Shown here in pieces: positions 1-64,000 of a stretch of DNA of 64,000 bases. The stretch covers positions 25,873,160-25,937,159 of the forward strand of contig OZ024927.1 of assembly GCA_964017235.1 (NCBI GenBank), written 5' to 3'. Every line of letters begins with the position of its first letter. Position 1 is the stretch's first letter. The notes under the pieces were generated by a model, which saw only the letters and a program-made list of their open reading frames with translations, was not told the origin of the DNA and made no database searches. Both the position numbers and the translations under genes were made by a program. The DNA comes from Sabellastarte sp. h YS-2021 (taxonomy: Eukaryota > Annelida > Polychaeta > Sabellida > Sabellidae).

Positions 1-746
1 CTGATAAGACTGAGTTTATCATCTTTGGTTCGAAGAGACAAAGGGATAAGTTGAAAGCATGTTTTCCAATTGATATCCTGGGCAACTCCCTCTGCCCTGC
101 AGATTCAGTAAAAAATCTGGGTGTGTGGCTTGATTCAGATTTCTCTTTGTCCAAGCATGTTCAGAATGTCTGTAAAAGTTGTTTTGTTAAACTCTGTGAC
201 TTCAGACATGTCAGGCGGTTTCTTACTCATGATGTTTCTGTGCTTGTAGCCAACGCTCTTGTTAGTAGTCGGTTGGATTACTGCAACTCACTTTTCAGGA
301 GCCTGTCCAAGTTCAATCTATGCAAATTACAGTGCATCCAAAATAGTGCAGCTAGAATTGTATCAAACACCAGTCGATTCACCAGCATAACTCCTGTGCT
401 AAAGAAACTGCATTGGCTTCCTGTTGAACAGCGCATTGTGTTTAAGACAGTCACACTTGTTTATAAGTATCTTCACACAGGTTTTCCCAGGTATTTTTCA
501 CCACATCTTTCTTCCTACAGCAGTTCTTATAGTACCAGGCGCAGTCAAAGTGGTGGTAATTTCCTAGTTATTCCAAAGTTCTGCCCCTCTGTTCATAAAT
601 CTTTCAAACAGTTTGGTAATAGTTTTGCGTTTGATGCTCCTACTGTGTGGAATACTCTCCCCGATGTGATTCGTGCCTCTCCATCCCTGGCCACCTTCAG
701 AAAACAGCTTAAAACCTACCTGTACACCAAAGCATATCCACCCTAG
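1..746 (+). pseudogene. LINE reverse transcriptase C-terminal fragment (L2/CR1-like)
   Basis: This is the C-terminal tail of a non-LTR retrotransposon reverse transcriptase. The frame is already open at base 3 and runs to the stop at 744-746, so the upstream part lies outside the window. Visible hallmarks are NLGVWLDSDFSLSKHV, SSRLDYCNSL, LQCIQNSAARI and LHWLPVEQRI, the usual order in the thumb/C-terminal region of L2/CR1-type elements. The 3' tail (to about 900) ends in GCGCTATAAAAGTCC followed by ATTAGA-like repeats, typical of L2 3' ends. It lacks the catalytic core and is a relic. Confidence 0.85.
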
Positions 747-939
747 CCTGAATCATCCTCCTGGCGTTCTCCGTGGTGTTCGACCCCTGTTATGTCCCTG
801 GACACAGAATTTTGTTGACTGCTTTTTGTTTTGTTGCACCTTAGAGTCCTCTTGTTTGGGGAGATTAAGCGCTATAAAAGTCCAATTAGAATTAGAATAG
901 AATCGAGCCATCATTATTTCATCCATTTTTCTTGGACGT

Positions 940-1406
940 TGGCTGAATGCCTACGGCTGTCCGAGTAATTCTAATAGTATTTTTATAGCGCCTAATCTCT
1001 ATCCAAAGACAGACTCTAGGCGCACCAAACAGAAGCAAAAAACTGTAATCAAAAACCTGAGACATAGCAAGGGTCAGCGCCACGGAGAGAAATGAGCGAA
1101 GAGATAGGCTTTGAGCTTCCTTCTGAATGAGTGGAGAGAAGTGGCCGAACGTACATCATCAGGCAAATCATTCCAAATCTTTGGAGCGTCGTAAGCAAAG
1201 CTGAGGCCGAAATGCTTAGAAGACTTATATAGTGAGGTGGCGAAGTGGGGGATCTCAAGGAACACACCATCAGCTTGGCTTTTGCGTGTGTTGTAGACAC
1301 TTTGTCTGGGTTTAAGAAAAGGTGCAAAATATCTTGGTTGACCACAATTTAGGAACTTGTACACCAGTAAGGCAGTCTTAAATATGGAGCGTTGTTCAAT
1401 AGGCAA
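940..1406 (-). pseudogene. Second L2/CR1-like LINE 3' fragment, opposite strand
   Basis: Minus-strand coding remnant (1406 to 1074) homologous to the end of the LINE at 1-746: MPIEQRSIFKTALLVYKFL followed by PRYFAPFL, AYDAPKIWNDLP and SFRRKLKAYLF. The 3' tail at 960-1000 again shows the TATAGCGC...ATTCTAAT-like L2 terminus. The two fragments lie tail to tail, making a local inverted repeat. Only the last ~110 codons are present, so it is a 5'-truncated insertion. Confidence 0.8.
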
Positions 1407-1756
1407 CCAATGTAGAAACTACTGAGTAAAGCATTCAGCTTATAAAAGTTACATTTAAGTAATTAAAATTTTCGATTTGGTCGCCGCTCATTTTTCTTGT
1501 TGGTCGCCGCCATTTTACAGTCTTTGGGAAGTATTTACTGCCGTTTTCTAGCTATATCTCAGTGCAGTTTTATTGTTATACGTCCCTTTTTATGTATTTC
1601 ATTTATTATTGTATAAAGCACAATCTGGCCAATTTTCAGCGCTTCCGTTTTTGTAATTTGTCCTTATTCTGAGTTTTGTGAGCTCGCCTCGACTGGCTTT
1701 CTTCTGCGAGTATTTTAGTCGAGCATTTACTCGCGTTCTTTTCATTGCATTAAAAC

Positions 1757-4630
1757 ATGTCTTCTCACCAATCTAGTAAAGACAAGCCTCGTGCAGCAAA
1801 ATGTAACCATTTCTGCCACCCATTTGATCATCACAACTACTGCCCTACCTGCAAAGAGGCAGGTAAAGGTTATGATCCGTGTGTCACTCTATTGTCTCCC
1901 TGTACCATTTGCTCATCTTTCACTGAAGAACAACTAGCAAAAATCACCCACAGGAAATGCTACTCTAAGAAATCTGATAAAAATAAAGCAGAAGACATTG
2001 ATTCTGAACTATTGGGTGATAATTCTTCGGAATCTTATGGAGGCTCGCAAGCAGAGTTAGAAGTTGCTGCGAATCGTCTCTTCACATCCCCGCCTCGTCC
2101 TCAACCTCTTTCATTCGAGGCTTTATCACTACGAACTCCAGCTCGTACTGTCCCGCCTACACCAGGTACGGCTTTACAACAAAAAGTACAAGCTAATCTC
2201 GAGAAATCTTGCTTTGACATACAAATGGATCAGAAAATGGGGGCTTTTCAGGCCAGTATGTTGGAGGCGTTCAATAATCTTCGTGAAGATTTTCAGAAAT
2301 CTTTACAAAAGCAAGGAGAGGTGGATCAGACCTCTTCTTCTGCTTCTAAAACGAACGCACCCTCCAAAGATCTAGCCAAACCCTCGGAAGTCCAGTAGTG
2401 CTATCGAGTCAATGGAGGTTGAGTCTGGCCCAGATCTTCCGCCTCGCCTCGACTCGTATTCCAGTCGCCTCGAAGACAACTCGGGTCAAGCCCTCAAAGG
2501 TTGCCTCGACCAAACCTAAACAATCTGCACACTCTTCTAGGTATCATGTTGTGGATCCGAGCTCTGCCTCGGACCACTACTCGGACTATTCTGGTGACCC
2601 TCAGCCAGCCCCTAGTAGGCCCAAAAAGCACTCTGATAAATCAAAACACAAGTCAAGGGCCAGATTTTTACCATCATCTTCAGGGGAGGATCAGTCCCCT
2701 GAACATAGGCATAGGTCCCCTAAGCCCTCTGGGAAGTCTTACTCTGATCAGGACCACCCCCAACATGATCCTGACCCTCCTTATTACAGGGAAGTAGCCT
2801 TGTCTGACATCCCATCCCAATATGCTGAGGAGGTGGATACGTTCCGACGCATCCTAAAACTTCCAGATCCTAGGGAATCCTTGCCTAGATCTTCAACAGC
2901 GGGCCTTGATGATGAGAATGGCAGGCAAGAACTTAGGCCAAGAGGTCCTTCCTCCATGTTGCCTCTCAATTCAGTCATCAAGGATGCCTTTAATAAGTTT
3001 GATCAGGACTTCCAGGCAGCAAATTTACCTGAGGGTAAGTACATCAAACCACCTCCCTCCACTGCCAAGTGGTACAAGGTAGGCCAGCCTTGTTTTGAGG
3101 ACAAAATACAAGAGCTGAACACAGACTTTGCCAAGATTTGTATTTCTCCTAAACCATCTGGGGCTCCTATGGGCAAGGTTCCTATGCCAATTCTTAAAGA
3201 ATTGGAACATCAGGCAAGACAGAATATTTCCACTCTCAATTTCGCTACTACCTTTGCCAAAACTTCTTCCTCCTGTAATGCCACTCTGGAGAGGTGTCAG
3301 CATAGCTTGAAAGCGACCTTCAAAAAGGTCAAGTCTCAGATCAGGAAAGGTGCCGACCCTGAAAAAGCAGCGAAACGTGGTGTTACGGTCACGGGCAAGC
3401 GCAGTAGCAATTACCGGTTGTCTTTAAGTTGTAACAGAAAAAGCAAAAAGTTAAACTTAACAAATTTATTTAATAGTCAACAATAATGATTACAGTCAAC
3501 TGGTATGCTCTTAACCAAACACACAAATACAATAATAAGATCTAGCTGACCTGACCACTGAGATTAAGAGTAAAGTTTATCTGCCGTATCCAACAATCTG
3601 TTCCGTAATCCGTCCTGTAGTATGTTCTGTGGTCTATCCAATGTCCTGTGGTCTGTCCTGTGATCTGTCCAATGTTCACTCACACACGGATATCTATATC
3701 TTGTGACCTGTCTCACACTCAACAACACAAAAGGTGCTTGTCCTGCTATCCTTTATATATCCAGTCACACAGAAGGTCTGTCTGGAGATTTTTAGAGAGT
3801 TAACACAATTGTACTGTCTGCTCCAAGATATGGACAATGTCCAAAATGCAGTAAATTCACCCTCTGTTATATGAATGTACAATATCCAAAATATCCAAAG
3901 TACAATAAATCTACCCAGACAATATATTCAGTTCACTCCAGTGTAAGTTCACAGTAATATAAGCATATATTATATTCCAAAACACAATAGCTCTCCTTAT
4001 AGCCAGCGAATACAAAGTTCACTTGTGGTCAGATGTACATTCCTTATATACATTCACAGATTTCTCTGGAATTGTACAGAACCAACTCAAAAAAAGCTTG
4101 AGCCATCTAGGCCAAAGGAGGAAGTTCTAGAAACTACCGGCAATTGGGTTTCCCCAAATCTAACATAACCACTGAGGGGGGGATTTCCCCCAGTCTGTGA
4201 ACAGATCAATAAACACTAAAACACAAAAATCAATAACTCCCTTACTTTAAATGTCAACACAAAAAAAGAACCAACAACACAATTATCTTTTATGACAATG
4301 TATAAACATAAAGCTTAAATTAAACAATGCACTAATATGGTGCCTAATATATGTAATATACAATGTACTAATATAGTGTCCAATATATGTAACAGTGGAT
4401 ATGAGGAAGCCTGTGAGTATTTGGATTTGTGGAATAAAACCATCCTAATCCAACACAGGGCCTTAACTTGCCTTAGTAAATCCCTGGCCCATATTCTCCA
4501 GAGAGAATTATACTCAATGGGCAATATTGGCTTGCTTAGGCGCGAAGCCGAAATGACTATTACAACCCCACTTAGGAGAAACCAGGCGCCAAGAACTCAG
4601 GAATGTGTCCTTCTGGCCTTCCTTGTTTAA
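1757..4630 (+). pseudogene. DIRS gag-like ORF, frameshifted and interrupted
   Basis: The ATG at 1757 opens a 213-codon ORF with a Cys/His-rich start (CNHFCHPFDHHNYCPTC). Downstream the same protein continues in other frames (2398-3380) with a Ser/Lys-rich linker and the block YIKPPPSTAKWYKVG. The frame is then cut at 3380 by an inserted LTR and resumes at 4399 with EEACEYLDLWNKTI. The C-terminal basic Gly/Arg-rich tail (4790-4900) resembles an RGG nucleic-acid-binding tail. Homology to DIRS gag is by pattern and domain order only. At least two frameshifts exist besides the insertion. Confidence 0.6.
3381..4394. repeat. Solo LTR (1014 bp) inside the DIRS gag
   Basis: The segment starts TGTTACGGTCAC and ends ATGTAACA, so it has TG...CA ends and a short terminal inverted repeat TGTTAC/GTAACA. 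It is flanked by a 4-bp direct repeat GTGG (3377-3380 and 4395-4398). Removing the segment and one GTGG copy leaves the gag reading frame continuous, so it is a clean insertion. It has no coding capacity, and its size and ends fit a solo LTR of a Gypsy-like element. A non-autonomous DNA transposon is less likely. Confidence 0.65.
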
Positions 4631-4869
4631 ATCACAGTTGGTAAAGGAAGGCGAGGACTTCCTTCTTAAAAAAGGCACCTCAAAAGATTCTCAGGGTTTC
4701 GAACCCTACCAGAATAAGCACTTTTGTGGTCCCCACAAGAAAAGAGGGTCCTACAGGAAACGCCCCTGTGGGGGCAATTCCTCACAAAGCAGTAATCAAT
4801 CGTTTTCTTCCAACAGGGGAAAACAAAACTTCAGAGGCTCCAGGGGTCGTTTTCGACCCCACAATAGGG

Positions 4870-5838
4870 GAAGAGGGCGTGGAAACCCCTCTCCCCAATG
4901 ACTCCTTCAAAGCCTCAAACAGTCCACCAGTAGGAGGTCGCCTCCGTTCCTTCAGCAGAGACTGGCAAGCAAACAATTGTTCATCCAATGTGTTAAACAT
5001 TATCACCAATGGCTACGTTCTGCCATTCCTCTCAAAACCAAACTTGGACAGATTTCCTCTGATAATATCAGAATACAAGGCCCTTCCAAAAGACCAAGCC
5101 TTAGCCGATTGCATCCAGTCTCTGCTGTCAAACAACGCTATCGAAAGGGTGGAAAATGTAAAATCTCAACTCTTTACAGACGCCTCAAACGAAGGCTGGG
5201 GCGCTCACTTAGAACAAAGTTCTACCCAAGGTCTGTGGTCTCCCCAGGAAAAAGGCCTTCACATAAACGTCCAAGAATTGAAAGCTGTCTTTCTGGCCCT
5301 GAGACACTTCAAAGACCAGTGTCAGGACCAAACAGTGCTAGTTGCAACGGACAACTCAACTGTGGTAGCTTACATAAACAAACAAGGGGGAACACACTCG
5401 GCGGAGATGTGTGCACTCCTGTGGAGAATTATGACCTGGTGCCATCATTCTCACATCAACATTGAAAGCCAAGCACATTCCAGGGTGCCTGAATGTGATG
5501 GCCGACCTACTTTCCAGGTCGCATCAGGTACAGTCGACCGAATGGTCACTACATCGACAGGTGTTCAAACAGATCTGCCAAAAGTGGTTCACTCCCCACA
5601 TGGACCTATTTGCCACTCATCTGAACCACAAGCTTCCACTGTACGTGTCTCCTATCCCAGACCCGAAGGCCTGGGACATAGATGCTCTAAACATAGACTG
5701 GACGGGTCTCACTGCCTATGCTTACCCTCCAACGGCTCTCCTTCACAGGGTGATCCAAAAAATCAGACAATGCAATTGTCTGATCATACTAATAGCCCCA
5801 GGCTGGCCAGGGATGCCCTGGTTATAGATAATGCATAA
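4870..5838 (+). pseudogene. DIRS reverse transcriptase/RNase H remnant, RT core deleted
   Basis: The frame opens with the DIRS-type RT N-terminus (VGGRLRSFSRDWQ, YVLPFLSKP, ALADCIQSLL) but jumps at about 5158 straight into RNase H (LFTDASNEGWGAHL, NVQELKAVFLAL, VATDNSTVVAYINKQGG). The polymerase palm, including the YxDD box, is absent. From about 5462 the continuation (HIPGCLNVMADLLSR, WFTPHMDLFATHLN) is in a different frame. Internal deletion plus frameshift means no active polymerase. The tyrosine recombinase expected next is not seen. Confidence 0.75.
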
Positions 5839-5840
5839 CC

Positions 5841-6150
5841 TACCCTGCTTTTGGGTTTTTGAGGGTCTCGTATGATGTATAGTAATAGAAATTTCAAAGT
5901 TAAAGTGCTATACACAGCACAGCTGGGATAGATCTCCCTCATTTTTCAGGGTCATGTCATAAAATGTAACCTTGCTCACATCAGATTGACCTTTGCTTTC
6001 AGTCAGGTGACCTTTGACCTCGAGGTGAACCCGGATGGGCTGACCTCTGACCTATGTCTGACCCACAGGGGTCACTCACTTGACCTTGAACTGGCACCTG
6101 GTGTGTGACCTTTGACCTCGTCATGTGACCTCAGTTAGTGACCCTGGAGT
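5841..6150. repeat. TGACCT-rich non-coding stretch
   Basis: There is no gene here. Between 5980 and 6145 the hexamer TGACCT (or GACCTC) recurs about every 15-25 bp. Two copies read TGACCTTTGACCTC (about 6008 and 6105), the DR1 arrangement bound by nuclear receptors. It may simply be degenerate simple repeat, and no promoter or transcript is visible. Confidence 0.5.
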
Positions 6151-6161
6151 TTCATATCATA

Positions 6162-6555
6162 TTATTTATTTACAAAGAGATATTTTATGTGTTTTAATGT
6201 TTTCTGGTTATGACGTTGGGCATGTGCCCTGCGTATTCTATCTATGCGCTCAGTGTTCGCCCATTCGAGTGTGCCCCTTTCCATCTCACACAGTAAAACT
6301 GCATGAGATGCCTTAGCACTAGCCCAAGAAAAATCATTTGCGTCCTCCATTAAGTCACATAGATAAGATAGCATTTTTTGCCTGACATTTTGACTTTCCT
6401 CATCCAAGACCCCCCTGACAAAACCATTGACAAATTGGGTTAAGTTTAGCTGATCAAATGTGATGCGTTGCCTACTAGTACCCCCTAGTATGTATTAATG
6501 AGGCCAAGTGACTTTTTTAGCTACGACTACGTCAACAGGGCCCCCCCTTTTTTAT
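6162..6555 (-). pseudogene. Gag-like repetitive ORF, C-terminal part
   Basis: The minus-strand reading frame from about 6550 to 6162 contains GGPVDVVVAKKVTWPH, ITFDQLNLTQFVNGFVRG and MLSYLCDLMEDANDFSW. It is the C-terminal half of a gag-like protein common in lophotrochozoan repeats. An in-frame TAA (about 6497) breaks it. It appears to have been continuous with the ORF at 7906-8500, now separated by about 1.35 kb of inserted DNA. Assignment to a retroelement family is by memory of the pattern only. Confidence 0.5.
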
Positions 6556-6559
6556 TTTA

Positions 6560-7905
6560 TCACCTGATCTTTACCTTTCATGGCCTCCCAGCAGGCAATA
6601 GGATATCAAAAAGAAATCAAAAAGACACTGGGCAAGACATCAGAAACTGATGCTTATTTGAAATTCGAAATGACATCATATGTTAAATGTCAAACAGATC
6701 TTTAGTAGCCTAGTCTATTTGACATCTCCAAAAGCCATAAAAATGACATCTAGTAGCCGATATAAATTTGATATCAGCATAAGACATCAATATGATCACC
6801 CAATTTGGACTGACTTCATGTCTATATGACATCAGAAACTGACATCAATTTGATGTACTGATATAAAAATCTGATTGACATCATTTCACAAGTGCTGAAA
6901 CTAATTTTCAGTAATAAAAATATTGGTTAATAACATTTTGTTTTCACAGTTAATATCACATTACATTGCTTTAACTACCATTTGTGTACACTTACCTGAC
7001 ACAGCCTTAAGTGATTTCCATGTACTATAAAGATTATTCCATGGGAGAAAATAATTAATGTTCAGTGGGAACCAGTTCAAAAATTTATACCATTTGTAAA
7101 GATACAAATTATGGGTACAAAAGTTTGAATATTAGAAGCCCTTTTTCTGAACTTTTATCTTTATTTATTCAATCTTTGGCTTGGTTGCAAACACTAAAGT
7201 ATACATTTGTTTACAAAACAACATATTTCTTGTAAATTTTTGCTGTCACACAGCATTTTAGTTACAGTTTTAAACATAATTGTTTTGTCTGTACCAAAAC
7301 TTAGTTATTTTTGTCAAAGCAACATCACAGAGACTAGAGGCCAAGTTAGTAGGTTCAGCATCTAATCAAAGGTTGTCACCTCTGCCTAGGTTTGACCCTA
7401 CTCATGTGAAAAAGCTGAGGGCCTGTCCTAATATGACCCTGGCTGGTGTACAGGATGATATTACATTTGTAATATTCCTAAAAATGATATAATTTTATAG
7501 AATACTGATGTTAATCCGATCTCAAATGATATGATGATACTCCACTTGAAATGTTTTAACAAAGTGACATCATATTAATATCATTAAGATGTCAGAAACA
7601 ATGCCCGAGTAGAATATCAGGTCACATCATATTATTCGAACATCATATTTTCATCATTTGACATGACTACAAAAAGTCATGTTGGGATGGTGTCAATTTT
7701 ATGTCATTGAATAGGATAATACAATCACATTAGGTCTGGTTATCATTTTGTCATCTAGTTGATATTGTAGGTATGTTATTGACATAAAGTCATGTCATGT
7801 CACATAAACTGGATGTCAGATTTGTGTCAGATGACGTGACCACCTTAAATCATGTCCGAGTGATAGTTACTTGATGTCATATACTAACATGACCAAAACA
7901 TGATG
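6560..7905. mobile_element. Non-autonomous insertion with TGACATCA-like motif arrays
   Basis: This ~1.35-kb AT-rich block interrupts the gag-like ORF. Its left third (6625-6890) carries many GACATC/TGACATCA motifs, while the right third (7560-7905) carries mostly the reverse-complement form (GATGTCA), so the arrays are roughly inverted. The middle (6900-7500) has no convincing gene. The layout resembles a non-autonomous DNA transposon with subterminal transposase-binding repeats. Exact ends and a target duplication could not be fixed by eye. Confidence 0.5.
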
Positions 7906-8500
7906 TCAAGAATTGGACCTGTGCCTGCTATACCTCTCCAAATCCGCTACTGCCCTATTGACATGCTTTTGGATAGCTTTTGAGGATCTCGGAGTACTTA
8001 GAATGGGTATTTCACAATCATCATCTGAATCACTATCACTCGACTCATTGCATCTTTTACATTTAACAGTGTCACTTTTACTTTTAAACTCAGTACTTAA
8101 CTTAAAGTCCTTCTTTCCCTCCTGACGGCGTCGTTGCCCACCTTCAGCCACTTGATGTTCCACTAAGTCGAGTCTGCTGGACACTTTCTTGATCTCCTCC
8201 AGGATCTTGAATTGAAGTGACGCACTGCCTCCATCAGCTGATTCCAAGTCATCTTCGCTGCCACTCTGGTCCTCGAGACCTGGGGTCGAAGCCCTCTTGA
8301 CAGAAAAGTCCTGCCTTTGAGTGACAGATGACTGCCCATGTACAGACATGGGGCTCATAACTTTACTTTTACTCAGCTGAGAGTCCCGACCATCAATCAC
8401 ACCTTTCTTCTTCCTGGATTTAACTGGCATTTCTTCAGCAGCTGACTGTTCATTAAATATTTCTTGGCACTTTTTTCCTGTCGGGGGGGAAGTGTCTTTT
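7906..8500 (-). pseudogene. Gag-like repetitive ORF, N-terminal part
   Basis: The minus ORF is 174 codons from 8430 and is open further upstream to about 8500. It has a basic start (PVKSRKKKG), a Ser/Asp-rich linker, a coiled-coil-like stretch (FKILEEIKKVSSRLDLVEHQV), a single CKRC pair and an acidic Ser/Asp run (SSDSDSDDDCE). It ends at the boundary of the inserted block (RHRSNS, stop), so the C-terminal residues are read-through into the insertion. Its continuation is the ORF at 6162-6555. Confidence 0.5.
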
Positions 8501-9640
8501 GTTACAGTTACTGCACCAGCCCTTGTGCTTCCCCATATTTCATAAAGTCACTCTACACTATGAAAATAAACAAATAGTCCTGAGCACGCTGTCCAGACAG
8601 ATAAGACAAAATTTGGCTAATTCACTGCTACAAGGAATCAGAAAAACATAGGGTAGACCGTCCCTCAGTGTTCAGCCAAATGACACCTTATGATGTCTCC
8701 CACAGCATCCTGAGGAGTGTGACCCCGTCACATGTACTTAAGTGACATATAGCAATCGTCCTTTCAACACAAGTCACAATTTCCATTCAATAAAAACGTT
8801 CAGTAATATAAAATCAGTTAAAATCAAGAAGTAAAACACATAAAATAATAGTAAAAGTCAAAACAGAGAGCAAAATAATTTTTTAGTCCTTTCTTGTTGC
8901 TCTCTAAATTCAAACTGAAAAACCCAAATACTTGGGAGGTTATGACCTTAAGGTCAGCCAATGAGATGAGAGCTTACAACATCTCCTTAGAGATAAAAAT
9001 GCTACCCCAATTAGTGAGGGAGAAATAGCAGCTGAATTATTTAAGGTAGATCACAATATCTTGGGGTGGGGAGGACTGACAGGCGTGATGTCTGGACACC
9101 ACTAATGAAAAGCTCACAACACTTTTACCAATTTTTATCTCAAAGACCTTACTTGGTCGGACAATGACAACAATCTGTATCTGGGACCAGTAGTAGCGGC
9201 ACAACAGGTCCTAGACCCTTCTCCTCAGTCCAGTCATCCTCAGAAAGAAAAGAAGGGGGGGGGCACATCCGCTACAACCAAGTCTTCAGGAGTCTAAGCC
9301 CATGGTCTAGGTATATGTCTACCTCATCAGGGTGTATACGGTAAAGTCTATCTAATCTTTAAATCATTATAATTGTACATTGTATTAAGGACCTGAAGGT
9401 TGTCATCTTAGTCAGTACCCGAGCCTTAAGCTAAGGTTCTTCCGTGATCGTCCTTGGGACTGACCCCGTCTGTGTATCTAGGGTACACATCTTCTTCTCG
9501 TCAAACACCCTGACAGTTTTTTAGCACTGTCATTCATTCAGGTTTTTGGCTTCTACAGGCCCGGTCTTCGGGATTGGGGCCCTGTATACGGGACTCAGAC
9601 TGGTACTTTCGATCTTTCATTCTACTATTATTATCAAAAT
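8501..9640. other. No gene seen; probable decayed retroelement flank
   Basis: There are no long ORFs. The stretch is punctuated by short homopolymers (GGGGGGGG at about 9255). The right part (9540-9700) leads directly into DIRS-like terminal sequence and is probably the non-coding end of that element. Nothing else recognisable was found. Confidence 0.4.
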
Positions 9641-9689
9641 TCTAAGAAAAAACAGACTTATCTGCCAGTCTCAGCTGTAATCCCTCCTC

Positions 9690-10045
9690 CGGACGGTTGG
9701 ATTCAGCATTCAGTCCCACATGGTAAGCTATTGTAGCGCAATAAAATTTTAATTACTTAAATGTAGCTTTTATAAGCTACAAGCTTACCATGTGGGACTG
9801 AGGAGAGTCCCACCCTGCCTCCCCGCTGTATTACAGCTGAGGGGTATGGGTTTAAATCTCAACGAGAAAAGTGGTTACAAAGGGGCAGATCACGCGACGA
9901 CAACCTGAGGCTACGGCCAAGAATAAATGTCTTTTTTCTTAGACGTTGGTCGTAGTTCCTCACGGCAACCAGTAAAGCATTCAGTCCCAGATGGTAAGCT
10001 TGTAGCTTATCAAAGCTACATTTAAGTAATTAAAATTTTCAAGTT
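9690..10045. repeat. DIRS terminal / internal complementary region
   Basis: The element end CATTCAGTCCCACATGGTAAG (one base is ambiguous between copies) occurs at 9706 and, variant, at 9980. A reverse-complement copy lies at 9780-9803, so the stretch folds into a large hairpin. The A/T core ACATTTAAGTAATTAAAA is present at about 10022 and inverted at about 9747. Inverted termini plus a complementary region are the signature of DIRS/PAT-type tyrosine-recombinase elements. Confidence 0.6.
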
Positions 10046-10533
10046 TGCGGGAGTTCCACAGCTTACACCCACAGCCACAGCCGATTTTCACCAACTTTCA
10101 GGATATGTTCATCCCAAGAGGATCCAGAGCTGATTAGGTTTTGGGGGGTATCTGGTAACAACTGTTGTCATGGCAACACTTTTAAGATTATGGGGTCTTA
10201 AAATTTTGGGGTGTTCGACAGCCTAAACCCAAGCACCGATTTTCACCAAACTAACAGGATATGTTTACCCTAAGAGGATCTTGAGCTGTTTAGGTTTTGG
10301 GGGGTATCTGGCAACAACTGTTGCCATGGCAATGCTTTGAATATTTTTCAGTTTTAACATGTGTGTCTTCTACAGCCTAAACCAATACATGGATTTACAC
10401 CAAATTTTCAGGATATGTTAACCGAAACAGGATCTACAGCTGAGTAAGTTTTGGAGGTTATCTGGTGACACCTGTTGCCATGGCAACGTTTTAAATACTT
10501 TTTGGTCTTAAACTTGTTAATTGAAAAAGGAAC
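10046..10533. repeat. Left half of a pearl/Helentron-like tandem-repeat element (X-box family, copy 1)
   Basis: There are three diverged ~150-bp units, each reading roughly: TTCCACAGCCTAAACC, GATTTTCACCAAA, AGGATATGTT, AAGAGGATC, AGGTTTTGGGGGGTATCTGG, CTGTTGCCATGGCAAC. The same family appears at 48905-49965 and 62694-63755. This copy is cut by the Polinton at 10533 and continues at 31692-32085. Confidence 0.75.
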
Positions 10534-10539
10534 GCTATT
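10534..10539. other. Polinton target-site duplication, left (GCTATT)
   Basis: GCTATT immediately precedes the left terminal repeat and is repeated exactly after the right one at 31686-31691. Six-base duplications are the norm for Polinton integrases. Confidence 0.9.
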
Positions 10540-11215
10540 AGTAGTAATCTAAGTGCCACACCAGTTACACGATCACTATTGGGTATTTGTAAATCAACTG
10601 TAAAAGCCTTTTATTGTCAACTACCAAACACACAACTCAAGCATATGATCTCATTAGCCCTAACCCAACCCCTAACCCCCAAAATATTTTGAAAGCAAAT
10701 AATCTCGAGCCCAACCCCTAACCCCAAAAATATTTTGAAAGCAAGTAATCTCAACATAATCAGAGAAATGCTATGTAACCCCAACCCCTAACCCCAAAAA
10801 TATTTTGAAAGCAAATAATCTCGACCTAATCAGAGGAATGTAACCTCCCATAGCTATATCTCTTGTCAATGGATATCATGACCTATGTAAACCTTTACCC
10901 ATCATATGATTTAAGCCTAGGAATGAATCTCTGTTTATCTAACCTAATATCTATTAATTATGACCTAAACCCAGGAATGTAACCCCAACCCTAATATCTA
11001 CCTATCCCCAGCTATCTGACCCTGACCCCCACCCTCAATAATCCTGAACATCTGAACTGTCGACTAAGTAAACAAAATCCTAAGCCAGACCTTTAACCTC
11101 CAATAACACTCATATCAACAACTTTGAAAAACTCAAATATAATCAACCCTACCATTTAGTCATGATATGTACCCAGGTATGTAATAACTCTAACCCACAA
11201 TAATAATAATAACCA
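10540..11215. repeat. Polinton left terminal inverted repeat with three subterminal units
   Basis: The first ~130 bp match the complement of 31556-31685 almost perfectly. Next come three units containing CCCCTAACCCC followed by AAATATTTTGAAAGCAA (about 10662, 10708 and 10773). Beyond about 10820 similarity to the right end is patchy but detectable to roughly 11215 (AATCAACCCTAC block), then is lost. The right end has eight units instead of three, so the TIRs are unequal. Confidence 0.85.
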
Positions 11216-11579
11216 TACAATTACTTTCTCATGGTTCTATTTCTCCTATTGCAATGAGGTTACATCTCAGGGACCAATCTAAGCTCATTGTAATAACATC
11301 ATAATTTCCTTCAACCATAATCAAAGCCTAAATAATGGAATTTGGAACAACCCACAAACGAAAAGTGATAATAATAATAATTATTTATTTAATTAATTAA
11401 ATATTTATATAATTGAAATACCTATGTGAACCTAATGCGAATAACATTTTGTGTCATATTTTTAATTAAATATCCTTTTTCTCACACACTATGGAATTGC
11501 TGTATGTTTCAACACTAGCAATATATGTACTTTACAGTAAATAATCTAATCACGAGAACTACAGACCTCCTACCGAAGA

Positions 11580-11710
11580 AAACTATGGGATCCAAATCAC
11601 AATCTGACCGACCTTGACCTAATTACATCTCCTCCAATGGATGAATTTTGATCCCTCTCACATTTGGATCCCATCACGTGACAATCCGTTTTCAATATAA
11701 ATACCCAAGC
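11580..11710 (+). promoter_or_regulatory. Promoter module P1 (upstream of the BIR gene)
   Basis: Order: GGATCC (11588), GACCGACCTTGACCT (11606, two AGGTCA-type half-sites on the minus strand), CCAAT (about 11634), GGATCC then CACGTG (11666-11680), and TATAAATA (11696-11703). The start codon of the BIR gene is 230 bp downstream. Parts recur in P2-P5. Confidence 0.7.
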
Positions 11711-11933
11711 GACCTCTACACACACACTCACTCGCATAAGCTGTTTCCAACTGAATACCTGACGAAGTGAAGTCATATCTCAAACCCAATAACTGCAGAA
11801 TGCTACATCAGCAAAATATCTAACACTATATAAACGACCCTCATAGTTGAACCCATATCATTTATTAACCTCAAATATACAAGTAGATACAAGTTAAATA
11901 TCCTTTAATTTAATCATTTCAACAAAAAAAGAA

Positions 11934-12419
11934 ATGTTTGCTAATCAATCAATTTTTGATAAGAAAGATGAAAGAAGTAAACCTGAAGATGCTACAGATG
12001 CAGTTAGACCTGCTTCTAAACCACCATCTCAAGGAATCATGGCTGGGTTTTCTTTACAGAATAATCAGAATATGAAGTATACATATAAAGGAGCTGTCAA
12101 CCACACCTCCCCACCAATTCCAACTTTAGGACATTCACTGAGGAAATGTCTCAACAATGACTTTACATCATTTTATGACCTGTCCATATACTCCAGCTAC
12201 AGAAGAAGACACGATACCTTTAAATCTTGGCCTAAATCGCATCCAATACGTCCTGAAAATTTGTGTAGGGCTGGTTTCCTATACACAGGAGAGGGTGATA
12301 AAGTATTATGCCCTTGGTGTAAGTTGATGTTAATTGAGTGGGAAGTTTATGATCTACCCTTTGAGGAGCATAGAAGGCATTCTCCTTATTGTTCCTATCT
12401 GGACATGGTTATGCCATGA
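11934..12419 (+). CDS. BIR-domain (IAP-like) protein
   Basis: This is a 161-residue protein starting at an ATG in A-rich context (11934). Residues ~88-158 form a BIR (baculovirus IAP repeat) zinc fold: RRHDTFKSWP, RPENLCRAGFLYTGEGDKV, then zinc ligands C126, C129, H146 and C153 (CPWC...HRRHSPYC). The first ~85 residues are polar and low complexity. There is no RING or CARD in the same chain, unlike cellular IAPs; a RING protein is encoded separately downstream. BIR proteins bind caspases or IAP antagonists, so an anti-apoptotic role is plausible but inferred. P1 lies upstream and AATAAA at about 12554. It is the first gene inside the left TIR. The BIR call is firm; the function is not. Confidence 0.85.
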   Translation: MFANQSIFDKKDERSKPEDATDAVRPASKPPSQGIMAGFSLQNNQNMKYTYKGAVNHTSPPIPTLGHSLRKCLNNDFTSFYDLSIYSSYRRRHDTFKSWPKSHPIRPENLCRAGFLYTGEGDKVLCPWCKLMLIEWEVYDLPFEEHRRHSPYCSYLDMVMP

Positions 12420-13063
12420 AAATTGCTGTGATCCGTCTATTGTCGACATAATGGAAGCATTCTTTAAACAGATGAGACTGATAATATCATAGAATATAAT
12501 ATAATATATGTATAACTGTCTATGTAATTATGTAAATATAGCACTATTCACAAATAAAATTTTCTCCACATCATGGGACATTGTTTTCTTATATTAACCT
12601 ATATACATTCTGTTCTCATAACCCTTTAACCCTACCACATCCTAGTTATCTATATATTGCATGCTGAATCTTTCAGCCCAGCTCAATCCTCAAGGTTATA
12701 AATATGTACGCATAACTCAGTACTATCTCATCTAATTTACCTCAGGTTAACCAAATACGAAGTGTACCCCAGGAATCATAAAAATTTTAATTAAATTTTA
12801 ATTTTTTTTTTTAAATCTCAGGTATGTTTGGATATCATAGATACGTTTACATATAAATATTTCATGAATTTTTCCTGACCAGTACACAAATTACGCTCAT
12901 GTTGTATATAAGCCATAAGCTGATACTGTTTGCAGGTCATTTTGGGCTGACCAAGACAGAAATTGCATTTCAAAGAAATGATAAGAAGATACAAGAACTA
13001 ACCTACAAATTTACAAGAATTTAAAGTAATTTTGACATAAAACTCGGAATAAAATTTAAGGAA
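12420..13063. other. Intergenic, BIR to PC4-like gene
   Basis: This holds the BIR 3' flank with AATAAA (about 12554), then AT-rich sequence. No E-box/GGATCC module is present here, so the next gene is either read through or driven by a weaker AT-rich promoter. No other ORF was noted. Confidence 0.5.
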
Positions 13064-13777
13064 ATGGCAGAGGCAAGTCTATCTATGCAACCTAAGGGCT
13101 GTAACACAAAGAAGAGGAAATCAGAAAATGGTCAAATGACAAAGAACAAAAAGGCTATATCTCATTGCTCAACCTCAGCTGACATTAATTTAATTGGAAG
13201 TACGGACATGGACCACATGGAGGTCAACCAAACCGTTAATCAGATATATAGGAAGAACTATCATCTGGGTGGGCGTAAATATGTCGTATTTTATGGCGCT
13301 GGTGGTATTATTGAGGAAATATACATAAAAGAATGGGATGGTGAGAAGGTCACAATGGAAGGGGTTAAGTTGAACCTATCAAGGTTTCTTATGATATTAC
13401 ATAATGTAGAGATAATCGATCATACAATTGATAAAATTTTAAAAGGAGCTCAGGATCAGGACACCAAGATTCATATTGGGGCCTCTTATTATCTCTCAGC
13501 CAACAGTCCCTACAAAACTGTGGCAATTAGGATGTGGAAAAAAGGTGCCTCAGGCGATTTATTTCCAACCAAATTAGGTATAAGCCTTACACTCAATCAA
13601 TGGAGAGAATTTTGTAAAATTTCTAATATATTATATGCGGAGAGGATGGAAATTTTTACTTTCATACCATGCATTATGGAACCTGGAAAAAAAGGTCATA
13701 ATAAATTGAAATGTATTGAATGCGCTGATATTGACCAAGCACCTATGGGGGAGGTGGACTTCGATATCCCCATATAA
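13064..13777 (+). CDS. Protein with two PC4/Sub1-like ssDNA-binding domains
   Basis: The protein has 237 residues, with an ATG in good context. After a Lys-rich N-terminus (KKRKSENGQMTKNKK, a possible nuclear localisation signal) come two similar segments. Segment 1 (~65-117) is YHLGGRKYVVFYGAG...IKEWDGE...GVKLNLSRFLMIL. Segment 2 (~135-190) is KIHIGASYYLSANS...AIRMWKK...TKLGISLTLNQWREFC. Each matches the PC4/Sub1 plan: beta strands with aromatic/basic residues, then a G(I/V)xL(N/T)xxQW-type helix start. PC4 folds bind ssDNA and dimerise, so a tandem copy could be a one-chain pseudo-dimer. I infer an ssDNA-binding replication or transcription factor for the element. The C-terminus has a CxxC pair (KCIECAD). 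The call rests on pattern, not a profile search. Confidence 0.6.
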   Translation: MAEASLSMQPKGCNTKKRKSENGQMTKNKKAISHCSTSADINLIGSTDMDHMEVNQTVNQIYRKNYHLGGRKYVVFYGAGGIIEEIYIKEWDGEKVTMEGVKLNLSRFLMILHNVEIIDHTIDKILKGAQDQDTKIHIGASYYLSANSPYKTVAIRMWKKGASGDLFPTKLGISLTLNQWREFCKISNILYAERMEIFTFIPCIMEPGKKGHNKLKCIECADIDQAPMGEVDFDIPI

Positions 13778-14082
13778 CGATAAACTAATAACCCCAACTC
13801 ATCTCTATATATCTTTTTGAATTATGTATAATCTCAAGGACATAAACCAAAGATCTAGTTTAGTATAATCTCTATATATGGCTAACAACCTTCATGGTCT
13901 ATGCACACTGTATAAATCTGTAAATATAAAATCTGAGACTCTTTTATCAGATAACTTCCTCTGCTAGATGGATCTGAGGTGTATGCAAGTCATCAGTGGT
14001 ATTAAAGGATAAAATCATACTTAGATCATAGCCATTTTCATTGTGATAGACAGACTGGGAATAATATCAATACTCAGAGGTA
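13778..14082. other. Intergenic, PC4-like to RING gene
   Basis: Three hundred bases of AT-rich non-coding DNA with no promoter module and no ORF of note. The first exon of the RING gene begins at 14083. Confidence 0.5.
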
Positions 14083-15277
14083 ATGGATCACTTCATTGAG
14101 AATGAAATGAACATCTTTTTAGGTACTCGCTACAATATATACTATCCCATTCATATGCCATCTGTGATGGTTACATTTGTTCAATTGCTTCAATATATAG
14201 ATGAGGGAGCCTTCCACAATGCGTTTGCTTGCTTGCTAATGATGGGAGAGATACTTCCGGACTACTTTATGTAAGTATTTTAACTTATCTGGACTCTACG
14301 TTTTGATGAAATATTTGCAGCTAAACACCTCACTATTTATACAGTATATTATGTCACGTGATGGGATCCAAAAAACCTTGCAGAATAAAAAAACTGATTG
14401 GCTAATACATATCTATGTCAAGGACGGGTCAATCGCATTTGGATCCCATCGCGAAATCATATATAAATGACCCGTCGCTTCTCTCAGTGTGCCAATTTTC
14501 AATCTGCATGAAACTGTTAAACACGATAAATTTCTCCTAGCATCTCACATCAATTTATGTATTTATATCTTGTTTAATTTTAGCAAGAAGTATCCAGATT
14601 TTTCAAAGTATTTCATCGAGGAACTTACTAAAGCCAGCTGTGGTATATGTAGCGAGTCATTAAACAGAGAACAGATAGTATTAACTAATCCTTGTGGCCA
14701 TATCCTTTGTGTCACCTGCTCCACACAACTGTGCAAGGTTTGGAAGGAAAATGGTACCACCAGAAAGCGATGTCCTATCTGCAGAACTCTGATGTTAGGT
14801 CATCTTTTTGCAAAACCAGCTTTGTTTAATTGTAGTAGGTTAAACAGCACATCTTTGTTCATTTGGGTGCCCACATCTGTGTATGTTCGACAGAATTATC
14901 CCCAGTCTCTGTTAGAGTGTCTTAATGAAAGAAACTTTAAGAAGGCATTTTATTATACTTTCCTGTTGAATTCTGTACCAACTAAATTGGAGGAATCTTT
15001 GGCACCAGGGTGGGGGGATTACTATCAGAGCCGAAGGAATAATTTGTCTTGCACAATATGTGGCCTACCCATCAGATTCGAAATGGCCTTTGTAGCTAGA
15101 TGTGCCCATTTTTTTTGTACTATTTGTTCATCTTACACAGTTGAAAGACGTAGGGTAACCCCCCTAAAATGTAAGGAATGTGATGAAGATTTGGAAGATG
15201 ACATTACAGATATACTCTTTATGAGACCAAGTGCGGAGCCTCCAGCTTTAGAAAACAGTCTGGAGCGTATTGAGTAG
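14083..15277 (+). CDS. Two-exon protein with duplicated helical + RING module
   Basis: Exon 1 is 14083-14270 and ends at a strong donor (GTAAGTAT). Exon 2 is 14584-15277 after TTTAATTTTAG. Phases match (2), and exon 2 has no in-frame ATG of its own. The ~293-residue product repeats one plan twice: a helical block (QYIDEGAFHNAFACLLM; ECLNERNFKKAFYYTFLL) followed by a RING-type zinc finger. RING 1 (~82-130) is CGIC...CGHILCVTC...CPIC. RING 2 (~219-262) is CTIC...CAHFFCTIC...CKEC. RING folds usually act as E3 ubiquitin ligases, and with the nearby BIR protein it could modulate host death or immune signalling (inference). The intron contains promoter module P2, so a shorter transcript is possible. 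Confidence 0.7.
14333..14470. promoter_or_regulatory. Promoter module P2 (inside the RING-gene intron, bidirectional)
   Basis: CACGTG (14355) and GGGATCC (14363), ATTGG (14396), TCAAGGACGGGTCA (14418), GGATCC (14441) and ATATATAAAT (14458-14467). On the left side the minus strand reads TATAAATAG (about 14341-14333), so both directions have a TATA. It lies within intron 14271-14583. Confidence 0.65.
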
Positions 15278-15763
15278 GTTGTTTGATTTCTTTGTTGCAT
15301 AATAACTGAAGGGAATTTTGAATCAGTTTAAAGATAAGCAATCTGGCAGTCTGGTCTTGCTTTACACACATGATATGCCTCTCTCTTGATGTATATATAT
15401 ATACCAAAATTTCGAACGTCAGGGAAAGCACTCATACATACCACAATTTCGAACGTCAGGGAAAGCACTCCAGAAAGGACTGACCTCATTTAAAGGTTGT
15501 ATCTAGGTTTTGTTTTGTTTTTTTTCTTTTTTTAGATATACACCCATAGTACCTTAGCCAAGAAATAAATATTCAGATGTTTTTGTTTTTTTTCAAATTT
15601 AATATTACTTTAATGAACATTCTTTACAATGAGACCAATGCATGCACTATTTTTTTATGCAGCTTATTATATATGTCTCTGCTAATTACAAACTTTCAGA
15701 ATGCTAACAATCTACTTTTGGATATTTAAGTGTGTCTATTGCCTCAAACACAAAGCTAACAAT

Positions 15764-15804
<41 letters not shown>

Positions 15805-16092
15805 AAATAAATAAAAAAAAAACTGGTTATATTAGTGCAATATGTTGACTTCAAATATTAAAAAGATTAATTTCAAAACATTTCAAAATATAACTGTGTG
15901 CAATATCATCTTTAATTGACATTATAACATAAGGGAGGTGGTTTGACGACGTATTACTGTAGGATATCTCTGTATCTGATGATGAATTATTTTTCATTTC
16001 TTTTTTTCCTTTTTGGTACATCCACTTAATTAAATGTTGCAATAAAGATATTCTTGTGTATAATGAAAAGTTAAAACAGTAAATTCTAGTTT
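15278..16092. other. RING-gene 3' flank, 24-nt motif pair, AT microsatellite
   Basis: Two near-identical copies of ATTTCGAACGTCAGGGAAAG lie at about 15410 and 15449; relatives flank the capsid gene (24286-24465). AATAAA is at about 15562. An (AT)n tract occupies about 15765-15800. An 81-codon minus ORF lies at 15851-16096 (separate entry). Confidence 0.6.
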
Positions 16093-16096
16093 TCAT
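15851..16096 (-). CDS. Small unknown ORF overlapping the membrane-protein stop (ATGA)
   Basis: This 81-residue ORF has an ATG that overlaps the TGA of the membrane-protein gene (TATGA at 16093-16097). It is basic at the start, has a Ser/Asn-rich middle (NNSSSDTEISYSNTSSN) and no recognisable domain. The same ATGA overlap recurs in the integrase cassette, the only reason to suspect it is expressed. It may equally be chance. Confidence 0.3.
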   Translation of the reverse strand: MKTRIYCFNFSLYTRISLLQHLIKWMYQKGKKEMKNNSSSDTEISYSNTSSNHLPYVIMSIKDDIAHSYILKCFEINLFNI

Positions 16097-17122
16097 ATGT
16101 TTTTATAGAACCTCTTCCCGGATCTGGTGATAAGGTAGTTATTATTGGAATCACTACAGTCTGGAGTAGTTGTTGTGGATGAATCCTCACAATCCGAGTT
16201 ACACAGTTCGTCCTTGCTAACTTGTGTGGACTTGTCTTCAATTCTGTCCGCGCATGGGTTTGAATCTGTGTTTGTTTCTATACTACATGTCTCTATAATG
16301 GAGGAGGGAGGTGTGGATACCTCACTGATCATTGAAGGTTTGGAATCGCTATGTGCTGATTCGAAATCAGAATCAAATAAAATTTTCTTGCGAATATTAT
16401 TTGCCTCAGTCCCTATCATACTATTCCATGGTATTTCCTTGGAGGTTAATGAATCTTTACTGTCAGATGAACTCTCAGTACTCACTCCATGTTCTAAATT
16501 GCTGCTCAATCTCCTCTTCAGGCTAGTAGTATTCTTTGAATCACATGAAGATGATGTAATTGATAAAGTATCCTGAGATAAAGCATTTTCTAAATTTTGA
16601 CAGAAACAACACCTGCATATGAAGAGGATAATACAACTATATATCCTATTGAGGATATCATGCCTAAATTTCTTTAGAATATATGCAAGAAACAGTAGTC
16701 CAATAAGGCTGAGGGGAAGAAGAAACAGAAGATTCAGCTGTGGAGATCTATTAATTTGTGATTCCTCTGTCACTGCATATTGGATGCTACTCCTGGTTAC
16801 TTGCTCCATCTCCTGGACTGTGAAATATATACATAAATTAACATCTGAAATATTTGTTTTCGATGAAAGATTACATGAATACAGGTTGATTTATACGAAG
16901 CATTGTGATGTGAAACACTGTACCTCCGACATACACATACAAATGATATCTTGCAAATATTCTTGCTAATAATATTTCAATTTACACCCACAATTTATAC
17001 CTACAACATAGTTCAATGCAAATCCATGGAAACCATTAACAATATCATTTCCTGAATATTCCTCGTAAATATGAACATCTGAGAAGGAATTATCTGCGAA
17101 AATAAATTTTTGAAAAAATTAT

Positions 17123-17154
<32 letters not shown>

Positions 17155-17580
17155 TCTTTATAGATTACAGAAATATAACCAAAATTTACCTTCTGTACAA
17201 CCCTCAACATAAACAGCGGACCTTGTGTAGACACAAGTGCCTTTACAATACCAATATAAGCGCTTCAATGATGGGTAATTCACTTGGATCCTTTCGACAG
17301 GAAGAGACAGATACCCTACATAGCAGTTCGTGTACAACAATATTTTAATAGTTTCATCACCACATCGATTCAAGAAGTCTTTAAACTCTTCATATCCCTC
17401 TAGACCTTCCACTGTACCAGTAATACTGTTCTTATGAAATCTACATTTCACGTGATAGCAATTTGTATAGTCCAATACATAGGTTATCCACAAACTTATC
17501 AGAAAATTAACCAAGATATTATAACCCGCCATTTTCTTCGTTTCAATGATGAATTTCTGAAACGCAGAAAATTCATACAT
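16093..17580 (-). CDS. Three-exon type I membrane protein (cargo gene M1)
   Basis: Exons run leftward: 17580 (or ATG 17532) to 17190, donor GTAAAT; 17093-17001, acceptor TTTTCGCAG, donor GTATAA; and 16817-16093, acceptor TTTCACAG. All junctions are phase 1 and the frame stays open. From M17532 there is a signal peptide (NILVNFLISLWITYVL) and a Cys-rich ectodomain with a leucine-rich-like stretch (YLSLPVERIQVNYPSLKRLYW). The last exon encodes a transmembrane helix (LLFLLPLSLIGLLFLAYILKKF region) and a ~170-residue Ser/Asp-rich cytoplasmic tail. Function is unknown; a surface receptor or decoy is a guess. CRE-like TGACGTCA lies upstream at 17614. It resembles gene M2 in layout. Confidence 0.65.
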
Positions 17581-17937
17581 AATACGTCATGACATAATTG
17601 CGTCATGGGCATGTGACGTCACAGTCAAAATTCACCGAGGTAAATAGAAATTAAACAATGTATAAGCCTTTTACCTACAATTTCGGACAGTTCGCAGAGG
17701 GTACATTCTTCCTCATTCCATAGTGCACTCTCTGTAGGTGTTTGTTTTCTAGCTCGATCATTTTGACAACAGCTTGGTTTCATGTAATGGCTATAATTTG
17801 ACAGCAAAATAGACTCGAACTATATACATATAGGGAATTTATTCATATTTAATATCTATGGTTTTTTCGTCAACATATATATTTTTATATATAAATACAT
17901 CTTTACATAACTTTTTTAACTGTTATCATTGATTGTC
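17581..17937 (-). promoter_or_regulatory. Upstream region of M1 with CRE/ATF-like cluster
   Basis: CGTCA motifs stand at about 17585, 17601 and 17617, the last within a perfect GTGACGTCAC palindrome (17613-17622), 35-80 bp upstream of the M1 ATG. Such sites bind CREB/ATF. A 60-codon minus ORF (17625-17807) followed by a GTAAAA donor could be a 5' exon, but nothing supports it. The rest (17810-17937) is AT-rich and precedes the M2 stop. Confidence 0.45.
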
Positions 17938-19196
17938 CTACCATTCCTGCAATTCTATTCCTTCCAAATTGCCCTCATTGATAACACTGGTGATTTGCAT
18001 CATCGCTACATCACGCACAATTCGAGCTCTCTCTCTAGATCTCCTTCTCCTCATTCTTCTCCCAGCTCCTCCACCCCTTTGAGGTAGCCTCCATTGAAAT
18101 TTCTGTGACAGACATTTGATAAAAAAACCAATGAAAAGCAAGCCTAGGATGGAGCTGGGGATGGATGCTAAAAATATAACCAATTTCGAATGCCCCTGAA
18201 CAAGAGCATCCACAGTGACCCCTGATTGGTAGACAGGAGATGTTTCTTCAGTGGATTTGGAATTATAGGAGCTAGTTTTTTTGTATGTGAATGAGGATGT
18301 GTCTCTACCCATGGTGCCTATATCCATGCTACTAGGTCTGTTTTCAATGCTAACATCCTGATATGTAGGTTTCCATGAGGAGGCAGGTGTTTTTGAATGC
18401 AAAATGTCGTCCTTTGAACTCGAACTCAAGATCTCCTCATTGGTGGTTCCCGATTTACCCTGAATTGTGACTATTGACTTGGAGGTGATGTCCCCAGGAT
18501 ATGTTCTTGGGGTACTACTATCAATGCTTGGGTAATCTACAGAGTAAATAAAAAATATATATTACATACTATATTTGAGTCGAGATTAAATATGAAAAGG
18601 TCTGAAATATCACAGGTTTTTTTTCTTTTTCATATGTTGTTGACGACAGAAATCTAGCTTTTATATGATCCACGATGGGATCCAAATGCAACTGTAACCG
18701 ACCTTGACCTAAATAAATCAACCAATAAAGGGTTTATATTGAAACCTCAGATTTTTTAGATCCCATCACGTGATCCAAACATCTTTCATATATAAATGGA
18801 ACAAATTTTACTTCAATCTGTCACAATCAGTTACTCACCTCGTGTTGGAGTACTGCTCCCCCAGTCAGATTGGCACATATTACCCATCAATTTTATTTGT
18901 TGAGGCATATCCTTTATCCAGTCGCAGTTGAAATACAGCATGTTGATTAAAGTTAAATATTCTAGAGAGGGTAGAGAATTAAATATATTTTGCATACCCA
19001 GAACTTGTACCCTCTCCATATGCAGTCTACTCACACTGGGTCTATATATAAAAGATGGGGTGATCACATCTAAACAGAAAATTGACTCATCATCACAACT
19101 ACAGAAATCTTGTATACAGCTAGTGGTTGCACCCATATCCCAGGAAAGTATCAGGGATATGTAAAAAACACAAAAATATCTATCTTTCCTCATCAT
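17938..19196 (-). CDS. Two-exon type I membrane protein, LRR-like ectodomain (cargo gene M2)
   Basis: Exon 1 is 19196-18839, ending CGAG|GTGAGT, phase 1. Exon 2 is 18536-17938 after TACTCTGTAG. The frame is open across the join. The N-terminal signal peptide is YFCVFYISLILSWDMG. The ectodomain has a Cys cluster (CIQDFCSCDDESIFCLD), then SLPSLEYLTLINMLYFNCDW, which resembles a single leucine-rich repeat with a Cys cap. A Ser/Thr-rich stalk follows, then a helix (LVIFLASIPSSILGLLFIGF) and a short Arg-rich tail (RRMRRRRSRERAR). Function is unknown. The layout (signal, Cys/LRR-like head, stalk, TM, tail; phase-1 introns) parallels M1, so the two may be diverged duplicates. Confidence 0.65.
18645..18800. 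promoter_or_regulatory. Promoter module P3 (inside M2 intron, bidirectional)
   Basis: Left: minus-strand CATATAAAAG (about 18668-18659) and GGATCC (18678). Middle: ACCGACCTTGACCT (18697) and CCAAT (18722). Right: GATCCCATCACGTGAT (18759) and CATATATAAATGG (18787-18799). It could start rightward transcripts toward the ATPase/integrase genes and leftward ones into M2 exon 2. It lies entirely within M2 intron 18537-18838. Confidence 0.6.
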
Positions 19197-19427
19197 TTCA
19201 ATTCTGTTTATTTGCCTGTAGTGTTCTAGTCCAGCCTATTTTCAAAACTACCTACGTTAAAGTGTGCAAACAAATGAGAGGTAGAAATAGATGCAAATAG
19301 TATGCATATGTTACATGCATTTCAAATTCGTTTGCCTATAAATAACCGCAATATATCCTGACATTTATATTTAGGAGGTGAGAGGTTAGGTTGTAAACAC
19401 CTAATTTATCAATCTAATTGCTGATAA
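19197..19427. other. Non-coding between M2 and the packaging ATPase
   Basis: There is a TATA-like CTATAAATAA at about 19336 on the plus strand. No ATG lies between it and the ATPase frame. A possible 3' splice site (TGATAAAG) ends at 19429. Nothing else was seen. Confidence 0.4.
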
Positions 19428-20030
19428 AGGAAACCAACCAGAATATCAGGACCTACAGCATCGGGAAAATCTACATTTATATTTAAGGTTTTGAGAAATC
19501 TAAGATACATGTTCAATGAACCTGTTTATAGGGTTTATTATTTCTATGGGGTTTGGCAAAAACTTTTTGATACCATAGAGGCTCCTAATGTCGAATTTAT
19601 TAAGGATTTACCTACCCAAGAACATTTAGAATCGATTGCAGATGACAAGCACAAATTAATTGTTATAGATGACCTACAGTTTTCGGCTTTGAACAATGCA
19701 TTCATAGCCAATCTTTTTTCTCGAGAGGCGCATCACAGAAATATTAGTGTATTTTTAATTTTACAGAACCTATTTCATCAGGGCAAATATTGCAGAGATA
19801 TATCTCTGAATACTCATTATTTTATACTTTTTAAAAATCCAAGAGATGTACATCAAATCAGACATTTCGGGTCACAGTTGGGTATTTGTAAGAAATTATT
19901 AGAGGCCTATAGAGATGCCACTGCTTCACCTTTTAGTTATCTGTTGATCGACCTCGCTCCTGCCTCTGATAGTTCCTATATGTTGAGGTCAAATATATTT
20001 CCAAAAGAACTAGCAATCGTATATAAGTAA
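19428..20030 (+). CDS. Packaging ATPase (FtsK/HerA-type, Polinton A32-like)
   Basis: The frame is open from 19428 to the stop ending 20030. It encodes a Walker A GPTASGKST (19449-19475), Walker B LIVIDDLQ (about 19664-19687) and a sensor-like stretch FLILQNLFHQG, as in Polinton DNA-packaging ATPases, which pump genome into capsids. There is no in-frame ATG ahead of Walker A: an in-frame TAA sits at 19425-19427. The true start therefore needs an upstream exon spliced near 19430, a non-ATG start, or the gene has lost its start. At ~195 residues the core is slightly short for the family. It opens a tight + strand cassette with the next three ORFs. Confidence 0.8.
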   Translation, partial: RKPTRISGPTASGKSTFIFKVLRNLRYMFNEPVYRVYYFYGVWQKLFDTIEAPNVEFIKDLPTQEHLESIADDKHKLIVIDDLQFSALNNAFIANLFSREAHHRNISVFLILQNLFHQGKYCRDISLNTHYFILFKNPRDVHQIRHFGSQLGICKKLLEAYRDATASPFSYLLIDLAPASDSSYMLRSNIFPKELAIVYK

Positions 20031-20117
20031 GCATCAGAGGCAATTCCTGCTTAGTTTTCAATTTGTACAAACAGATTGAGGATGCCATATATTTCTAGGA
20101 TATGAAATTGAGAAGAT

Positions 20118-20426
20118 ATGTCAAGAAACCTAAAAAAATCTAAACATTATATATATCTGCTATTAGATAACAATCTGAATCTTAATAAACATATATTGAC
20201 ACATGCTGGAAGGAGAAACCTACAGTCTTTAGCAGAAATCTTCTATAACGTATTTAGACTGCCTCTATCCAATAAAACTAGGAACAAGTTCCATAAGAAT
20301 ATTAAAATTTTAAGAAAATTTATTCAATCACCAGTCAATAGAGACAAAATTGCTAGGAGGAATTACAAGGTTTTTTCAGATCTCCTTGGATCAATAGCGA
20401 AATATTTAAAAATAATTCTGAAATGA
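20118..20426 (+). CDS. Small basic Polinton protein (PX/core-like)
   Basis: The 102-residue Lys/Arg-rich protein has the plan RNLQSLAEIFYNVFRLPLS, then KFHKNIKILRKFI, DKIARRNYK and a hydrophobic C-terminus (FSDLLGSIAKYLKIIL). Small proteins of this pattern sit next to the ATPase or capsid genes in adintoviruses/Polintons and in related small DNA viruses. They are thought to be virion components. Its stop overlaps the next ORF's ATG (ATGA). Identification is by layout and pattern. Confidence 0.5.
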   Translation: MSRNLKKSKHYIYLLLDNNLNLNKHILTHAGRRNLQSLAEIFYNVFRLPLSNKTRNKFHKNIKILRKFIQSPVNRDKIARRNYKVFSDLLGSIAKYLKIILK

Positions 20427-20671
20427 ATAAATTCATACTGGTCCCTAAAGAACAATTTGAAAATTTGAGAGAAAATCAGATCTCTGAAACGGGGACAGAT
20501 AGTAAAAATGAATCAGCATTAGAAGAGAAAAATAGTGAGGAGGGGCAGAAGATTATAAAAAATCAAGACACCTCCACAAAGGGTGATAAAATTATAAAAG
20601 GACAAGACCCTCCACCTGGTCTACCCAATCATTATCTAGAGGTAGATAAAAAAAAAAATTTCAAAATATGA
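20423..20671 (+). CDS. Small acidic/polar unknown protein, ATGA-linked
   Basis: The 82-residue ORF starts MNKFILVPKEQFENL, a start pattern I associate with adintoviral/Polinton small proteins, and continues polar and repetitive (KIIKNQD / KIIKGQD). It overlaps both neighbours by ATGA (20423-20426 and 20668-20671). No domain is recognisable. The overlaps and conserved-looking N-terminus support translation. Confidence 0.45.
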   Translation: MNKFILVPKEQFENLRENQISETGTDSKNESALEEKNSEEGQKIIKNQDTSTKGDKIIKGQDPPPGLPNHYLEVDKKKNFKI

Positions 20672-21904
20672 CAGAGATAGAGCGGTCAGAAATTCCAGTG
20701 GAGGAAGAGGTGGAAACAAGGATCCAGAATGGGTCAGATTCTGGAACAAAAATATCAGATGAGGAGGGCGACTACCTCAAGGATATATATTACAGCCCTC
20801 GGAGTCCTGTAGCTTTCAGCGGTTTTCAAAAGATTTACAAATTTATAAAACAGGAGGGGAAAAACATCAAACCTAAAAAACTGAAAGTTTGGTTAAGCAA
20901 ACAAGAAGCTTATACATCTCATTATCCAGCTCGAAGAAAATTTCAAAGACCTAGGGTGTTGGCTTTTTCAAAAAATTATCAATGGGACACAGATACTGCA
21001 AATATGAATCAATACAAGAAATACAATGATGGCTATGGCTATTTTGTGGTATTTATAGATATATTTACGAGATTTCTGTATACAGCACCTCTGAAAACTT
21101 TGACTGGTAAGGAAATGGTTTATATTTTAAATCACCTAATCAACACTATTGATGAGCAACCTAAAAAATTACGAAGTGATCAAGGAAGCGAATACCTAAA
21201 CAGAGATATGAGGAAATTTGTAACTGATAAAGGAATAGATCATATATTCACATTTTACGAAACAAAGGCAAATTTTGCTGAGAGAGTAATAAAAACTATA
21301 AAATTGAAAATTGTTAAGTATTTCACAAATAAAGAAACCTACAGATGGATGGAAATATTACGAGATCTAACTTACAGCTATAACCAGTCATATCATAGGT
21401 CCATCAAAATGTCTCCCTCTGATGCACAAGATGTTGACAGTTTTATCTTATGGAAGAGACAATATGCTATCGATTTAAATAAGCCGAGCTCTTCCGCCAA
21501 AAATTATAGAAATAAAACTAAAAATAATTCCTCAAGAAAACTGTATACCAAAAGATATAAATTCAAATTAGGTGACAAAGTAAAGATCAGTTACATTAAA
21601 AAAAAATTTGACCGAGTATTCTGAAAGATGGTCTGGAGAGATTTTTACCATTGTTGAGAGGAAAATGAATCAGAAGGTACCAATGTATAAATTGAAAGAC
21701 TATAACAATGAAGTTATAGAATCCTATTTTTATGAACCAGAGTTACAGATGGCCTATATCGACAGTGATGTAATTTATAAGATTGAGAAAATACTGCAAA
21801 AAAGAAAAAGGAATAGAATTTCTGAGGTTCTGGTGAAATGGAAGGGGTGGCCAGATAAATTCAACTCCTGGATTCCCGAGAGCGATTTACAGGATATAAA
21901 CTAG
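20668..21904 (+). CDS. Retroviral-type integrase with C-terminal chromodomain, frame break at A9
   Basis: Polinton integrase. After a polar N-terminus it has the region AYTSHYPARRKFQRPRV and the DDE core: D109 (QWDTDTANM), D171 (RSDQGSEY) and E205 (NFAERVIKT). D171 and E205 are 34 apart, as expected. The open frame ends at 21624, but the next part of the protein (SH3-like region from about 21608 and chromodomain VIYKIEKILQKRKRN...VKWKGWPD...SWIPESDL, 21765-21900) lies in a different frame. The frames meet at a run of nine A (21598-21606). This may be a sequencing indel or true inactivation. The enzyme joins element ends to target DNA, giving the 6-bp duplication. Confidence 0.9.
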
Positions 21905-21954
21905 CCTGTCTAACTGGCGTATCAACTGTTGGACTCTTAGTTATATATGTTTGC

Positions 21955-22035
21955 GCAAACATCACGTGATGGGATCCAAACGCGAATCTAGGTCAAGGTC
22001 GGGCATAAATCAGTTTCGATCTCATATAAATAGAA
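21955..22035 (+). promoter_or_regulatory. Promoter module P4 (capsid operon-like cassette)
   Basis: CACGTG (21963), GGGATCC (21970), TAGGTCAAGGTCGG (21989, two abutting AGGTCR half-sites) and CATATAAATAG (22023-22033). The minor capsid ATG is 58 bp beyond the TATA. The right-hand GGATCC box of the other modules is reduced to GATCTC (about 22018). Confidence 0.7.
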
Positions 22036-22091
22036 AGGAAGGAAACGAAATCCTTGGAGAGATTATGATGCTACACATTTAAAAGGAGAAA

Positions 22092-22505
22092 ATGTGTAGT
22101 AAGGATATTTATTTATTTATTTCCTCAGCTGATTCTAAGAGTTATCATCCAGACAATAAACCTCATACCTTCATTGTTGAATTGGGTGAGAGATTAAATC
22201 TAACCGGTAGATGGTTGGTGGGGCTATCTGATCTCAATTTAAATGTATCAAGTACTGAAACTTTGTATATATTTTGTGATATTTGTGACAATTCATATTT
22301 CCAAAATTCAATGAAACCTATCTTGAGAATGATTTATCCGACTGATTCATCAAAGTCGGTTAATTTTTCTAAGAGATATTATATTCCACTAGCTCAAAAA
22401 AACTTCACGCGCTTGCAAATATATATAAGAGACAAGAGCATGAATGTGCCATCTATTATGACAGAGGATCTACAGCTGACATTACATCTACAGAGGGATT
22501 ATTAA
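22092..22505 (+). CDS. Minor capsid (penton-like) protein
   Basis: The 137-residue protein begins MCSKDIYLFISSADS, followed by HTFIVELGERLNLTGRWLVGLSDLNLN. This start, with the edge strand and the W-x-VGLxDL box, is characteristic of Polinton/adintovirus penton (single jelly-roll) proteins, which occupy icosahedral vertices. Length fits the family. Directly after P4; its TAA is 2 bp before the next ATG, so the three capsid genes form one compact unit. Confidence 0.75.
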   Translation: MCSKDIYLFISSADSKSYHPDNKPHTFIVELGERLNLTGRWLVGLSDLNLNVSSTETLYIFCDICDNSYFQNSMKPILRMIYPTDSSKSVNFSKRYYIPLAQKNFTRLQIYIRDKSMNVPSIMTEDLQLTLHLQRDY

Positions 22506-22507
22506 AA

Positions 22508-22942
22508 ATGAATAAATATCTCGATTTCTGTAACAGATGCATGCAAGGAAAGATAAATTTTCATAAGAAATTTTATAATCTTGATAATGACCTAAAACTG
22601 GAAAATAAAACAGGAGAGGGGGAGAAAACGAGTAATGTAGACATATCAGTGGTCACTCCTACCCAGGCGGCAGTAGAACAGGCTCGGAGTGAGGTTAAAC
22701 AAGAAAAGGCTATAAATAGGGGTAAAAAAGGAAAGTACAATCAGTTTGGGGGGAGTACATCATCAATCAAAAGCAAAACCAGGAAAAAGGGGAAAAATAC
22801 TAAAACCCCCAAAAAAGTGTTGAGGTCCAAGAAAGGTGGAAAGAAAAAAATTGTTAATATAACCAGGACCCAAAAAGGTTTAATTAAAAAAAAAAATCAA
22901 AAAAAAATCAAAGGGGGTGGGTATAGTTCAATATGGATGTAG
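22508..22942 (+). CDS. Basic core/DNA-condensing-like protein
   Basis: The protein has 144 residues, and the second half is extremely Lys-rich (KSKTRKKGKNTKTPKKVLRS, KKGGKKK, GLIKKKNQKK). The C-terminal KIKGGGYSSIW includes I-K-G-G-G, which fits the adenain-type cleavage rule (M/I/L)-x-G-G-x, and an adenain-like protease is encoded nearby. Adenoviral and adintoviral core proteins have the same properties, so I infer a virion DNA-binding protein. The ORF overlaps the MCP start by 10 bp. Confidence 0.6.
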   Translation: MNKYLDFCNRCMQGKINFHKKFYNLDNDLKLENKTGEGEKTSNVDISVVTPTQAAVEQARSEVKQEKAINRGKKGKYNQFGGSTSSIKSKTRKKGKNTKTPKKVLRSKKGGKKKIVNITRTQKGLIKKKNQKKIKGGGYSSIWM

Positions 22943-24240
22943 TTCAGACATCTCTAAGTCTGTTTCAACCCCCACCAATTGACAAGTCAATTCAGAGGGA
23001 ATATTGGGTTGAATTTAACCCTATTGCTACAATATCTGAAAGTGGAGCCATAGAATTTAATATTCCTGGTACCTCCCTTGATTACATAAATTTGGCTAAG
23101 ACTAGGTTGCAGGTTACTTACGTTTTAACTACAGAAGATGGGAATCCGATCAAGGATGAGAGGGGTGACCAAGGGCAACCTTTAGATACCTCGGATCAGG
23201 TTGCCCCCGTTAATCTGACTCTACATTCAATATTTCGACAAATAGATTTGTCTTTAAATCAAAAAGTAATTTCGCCAGATGTAGGTGTAAACTATCCATA
23301 TAAGGCTATGATAGATTTTCTTTTGGGGACAACTACTGATATGATCAATTCTCAAGGCCAGGCTGTTTTATTTCATAAGGATCAACCCGAAAAAATGGAA
23401 ATGGTCACTTATTTAGGGGGTAATCCAGCGTTTACTTATAGAGCAGAAAAAAACAAAGATGGGGGGTCAATAACTTTAGAAGGATCCTTGTACCTAGATT
23501 TTGCCTTTGGTCAAAACAGAGCTATTTTAAACGGTGTGGCTATCAATGTTAAGTTATTTCAGGCAGGGAATGACTTCAGATTAATGAGACATGGTGTGAA
23601 GGTCTATAAATTAAAGATACTGTCAGCTGTGTTAAAGGTCTGTCATGTAGGACTGAACCCCTCTGTAATTGTAGCACATAACGAGGCTCTAAAATTAGCA
23701 CCTGCAATATACCCCTTCTGGAGGAGTGACATAAAAAGTTTCAGTGTTGCTGCTGGTTCTCAAACCTTTATGACAGATAATATCTTTCATGGTAAGGTAC
23801 CAAGTAAATTGATAATAGGAATGGTGTCAAATTCTGCCTATTCAGGTGACTTTAGTAAAAATCCCTTTAATTTTCAGCATATGAATGCCAATTACCTGGA
23901 GGTCACTGTGGATGGTCAACCAGTACCTAATAGACCCCTCAAACCTAACTTTGAGGAAAAAAATTATGTGGCGTCTTATCTGAGCTTATTGGACAGCGAC
24001 CTTAATCGCAAGAAAGGAATCATAATTCGTATGGGAGATTATCCTGGTGGTTATGCACTCTATCTTTTTGATATACAGAGTTTCCTCAGTGGAAAAATTA
24101 TGTCAAGTCCAATGAAAGGGCATCTTAGGTTGAGCTTAAGGTATGCCAAGGCCTTAGCAGAGACTATTAATGTCATAGTTTATGCGAAATTTCCAGAAAT
24201 AGTTAGGATTGATCAGAGTAGAAATGTGACTATGAGCTGA
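22933..24240 (+). CDS. Major capsid protein (double jelly-roll)
   Basis: The 435-residue protein starts in the tail of the core gene (ATG 22933). Recognisable Polinton/adintovirus MCP blocks include SIQREYWVEFNPIATI, IEFNIPGTSLDYINL, NLTLHSIFRQIDLSLN, YPYKAMIDFLL and, near the end, GHLRLSLRYAKAL and TINVIVYAKFPEI. These correspond to the first-barrel entry and the final strands in the family. Length is as expected for a hexon-forming double-jelly-roll protein. The frame is fully open. Together with penton, ATPase and protease it gives the element a complete morphogenesis set. Confidence 0.9.
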   Translation: MDVVQTSLSLFQPPPIDKSIQREYWVEFNPIATISESGAIEFNIPGTSLDYINLAKTRLQVTYVLTTEDGNPIKDERGDQGQPLDTSDQVAPVNLTLHSIFRQIDLSLNQKVISPDVGVNYPYKAMIDFLLGTTTDMINSQGQAVLFHKDQPEKMEMVTYLGGNPAFTYRAEKNKDGGSITLEGSLYLDFAFGQNRAILNGVAINVKLFQAGNDFRLMRHGVKVYKLKILSAVLKVCHVGLNPSVIVAHNEALKLAPAIYPFWRSDIKSFSVAAGSQTFMTDNIFHGKVPSKLIIGMVSNSAYSGDFSKNPFNFQHMNANYLEVTVDGQPVPNRPLKPNFEEKNYVASYLSLLDSDLNRKKGIIIRMGDYPGGYALYLFDIQSFLSGKIMSSPMKGHLRLSLRYAKALAETINVIVYAKFPEIVRIDQSRNVTMS

Positions 24241-24604
24241 GATCTATCAGACCACGTGATGTGAATGACTGGTTTATATACTCAGATTTCGAACGTCAGA
24301 GAGATCTCTCATCAAAAATCCGAGCTTCAAGGAAAGCACCCTAGATATTTAGAATGTAAAGGAAAACACCTGTAGTACACAGAGACAGATTTCGGATAAT
24401 AAAAAAATTCCGAGCTTCTGAGAAAGCACCCTTGATTATTTCGAACGTAAGGGTAAACACCTACATTTAATGTGGTCACGTGATATTGTTAGAGTAGATA
24501 TAACTGTAAGAGGATGTGGAAGTACAGGAATTTGTGTTTTACAAGTTGGTAGAGTAGGGATAACTGGGCAATATAGCTTGAATCTAATGTGCATGTGTTG
24601 AATA
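24241..24604. other. MCP 3' flank / protease 5' flank with repeated motifs and E-boxes
   Basis: This contains five degenerate copies of the ATTTCGAACGTCAGGGAAAG motif (about 24286, 24318, 24352, 24408 and 24438). CACGTG lies at 24255 and 24478, bracketing the motif cluster. No GGATCC boxes are present. A TATA-like TTATATACT lies at about 24273. Confidence 0.6.
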
Positions 24605-25051
24605 ATGGATTCCAATACCCTTGCAAGATTAATGACAAGTGACAGAATGATTGAGAGGCGGTTTCGTGGGATATATCCACTAGATATGATTCCCAAGAAT
24701 ATTCCTGCTAATTCTTTAATTGTTGTAAATCAAGACAGGTCCATGGAGGCGGGGAGTCATTGGATTGTACTACATTATAAGGAAAAAGACATAGTTGAAC
24801 ATTTTGATTCAGTAGGAAAACCACCAAAAAATTTCATACATAATTTATTAATAGGTAACAGGAGTAAATATATGTACAATAACAGTAGATTACAGGCATA
24901 CAATACTAATACATGTGCATTGTTTTGTTTATACTACAGCTTCTATTCCTGCAGGTTCATGTCCTTTCAAAAAATACTACAAGGATTTAGCTCCGATTTA
25001 TCGGATAACGAAAAAATTGTAACTAATTTCTTCTTGATGAATTTCAGTTAA
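24605..25051 (+). CDS. Adenain-like maturation cysteine protease
   Basis: The 148-residue protein has the catalytic layout of adenovirus protease/Ulp1-like C5/C48 enzymes: H52 (GSHWIVLHY), D68 (EHFDSVG), Q97 and C104 (LQAYNTNTCALFCLYY). Q to C spacing is seven residues, as in adenain. It probably matures capsid and core proteins at GG-type sites. It is shorter than adenain (about 200) but typical for Polintons. It ends 64 bp before the convergent polymerase stop. Confidence 0.85.
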   Translation: MDSNTLARLMTSDRMIERRFRGIYPLDMIPKNIPANSLIVVNQDRSMEAGSHWIVLHYKEKDIVEHFDSVGKPPKNFIHNLLIGNRSKYMYNNSRLQAYNTNTCALFCLYYSFYSCRFMSFQKILQGFSSDLSDNEKIVTNFFLMNFS

Positions 25052-25115
25052 AAGTGTATCAATAGGTAATTTCTTGTCAGGTTTGTCATTCTGAAGCCAA
25101 TAAAGATATGCTGAT

Positions 25116-28100
25116 TTATGGTGACTCTTGGTTAATTTTTGTGGCATATTCCATGAGAATTTGTCCCATAAGGTTGTTGCCAGATATTGAAGAGAGAGAA
25201 ATAACCTGAGCTAATCTTGATGACAGAGGAGTACCCCAAAATGTCTCTTCATTTTTCCCTAAATTCATTTGTTTATAAATTATGCATTTATCCTTTGCAT
25301 TACACAATTCATTCCTGAACTGATCAACTTGATGTATCTTCTGCATAATAACGAATCTCATAATTCTCTCCTTTTCAAATTGATTGGCTAATAATTTTCC
25401 ATATTTCCCAATAACTGCCTGTATTTCTATAGGGTCATCAGATTCCTTTATCTTAGTAGCTAGATCGACCTGATTGTAAAATTTAGCCAAAAGATGATAA
25501 AACATTTGTTCAGCTGAATGATAGTTATTATCCCCATTTTTCATTTCACATGAGTAAAGGTTAGATAATGGATGGTGGGCTTTATCCACAACTAGGTTAG
25601 TAGACTCCCAGGGTGATAATGTAATATTTAAGGGTTTGGTAGAAACGCCATCGGCTAGCACCTCCCTTTTACAGTAGAAATAATTAAAACCTATCTTATC
25701 CTGCGAATAGGTGTATATATCCGACTTTCTGATCCGAAATCCGACATTATTGGATTCAATTGTGGTCTTGTTGTGTAGAGCCTCTTGAAATTTTTGCATT
25801 GGATCTTTCAGGTTCTTTTTGGAAATACCTTTACATGATACTTTTTGATTTCCATTAGCATCTTCTATTATATATGACTTAGAGCACAGTGATACCATCT
25901 TAACGCCCTCCCATTCCCGCTTATAACTACCAACATGTCTCCCATCGACCACCAGATGGCGCTGGCAACATCTTCTAGGAAACCAGGTGGGACTTTTTTC
26001 ATCTGAGCAAGATTTAAAAATTTCTTTCTGATATCTATCATGGTGTGAGGATCTAATACACTCGTCTATGCTTGCTTGATTAATAGCCATGTATATACTA
26101 TCAGTGTCTGTTTCTGTGAGTTCAAAACTATCTTCAATAAAATATTTGGAAATGCAGTCATAAAAGAATTCTAGCATTCTTAATTTAGCATATTGTAGAA
26201 TGAAAAACCCAATTTGAATGGGGTTATCCATTACAATAGTTTTCTTATAGGATTCAACTTCAAAAATTTGGTTATTTAATTCTTCTAGAGTTTTAAAATT
26301 GGGCGAATTAATCATTTGTGTGACCTTGACCTTGTTGTACATATATCTTGTCTGTGTATGTTTAGAACGGTCCATTAAAACAGATCCATAGCTGGAGTTG
26401 CTTAACAATTTGTATGTGTCCCCAATAATTGCTTTATCAGGATTCTGATCTCCTCTAATTCTATGCATGGTGACTGTGTCTATAAAAGACTTGAAAGAGG
26501 TAAGTGGTTGGTACTCGACCAGCTGATATATCCTCTCTATCTCACAATGATTATTCAAATACCATTGTAAAAGTGGAGTAGCAAGTAATATCTTTTTCGC
26601 CTTAAGTCCACTAATTAATAGTCTTTTGTGTGAAAACTCTATGCCATTTTCCTTACAGTACTGCTGCATATGAGGTCCTATGTCATCCATTTCAACATTG
26701 CAAGTGCAAAAAAATGGGGGATATTCTTGAAATTTTTCGATAAATTGAGGTATAACTCTGATATCAACCTCCACAGCACCGAATAGCCTACCGTTCTTTA
26801 TGTCTTTAATTATTTTTTTAAATGACAATGGACCCTTATTCCTTTGGTAGTATGATGGCAAATATTTATCATATATCTTACTGCACTTAGGTTTTATTTG
26901 AGAAATAAATTCACATTCCTGAATGGTAATCACTTCATAGCCTTGGGATATAAGAAAATTTCTTCTGATCATATCCTTTGTTTTGGTTTTTTGTAATTTA
27001 GAAAGCCATGTCTTACTCTTTATTCTAGATGCAATATTACAATTATGAGGACAATGGTGATAATAACATCCGTTGTACTCATAAACTGTTTTGGTTCTAA
27101 TACAAAATCCATCCACTAGATAATTACCAATTCTTATCTCTTTGGAATTATTCAGTTTATGTAAAATTTTGATTTTCTTATCTTTCATAAGAAAATCCAT
27201 CCAAACGTAAGAATCTATATACTTTTCACTAAGCTCTGGTCTGAAATCGCTGTGTTCAAATCTTCGAATATATACACCTGTTGGCATCTTCTGTTTAATG
27301 GCATATGAATAAAGTCCATTACAATCGTACCCTACCACAGCTTTGCATAGATTATTGTCTATATTTTTTATATTTGTAACATCCTTCTCATGATACCTAG
27401 AAAATATTATGCTGGGGCCTCCTACAATATTTTTTTTCATGGTATAATATAGATCAGCATTTTCTTTATTTATTAATGAAAATTTGCTACCTGATGATTC
27501 ATAGAGCATTTTTCTAGCTACTCCAGGTAGTGTCACATAATCTTTAAAAATGTCTATACCCTCTTGCTTATAAATATCTATAAAATTGGTAAGGGCAATG
27601 ACAAAGGGACCTGTGTCTAAATTATTATAATACATCAGATAATCTTTAAAGGTCTTCATATTATTACGACTCCAAATATCTTTAAGGTGATCGTAATCTT
27701 CGTCAGTTTGTATTGGATTGGTTCCACTTAATTTCGAGTAAAATGCTTCTGGTGGAGGTAAGTATGGGTCATCTAATTTTGAGGGTGAATCTAACCATTC
27801 ATAGGGAAAAATTCCTTTAGATATTTCACATCCGTATGCTTTAAGAAATTTGCTATATGAACAACCAGCAGCTAGATAATTTGTAATATCTAAAAATTTC
27901 ATTTCAGGTACTGCAATAGAGATGTAGGTGTTATTCCTTTTTATTGTAAATATTTCATTCTGTTTATACGTGTACGAAATATATGCCATTATATGCCTCT
28001 TTATAAGATTTAAATCATACTTCCCAGAATTAAAACCTAAAACTGGTATCTGCCTAAGGTATCTGTCAAATTCTTTCTTCAAATTTATAATTGGGTTTGA

Positions 28101-29921
28101 GGAATGTTTCTGGTTTAGGATAAGATTTGAGGATTCGTTTGATTCAGTTTCTGAATCTTGATTTTGTGTACTTTCATAGCTTTCTATTAGTTCATCCAAT
28201 TGTTGGATCAAAGATGCATACTTTTCTGTTAAAGTATGATAGCAAGCATTACTGATATCTTGAAGTGAGGTCATCATCTTATTAATCAGTTTTTCCTCGT
28301 TTAAATCTACTATACATTTAGGTTCTTCATAGCCAGAGACATTGGAGGCGATACTAATGCTGATAGGTACATGTTTGGTCAACCATTGCAGCTTCTTATC
28401 CTGTGAATCAGAGGTAGATTGGATTTTTTGTAACATAGCCTCCATATCCCATACAATAAAGTTTGGAAAATATTTTTCTGATTGTGGAACATTAATTCCC
28501 ACTGATTCTAATTTATCAAAAATAGTTGGCTGTGTTTTATGAAAACCCCCTGGAAATAGATATTTGGTTCTTTCATAACATTGTGATGTGTGTCTCTTCA
28601 GATGCCATATCTTTTTAAAAATTTTAGAGCATTTTTCGCATTGAAATTTTTTTGCATACTTTGAAAAATTCGTAATATAACTATAATGATTATGGTAGAC
28701 ATTAAGATACATTTTAGAGGAATTTTGTGACATAGTTTCGTATACACAGCTCACAGTTCCATTTGAGTTAAGATTGTATATCAAAATCTTAATATTATAA
28801 CATTTCTCAATCTCTATGATATCCTGAAAATTGATTCCTGGAAATTGGCTCTCATCCATATCACTGTTGTTTGTATATTTCAGCCACATTCGTAAATAGT
28901 CTTTAACCTTTCGGTTATTATTCCCAAAATGTAACTTGATACATCTAAAAAAACATAAATTATCCTGATATGGTTGATTTTTTCTGCGATTCATCACTAC
29001 ATTTTTTAAATATCTGTTAGTGGAGACATAGGATGGTAGTTTGATGTTGGCTCCAAGTGGAAAATCTGTTAAAAATACATTATACTGGACATTGGTTATG
29101 AAAGCTAGAGTCCATGCAGTGGAAGGTCTAACTGCTCTGGCTTGTTCAATAATATCTATTCTTAGGATTTTGTTCATCAATAGACGTAAACTATTTCTAT
29201 TAGATACTGTAAAAGGATATGTTAGAATTCGACTGTTGAAATATGGTATATAATACCTATATTCCCCTGTTTGATTATTGAATAATATCATACCAAAGGC
29301 AAAATTAATTCTATATGTCACATTTAGGTCATCATAAATGTCATTTAAGTGTCTCCTGATTTCTGCATAACCATCATTCAGATTGTTAGTTGAAAAGTTA
29401 TATACATGCCTCAGATCACCCTCATGATGATAATCCTTAATATGATTCCTGTTGGTTACATAAACCTCTCGAATGTTTTCGTTTTCTTCATTCTGTATAT
29501 AGTCTGGATTATCCTCATTATCAGTGTCATCATCATCATCATCATTGCCTCCATGTTGGTTCATTCTATGGTGGTAGAGCTCTCGTCTACTTGTACAAAT
29601 TCTCTTACATAGAGAGCATGCATATGTCCTGGCATTGTTGAGGTTTTCATTACGATGATTTAGATGAATATGAGAATTCAAAGCAACAGTGGTCAAAAAA
29701 GGTATATCACAGTTAAAACATTGATACTTGCCACATTTCCTCAGATGAAACCTGAGTTCCTCTGAGGTGTTGAACTTCTTTGCACATATTTTACATATTT
29801 CCTGAGATCTTCTGTCAGATAGGAGGCATACTCTTTGATGATGTTGCAGATTTGAATTAGTAATCATATCCCATCCACAATAACAACATCTATAACACCT
29901 TGGTGGTGTGGTTGGATCCAT
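25116..29921 (-). CDS. Protein-primed-type family B DNA polymerase with N-terminal zinc fingers and C-terminal NADAR domain
   Basis: This 1601-residue protein replicates the element. Residues ~8-130 are four C2H2 fingers (CYRCCYCGWD..., CKICAKKF, CFNCDIPF, CSLCKRIC). Around 320-440 is an OTU-like region seen in animal Polinton polymerases (DNLCFFRC...MYLNVYHNHYSYI) ending in another finger. The 3'-5' exonuclease has DMEAM (~490), FNSGKYDLN (~630) and YNNLDTGPF (~765). The polymerase has motif A DCNGLYSYA (~864), motif B KLLSNSSYG (~1172) and motif C TDTDSIY (~1270). Residues ~1449-1592 match NADAR/YbiA: HPLSNLYSCE, NYHSAEQMFYH, FWGTP and NNLMGQILMEYA. NADAR proteins are N-glycosidases acting on ADP-ribose-linked substrates; here the role is unknown. 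The whole frame is open; ATG at 29921. Confidence 0.93.
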   Translation of the reverse strand: MDPTTPPRCYRCCYCGWDMITNSNLQHHQRVCLLSDRRSQEICKICAKKFNTSEELRFHLRKCGKYQCFNCDIPFLTTVALNSHIHLNHRNENLNNARTYACSLCKRICTSRRELYHHRMNQHGGNDDDDDDTDNEDNPDYIQNEENENIREVYVTNRNHIKDYHHEGDLRHVYNFSTNNLNDGYAEIRRHLNDIYDDLNVTYRINFAFGMILFNNQTGEYRYYIPYFNSRILTYPFTVSNRNSLRLLMNKILRIDIIEQARAVRPSTAWTLAFITNVQYNVFLTDFPLGANIKLPSYVSTNRYLKNVVMNRRKNQPYQDNLCFFRCIKLHFGNNNRKVKDYLRMWLKYTNNSDMDESQFPGINFQDIIEIEKCYNIKILIYNLNSNGTVSCVYETMSQNSSKMYLNVYHNHYSYITNFSKYAKKFQCEKCSKIFKKIWHLKRHTSQCYERTKYLFPGGFHKTQPTIFDKLESVGINVPQSEKYFPNFIVWDMEAMLQKIQSTSDSQDKKLQWLTKHVPISISIASNVSGYEEPKCIVDLNEEKLINKMMTSLQDISNACYHTLTEKYASLIQQLDELIESYESTQNQDSETESNESSNLILNQKHSSNPIINLKKEFDRYLRQIPVLGFNSGKYDLNLIKRHIMAYISYTYKQNEIFTIKRNNTYISIAVPEMKFLDITNYLAAGCSYSKFLKAYGCEISKGIFPYEWLDSPSKLDDPYLPPPEAFYSKLSGTNPIQTDEDYDHLKDIWSRNNMKTFKDYLMYYNNLDTGPFVIALTNFIDIYKQEGIDIFKDYVTLPGVARKMLYESSGSKFSLINKENADLYYTMKKNIVGGPSIIFSRYHEKDVTNIKNIDNNLCKAVVGYDCNGLYSYAIKQKMPTGVYIRRFEHSDFRPELSEKYIDSYVWMDFLMKDKKIKILHKLNNSKEIRIGNYLVDGFCIRTKTVYEYNGCYYHHCPHNCNIASRIKSKTWLSKLQKTKTKDMIRRNFLISQGYEVITIQECEFISQIKPKCSKIYDKYLPSYYQRNKGPLSFKKIIKDIKNGRLFGAVEVDIRVIPQFIEKFQEYPPFFCTCNVEMDDIGPHMQQYCKENGIEFSHKRLLISGLKAKKILLATPLLQWYLNNHCEIERIYQLVEYQPLTSFKSFIDTVTMHRIRGDQNPDKAIIGDTYKLLSNSSYGSVLMDRSKHTQTRYMYNKVKVTQMINSPNFKTLEELNNQIFEVESYKKTIVMDNPIQIGFFILQYAKLRMLEFFYDCISKYFIEDSFELTETDTDSIYMAINQASIDECIRSSHHDRYQKEIFKSCSDEKSPTWFPRRCCQRHLVVDGRHVGSYKREWEGVKMVSLCSKSYIIEDANGNQKVSCKGISKKNLKDPMQKFQEALHNKTTIESNNVGFRIRKSDIYTYSQDKIGFNYFYCKREVLADGVSTKPLNITLSPWESTNLVVDKAHHPLSNLYSCEMKNGDNNYHSAEQMFYHLLAKFYNQVDLATKIKESDDPIEIQAVIGKYGKLLANQFEKERIMRFVIMQKIHQVDQFRNELCNAKDKCIIYKQMNLGKNEETFWGTPLSSRLAQVISLSSISGNNLMGQILMEYATKINQESP

Positions 29922-30599
29922 GGCGACGTTTCTTAATAGATTGTATAAGATGATGAAAAAAAATTTTCATAATATCAAGAGAGTATCTTGGATAGTGGTA
30001 ACAACAACATCCAGCATACATGAAACACACCCAAAATCTCCTAAGAGAGTTTATATCGACAGAAAATAATATTACATCCAAGATTGGGCATGGATTCTGG
30101 TTATGTACATGTGGAACGAGCCTATTTATCTCCCTCAAACCTTTCAAATTGATAAACATATTTATCAGTTATGTTATCATATGAGGCGCATTTAAAGTCT
30201 GAGTGTGGATATTTATTGGTGTTGTTTATATAATAAAAACAGGGTTAGCCCTCTTGATAACGCAAGGAAAACAGCTGATTAGGTCACGTGATGGGATCCA
30301 AATGTGTAGGTTGTAAATTCTGTGATTGGTCAGGTGGTTAATTAGGTCAAGGAAGGTCAAATCGGGTTTTAGATCCCATCGCGATTTCATATAAATAGCG
30401 AGTGAGAAATTCCACTTCATCATTTACGCAGAGATGTTTCGAGAGTCCTCAAGTATGCTTTGTACCCTATTACCCTTGTGTTTATGTTACATGTAAATTG
30501 TTGGAGTAGTTTAAAGAGGAGCCCCCAAATATACACTCACTTGGTAATTATTCCTACACGAGAGAAGCATTTGATTATATGATAATATTATTAAGTTTA
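29922..30599. promoter_or_regulatory. Polymerase upstream region with promoter module P5
   Basis: Module P5: CACGTG (30285), GGGATCC (30293), ATTGG (30325), AGGTCAAGGAAGGTCA (30344), GATCCCATCGCGA (30372) and CATATAAATAG (30388). Its strong TATA faces right. For the polymerase, the minus strand has TTATATAAAC at about 30234-30225. To the right, an ATG at 30434 opens only about 20 codons before a stop. No larger + gene lies between P5 and the right TIR. Confidence 0.6.
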
Positions 30600-31685
30600 T
30601 TGCATCTTGAGGTTAATTTAATATTAAAGGTTTACATACCTGAGGATAGGTCTACAATAACATCAAGGGTTTACATACTTGAGGATAGGTGATGGAAAAG
30701 TATTTGTAGGGTTGATTATATTGGGGTTACACAGAGTTGAGGGTATGAGTGTTATTAGAGGTGTTAACAGATTATTGGCTCACTTCATGGAAATATTGGT
30801 GTTAGGGAGGGTTTAAATAACTCTGGTTAGGTCATAGTGTGTGATTATTTGGTTAGTTGACCAAAATATGTGGGTTGGGGGTTTACATTCCTGGGGTTAG
30901 GTCTTAATTAGAGAGATATTTATGACATAGATATTAGGGTTGGGGTTACATAAATAGAGATTCCTGGGGTTAAATCATATGTGGGTAGTTAGGGGTTAGA
31001 TATAGATATTGGGGTTAGGGTTGGGATTACATTCTTGGGGTTAGGTCATAATTAAACCCAGATAAATAGGTGTTGGGTATAAACCTTTGGTTTGGGTTAC
31101 GTATCTAATTAGGTCGAGATTATTTGCTTTCAAAATATTTTTGGGGTTAGGGGTTGAGGTTACATAGCTGGTTGAGATTATTTGCTTTCAAAATATTTTT
31201 GGGGTTATGGGGTTGGGGTTACATAGCTGGTTGAGATTATTTGCTTTCAAAATATTTCTGGGGTTAGGGGTTGGGCTCTAATTATGTTGAGATTATTTGC
31301 TTTCAAAATATTTTTGGGGTTAGGGGTTGGGGTTACATAGCTGGTTGAGATTATTTGCTTTCAAAATATTTCTGGGGTTAGGGGTTGGGCTCTGATTATG
31401 TTGAGATTATTTGCTTTCAAAATATTTTTGGGGTTAGGGGTTGGGGTTACATAGCATTTCTCTGATTATGTTGAGATTACTTGCTTTCAAAATATTTTTG
31501 GGGTTAGGGGTTGGGCTCGAGATTATTTGCTTTCAAAATATTTTTGGGGTTAGGGGTTGGGTTAGGGCTAATGAGATCATATGCTTGAGTTGTGTGTTTG
31601 GTAGTTGACAATAAAAGGCTTTTACAGTTGATTTACAAATACCCAATAGTGATCGTGTAACTGGTGTGGCACTTAGATTACTACT
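30600..31685. repeat. Polinton right terminal inverted repeat with eight subterminal units
   Basis: Eight units (starting about 31116, 31173, 31233, 31289, 31346, 31402, 31472 and 31519), each GAGATTATTTGC, TTTCAAAATATTT, then GGGGTTAGGGGTTGGG, at 47-70-bp spacing. The terminal 130 bp mirror the left end. Inward (30600-31115) similarity to the left TIR is looser and T/G-rich. Units resemble telomere-like TTAGGG tracts but are not exact telomere repeats. Confidence 0.85.
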
Positions 31686-31691
31686 GCTATT
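31686..31691. other. Polinton target-site duplication, right (GCTATT)
   Basis: Exact copy of 10534-10539, immediately outside the right TIR. Confidence 0.9.
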
Positions 31692-32085
31692 ATGTAATGT
31701 CAAATGGAGGGGGCATAACAAAAAGCCCTAATATGTCCCTTATCATTGGTCCCAGAGGTTTGGAATGACAAAACTTCTTAGGAATCGTGGTCTGCAAATC
31801 TTTTGCAATTTCAAATTTAACCTTTGACTCTTGCTTCAAGGTCATGTAGGGGCATCATGCTCAAAGGGCCTAATATCTCCCTTATACTTGGTTCTAGGTC
31901 TTCAAAATATGGAAACAACTTGTAACAAGTCATGGCATGTGAATCGTACATCGGACATTTTGTGGATTCTGTATACTTCTTATGACTGAAGTTGTTCCTA
32001 AGATTTTCCCAAATCTCAATGTTGTTGCCCATTGAGTTGTACCTGCGGGCTGAGGTTCTTGCCTGCTGAGGCTGGCTATTTTTAT
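31692..32085. repeat. Right half of the X-box-family tandem-repeat element (copy 1)
   Basis: The sequence matches the right flank of the copies ending at 49965 and 63755: CCCTTAT...TTGG, CTTCAAAATATG, GATTTTCCCAAATCTCAATG and the terminal GCGGGCTGAGGTTCTTGCCT...GGCTATTTT. It is the continuation of 10046-10533 displaced by the Polinton. Confidence 0.75.
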
Positions 32086-32434
32086 TGTCAGTAATGCCCC
32101 AATCATACTACAATCAGTATTGCCTATGTTTAAATAAGTCCCATCCCCCCACTTCCTCCTTGTACTGCCAGACTTATATCAGTGAACTTTGTTTACTGTA
32201 TCTTTCTGTACCTCATATAGAAACTCGCATGGAGGATTTCAACGGTTCAAAAACTCTGTACATACACATTTGGAACTAATTTCATTGGTGGTATACATGA
32301 TTTTGGATGATGCCCACGAATCTAGGCAATTCTGCCTGCATGTAGTTTGTTTGTCTCAAAACGTAAAGGTCTTAAGTCCCAAAAGTACTTGAGTGTGGAA
32401 TATGATCACAAGGTAGGGAATAAATTTTATTGTG

Positions 32435-32735
32435 TTAATACATCCTATCCAATGGACAATTGCTAATCCAGTCGGTGCAGACCGGCCCGTCAAACTGGCC
32501 GGCTGGTCCCAGTACTGTGTACCCTCCAGGTAGCACATCGTACTTTCTTCCTGTCTAGACAGCGTGACATCATAGCATCTTTTTCGTTGTCTAAACCTAA
32601 TAGACCCCTAGTAAGCTGATAGTGGGGTCGGTGGGAGGGTCTTGTGTGTCCATTGGATAGGGCATTAACTTAAAAAAATTTAATTTACTTATTAAATTTG
32701 CAATTAATACATCCTATCCAATGGACAATTGCTGA
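32435..32735. repeat. Short MITE with TTAA-type ends plus an extra end copy
   Basis: Left end TTAATACATCCTATCCAATG (32435) and right end complementary to it (TGTCCATTGGATAGGGCATTAA, ending 32668; bases near the end differ slightly) enclose ~234 non-coding bp. A further direct copy of the left end starts at 32704. TTAA at both edges would fit a piggyBac-type target, which is inference. Confidence 0.6.
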
Positions 32736-33013
32736 ATAACTACTGCTTGATTGGCGGGTAAGTTGCTAGGGACTTAAGTGAACTCATAAATAAACTAACC
32801 AAAAATTTTCTCCAAGCCTGGGTAGACCTTGCAGGTCAGGAAACCATGGTCAGTTACCAGCAGCCAGTTACCCGGGGCTATACTGACGTTGCCCCCCCTT
32901 TTTTAACAGACCTGCTCTGAGGTAGGGAAAGAGAGGGATGAGTTCAGTCCCACAAGTAGCAGAAATAAACATCCCGAAGGAAGCATGTCAGAGTTGTTTT
33001 TATATATGTACAA

Positions 33014-33673
33014 CTATTTACATATGTCATAAAACTCAAACCATGGGCTAATGGTGGATCTGCTGAACAGCCATAACAGTCTAAAAATTGCTCTTTTATT
33101 CATCCAGTTTTGTCCTACAATCAATTTTCTTAGTTCATCTAACATGTGTATCAACTTTGGGTGTTTTTTTTCATAATAAAACTGCACACACTTCACTGTA
33201 ACTGGATATGCATTATGGTTACCTCTTAGCTGCAATTTGTATGGAATTTTCTCATTATCCATCTTTCTCTTGAGAGAATCTGTCCCTCCAGTTTGTATAT
33301 TTGCATCTTCATCAGGGTCCCACATGTAGTTTTCAAAGATCACCCCATACATGGTGGCCCCGAATCCATATGTGTCACTCTTTGTGGAGGATGTTTTTTG
33401 ATGCAACGACTCAGGAGCCATGTATAATGGAGTACCATGTGCAGTTATTGTTGTTCCCACAGTGAGTGTACTCATTTTCTTAATTTTACTCAAACCCAGG
33501 CCACACAGTGTCATTCTGCCCTGTCTGTTCAGCATGATATTGGATGGCTTAATGTCCCCATGAATGATCTTGGAATTTCTTCCATAAAGGTAAGCCAATG
33601 CTTCACAGATTTCCACCAGTACACCATATCTTTTCTTAAGGTTAAAATGGTAAATCTTTTTAGTGTTCCTCAA
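33014..33673 (-). pseudogene. Degenerate protein-kinase-like C-lobe
   Basis: The minus-strand 219-codon stretch has the kinase order: ICEALAYLYG, IIHGDIKPSNIML (catalytic loop; Asp kept, HRD is HGD), MTLCGLGLSK where DFG should be (Asp lost, now GLG), and GTPLYMAPESL with KSDTYGFGATMYG. A RIPK/IRAK-like Ser/Thr kinase is the nearest general type. N-lobe glycine loop and lysine are not seen in this frame. The likely upstream part (SNLDNILFEE, about 33700) is in another frame. A pseudokinase or decaying pseudogene is most likely. Confidence 0.6.
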
Positions 33674-33715
33674 ACAAAATGTTGTCCAAATTACTTCTGG
33701 CTACATCAAGTGGTG

Positions 33716-35290
33716 TCATATTGATCTTAAACCTTGCTGGATGTGGCCTGATGCATGAATTGGCTTCCCTTCCTTGATCACTGCTTCATTGATGGACTGT
33801 AGTTCGTGATATGCTTCACTTGGTTTGTTTCTTGATGTAAGCCCATACTGCATAAGCCTCTGCTCTAATGTATGCATGTCTTCACTTTGACTTGGAACAA
33901 TCTGTGTATCTTTGTGATAGAAATGTGTCTTAAATATGGCAGAAAGCATTATGGCAAAGCCAAAGTGAAACATTACACCAAAGTCACACCATAATATTGC
34001 ACACCTACATGCCCCAATCAATTACCGTACCAAGGTATGACACCCAACAAGTCATTTACAAAGAAATTATCAGTTACCTGTAAGCATTTAAGGTCACATT
34101 TGTCAAAGAATAAAGACACTTAAATATCATGGTGTTGGCACAAATGCATTATGATCAGAATCATCTACTTTCACCTGTGCAGCTTATACTTATACAAGCA
34201 AAATTTAGCAAATCTTCAGGAAATGTTATTGCTGTTAACAAATGACCATTTTCATGTAAAATCTATATATGTCTAAAAGATATATCTAAAAGTCATCACT
34301 CAAGAATTTGGCTAGCACTGTAAATTTGAAAAATAACTGGACTTAGCACATTAGAAAACTGATACACATCTGTAGCCAATAGAAAGACTTCACGTACCAC
34401 CAATGCATACAAATTTTAGGACAGTTACAGGCAAGATACAATACACTTTTAAGTTTGCCGACCTAGTTTGACCTTAAAGGCGGGAACCAATGTCAAATCT
34501 AACCACATCAAAAGATTCCCAGTCAATGAATTTTACAAGTGGGTTTGACACCCCATACCTCTCGGACCACTACTATGTGAGTATATGGTGAACAGAATAA
34601 TACTTGGAGAACAGAAAGCATCAAATGTAAAACTTACGGTGTCTTTTTTCCCTGCTGCAGTTTGAGTTTCATCATATTAGAGAGTTCAACAATATCCTTC
34701 CTTCTGAAAAGACAGCAGGAGCTTTAATATCTGATTTTAAAATTTTAAACAATTCTTGCAATTTTTATTTCTTTTACAACTCTTGATCAATCCCCTGCTT
34801 CAAAGAAAAAGTAAAATGTTGTTCTAAATGTAACCATTGCCTTTCCTGTGTTTCCTGAGATTGTTTAGGGTAGAATATTCAATGACGCAAACAATAAACA
34901 CTTTTTTCAGGTTATGATATATTTTACCATCAAACTACAATACTTTGATGGACTTCGATGTGATTCAGGCCTGTTTTTATTTGAATGTACAAATTGCACG
35001 GAAGGCAAATTCCAGAATAGTTCAAGGGTTAATAGAGCTTAATATGCACAGGTATATGATACATGTAACCTTTCTTCGAGACTAGAGGTCAAACTTTCCA
35101 CATGGTGAACCTGGGACTGGACATCACGTGTAATGTGTTTTCCACTGGCATTTTTTCTGGGTGCAGATATTTGGGCAAGCAGTTTGTCATATCCCATCAA
35201 CAGCTGCTTTGTGTCGCAGTTTGACATGTGATTTGAAAAAAAATCAGAATAAAATTCACACAAATCACAGCACTCTAAGGAAAGTGGACA
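33716..35290 (-). pseudogene. Probable upstream exons of the kinase-like gene (coiled-coil region)
   Basis: Three minus-strand segments look exon-like. About 35279-35079: acceptor TTTCCTTAG, encoding CDLCEFYSDFFSNHM to SLTSSLEER, then donor GTTACA. About 34704-34637: acceptor GTCTTTTCAG, encoding RKDIVELSNMMKLKLQQG, then donor GTAAGT. About 33890-33745 encodes MHTLEQRLMQYGLTSRN to GHIQQG. The helical, charged sequence suggests a coiled-coil N-terminal region ahead of the kinase-like domain. Joins and completeness are uncertain. Confidence 0.4.
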
Positions 35291-35299
35291 AAGTATCAG

Positions 35300-36914
35300 A
35301 TTGCAACTCACAGATTATATAGCCCTCAGTGGGGAAGGGACAGAAGACCAGATGGCATCTCTTTACAACCTACTTATTTCACTGATTATCCGACATCATG
35401 TAAGTCATTATGCTGCTAAGCATGGCAATATGAAAAGGTGATCTTGTTTTGTGTAAATGAGTCTGGATTTCTCAAAAGTAAATTACTGATTGAGAAAAAA
35501 ACATGAGTTATAGATTTTTTTTCAAAAAGAGTGGGGAGACCAGACAATTTCCGGCCAGAAAATTGGGTTCAAACCAGGCAGATTCCCACCAAAATGGCTT
35601 TAAAAGCCCTTGCATTATGGTGCTAGATCAGTTGTGGGGTTGGAATGCCAGGATAAGTCACACAATTGCTCCCTCCATACCCCACCCCCTTTATAATAGA
35701 ACAAGCTCATTGTGATTTTGAATCAGATATAAACTAAATCTGTCTGATATTTAATTTGATGACATTTAAGTAATGGATTAAAACCATTTACTGCAATTTT
35801 ATCAGATTTTATTATCAATTTTTAATATGTCAAACGTTTTGTCATAAGCTAACAGTGGTGTACATACACGTACAAAGTTTGACAATAAAGTAGAAGTTGC
35901 CTTGGTCTCAAACTAGAAGCATCTGAAGGTTACATGTCAGTAAACCCTGAATGAAACTATTAAAGTAAAATTTAGGTAACTGTAGTGGTCTACATATCTT
36001 TTAGGCTAGACTGATATCTGAACAAGCTAGGGTTTTATAACTCTAAAAAGATAACTCAGATAATTGTAGACTGGAATAGCTAACATGGTTGCTGTATGGA
36101 AACAAAGCTAATCATGTTGGACTAATATATTAATATGTAAAGTTATAATAAACTCCAAATGGTGATAGTTATAATAGATGCATGTTGTTTTTATTTCTGT
36201 CTTATTCCTCTTATTATTTACTTCAAACTTCAGCTGTGTGCCACATTATGAAGATTGTGCTGGTTGACGCAGCTTGAATTGGTATGTGCTTGTATTATCA
36301 CAAAGTGGCAAGAGTACATAGTAGATAGACTGTGATGCATTAAACAGATGATAAAAGGATACACAGAAATGAACTTCATTAACTGTATCATAACATTATC
36401 TGGGTTCTGTCTGCTGTTACTGCATCATACAAATCCATACAGGTATGTACTTAGATAGGCCATCTAGAATCTGTGAAAGCCGCAACAAACAACAGTACAC
36501 ATTTGAAACCATAACTATTGTCAGAATATATGACCGATTCAATGTCCATAAGTTGAAAATCGGAATAAAAAATATCAGGAATGAGTCCTAATAACAGAAT
36601 CGTTGTCTTCTCCAAAGCACAAGTAATGTATGTACACATTAAAACTTGTGCTGTTCTATATTTACACAGCATATAAAAAATGATTGATTTCACTTTAACC
36701 CGTTCACCACTGAAAAGCAGTATTCAACTATACTGAAGGACATTACGGTATGAACAGAGACTTTCCTCAAGTCCTTTTGTCTAAGGTATTATTATGAGGA
36801 CATGTAATGTATCTCAGATTTGGTGGAATGAGAAATACAAAGACTTGGAACAAGGCTAGTATGAACAGTTTGCAGACAGTTTTAAAAGACAAAGCACAAG
36901 TGTTCCTCATAATA
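35300..36914. other. No gene recognised
   Basis: AT-rich non-coding DNA. Open frames are short and lack splice-site context or domain patterns. No repeats were evident by eye. Confidence 0.4.
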
Positions 36915-36982
36915 CGGAGCCCAGGAAGGGACATATAGAACTGTTTTCTTGGCATTTTCTTATCTCGTTCCCACGAGTTATT
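36915..36982. repeat. Foldback-family end fragment
   Basis: Begins CGGAGCCCAGGAAGGGACAT and runs to CTCGTTCCCACGAGTTATT, matching the terminal sequence of the foldback element at 47022-48487. Its interior is replaced by a MITE starting at 36983. Confidence 0.65.
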
Positions 36983-37372
36983 AAGCTTAAAACTCACCAC
37001 ACTTGCGTATGTGTACGCGTATGCGTACATAGCCTTGCGTATGCGTTCAGCATAAACTCACCTATTTTTGATCCTGCGTAGATTTATATTGCATATTCTG
37101 TGTTTTGATTGTGATTTCCTTTAGTTTTCACTATTGTTAAGGTTGTCACTTATCTTTCTGTTTTGTTTTTCAATTCTGGAATCAATTCTACGCATTGCGT
37201 ATGCGTAAAAAAGCCCCCTGTGGCTTTCATACGCAACCCATTGCGCTGAGAATTAACGCAACGCAAGGAAATATACGCAACGCAGATAGTGAGTTTAAGT
37301 ACAATCATTTACATTGAAAGCTTTTCTTGCGTATACACACACGCATACGCATGTCTAGTGAGTTTTAAGCTT
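36983..37372. repeat. MITE rich in GCGTATGCGTA (390 bp)
   Basis: The terminal inverted repeat AAGCTTAAAACTCAC is present at both ends (36983 and complement ending 37372), followed by TTGCGTATG-type sequence repeated in both orientations throughout, including ACGCATACGCA near the right end. Non-coding. Confidence 0.7.
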
Positions 37373-37519
37373 TAGAGAGGTTTAGTGATGCGTTTGACAG
37401 CTACCTAACGTAAAATAATAAGAGATAGATCTACCTTAAGTTTGAAGAGGATACGTTTGTTAACGCTCGACAATAGGAGAGGGTTATTGTAATCAGTTTG
37501 TTTCTGTCTGTCTGTGTGT

Positions 37520-37865
37520 GCACCGTTTCGCCCTTATAACTCAAAAACTATAACACCAATCAAGCTCAAATTTGGTGGGCAGGTATTTTATGGGAAACAG
37601 ACGGATTCTTTCAAATTTGGTGTAATTTGTGTGAAAACTAAAGCCAGGAGAGAGTTTTTCTTATTTTTAATTGGGCTTTTACAGTGAAATCTGCTTCTCT
37701 GTCTGTGCATCATTTTGCCCTCATAACTCAATAACTATAACTTCAATCAATCTCAAATTTGGTGGGAAGGTATTTCATGGGGTACAGACGGATTCTTCCA
37801 AATTTGGTCTAATTTGTTTGAAAATTAAAGCCAGGAGAGAGTTTTTCTTATTTTAATCGGGAATA
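37520..37865. repeat. Two-unit tandem duplication (~170 bp)
   Basis: Unit 1 (37525-37680) and unit 2 (37700-37860) share CTCATAACTCAA-like, AATCAATCTCAAATTTGGTGG, ACAGACGGATTCTT and AAAGCCAGGAGAGAGTTTTT blocks. Non-coding, resembling the core units of the pearl-like elements. Individual motifs vary by a few bases between units. Confidence 0.6.
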
Positions 37866-38259
37866 CACAGTGAAACTGCTTCTCTTCATCACATACGTAA
37901 AAATCAATATTTTGCTTTCTGATGATGTTATTACTAAGTGATGTCACAATGTAACTGCCATTGTGAGGTCACAAACCTAACTTGTGATACTTGATGTCTT
38001 TAAGTAAAAATATTTCTTCTCACTGTATGTCTTAAAATTGACATAAACATAATAAAGAGGGAGGTGGTATATTCATCATTTTTATTAATTATTATTTCTG
38101 TTTTATTTTCTCTTTTTTCTTTCAATTCCTTGACAGTCCATCACAAAAAATCACCATGCATGATTTTCACCAAGAAGTGACCTTTAAGCAGAATTTTTAC
38201 CTCCACCAGCAGTTTATATTTTTGTGTTAATTGTTTATGTTTGTTTTATTTTTTTTTGT

Positions 38260-38290
<31 letters not shown>

Positions 38291-38850
38291 GGGGGGGGTG
38301 TTTAGATTACTCCAAAACTAATGAACAGATCTTTATTTAAAAATTTGTGAGTAGGACCTGACTGAAGGAAGAAGTTACTAAAAGAAAGATCAGGATCTTA
38401 TTTTAGATACAAAAAATTCATGATTTTTCAGAGGTTCCATTTCAATGTATTTTTAATGACTTAATTTAGCTTTCTACTTGATATTTCTATGAAAATTAAT
38501 TTACATGTTTGGTTTTATTTTGTTGTCTTCCTTACAATATTTTATATCACTTGAGAGACTGGTCACATGGAGTCGAGTGTTTTGCTCTCTCTGAGTGCAT
38601 CTTGTTCAATAAGGGTTTAGCAATACGTCCATTTGAAAGAGTGCAGGTCAACGTAGTTTCTTTGATGTGATAAAAAAGAAGCATCGTTTGTAAACAGACC
38701 TCTGGTATTCATATGGGAAAATATAATGAACTGAAACCTGACCAAAACGTGGTGTACATATTTATCTGCCTATGGGGTTGTGACATATTTATTTGTAGTG
38801 TGTAGTTTTTAAACAAAATAGATAGGGGTGAGTGAACGTAATGCCCCTGT
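37866..38850. other. Non-coding; contains a TG repeat and a long G run
   Basis: About 38257-38298 is (TG)n followed by ~26 consecutive G. No gene was seen. The G run could form quadruplex DNA and is prone to length error. Confidence 0.6.
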
Positions 38851-39272
38851 TCCACCAAAGATTAAGTCCCGATCCTGTCTGGGACCCTTAATCGTGGACA
38901 GTCGGTGGAAAAAAAAAACAAAAATGGCGGGAATACTGGGTCGGTATTGAAGTCTGGGATTAAGTACAGATCGGCCTCAGGAAGCCTCAGGATGCCTCAG
39001 GCGGCCGTAGACTGTCCCCGACTAAGCCGGTTTTCTGGTCGGTTTCAACCACGATCCTGTCGCAGACAAACCGACTGGGTCCCAGGATGCCTCAGGCCTC
39101 CTGGGATTAAGCCCCGACTAACCCACGATTAAGTCTCGGCGTCCTCAGGCCTCCTCAGTCTTCCCCAGACCAGGATCGCTGATTCTTGTTTTGCAAATTT
39201 GCTGGATTTTCTGGGTATATATATATAAAATTCGCGATCTAATCACCATTGCTTTTCTAGGAACACAGCAGG

Positions 39273-40584
39273 ATGCCACCTTTTAATGGAAGACAAGTTC
39301 AACAGCAACTTAGGGCTTTTTTGGTTTTTATTCAGTTACAAATAATCATGTATTTCCAATTTTTACGTCGACCACAGCAACCACCACTACCACCACCAGC
39401 ACCACCAGCACCCATACAGAGACCTAGAAGAAGGCACAACATGTGGGCCAGGCCATGTCTACTGCAGAGAGAGGAGAGGGGGGGCCTACCACAACATTAT
39501 GGCTGATCTGTATGCCACAGACATTCCAGGATTCACCAATTACATGAGGATGACCCCTGAATTTTTTGAAATGATAAAGACCAGACTTGAACCACATCTA
39601 GCCAGGCAGGCCACCAACTACAGAGCACCAATCAGTGTTGGGGAGAAGTTAGCCCTCACCATCAGATATCTGGCCACTGGAGAGTCATACACATCATTAT
39701 CCTGTCAGTTCAGGGTTGGCAGATCCACCATTTCCAAGTTTCTACCAGAGGTCTGCAGGGCCATCCAGGATGAGTTCACCAGAGAGTACCTCAAATGTCC
39801 TACTACTCCAGATGAGTGGAAAGAACTAGAGAGGGAATTCAGGATCAGGTGGAATGTTCCTCATGCCCTGGGAGCCCTGGATGGGAAGCATGTGGCCCTG
39901 AAGAAACCCAAGAACTCTGGAGCCCTCTACCACAACTACAAGGGGTTCTTTTCCATTGTGATGTTGGCCCTGGTAGATGGACAGTACAAGTTCAGATGGG
40001 TGGATGTGGGTACAGCTGGATCTTGCTCAGATGCCCAGATATTTAATGCCTCTCAGCTGAAGAGGAGGATTGAAGATTGCAGGATAGGCTTCCCTGACCC
40101 AGCTCCTATAACACAGGGTGGTAGAGATGTCCCCTACTTCATTCTGGCAGACGATGCCTTTGCCCTGAAGACCTGGCTCATGAAACCCTATGGCAGAAGG
40201 CTGTTAACAAGAAAGGAAAGGATTGCCAACTATAGAATATCAAGGGGCAGGAGAGTTGTGGAGAACGCTTTTGGCATCCTGGTTTCAAGATTCAGAGTGA
40301 TGAGGACCACCATTGAACTACCCCCAGAAACAGTTAGAGAAGTGGTCATGACCTGTGTGGTTCTGCACAACATACTGAGAAGCCAGTATCAAGGTCAACA
40401 TGGTGGTCAGCAGCCTGGGGAGGATGATGATGATGATGTGCCTGGTGATTGTGGATTGATTGGTGGTGCTGCTGGTGGTGGCCAAGACAGAAACCCTGCT
40501 AGAGAGGCCAAAAGACAGAGGGATTACCTGAAGGACTACTTCAATACTGAGGCAGCAGTGGCCTGGCAAGATGGCAGAATATAA
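39273..40584 (+). CDS. Harbinger transposase (DDE_4), frame break in a G run
   Basis: The main 361-codon frame (ATG 39499) carries the DDE triad: LGALDGKHV, LADDAF and RRVVENAFGIL, plus RMTPEFFEMI and a helix-turn-helix-like region (GRSTISKFLPEV). The natural N-terminus (RRRHNMWARPCLLQREERG, preceded by a proline-rich stretch) is in the preceding frame from ATG 39273. The two meet at a run of seven G (39478-39484), so the ATG at 39499 is probably internal. Acidic repeats (DDDDDVPGD) lie near the C-terminus. The enzyme cuts and pastes the element. Apart from the frame break it looks intact. Confidence 0.85.
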
Positions 40585-41632
40585 GTCCTGTTGCAGTAAA
40601 CAGTCCTTTTCAGGACTAACTATAACAGTCCTTTTCAGGACTACCAAATATTCCAAAAACAATTAATCAGCTATGCTTGCTACAGACCGACAAACCCCAT
40701 GCCAAACATAACTTGTTCAGATGGACAAACAGACAAACCCCATGCCAAACATAACTTGTTCAGATGGACAAACAGACAAACCCCATGCCAAACATAACTT
40801 GTTCAGATGGACAGACAAACACAACCTACTCACCCAACAATCATACAAACCCAGTGTTAAAAAAAAGCCAAACACAAAGTCACACATAATATCCTAAATT
40901 GAATTATTTTTTTTATATATTTTGAAATCCACATCCTAATTTCACCAATTTTTTTTGTTCATGGGTTGGAAATTTATTTGTAGCAGAAATGTTTTTATGG
41001 AAATCTTCAATTTTAAATCTTCACTTCTATTCACAAAAATGTGGAAAATATAACCATGGAACTAGTTTTGTTTTCAATAATGGGGGATTGTGTTTGCAAA
41101 ATAGTTTGTCAGTTCGTTGGCATGGGTTCCATTTACTTTTGGGTTTGTGTGTTTCTTGGTTGGTGGTTACTGTGGTTGGGTTTATTTTTGGTAGTTGGGT
41201 GTTAGGTTTGGTACTGGGTTTGTTATTTGGGGGTTATGTTTGGTATTGGGTTTGTCTGTGGGTTGGTAAGTATGTAATAATGCCTTTTAACTCTAGGGAA
41301 GGTGTAAGTGTTGGACTTTTCAATTACAGATTTTAAACTATCCCATGGATTTTAATCTAAAAATGGGCTGATTAATGGCCATATTCGGAGTTATTTTTAA
41401 ATTTTTTTTATGTGGCCTTTTTAGTTATGTGTGGTACCATGGGTTATTTATTTCATGTTTGGGGTGGTGTGGGTGTTGGACTTTATTTTTTTTTCTTGTG
41501 ATAAGTATTTGTACTGAACTTTTTTGTTTTGGGAGGGGAATTGGAATAACTTGCAGCTGAATAATTGTTTTTGGAAGAATTGGTGGCCCTGAAAAGGGCC
41601 TGGCAGGTCAAAGACCCGCCCTGACTGGATGG
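40585..41632. other. Harbinger interior, short tandem repeats
   Basis: CAGTCCTTTTCAGGACTA occurs twice (40600-40645). A ~55-bp unit (CAAACCCCATGCCAAACATA, CTTGTTCAGATGGA) repeats about three times at 40690-40815. The remainder is T/G-rich with no convincing gene. Confidence 0.6.
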
Positions 41633-42843
41633 CTACTGAGGAGGCTGCTGCTGCTGTTGAGGCGGTGCTGAAGTGGTGATAGTAAAGAGCTGCTGCTGCA
41701 GTTGCTGCTGCTGAGGCTGCTCGACGATCTGTGTTGATGTGAGATCTGGTAGCTGGCTTAAGATTCCACTCAGATTGTGTCTGCTCCCTTCGTCCTGTAC
41801 AGTTAGGACAGATGTCGGGTTGCTGAAGCCAATGGGGCTTGGTGTATAGTACACAAAACTGCTGCTAGCTGCTGCTTGAGTGGAACTAGACGCCTGTGGA
41901 GTGGTTGTTGGCAGTAGGCCGACCCTCTGGGACTCCGTGGTAACAGTGGCAGATCTTCTGGGCAATGGCTGACGTCTGCGGTTACTCTTAATAGTTTCGA
42001 TGTCTCTAAATATCTTGCCCTTTAATTCTTCAAATTCTTCTTGAGTCATCTTTTTGGCCTCTCATGCCACGTAGTCAAAGAAGGGCTGCCTGTCTGACTT
42101 CTGATGCAGAAAACCTGAGATAAGTGTCCTCATCTGCTCAAAGTGTTCGAGAATCTTGGAGTCTGTAGTTGAAACGGGTGTTGATGTAATGATGGACTGA
42201 CTCCTCTCCCTCAGGACACTGGACTCGAGGTGTTCTGTGTCAGTAGTTGACCCACGTGATTTGTCCTGCCTGCTGGTATTTGGACTGCCCTCAAAACCTG
42301 AACTTCTGTTGGCCCCCTTTCTTCTGATGTGGGTTTTAAGAAAACCCATCTGTTGGTAGACCCAGGACTGTCTCTTGGTCATCTCCCTCGGGGCTTGGCC
42401 AGATTGAAGCTTAGACAGCTTTCCATAACGGGGGTTCGCTGGGACTCGAACCAATGTCTCACATCAAAGGGCTGAAGCTTGAGTTCTGCAGATATTTCTG
42501 CCCAGAGAGCCTCTCTTCTGTTCCTGTCATGGAAACGTGGATGTTCCTTGTCATACAGTTCTGGGTGCAGCTTTACAAATTCCACAATGGAAATTTCCTG
42601 ACTGTCTGTAAAAGTTGCACACACCCTGGCTCTCTTGGCTGAAGAATGGCATTCTATATCTTCTTCACACCTCTCTTCTTCTTGCTCCACAGCTTCCTCA
42701 ATAGCTGGACGTTCCTCAATCTCCTCCTCCTCTCTCCTCTCAATCAACTCCTCTGTAACTTCTACTCTTTCCTCTACTTGACTTTCCTTCTCCCTCTCAT
42801 CCATCTTTTTCCTTCCTCTCTTCCCTCGTTTCTCTTTCCTCAT
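41633..42843 (-). pseudogene. Harbinger MADF/Myb-like accessory ORF, broken
   Basis: From ATG 42843: Lys/Glu-rich N-terminus, then a MADF-like domain (ISIVEFVKLHPELYDKEHP, LWAEISAELKL, VRHWFESQR). At about 42430, at a run of five C on the coding strand, the sequence continues in another frame (RYGKLSKLQSGQ...) and reaches an in-frame TGA at 42062-42064. The tail then continues in phase (MTQEEFEELKGKIF) to 41633 with Gln-rich repeats. Harbinger elements need such a DNA-binding partner to import and load the transposase. One stop plus one frameshift suggest decay or consensus errors. Confidence 0.65.
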
Positions 42844-43344
42844 AATCCAGTCGACAAAATAATAAAAAAATAGTAAAATGTGTCTCCTGGGAAATTTGCC
42901 TTAAGCTCAAGTATAATATATATAAAATAAAAACTGAAAACCCCTACAAATCAGTGACACACGTCTCTCAGTAGCCAAACAGTCAGTAACAATGACAAAG
43001 TGTGTGCAATCGCTTATATAGTCCCAGACCTGCTCATTGCCTCGTTTTAATTTCCGACGCGCGGAAAACAGTCGGTTCTTAATCGTTATTAGTCCCAGGC
43101 CTCCTGGGGCGTCCTCAGACCGTCGCAGACTAGATTTGTGCTGTCCCATGCATCTGCTGGTTTGGATCGGTTAGGGTCGGTTACCCTGAGTCGGGCTTAG
43201 TCCCAGGCCTTGATTTTTGGGTCCCAGGACACTGCAGACGGTCTGAGGCTTCCGGGGACTAATGCAACCGACCCACTTTCACACGCATGAAATTCATACG
43301 CATCATATTGGAGTCTGGGATTAACAACCGGCCTCCTGGGACTA

Positions 43345-43967
43345 CAGGGGGGGACAGCGATTCGCCCATAAAAACACCAAAATGCAGTTTCTTGAGAAGA
43401 AATATGCAGTTTGGTTTTATAAAAGTTATCAGAATGAAAAGAGGTTCATCAAACTGTAAAATGATAGTAGCATCATAAAATATATTTTGTGACAAGTACA
43501 AATACACCTATAGAACTTGTCCTATGGCAATAAAATTAGGGCTGTCCAAAAGTGGACAGCATTTCGCCAATTATTTTTATACTGATCCTAAAAAGTTACA
43601 AAGACTGTTAAACAATTTGTATTGAATAATAAAAGCAAAAGAACAATTCTTCTCATTGCATTCTAGCATATGATGACATTATAAATAGTATTTATATTAA
43701 CCCCAGACACAGTTTAGAGAACATACATCTTTTTGCCTCAGTCAGATGCAGTTTGTTAGACATATTTTTTACCAATGTATAAACTTTTTTATTTATCTTT
43801 CTAATCCTGCATACTGTCAGTTCTAAAATCTTAGAAAAGTATCAAGACATGTTGCACACTTTTCTATGCTATAAGGCTCATTCAGTATCAACATAGATGT
43901 TAGTTTTAAATGAGGTACAATAGAAATTGGCGAATCGCTGTCCCCCGCGAATCGCTGTCCCCCCCTG
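43345..43967. repeat. Tc1/mariner-like MITE, TA duplication
   Basis: The TIR CAGGGGGGGACAGCGATTCG starts at 43345 and its complement ends at 43967. TA dinucleotides flank both sides (43343-43344, 43968-43969). The right terminal repeat is partly duplicated (two GCGAATCGCTGTCCCCC blocks). 623 bp, non-coding, inserted into the right flank of the Harbinger element. Confidence 0.75.
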
Positions 43968-44104
43968 TAAGCTAGGGAGGTCTGGGACTAAGGGTTGCAG
44001 GTGGCCTTGGAGAACACACGACTGTGTAAATTTGGGTCTGAGGAGGCCTGAGGACGCCTGGGACTGGACATTTTGTTGACGGCGGGAAATATGAATCGGT
44101 TGTA

Positions 44105-44760
44105 GTCGTGAGAAATATCTTATATAGAGGTGACCCATCTACTAGGATACCATTCACGTTTACATGTGGGTTTTAGTGACCTTCAGTGGTTCCATGTTTC
44201 CTGTTATTTTACATGTCCAACTTTTATACCATTATGATTCTTATTTTAGCAATTTTAATGGTTATTCTTCTTAGTAACCTACCTAGTGACCTTCAGAGGT
44301 TACCTAGTTATTATAACAGGAATGTTGCAGGTTTACTACAAATTCAGTTATAGTGTCCACATGTGGCACCTTAGGGGAAACCACGCCATTATGTGCTCAT
44401 GTATGTTGTAAATAATTTTTCTATCTGTCTTTTATCTAATAACAATCTTAAATGAATTTTATATTATTAACTAGTTTCAGTAATAATTGATAATACTGCT
44501 AAACTGTTAGTAGTCACTGTTATAACTGTTCTGTATAATAAATATTTTTAACCCCTGTTTTCACATTATTGATCTCTTGGAATGAGTTACTAAGTGGTTG
44601 GAACGAGTTATAAGTGGTGGAAATGAGATAGTACGTGGCAGGAATGACTTAAAAGTGAGTGGTATGATTGAAACCAAGGATTTACTACTTAATAACTCGT
44701 GTAGCAAGATAAAAAAGATAATAAAACAGTTCTATGTCTCTTCCTGGGCTCCATAAGTTA
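44105..44760. repeat. Truncated foldback-family copy
   Basis: Blocks at 44110-44350 (GACCCATCTACTAG...CATT, GTGACCTTCAGAGGTTACCT) match the complement of the core of the element at 47022-48487 (47600-47760). 44570-44760 carries degenerate GGAACGAGTTA units and ends at CAGTTCTATGTC...GGGCTCC. Confidence 0.6.
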
Positions 44761-46008
44761 GTAAGGGGTGGGTATGAATGGAAACAAGGATTTACATAGG
44801 TGTCTCCTTTCTTGGGCTGGAAGTCATGAGCAACAAAAAAAAAAAAAACAATTGATTAATAAAAATTAAAAAAAAAACATATCAATAAACTCAGTAATCT
44901 TATAACTCTTGTAAATATAATATAAAAGACATGTTTTTTATACAAGGAAATTAGCTATATCCCCATTATTCCACAAGAATGGAATAAAAAGAATGTGGGT
45001 TTTTATAACCGAATCAGTGGGTGCTAAATATACCTCTTTGTTTTCTTTGAAGAAGCCATAACTTCATAAACACTAGGAAGTTACGTTTGCCTGATGGCAG
45101 AAATTTTGTTTTAAATATATGTGTGCCAGGTGTGGTTGAAAAAAAGTACTAAACGAGGTGGGAAGGAACACTACATATTTATTGTGTTAAGATGGCCATG
45201 GTCTCTTAAATACAGGAACAAAAAGTGAACAGATCTTAGAAATCTTCCTTTGGATAAGCTTAATCAATTTGTCAAGTTAAAATCACGTTAGTTAAACAGT
45301 AAGTTAGTTGCGGGCTGAAAAGGACCCTTTTAACTTTAAGATGGCCATAACCACTACAGAAAATTTGACCAGAAAAATAAGAATATATATACCTTTTTTG
45401 TCACCTTTTGTAAGTGTACCAGGTTTAGCCAAGGTAAGTTGAATAATAGATAACAAGAATTTTGTTGTCCCTTTTGAAAACTTTTATAAGTGTACCAAGT
45501 TTTTATTTTTAAACACTCGCTGAGCAGACGGCCCACTCAATTAACTGAAAGTCTTTGTGCGAATTGATCCCTTTTCTGCGGTGTGGGTGTGTGTGCTTGT
45601 ATGATAAAAGGTTGTGGTAAGACCTTGAAAAATATTGACTTATATGTTATATGTGTTTGGTGTGCATTAATTAATCTGAACATTTGAATAAAAGATACCA
45701 CAATGTCTGCTGTAAATGTTGTTTTGTGGAAATGGTAAAACACATGTAGTATATCATCCTTGACAAACCCGAAAACGAGATGAAGGATATTGTGTTTCAA
45801 AAATTTGTACTATCACTAAATACCATAAACCATCAAAGCATTATAAAGGATAATCAAACAGCCTAAGAATTGGCTCCTATAAGATAAACTGGTACAAAGC
45901 TCAAAGGTTTGTTTGTAAGAAAACAACAGCTATATTGATCTGTTAACTGTTTACAAGAAAGTGTTGACCCGCAAATTGCTCGTCATCTGGTGAAAACAAT
46001 TAAGCACA
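44761..46008. other. Upstream region of the esterase gene; no other gene seen
   Basis: AT-rich, non-coding DNA with A runs. It presumably includes the promoter of the AADAC-like gene, but no canonical TATA or other core motif stands out near 45950. Confidence 0.4.
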
Positions 46009-49000
46009 ATGGAACTGTGGAAGTATATTTTGGGTTTTGGAGCTGTTCTGGTGTTGCTGGCATTTGTTGTACATGACCCTGTACCCGAGGAGTGCCAGCC
46101 AAATATGATGGTGTACACAACGCTTGCAATCATGAAGGGCATTTCATATTTGGTGAGTTTACCAGCACAAAAAATATCTTACGTATTCAGAGAAGATTTT
46201 AGCAGCTGATCCTCATGAAGGCATATTTTTTTAATGAAAATTTACTTTGGGAAGGATTTCTGGTGAAAGAATGGCTACAAATGTGTGTCAGCGGGTTTCT
46301 GTCACTATGACAAGTGAGAAAAAAATGACAAGTAAAAGTGAGAGAAACTCGACGTAACCTATTCATTTCTGAAGTATTTAAAGTACTTCTATAACTTACA
46401 AGTGTTGGTATTAATATCTCGTGGATGTTATGATGTTTAACTAGTAACATGAGTGCTCAGGTCTTCTATTGTTCATGTCTCCTAACACACGGACCCATTA
46501 ATTATGTGTTAAAATAATCTATAGGTACATTTAAATTTTAACAAGAATCACATGTTATTAGGTAAGTATTTGTCAGGTTTATATTACATTACACGAAATA
46601 AAATTGTGAAAGTCTGTAGAAGCGTTGATAATTTTGTGGGTTTAAATTTGGTGCATTTTCGACTTTGAACCTCAATGTTACAAACAGTATTTCATATATT
46701 TTTAATGTTAATAGCTCACAATAAGTGTGTTATCCCTTTATCACTGTACCTAATATTATTCCCCTCATATTTATGCAAATATTAAATATATTCTCCGTTT
46801 TTGGTTCCTAATTGATGGAAGTCCTTGTGTGAGCTTGTGGGACTATTTTGAAAAATAAGGTAAACATTGACTTAATACTTCACCAATTTCGATTTACATA
46901 AAAAACCCACCATTGAAAACCCCCACCATTGAAAACCCCACTGATTTTGGAAAATCCATAAAAAAACCCACCCTCAAAATTTCTGGGGGCATAAAAAACC
47001 CCACTCTAATAGAATTGATATGGAGCCCTGGAAGGGACATAGAACTGTTTTCCTTGCATTTTTTTATCTTGTTACCACAAGTTAGAAAGTCGTTCCCACA
47101 AGTTAGCAAGTCGTTCCCACAAGTTAGCAAAGTCGTTCCCACAAGTTAGAAAGTCGTTACCACAAGATACTAAGTCGTTCCCACAAGTTAGCAAAGTCGT
47201 TACCACAAGATACTAACTCATTCCCACAAGTTAGCAAAGTCATTACCACAAGTTACCAAGTCGTTCCCACAAGATAGCAAGATAGCAAAATGCCTGTTTT
47301 ATGGCACTTTCCTTGGTCCTTCTAAGATATTTCAGTATGTTATATTGGACTGGGTGCTTTTTGGCACAGCATACCTTGCAGTATCTCCACTGGATTCTCA
47401 TATATGTACCTGGATACAGCAAAACTCGTGTTTGCTGTGCTGCAAATTGCATAGACTTTTCATACAGTAAATTGCATAGTCTTATCATTCTCAACCCCTT
47501 CTTTATACCCATTACCTTGGTTCCCCCTTAGGTGCCACATATAGACACTGCAACACAATTAGTATTAAATCTCTAAAAGACAGTATTGCAGTATACCTGT
47601 AACAATAAGTAGATGACCTCTGAAGGTCACTAATTAGGTAACTTAGAAGAATAACCATTAAAATTTATAAAGTGATAACCAGGCCTACAGGGATACGTAA
47701 ACTTGAATGGTATGCTAGTAGATGGGTGACATCTATATAAGTTAGGTATCATAGACAAAGAAATTGCCTGTACATTGACATCAAAGCATGACTTAGTAAA
47801 ACTTGTGGTAATGACTTGCAATCTTGTGGGAACGACTTGTTATCTTGTGGGAACGACTTGTTAACTTGTGGGAACAAGTTAGTGTCTTGTGGTAACGACT
47901 TTGCTAATTTGTGGGAACGAGTTAGTATCTTGTGGGAACGACTTGTTAACTTGTGGGAACGACTTAGTATCTTGTGGTAACGACTTTGCTAACTTGTGGG
48001 AACGAGTTAGAATCTTGTGGTAATGACTTTGCTAACTTGTGGGAACGACTTTCTATGTTGTGGTAACAACTTTCTAACTTGTGGGAACGACTTGCTAACA
48101 TGTGGGAACGACTTTCTATCTTGTGGTAACGACTTTGCTAACTTGTGGGAATGACTTTGCTAACTTGTGGGAATGACTTTGCTAACTTGTGGGAATGACT
48201 TTGCTAACTTGCTAACTTGTGGGAACGACTTTGCTAACTTGTGGGAACGACTTTCTTTGTTGTGGTAACAACTTGCTAACTTGTGGGAACGACTTACTAA
48301 CTTGTGGTAACAACTTTCTGTCTTGTGGGAACGACTTTCTAACTTGTGGGAACGACTTTGCTAACTTGTGGGAACAACTTTCTAGTTTTTGGTAACAACT
48401 TGCTAACTTGTGGGAACGACTTACTAACTTGTGGTAACGAGATAAAAAATTGCAAGGAAAACAGTTCTATGTCCCTTCCAGGGCTCCGTACATTGATCAT
48501 TTTATGAGACAATAAAATACACTGATGGATTGTTTGGATTTCATCAGAGAAAGTAAGTATATTGTATATTGTTTCTTAGTATTATTTCACAGGTGATTCA
48601 GTGGTGAATATAATTAAACAGACAAACCTTATGTTTCATGTGCTGGTCAATGGGAAGCCCTTCCATATTTCAAGAAGCCACAGACGAATATAATGAAACA
48701 ATAGTCAGATTATTGGATGGCTTCTCATTGGATAACTTGTAATTGCATTATGCATTCATTGGTAGTCAATTCTTTTTGTAGTCATTTCTGTTGAAAGATT
48801 AAATACTGCATTGTACATATGAAAACCCCACTTTCATAATCCTAATCTTTCAATAACTGGAAGTCTTTCAGTTTTTGGAAAAAATGGAGTGGCTTCAGTT
48901 TATTAACCCCAGCCCATAAAGCCTTGGGGTTATAGTCGTCCCCTGCACCGTCCATAAAGCTTGTGGGTGTTCCACAGCCTAAACCGCTGCACGGATTTTC

Positions 49001-52000
49001 ACCAAATCTTCAGGATATATTTACTTTAAGAGGATCTAGAGCTGATTAGGTTTTGGGGGTATCCGGTAACAACTGTTGCCTTGGCAACACTTTTAAGATT
49101 TTCAGGTCTTAAAGTTTGTGGGTGTTCCACAGACTAAACCCCTGCACGGATTTTCACCAAATTTTCAGGGTATGTTTACCCCAAGAGGATCTGGAGTTGA
49201 TTAGGTTTTGGGGGTATCTGGTAACAATTGTTGCCATGGCAACACTTTTAAGATTTTCGGGTCTTAAAGTTTGTGGGTGTTCCACAGCCTAAATCCCCTG
49301 CACGGATTTTAACCAAATTTTCAGGATAGGTTTACCCCAAGAGGATCTAAAGCTGATTAGGATATGGGGGGTATCTGGCTACCTCTGTTGCCATGGCAAC
49401 ACTTTTAAGATTTTGGGGTCTTAAAGTTTGTGACTGTTCCACAGCCTAAACCTCTGCATGGATTTTCACCAAATTTTCAGGATATGTTTACTCCAAGAGG
49501 ATCTACAGCTGGTTAGGTTTTGGGGGGCATCCAGTGGCAACTGTTGTCATGGCAAAACTTTTAAAATTTTCAGGTCTTAAAGTTTGTTCTAAAATCTTGA
49601 ATGTTTTCTGTAACCTAAAATATTGCACCTAGCTTCATCATATTTGCACAAAATGTAAATGGATAGGAAAGTTTGCCTTGTTTTGGAAACAAAATGGCCA
49701 CCATATCACATCTTTAATGCCAAATAGGAGGGTCATCATATCAAAAAGGCCTTATATCTCCCTTATAATTGTTTCTTGGGCTTCAAAATATGAAAACCAC
49801 TTGTAAGAAATCATGACCTGTGAATCTTTTGTAGAACATCTTGTGGGTTCTCTATACTTCTCACAACAGAAGTTGTTCCTAAGATTTTCCCAAATCTCAA
49901 TGTTGTTGGCCATTTAACTGTACATGCGGGCTGGGGTTCCTGCCTGCCGACGCTGGTTATTTTTTAATTTCTTGTCAAAGACAGCTATTGAAACTCCAAA
50001 AGTGCAATTGACAGACCATTTCAGTATATAATATATTTCTCTCTTCCATCTATATCCCTAATTGTAAGCAATGTAAATGGAGCCAAAAATTGTAACAGTG
50101 GGTTTTTTTTATGCCTGTGAAATTTTGAGGGTGGGTTTTTTTATGGTTTTGCCAAAAAAGGTGGTGTTTTTAAAGGTGGTGGTTTTTAATGGTGGATTTT
50201 TATGATCCCCCAATATATTCTATGCCTATTTTACCCAAATGAAGGGTGGAGTAGTTTCTAGTTATAGAAAATGAAGTGTTGTTGTTGGAGGGGGGTGGGT
50301 GGGGTGGTAATGATCAATCAATGGGTCTAATTTTATTGAATTTATGACTTTGAACCAAATGTATTTTATAGCTTAGATATCTTTATCATCATGCCAGATA
50401 TCACTTCTCAAATATTTGTAGAGGTTTGGAAAGCATTGCTTTCTTTGTCTCTCATTGCTGAAACCATTTGATTAATAATTGGGTCTATTTTGAAAAAAAA
50501 ACGTCACACTTCAACTGAATACTTCAATGATGTACCATGTATCTACTGCTGCCAGTGATCACTGAGAAGTCACCAAATTATAATTATACATTCTCCTAAT
50601 GTAGGCATTTTTTCACCAATGGCATCTGTCTGTATGGGAAATGTTTATTGACTGGGCCGTATCGAAGACCGGTAAGGTGTAGGATGTTAAAACATTGTGG
50701 GGAAATTGGCTAATGGCTGTAAATGGTCAATGTCATAGTGTGACCTTAGTTTGACCTTTGACCTTGACTCTGCCACAATGTTTTTCATAGTCATATTTGA
50801 GACATTTTTCTCTTATCACAAAGACATATGGATTGCTACAACTGATTATTACCTCCACCATTTGTTTGTTTTTGTTTGTTAGCAGGATTACCCAAATATT
50901 ACTGATTGATGTTCCTGGAAAAAAAGATTGGTCCTGGTCCAACTAAGATCGATTAAAAGTTTGAGAGAGATCTAGATCATCATCTGGATACAAAAATATA
51001 TTCAGGATATTCCCATTTTCTTATTATTATATGGCTTGACAGAGATATGCACTCTTTGAGTGTTCTTGTTATATTTACTTTTACCTAACTGTGCTATTTC
51101 CATTGACAGCCATACTTTAATTAAAAAATTTTACAGTTTTATAACTTTAAGTTTACTAAGTAATGATTTGATCTTGCTGTTGAATGGTTTTATCCCATGG
51201 CCTTTAAGGGCTGTTGGGGTATTGTTTTCACCCATGGTTTCCAGATAGGCGGATGGGAGAGTGGGTGGACGGTGGGAAAAAGTTTTTCCGGGCTGTATCT
51301 CAGAAACCATAAGGTGTAGGATGTTGATAAATGGTAGGGACATTGATTTGGGGTTGTAGGTGTGCAGTGTCATGGTGTGACCTTGATTTGACCTTACCGT
51401 AGTGACCTTGACCTATAAAATCTTGTCTGGGCTTTATCTTGGAAACCGTAAGGTGTAGGAAGTTGATACTTGATAGGGACTTTGGCTGGGGGTGTAGGTA
51501 TGCATCATGGTGTAAACTTTAACTTTGGCTCTGCCAAAGTGTGTACACCTGCCGTATTTAAGACATGTTTCTCCTATGACAAAGATATATGGATTGCTGC
51601 AACTTTTATTATTATATGTACTTTTACATAATTGTGCTATTAAATTTCTATTGACAGCTTTTCTCCAATTAATAAATTTTACAGCTTTATAATTTTTAGT
51701 TTACTGATTAATGCTGTCATCGTGCTATTTAATACTTTATCTTTGCATACATTTTCTTTCTCTTAGCCATATTTTCTCTACTTAGACATTATTTGCACCT
51801 TTATATAACTGACACTGCTCTGAAAGTATCTCACTCTATGTTCTGTTTCAATACTTCTATATCTCATGGTGTTGGAAACTATTTCCTCAGGCTGTGGGGT
51901 ACAGGCAACTCTGATGCTATTTTGTTTTGATACTTTGTCTTTGCAGACATTTCCTGTCTATTTAGCTATTTGTCCACCTTTATGCACCTTTGCATAACTT

Positions 52001-55000
52001 TCAATGTGAGGTAATCTAATCTAATGGTGAGTATGGGCATCTCAAATGCTTTTATGCCACTTGTTAAATGTAATTAAGAGTGATGAACAGAAAAATAAAA
52101 ATATTGTAATGAAACACCCCATACATAAATTTTTGTAATCATACATCAAACACACCACAAAATGAGTGACTTGGCAAAATTAGCCTCACAATTTGATCAC
52201 TGTCCATGGGTTACAATCATAATGGTGAACAGCTGGGGGTTCAGCCAAGTGTGAAATTTGTTTTAAAAATAGACCTGAAAAACTGATTCAAGGGTTTCAT
52301 CACTTAGGGACAAAAAAGTAATATTTTAAATGTTGCATAAATATAAGGGGAATAACATTTGGTACAGTGATAAAGGATAACACACCTATTATTTGAGGTA
52401 TTAACATTAAAAATATACAAAATACTGTTTGTGTTATTGAGGTTCAAAGTAAAAAAATGATTAAAATTATACTAATAAACTGATTAATGCTTCTACTTTT
52501 CTTATTCCACACAACTGAACTGCATGTCTGATTCAAACTCATCTAAAGCTGTTTCGGGAAGCTCCCCCAGCCCTTTGGCTTGCCAAATGTACTTTGCCAT
52601 ATCTTTAATTACATAGGGCCTGGATACAACAGTTTTATTTATTTTTTGTCTAAAACTCACCAGTGAATTCAATTGATTGTGGGTGGTGTACAAACACTGA
52701 CCACTGTTGTTATGCAACTGCAAAATACATTTATTTGCTCTGGATTCCTTGATGTTATGTTATATCGCAAAAGAGTGTAGGCAAGACAGGTGACTCTGCA
52801 TGTGGTTCAGAGTAGGGGATTGCCCACTTTTACTGACTGATGCCACAGCTGGTGTGGTGGAATCACAATTCCTTAAATAATTTTTTTCTGGGATGATCCT
52901 ACAGAAAGTGGAACTGTACCCACATCATATAACCAAAGTAAGTAAGCCCCCTCAGCAGCGACTGGAAGCTAGCTGTAATTCAGCAACACATTGTATCTGG
53001 AACATTTATTTCTGACTACAAGGGTTTTCAATCCATCACCCTTATAGATCTGGCAGATGGTGATTCTAAGCTTCTTTAGGTGGACGGGGATCAATGGGGT
53101 GAACTCAGATGATACTCTATTCTGCTATTTAGAACTTACCAATTTCTTGGGTCACCCAGCAGCCAGCACCACTGTAGCCAGATGCACACACAGTGTCTTA
53201 CTTCTTCTTGGCCAATGACACATATATTCAAGATGAAATATGAATCTTGAATCATAGACTGAGCCATTCCAGGATGGTGGTCACTGGTCACAAATGTGTT
53301 TGGGATTCTCGCCAGTTGTTTGAATGCACCATGAATGAAGAAAGTGATAAGATGTCTCATCCTACACAGCATCCTCATAGTGAAGATCATGGTGAAGTAG
53401 ATGACAACTGGCTGCAACAGACAATCAACTGCTAGATACAGGGCTAAACAAAGTCAATCCACAGGCAGAGGGGTACAAGATGGGCTACAAAACAGTTAGA
53501 GTACCAGTTTAATATTTGATTAACTCTTTCATAGTTGTATACCAACAAATTCACGAGATCCAAAATTAGCGCCCGCCAGGGAGATGTACTATGGGGAAGG
53601 ATATGCTAGTCTAAACAAATAGGTCTTTAGCTGGTTACGGAAACCTGTTATTGTTTGTTGTGATCGTACTGATTGTGGGAGTCTGTTCCATTCTGTGGGG
53701 GAAGCCATTGCAAAACCTCGCCTACCAATGGCCTTTTTGTGAGGAAAGAGAAAGATGATTTCCAGGCATTAAACAACTGGTTTTGATGAATGAATTTCAG
53801 CATGAAACAAGATCTTCTATAGATAACTGAGGTTTAAGACACACCAAAGGCAATGATAAGGTTTGGGGGTAGTTCCGATGTTGTGTTTGATTGTGTCTGG
53901 GGGAGTGGTTTAAAATCAGAACTCATTTGTTACAAGAGCACTTAGAGAGTGCATACCTCTGCCAAGGCCCAACACCTCCAGTATTGCTTATCAGTGTAAT
54001 TATGAAATTTCTTTTAAAAAAACTAATTATGTCCACCCCACTGGGGGGTGGACATATTATTTTTGCTTTTTCCGCCGTCCGCCGTCCGGCGTCCCACTTG
54101 GTTTCCAGACATTTTAGGCAACAGTTCTTATCCTATCTTTACCAAATTTGGCATGCAGGTTTATTGGGTTAATAGCTTGTATGGGATTGCTTTTGGTGAT
54201 GATAGCTCTATAGCTAACTGAGTAATAGCTACTTTGCTACTTTTGAGTAGCTCTTTGGTTTCCAGACATTTTAAGGAATGCTATTAAGCCTAGCTTTCTG
54301 AAATTTGGTATGGAGGTTCATTGGGTTAATAGCTTGTATTCGATTGCTTTTGGGGGGAATTGCTTCATAGATGAGTGAGTAATTAATTAAATAAATGAGT
54401 AATTAGCTATTTTGAATACTGAAAAAGGCAAATGTGCTCATATCTCCTAAACCGTGCGAGATAGAGTGATTTCGTCGAAATTTTCGACCCACAGGGAATG
54501 TACTCTTTGCAATTTTCAAAAAAGTTTTCCCCTCCCCAAAAATGGCGGCCATTTTGAATTTTCGAATTTTTGCCAAAAATGGCAAAACACAAATTTGCTT
54601 CTATCTCCTTAACCGTGTGAGATAGAACGATTTCGTCGAAATTTTCGACTCACAGGGTATCTAAGAAATGTAATCTTGGCAATTTTCAAAAAAATTTCCC
54701 CTCCCCAAAAATGGCGGCCATTTTGAATTTTCGAATTTTTGCCAAAAATGGCAAAACACAAATTTGCTTCTATCTCCTTGACCGTGCGAGATAGAGCTAT
54801 TTCGTCGAAATTTTCGACCCACAGGGTATCTGAGAATTCTACTCTTGGCAATTTTTAAAAAATTTTCCCCTTCCCAAAATTGGCGGCCATTTTGAATTTT
54901 CGAATTTTTGCCCAAAATGGCAAAACACGAATTTCCTTCTATCTCCTTAACCGTGCAAGATAGAGGATTTCGTCAAAATTTTCGACCCACAGGGTATCTA

Positions 55001-58000
55001 AAGAATGTAATCTTTGCAATTTTCAAAAATTTTCCCCTCCCCAAAAATGGCGGCCATTTTGAATTTTCGAATTTTTGCCAAAAATGGCAAAACACAAATT
55101 TGTTTCTATCTCCTTAACCGTGCGAGATAGAGTGATTTCGTCGAAATTTTCGACCCACAGGGTATCTAAGGAATGTAATCTTGGCAATTTTCAAAAAATT
55201 TTCCCCTCCCCAAAAATGGTGGCCATTTTGAATTTTCGAATTTTTGCCAAAAATGGCAAAACACAAATTTGCTTCTATCTCCTTAACCGTGCGAGATAGA
55301 GCGATTTCGTCTAAATTTTCGACCCACAGGGTATCTGAGCATTGTATTCTTGGCAATTTTCAAAAAATTTTCCCCTCCCCAAAAATGACGAGCAATGTGG
55401 ATTTTCGAATTTTTGCCAAAAATGGCAAAACACAAATTTGCTTCTATCTCCTTAACCGTGCGAGATAGAGCGATTTCGTCGAAATTTTCGAACCACAGGG
55501 TATCTAAGGAATGTACTCTTTGCAATTTTCAAAAAAATTTCCCCTCCCCAAAAATGGCAGCCATTTTGATTTTTCAAATTTTTGCCAAAAATGGCAAAAC
55601 ACAAATTTGCTTCTATCTCCTTAACCGTGCGAGATAGAGCGATTTCGTCGAAATTTTCGACCCACAGGGTATCTAAGGAATGTACTCTTTGCAATTTTCA
55701 AAAAAAATTTCCCCTCCCCAAAAATGGCGGCCATTTTGATTTTTCGAATTTTTGCCAAAAATAGAAAAACAGGAATTTGCTTCTATCTTCTTAACCGTGC
55801 AAGATAGAGTGATTTCGTCAAAATTTTCGACCCAACCAATGCGAAAAGGCATGAAGCTGAAATAATTTACATCTAGACTAATAAATATTTAAGCATCATT
55901 GATATATTTTACAAATGAAACAGGGTCTTGTAAGACTACTGTACAATTTTGGCAAAAGGTTCATGGGGTGGACATTACACATGATAATGTGTGTTCTTCT
56001 ATGCTATCCTGTTTCTATTTGCATCTACTATCAACAGGGCGTCCTATTTCTAGTTCTATATGTTACTTGTGCCATTGTCAAACAATGTTCAAGTTATTTT
56101 CCAAACAAACAGAAAAACACCACAAATTTTAAAACCTCCTTGGCAGAAGTAACAATAGATGCCACTCTAGCTTATAACTGTAAAAATAAGTGAAACAGTT
56201 TACTTTTAAATATGGATTGTTTAACATGCAGCATGACTCAGAAGATGCAATATTATGGTAAGTATTAAGCTCACTAAAAGTATCATTTTTTTCAAAATTT
56301 GTGTGTTCATTTATTATGTAATTGTTCAGCAAGTTTTCATCCCAGGCCTACTTGGATCTATTGCAGTCATGTTTTCCATCCTTCTTTTGTATCCAATGTT
56401 TTCAGTGCAAATTATTAAGCTGTTTTGGATGGGATGAAGCAGTGACGTACAGAAGACTCATATCTGACTTTGTTCATCTGTCACCGATCGTGCCTGATTC
56501 TGAAGTTAATGTAACAAACATGGTGAGATCTTGCTTTCAAATGAGTCTCACTCAAGAACACTCATGTACTTTGTTTATCTGATCTGGATTTAAATTTTTA
56601 AAAGTTTACATTTATTTCTATTTGTGTTTACAGAATCGTAACTAAATTTAAGCAACTGTTATGCAAGGCAATTAAAAGCCACAACTTAAATATTCTCATT
56701 CACAGGTCCCCCAAAACATGCAACAACCCAGCATGGAATCCCCCCCAGCAAGGTCACTGAAACATGAACAAATTACAGAGGAGATAACATAAAGCCAATA
56801 TAACCATACCGCAAAACTTTTTTTTGTACTGCAGGACCCAAGGAAAGACTTCCTAGATACCTTAGTTATCATACTTCATTAAAATTAAAACATATCAAAT
56901 GAGATGTCGCAAAAATAAAAGCAGGTATTGCTAGTTTGAAGTTCCAAGTGTAAAATCAATATTCAGTGTTGAATCTTGTGCCCAAATAGTAATATTTGTG
57001 TAGCTTTATTAAATTTTATTAATTTCTGCTACTTAGCAACAATTTAATAATACACTGACAAAAAAAATATGTCTTCAGGTGTGTTTTTGTTAAACTTTTT
57101 GTTGTGTCTCTCTCAACATACTTGCATTAAGTTTTAGATACTATGACATGTGTTTCAGATGATGGGCGGTGTGGCAGTTCGTTTGTATCAGCCACTGACT
57201 ACATCAGGGCAGAAAAGAGGAATTGTCTACTTTCATGGTGGAGGTTGGACATTTGGCGATCTGGGTTAGTTGATCTAGTGCTTAATCCAACCCTTACTTT
57301 TCTTTAGTTACCTAACACTTCATTGAAATGTTGTGTATGTAAATAACACTTTGCTTAATCTGTGTTGCCATTGGCTTCTTCAAGCTTCCACTTCTCTTTG
57401 ACATTAATTGGGGGCCACGGTGGCAGAGTGGTAAGTGGCACAGCCTCAAGTGGGAAAGCTGGTAGTTGCTTGCCGTTGGTCGGCAGTTTACAGTACAGAA
57501 CCCTGACGAACTGTATGTACTGGTTTCCTCTGCCCTTCCAACTACCCGTTGTGATATGACCTGTACAGTGTTGAAAGCGACGTAAAACCCCAAATAAATA
57601 AATAAATAAACTTTAACATTAATTTAAAACAAGGTACATGCAAATGTATGTCGACAAATGTTGAGCCAGAAACAGTGTTTGGGGGAATGTGTAAATCCCA
57701 CAATTATGTAAAAATGGAATTGGGTCAACTATTCCCACCCACAGACCTTCACATTAAAGTTGAAGGTGTAGTCTAAACATCGGGGCTAGTTGCATTCTGT
57801 GTCTACATATTGGTATATGGACTGAGACATCTCTTGTTTCAGACATGTATGAGGACATGCTGGTGAGAATATCAAAACGTCTTGATGCTGTTATAGCTTC
57901 AGTAGAGTAGGTATATCTATTTGTTTTATGTTAAATCAATAAAGTATACAATATAATAGATCCAAAGCACTTAGAGAGTGCACACCTCCGCCAAGGCCCA

Positions 58001-60682
58001 ACACCTTCAGTTTTGCTTACTAGTGCAATGATAAAAAATCCTTTAAAAATTGGTGGACTAGATGGTACATGATCCAGATCACCACCAAAATCTAATTATC
58101 TGTTTCAACATTTCCTGAAAATTTCATCAAAAATCTTTAGAAACAAATTCCTGGATCAGATGGTATGTGATCCAGATTCTTACCAATATCAAATTCTCTG
58201 TTCCTTATGGCATGGTCAACATTTTGTGACAATTTCATCATAATCTATCCATAAACTTTGGAGTTATTTTGCAAACAGACAAACAAATGCATGCTGACAC
58301 AAACACAACCTCCTTGACAGAGAAAGTGACCACTGTTTGTAATTAGATAACCTTAGCAGCATACTAAAATGAGTTTTGAATGTTTTCCTGACCATTACTC
58401 AAACAAATACTATTTTTAATCTTAAGCATTGGTCAGTATTTGTCATGAATCACTGTGAAACTCCACTACATCATAATTATACTGTCGGTGTTATGGTTCT
58501 GAAATAATTTTTGATATAAACATACAGAAATGCACAAAAGTGAGAGATTGTGAAAGTATAGCTATTTTTGTGCATTATCTTATTCAACCTCTGTGACATG
58601 TTAAAGTATGTTGTTGTTTTTTTTATGTCATAAATATTATGTGCTGTATTTACCATTTAGGAAGAGGTGTTTTATATGTATTAAATATTTAATACACATC
58701 ATTTCCTGTTTAGGTAACATTTACTAGATTGTGACTTGATTTCCATATCTGTTGTAACCTGGTGGTCTTTTGAGTATTGATATAATTTTAGCTACTCACT
58801 GGGACCAGAAAAGCCTTTCCCACAAGCAGTGTATGATAGTGAGGCTGCTACAAGACACTTTTTCCAACTAAGTGGAGATCTCCAGGTTGATACTCACAGA
58901 ATAGCACTGATGGGTAATCAAAAGCATTCACAAAATTGTTACAAAATTCCTTGTAATTCCTTAATGTTAACTCACAAATGTTTCAAGCACCATTATCAGT
59001 CGATGTATTTGTATAATCTACGCAACCTCTTTCAAATAGGTTAATGAATTTACATAATTTTTATTATTGGGTAAATACAGAATCACCACCATTATGGTTA
59101 GCCTGTGTTGGCCCAGTGAGAGTGGGTAGAGGCATGCACTGGGCATTACAGTGTATATATGTGTATAATTACAAGGCTCAGAAATGGGGAAGGATCGGAT
59201 TCATTAAAAGTCTACATCCACATGTCTTGGGTACTCCTGAGAATATTTTCAGCAATATATTTCATGGCAAGAACCTTCACATAACTGGAAACTTATCAAT
59301 ATATCGGCATCTTCCTCTTTTGATCCAAACTTTATGAAAACCTAATTAGAATGAGACAATAAGTCTATTTACTGCATTTTAGTATATATGCTGCCTTTAT
59401 ATGAGTCAGCGAGTGTCCGACAGAGTACATCCAGTCATAAATCACCTAAGCTCCTCACTGCTTGTTCTATTCATATGCCTTTGTGTGGTATCTGCCACTG
59501 CTGCCCTGTAGTTAACACAGCTAGAAACACAGAGAACATGGTACATATAGATGCATAGTAGCTCAGATGATCACTTAAAATTGTGATCCCCTGTCACTAT
59601 ATCCTATCCCCATTGGCAGGTTACAAGAACCTAAGGGATGTTGATACATGGTCATCCTGCGAATTTGTCCTTCAGGTCAGAGACTGTGAGTTATTAGAGC
59701 TTGGACTGTATTTGTACATTTCTGATAGGTCAAATGGTGCTTTGAATCCTGTAGTAAAGATGATATTGTACTCAGTATAAATTTAGTGCAATATAAATAG
59801 GTGATTTCCCCAGAATCGTAAAATATAAATACAGAATAGTAATATCTAGAAATCCCATCTGGCATGTTAAATAAACAAATGTATAATTTTTGTACATATA
59901 TTGAATACATTTGCTAAACCTCTAGTATTTATTTCAGCTTTTATATTATTTAAGTCTTGTTAACTGTGAGATGTAATATATGCCATTCATTTATAAATCA
60001 GATGTTAATAGTAGAGTCCTTTTCCTTTGTAGGTGACAGTGCTGGAGGAACACTTGCAACAGTTATTTCTCGCCGCTTGAGGGACAGTGGTTTTGATGTA
60101 ATGCCCAAACTACAAGTCCTGATCTATCCTGTTACTCAGGCCCTGGCCCTGAACACACTGTCTTATAATGGAAACAAAGACGGGCCATTTCTCACCAAAT
60201 CAAGCATGGTCATGTACTTATCAGTTTATCTGTTTGGCAAAGACTATAAGAAATATCACTACGATATGGTGAATAATCAGCATGTCCTACAGGATGATCC
60301 GTTACTACTGCCACTGAAGAAATTCATTGATGTCAACATATTGCCAGATGACAATTTGAAAGACACTTTTGTATCACAGAAATCAGATGGTAAAAGAGAG
60401 GTTTGGAACAGCATGAAAAAGGTTCTTTTAGATCCTGACTTTGCCCCACTGCTGGCTGACAATCTGTCTGGTTTGCCTCATGCTTATGTATCCACTTGTC
60501 AGTATGATGTTTTGAGAGATGATGGCTTTTTCTATGTCCAACGTCTCAGAGAAGCCAATGTGAAAGTGAAGCATGATCATTCTATGAAATGTTATCATGG
60601 TTGGATTTGGCACAGAAACTATGTTCCAATGTTTGATGAGCTTTACAGTAGTATCCTCAATTATGTAGATGAAAACCTATGA
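46009..60682 (+). CDS. Arylacetamide-deacetylase/NCEH1-like serine esterase, six exons
   Basis: Host gene of the hormone-sensitive-lipase-like alpha/beta-hydrolase family. Exons: 46009-46152 (signal anchor MELWKYILGFGAVLVLLAFV), 56406-56522, 57159-57264 (oxyanion box HGGGW), 57843-57909/10, 58792-58913, and 60033-60682. The last exon holds the nucleophile box GDSAGG, Asp in CQYDVLRDDG and His in YHGW. Sum is ~401 residues, as in human AADAC (399). Predicted ER membrane-anchored, lumenal ester/amide or lipid hydrolase. Donors and acceptors are canonical except exon 4: the frame closes only if it ends at 57909, where the intron would start GG; the canonical GT one base later leaves TAG in frame. 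AATAAA is at about 60798. Intron 1 (10.25 kb) is packed with repeats. Confidence 0.85.
47022..48487. mobile_element. Foldback element with minisatellite arms
   Basis: Ends are inverted: GGAGCCCTGGAAGGGACATA at 47022 and its near-complement ending 48487, followed inward by CAGTTCTATGTC/GTTTTCCTTGCA. The arms are arrays of a ~21-23-bp unit (ACTTGTGGGAACGACTTGCT), complement orientation in the left arm (47070-47285, ~9 units) and direct in the right (47810-48440, ~27 units). The 500-bp core (47290-47800) has no clear gene. Related ends occur at 36915 and 44760. Confidence 0.8.
48488..48904. other. Intronic, nothing recognised
   Basis: AT-rich intron sequence between the foldback element and X-box-family copy 2. 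No ORF or repeat was evident. Confidence 0.4.
48905..49965. repeat. X-box-family tandem-repeat element, copy 2
   Basis: Starts CCCAGCCCATAAAGCCTTGG (degenerate hairpin), then four ~155-bp units each with a GTTGCCATGGCAAC-type palindrome (about 49073, 49229, 49387, 49545), then the right flank ending GCGGGCTGGGGTTCCTGCCT...GGTTATTTT. This copy shows the sequence without the Polinton. Confidence 0.75.
50216..50640. other. Intronic, nothing recognised
   Basis: Non-coding AT-rich DNA with short G/T-rich and A runs. Confidence 0.4.
50641..51560. repeat. Tandem-repeat element with TGACCTTGACC motifs
   Basis: Units at about 50655-50775, 51290-51415 and 51425-51545 share GTAAGGTGTAGGATGTTGA, GGGACATTGG-like, TGGTGTGACCTT and TTTGACCTTGACC blocks. 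Non-coding; similar in style to the other pearl-like families. About 50780-51240 is intervening AT-rich sequence. Confidence 0.55.
51561..53880. other. Intronic, no gene recognised
   Basis: Short open frames only, without splice or domain support. 53520-53880 may be decayed repeat (a coding-like GTFGRF/ QCDRTDCGSLFHSVGE-type pattern typical of LINE tails was considered but not established). Confidence 0.35.
53930..54030. repeat. Dispersed repeat, copy A
   Basis: AGCACTTAGAGAGTGCATAC then CTGCCAAGGCCCAACACCT matches 57966-58010 (copy B). The start AGCACTTAGAGAGTGC is a short imperfect palindrome. Confidence 0.65.
54030..55870. repeat. Tandem-repeat element with YY1-like motif, about eight ~168-bp units
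   Basis: Opens with a hairpin GTCCACCCCACTGGGGGGTG (54031) and GCCGTCCGCCGTCCGGCGTC, then two diverged units. From about 54420 come about eight ~168-bp units containing CCGTGCGAGATAGAG, TTTCGTCGAAATTTTCGAC, CACAGGGTATCT, TTTCCCCTCCCC and AAAATGGCGGCCATTTTGA. Repeats are read in both strands as short shadow ORFs that are not genes. Right edge about 55840-55870. Confidence 0.85.
57410..57611 (+). repeat. tRNA-headed SINE with target duplication
   Basis: Starts GGGGGCCACGGTGGCAGAGT (box-A-like TGGCAGAGTGG) and ends CGACGTAAAACCCCAAATAA with an (AAAT)n tail. Flanked by TTTGACATTAATT (57397-57409) and TTTAACATTAATT (57612-57624), an imperfect 13-bp duplication. It lies in esterase intron 3. This tail is common in mollusc SINEs. 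Confidence 0.8.
57960..58330. repeat. Dispersed repeat, copy B
   Basis: AGCACTTAGAGAGTGCACAC...CCAAGGCCCAACACCT as at 53936, followed by GATGGTATGTGATCCAGAT-type tandem pieces (58060, 58160) and the end ACCTCCTTGACAGAGAAAGT. Non-coding, in esterase intron 4. Confidence 0.6.
58914..60032. other. Esterase intron 5, nothing else recognised
   Basis: Bounded by donor GTAATC and acceptor TCCTTTGTAG. Short open frames only. Confidence 0.6.
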
Positions 60683-60799
60683 ATGGAGTTTTTTTGCAAT
60701 TTTAGATATGTAGTATTTTTTGTATTGTTTTGTTTTATATCATGAGTCAAATTCAGTTGCAGTTTACATTATTATGTAAGGTGATTTCTAATTTGAATA

Positions 60800-61700
60800 A
60801 TAAATTGCAAACATACTTCAAATATATACAAAGACTACATTTTTGGCTTGTGAAAGAGAACTTTGAGTCATTCAATTAAATATTATGCAACCCACTAAGT
60901 AATTGTTCATATATATTAAGTAATAAATTCAGAGTTTCATTTTCTTTAGTAACTTTCTCCTGGGTAGGAATGAAGAAGAAGAAGACCAGTGATAAGTCTA
61001 GTCCTGGATATATGCGGACAAAGTTGTAATGATTTCTTTCGATATCGAGAGCAAATCTTCTGTGTGCTGGTTTTGATTTATTTCTACACACAGTACATTT
61101 TATATACATGTGCCTTTCCATTTGAGGAGAGTTCCTCACTTTCATGACTACACTTATGTGTCTTATTTTTTGGAAAAACCAAAGTTCAAACGTTTACATG
61201 CTGTTCAACAGCCAGTGTCACATTAGAAGAGGGCCATGACATTGCCACTTGTGGGAGTTGAACCCACACAGAGGTGACAACCTGTGATTAGATGCCAAAT
61301 GATGATTGAGGCTCTCTTCATACAATAAAGCATGCTACACTGTTTTTTAAAATGTATCTTAGAAAAATAGAGTAAGCCCTGTTTGGGCTTCTACCTATAT
61401 GCATAATTACAATGGCCTCAAAGCCATAATAATATAACATGGAATAGTTAGACAACCATGTGACATCAGTTGCAAAGCAATAATACATACATATACTAGT
61501 TTCAAAGGTATCACTCTTAAGTGACCACAATTTGATGCTGTAATAAATGTCTTTAACAGCTGATGCCATATCAGGACAGTTCCGCAGTGTATCACACATG
61601 TTGCCATGATTTCCAACCCATGACCATTTTCTCAGCAATTAAAAAAGTCGTTCTGTTTGTCTATCAATAATGGATTTGGGGTGAGCCAAGAGAATGTACA
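60800..61700. other. Downstream of the esterase gene; no gene seen
   Basis: AT-rich DNA with short frames lacking support. It begins after the esterase polyadenylation signal (AATAAA, about 60798). Confidence 0.4.
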
Positions 61701-61714
61701 GATTTGCAACTGAT

Positions 61715-62525
61715 TATTCTATCCCCGGACGAAAGTCGGGGATACTTAGGATTCAGTACGGTCACGCCACCGCCGCAGAGATTTCCTTTCGGACGCGATA
61801 ACTTAAAAAGTATTTTAGTTAGACCTTTCAAATTTGGTATGCATGTATATATGGGAAATGGGAATATTTTTGGCCTCATTTTGAAAAACAAGATGGCTGT
61901 CATGGGCATTTTTTTCGACTTTCAGCAAGGACTTTTGTTGGCCCTCTAGAGCCAAGGGTATTATAGGTAGAGATCTGAAATTCGCAGGATATGTTCCCCA
62001 TTACAAAATCTTGACTAGGAATATTTTTGGCCTCATTTTCAAAAACAAGATGGCCACCACGGGTGTTTCTTTGTCCTATTATTGGTCCTAGAGGCTTGGT
62101 ATGTCAAGCCAACCTATAGGAAATCATGGGCTGGGAATCTTTTGATGTGGTCAGATTTGACCTTGGAGAGCCAAACTTAAAAGTGCTTGTAACTTGCTTA
62201 TTATTGGTCCTAGAGGTATGGGATGGTAAACCAACCTATAGGAAATCATGGGCTGGGAATCTTTTGGTGTGGTCAGATTTGGCCTTGGACCTCTCCTTCA
62301 AGGTCAAACGAGGATAGCCAAACTAAGTGCTTATAACTCACTTATTATTGGTCCTAGAGTTTTAGGATGGTAAGAGGTTTTCGATGTGAAGACAACTTAT
62401 AGGAAATCATGTGCTCCAAAGCTTTTGGTGGGGTCAGACTTGACATAATACTCTGTATGTCACGCTTCAACCATGTCCCATCCGGGGGTACACTGCGTCG
62501 AGACGCAATCTCTAGTTATATGTAC
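61715..62525. repeat. Helitron-like tandem-repeat element
   Basis: Starts with hairpin CCCCGGACGAAAGTCGGGG (61722), then ~125-bp units (about 62070, 62190, 62330) sharing TTATTGGTCCTAGAG, GGAAATCATGGGCTGGGAAT and TTTTGGTGTGGTCAGA. The right end has GCGTCGAGACGC followed by CTAGT (about 62493-62516), matching the Helitron 3' hairpin plus CTRRT rule. Non-coding. Confidence 0.6.
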
Positions 62526-62693
62526 TTTCATCTGATTGTTCAATTTTCATTGAGAGCTGTATTTCAATTTATAAATAGATCATTTGATAAATTTTAAAGC
62601 TTTGGTACTTTTTACTTTACAGATTAATTGACTCAACTTTCTAGTAAATTGCCTTGTTTTGATAATTTGTCTTAACATAAAATTTCTGTTTTT

Positions 62694-63755
62694 AATCCCA
62701 GCCCATAAAGGCTGGGGTAGTCGTCCCCTGTGCCGTCCGTGCTTCGGCGGTGGCGGCCGGCATAAAGCTTGTGGGTGTTCCACAGCCTAAACTGATGAAC
62801 GGATTTTCACCAAATTTTCAGGGTATGTTTACTCCAAAAGGATCTAAAGCTGATTAGGTTTTGGGGGGTATCTGGTAACACTGTTCCCGTGGCAATATTT
62901 TTAAGATTTTCGGGTCTTAAACATTGTGGTGTTCCACTGCCAAAACCCCTGAATGGATTTTTACCAGATTTTCAGGATATGTTAACCCCAAGAGGACCTA
63001 CAGTTTGGTGGGTATCCGGATACCACTGTTGCCATGGCAACACTTTTAAGATTTTCGGGTCTTAAACTTTGTGGGTGTTCCACAGACTAATCCCCTGCAC
63101 GGATTTTCACCAAATTTTCAGGGTATGTTTACCCCAAGAGGATCTAGAGCTGATTAGGTTTTGGGGGGTATCTGGTAACAACTGCTGCCATAACAACACA
63201 CACATTTAAGATTTTTGGGTCTTAAACTTTGTGGGTGTTCCACAGACTAAACCCCTGCACAGATTTTCACCAAATTTTTAGGATATGTTTACTCCAAGAG
63301 GATCTAGAGCTGATTAGGTTTTGGGGGGTATCCAGTAATATCTGTTGCCATGGCAACACTTTTAAAATTTTGGGGTCTTACAGTTTGTTCTAAAATCTTT
63401 AATGGTTTCTGTAACCTAAAATATTGCAGCTAGCTTCATCAGATTTGCACAAATGCAAATGGATAGAAAAGCTTGCCTGAGAGTAAATGCCTGCCATATC
63501 AATCTTTAATGGCAAATAGGAGGGTCATCATATCAAAAAGGCCTTATATCTCCATTATAATTGTTGCTTTGGCTTCAAAATATGAAAACTACTTGTAAGA
63601 AATCGTGGCCTGTAAATCTTTTGTAGAACATCTTGTTAGTTCTCTGTACTTCTTACAACAGAACTTGTTTCTAAGATTTTCCCAAATCTCAATGTTGTCG
63701 GCCATTTAGCTGTACCTGCGGGCTGGGGTTCTTGCCTGCCGAGGCTGGCTATTTT
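62694..63755. repeat. X-box-family tandem-repeat element, copy 3
   Basis: Begins with a clear hairpin CCCAGCCCATAAAGGCTGGG (62698), GTCGTCCCCTGTGCCGTCCG, then four ~155-bp units with palindromes at about 62888 (degenerate), 63025, 63182 (degenerate) and 63345. Ends with the shared flank (to GGCTGGCTATTTT, 63755). Confidence 0.8.
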
Positions 63756-64000
63756 AAAACTTGTGTTAATTTTTGGTTAACTATATATCTTTGGAAATGT
63801 ATCTAAACAGCGCTTCCTATTCATTGGAATTTTTTGTAATTCTTGATGGGATCATCTCTGGTATGCCTGACATGAAAGACAATTGTTCAATTATTATTTA
63901 CTGATCTACAAATGGAATTAGTGAGAGTTGTTGAAAACATACACTCGTATATTGCTGATGCATTGTAGCAGATTCATATCAATACAAATCTTATACTCAT
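63756..64000. other. No feature recognised
   Basis: AT-rich non-coding DNA to the window end. Confidence 0.4.

Follow-up and report, generated by a model that had tools for sequence, protein, structure and literature searches.

The DNA polymerase of an intact Polinton in the annelid Sabellastarte sp. ends in a NADAR-fold domain, and by alignment this domain has lost residues on which known NADAR chemistry depends. We judge that the tail, with a somewhat better than even chance, is a pseudoenzyme NADAR that has been kept on the polymerase as a non-catalytic binding module. Throughout, the window refers to the whole 64,000-nucleotide stretch of contig OZ024927.1 that was analysed.

The NADAR-tailed polymerase and its Polinton

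The polymerase gene (25116..29921, - strand) is a single open frame of 1601 aa that encodes a Polinton family-B DNA polymerase bearing C2H2 zinc fingers as well as the NADAR-fold tail; both zf-C2H2 and NADAR were matched by Pfam. The phi29-type core occupies residues 483-1413 (25683..28475, - strand), and the polymerase model has the phi29 polymerase fold (VIA-align), with the tail (25119..25607, - strand; Pfam match 25146-25583) placed behind its thumb. The initial annotation had proposed a NADAR domain fused to a Polinton polymerase, to be checked against the Pfam profile, and this fusion was borne out by both score and fold. The tail scored 51.5 bits against PF08719, above the gathering score of 35.1, and its model contains the YbiA fold, with five core helices and two small sheets, that matched structures 8bau and 2b3w in Foldseek. 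Further Foldseek matches, and the globin and other matches of a separate comparison, were taken as chance. Among the 50 listed of 101 BFVD structure matches, none was named Polinton or adintovirus. Within the polymerase, residues 923-1008 form an endonuclease-like insert, which matched DUF559 in the window protein (E 0.0012) and a Vsr endonuclease when the family profile was used (E about 1e-4).

The element that carries this gene spans 10540..31685 (no strand assigned; 21,146 bp from outer end to outer end of its terminal inverted repeats). Repeat analysis of the window found its ends intact: the left (10540..10835, +) and right (31390..31685, -) terminal inverted repeats are 296 nt long and 99% complementary, with three mismatches, and they are flanked by the 6-bp target-site duplication GCTATT (10534..10539 and 31686-31691). 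The Polinton/Maverick hallmarks of long repeats with a 6-bp target duplication, and of a protein-primed-type family-B polymerase with an rve integrase, are thus both present. The integrase (20668..21624, +; PF00665 E 5.2e-12) is overlapped by a chromodomain open reading frame in another frame (21608..21904, +; PF00385 E 3.5e-11), a split across 20668-21904 that may reflect a frameshift or an expression device. A probable packaging ATPase lies at 19491..20030 (+), with a weak Pox_A32 match (E 0.0046) whose 16.9 bits fall short of the curated cut-off, 22.8. From the usual Polinton gene order, we take 22933..24240 (+) to be a candidate major capsid protein and 24605..25051 (+) a candidate cysteine protease; these assignments are based on position and size, and neither frame had a match in Pfam or PHROG. 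The element also contains a BIR-domain (IAP-like) gene (11934..12419, +; PF00653 E 2e-20), a PC4-like gene (13064-13777, +) and a RING gene (14489-15277, +). Beyond the element, the window holds open reading frames for a DDE_Tnp_4 transposase (39499-40584, +), a protein kinase (33014-33673, -) and a reverse-transcriptase RNase H (4726-5838, +), as well as densely packed inverted repeats at 47019-48490.

As defined in PMC11071296, adintoviruses have a PolB with an N-terminal OTU-like domain, an integrase with a C-terminal chromodomain, and a hexon that BLASTp can match to those of reference adintoviruses. The window polymerase is of the same class as the Polinton/adintovirus PolB of that account, and the element has both integrase and chromodomain, here with the chromodomain in the overlapping frame. 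A Pfam scan of polymerase residues 201-454 for the OTU-like domain returned zinc fingers only. The account differs from the window polymerase in that the word NADAR occurs nowhere in its main text (PMC11071296).

In agreement with the initial annotation, which was aware of no account of this fusion in Polintons, we found no description of a NADAR on a Polinton polymerase in open-licence full texts; one may exist elsewhere. The founding NADAR paper is reportedly that of De Souza and Aravind in 2012. NADARs have been reported in the Gypsy Pol of Ectocarpus and in the Tx1 LINE ORF1 of Crassostrea gigas (PMC12477816), and these cases resemble ours in that a mobile element gained a NADAR joined to its own protein; unlike the Polinton, they are described as retrotransposons, with the Gypsy NADAR in the N-terminal region of Pol. 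Polyproteins of invertebrate nidoviruses, hepe-like viruses and picornaviruses also carry NADAR alongside the polymerase, where a role against host ADP-ribosylation was proposed (PMC9503650). In that description the domain is part of a polyprotein, in contrast to the C-terminal extension of a DNA polymerase that we report here.

Distribution and possible maintenance of the tail

We surveyed relatives of the window polymerase using core residues 830-1440 as the query, which returned 644 sequences; the best 120 of 644, ordered by how closely the polymerase resembles that of the window, were sorted by their C-terminus. Tails of at least 130 residues aligning with the family were labelled NADAR (P0009 and P0042 were labelled by eye), tails of 116-129 residues were labelled short, and polymerases with fewer than 40 C-terminal residues were labelled untailed. 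This gave 27 NADAR, 15 short and 72 untailed C-termini, along with 5 polymerases truncated upstream and 1 with DUF4326. The window polymerase is therefore not the sole one with a NADAR tail. Its tail is identical over 161 residues to that of P0002, a protein that is non-identical overall. The initial annotation had also raised the prospect of a tail common to all Polintons, and this was rejected, as 72 of the 115 polymerases with a readable C-terminus (among the best 120 of 644) have fewer than 40 residues there.

The 27 NADAR-labelled polymerases comprise 24 with tails of 140-210 residues, P0010, the cut P0009 and the tandem P0042, and 22 of them (among the best 120 of 644) carry a precomputed PF08719 call. 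Scores below the gathering threshold were obtained for P0071 (E 5.6e-05), P0111 (0.0058), P0010 (0.051) and P0058 (0.079), and the 51-residue stub of P0009 had no PF08719 match; at E up to 0.1, all 16 tails of one family alignment matched. When 4 of the 15 short tails were scanned against Pfam, none matched NADAR. When the profile of the short tails was compared with that of the long ones, the score was 64.9 (E 1.9e-10); 200 column shuffles never exceeded 19.9. No locus coding for a relative turned up in IMG/VR when P0002 or alignment A3 was the query.

Several other C-termini were unusual. In P0042 (1626 aa), the last 240 residues consist of two tandem truncated NADAR repeats that are 42% identical over 100 residues. 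Thirteen of the 72 untailed polymerases end in a short acidic peptide such as VDDQELIDMLASNFED, a pattern that was written after examples had been seen; this peptide is possibly a docking motif. P0030 (1576 aa), the single such case among the best 120 of 644, has DUF4326 at residues 1489-1569 (PF14216 E 1.9e-19), where other polymerases bear NADAR.

On a quick LG+G4 polymerase tree, the short tails formed a single clade (SH-aLRT 100), nested in a group of 45 (SH-aLRT 95) that also held 22 NADAR, 5 truncated and 3 untailed polymerases. P0042 and four other NADAR polymerases were placed outside this group, and the NADAR label required eight changes on the tree, in which an odd residue make-up was flagged for P0008-P0010, P0012 and P0013 and long branches meet at P0100/P0104. 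Constraining all 47 tailed or truncated polymerases together gave a likelihood 52.9 above that of the free search, which was shallow, with p-AU 0.873; p was 0.934 without P0042 and 0.774 without P0042, P0102, P0105, P0111 and P0119, these groups having been named once the tree had been seen. A single origin of the tail is possible, and given the shallow free search and the late naming of groups, neither one gain nor several is established.

Tail identity tracked core identity across 276 pairs of 24 tails (Spearman 0.61; P0010 omitted), with the tail diverging faster; for example, P0002 and P0007, whose clusters have 135 and 36 members, are 40% identical in the tail and 70% in the core. Distant pairs among the 24 open-frame tails average about 20% identity. 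Open frames at this level of divergence suggest selection on the fold, with the qualification that databases prefer open frames. The most conserved positions, L1452, F/Y1467, K1528, L1539, G1581, N1583 and G1586, are probably structural.

Loss of NADAR active-site residues

In published NADAR biochemistry, E43 and E125 are described as coordinating the distal ribose, a set of residues that includes K50 and R79 as coordinating the pyrophosphates, and the equivalents of W89, D130 and W133 as touching the ligand in 8bau (PMC11543638). For the E. coli C7 NADAR, mutants at the equivalents of E43, K50 and E125 were reported to give no rescue from DarT1 toxicity. In vitro, E88A, at the position of E43, was of little consequence, K95 (the K50 equivalent) was essential for efficient hydrolysis while K95R still hydrolysed, and efficient activity was lost in D171A/N, with D171 and not E173 acting; the position of the acting acid is said to vary between NADARs (PMC11543638).

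To compare these residues, we aligned 25 long tails with 8bau, 2b3w and 12 phage NADARs, using 8bau numbering and omitting P0042, P0009 and P0030 from residue counts. The phage controls are biased to active enzymes, ten having been hand-picked from 40 listed of 690 phage records like 8bau and the other two taken from 5 listed of 72 records that resemble the tail of the window. As the catalytic residues of a hydrolase we used E43, K50 and E125 (D in BC4488, H in phage NADARs). All three occurred jointly in 11 of these 12 selected controls, in both solved structures and in none of the 25 tails (0/21 when P0010, P0058, P0071 and P0111 were left out). By position, the controls retained E43 in 11, K50 in 12, G78 in 11, R79 in 10 (K in the other two), W89 in 12, E125 in 11, D130 in 12 and W133 in 11. 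Among the tails, the corresponding counts were E43 7, K50 4 (plus one R), G78 1, R79 1 (six K) and E125 0, and the Y84 column was gapped in 24 of 25. Combinations were likewise absent: no tail combined E or D at position 43 with K or R at position 50, none had E or D aligned at E125 (H in one), and none paired G78 with R/K79. Better retained were W89 (15 or 16 tails, depending on the alignment used), D130 (17) and W133 (14). D/E130 occurred along with W133 in 13 of 25 tails, including that of the window, and in four tails an acid lies no more than two columns from E125.

In the window tail, E1471 aligns with E43, L1478 with K50, Y1549 with E125 and a glycine with R79, and W1562 is kept. The strand of the model that matches the E125 strand reads CIIYK, in which a one-residue register shift yields K and no acid; E1558/E1559 lie near the conserved tryptophan. 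By alignment, the window tail lacks the full catalytic set of a NADAR N-glycosidase or ADP-ribose hydrolase. N-glycosidase chemistry had been suggested for it in the initial annotation, which named loss of pocket residues as evidence to the contrary, and on this point the suggestion was not supported. The tail resembles the NADAR superfamily (YbiA, Phytophthora nicotianae 8bau, DarT1-associated NADAR; PF08719) in sequence profile and fold, and differs from it in lacking, by alignment, the known catalytic and several pyrophosphate-binding residues and in being attached to a DNA polymerase. One phage NADAR, L002 (Lactobacillus phage Lpa804), carries Q in place of E43 and L in place of E125, which shows that Polintons are not alone in losing the catalytic centre.

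Possible roles of the tail

As the residues of the known chemistry are mostly gone, the tail probably does another, non-enzymatic job. We propose that an ancestor of one Polinton clade may have gained a NADAR behind the thumb of a phi29-like, protein-primed-type polymerase, that the ADP-ribose hydrolase centre would then have been lost while the fold was retained, and that one sub-clade would have reduced the helical core further. The tail would now hold DNA near the thumb exit, or dock a replication or host partner, without catalysis. DNA may be the most economical choice of ligand, considering that the tail sits beside a polymerase and that DarT1-associated NADARs have been proposed to contain an ssDNA groove; that groove is described as formed by an N-terminal extension, on which it depends (PMC11543638). 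Against a pseudoenzyme stand the persisting W89, the pairing of D/E130 with W133, the near-column acids in four of 25 tails together with the varying position of the acting acid, E1558/E1559 close to the tryptophan of the window tail, and, in vitro, the mild effect of E88A and the hydrolysis still seen with K95R.

Alternatively, the tail could be an active N-glycosidase with rearranged catalytic residues that would cleave ADP-ribose off guanines of the template or off the terminal protein. The modelled fold is intact, the window tail retains E43, which occurs in 7 of 25 tails, the D130 and W133 equivalents are partly kept, tested NADARs of bacteria, a phage and an oomycete are reported to hydrolyse guanine-ADPr (PMC11543638, PMC11125620), and the P0030 polymerase ends in a domain with a proposed place in ADP-ribose networks. 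However, the absent residue pairs and the missing acid at E125 in all 25 tails, together with the reported need of C7 NADAR for D171 and K95 (K95R working in vitro; PMC11543638), make such an enzyme rather improbable, and the residue comparisons led us to drop it as the leading mechanism. It is also unlikely that the tail is an ADP-ribose reader or decoy, one that would bind ADP-ribose, NAD or some ADP-ribosylated target uncut and thereby tether the polymerase or soak up a host signal: the ligand-contacting W89, D130 and W133 equivalents each persist in between 14 and 17 of the 25 tails, but K50, G78, R79 and the Y84 column are depleted as counted above.

A functionless passenger, decaying at a permissive C-terminus, would explain why the tail changes faster than the core, why the P0009 and P0010 tails are cut and the short clade is without much of the core, why 72 of 115 polymerases (among the best 120 of 644) have no tail, and why several tails are weak in Pfam. 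We regard this as unlikely too, since 24 open frames at about 20% identity, near-invariant positions and the correlation with the core are hard to obtain without selection, even with the preference of databases for open frames. That assembly or gene calling fused two genes is extremely improbable and was rejected: there is a single open frame, the element ends are intact, and the same junction recurs in the non-identical P0002 and in divergent relatives.

The pseudoenzyme reading can be extended. DUF4326 has been proposed to act in ADP-ribose networks by processing ADP-ribose derivatives (PMC9503650), which makes the P0030 tail suggestive. Tentatively, and with considerable doubt, we raise the idea that the Polinton polymerase C-terminus is a repeatedly used dock for NAD/ADP-ribose conflict domains, with NADAR in one large clade and DUF4326 on another polymerase, and that NADAR has there become a non-catalytic DNA- or ADP-ribose-sensing clamp, a standing part of the protein-primed replicase.

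Matches to PF08719 on transposon polymerases call for caution before they are described as active ADP-ribose hydrolases, and the window tail offers a concrete protein for assay. If our interpretation is true, an ADP-ribose enzyme has been domesticated as part of a replicase across a large clade of virus-like transposons.
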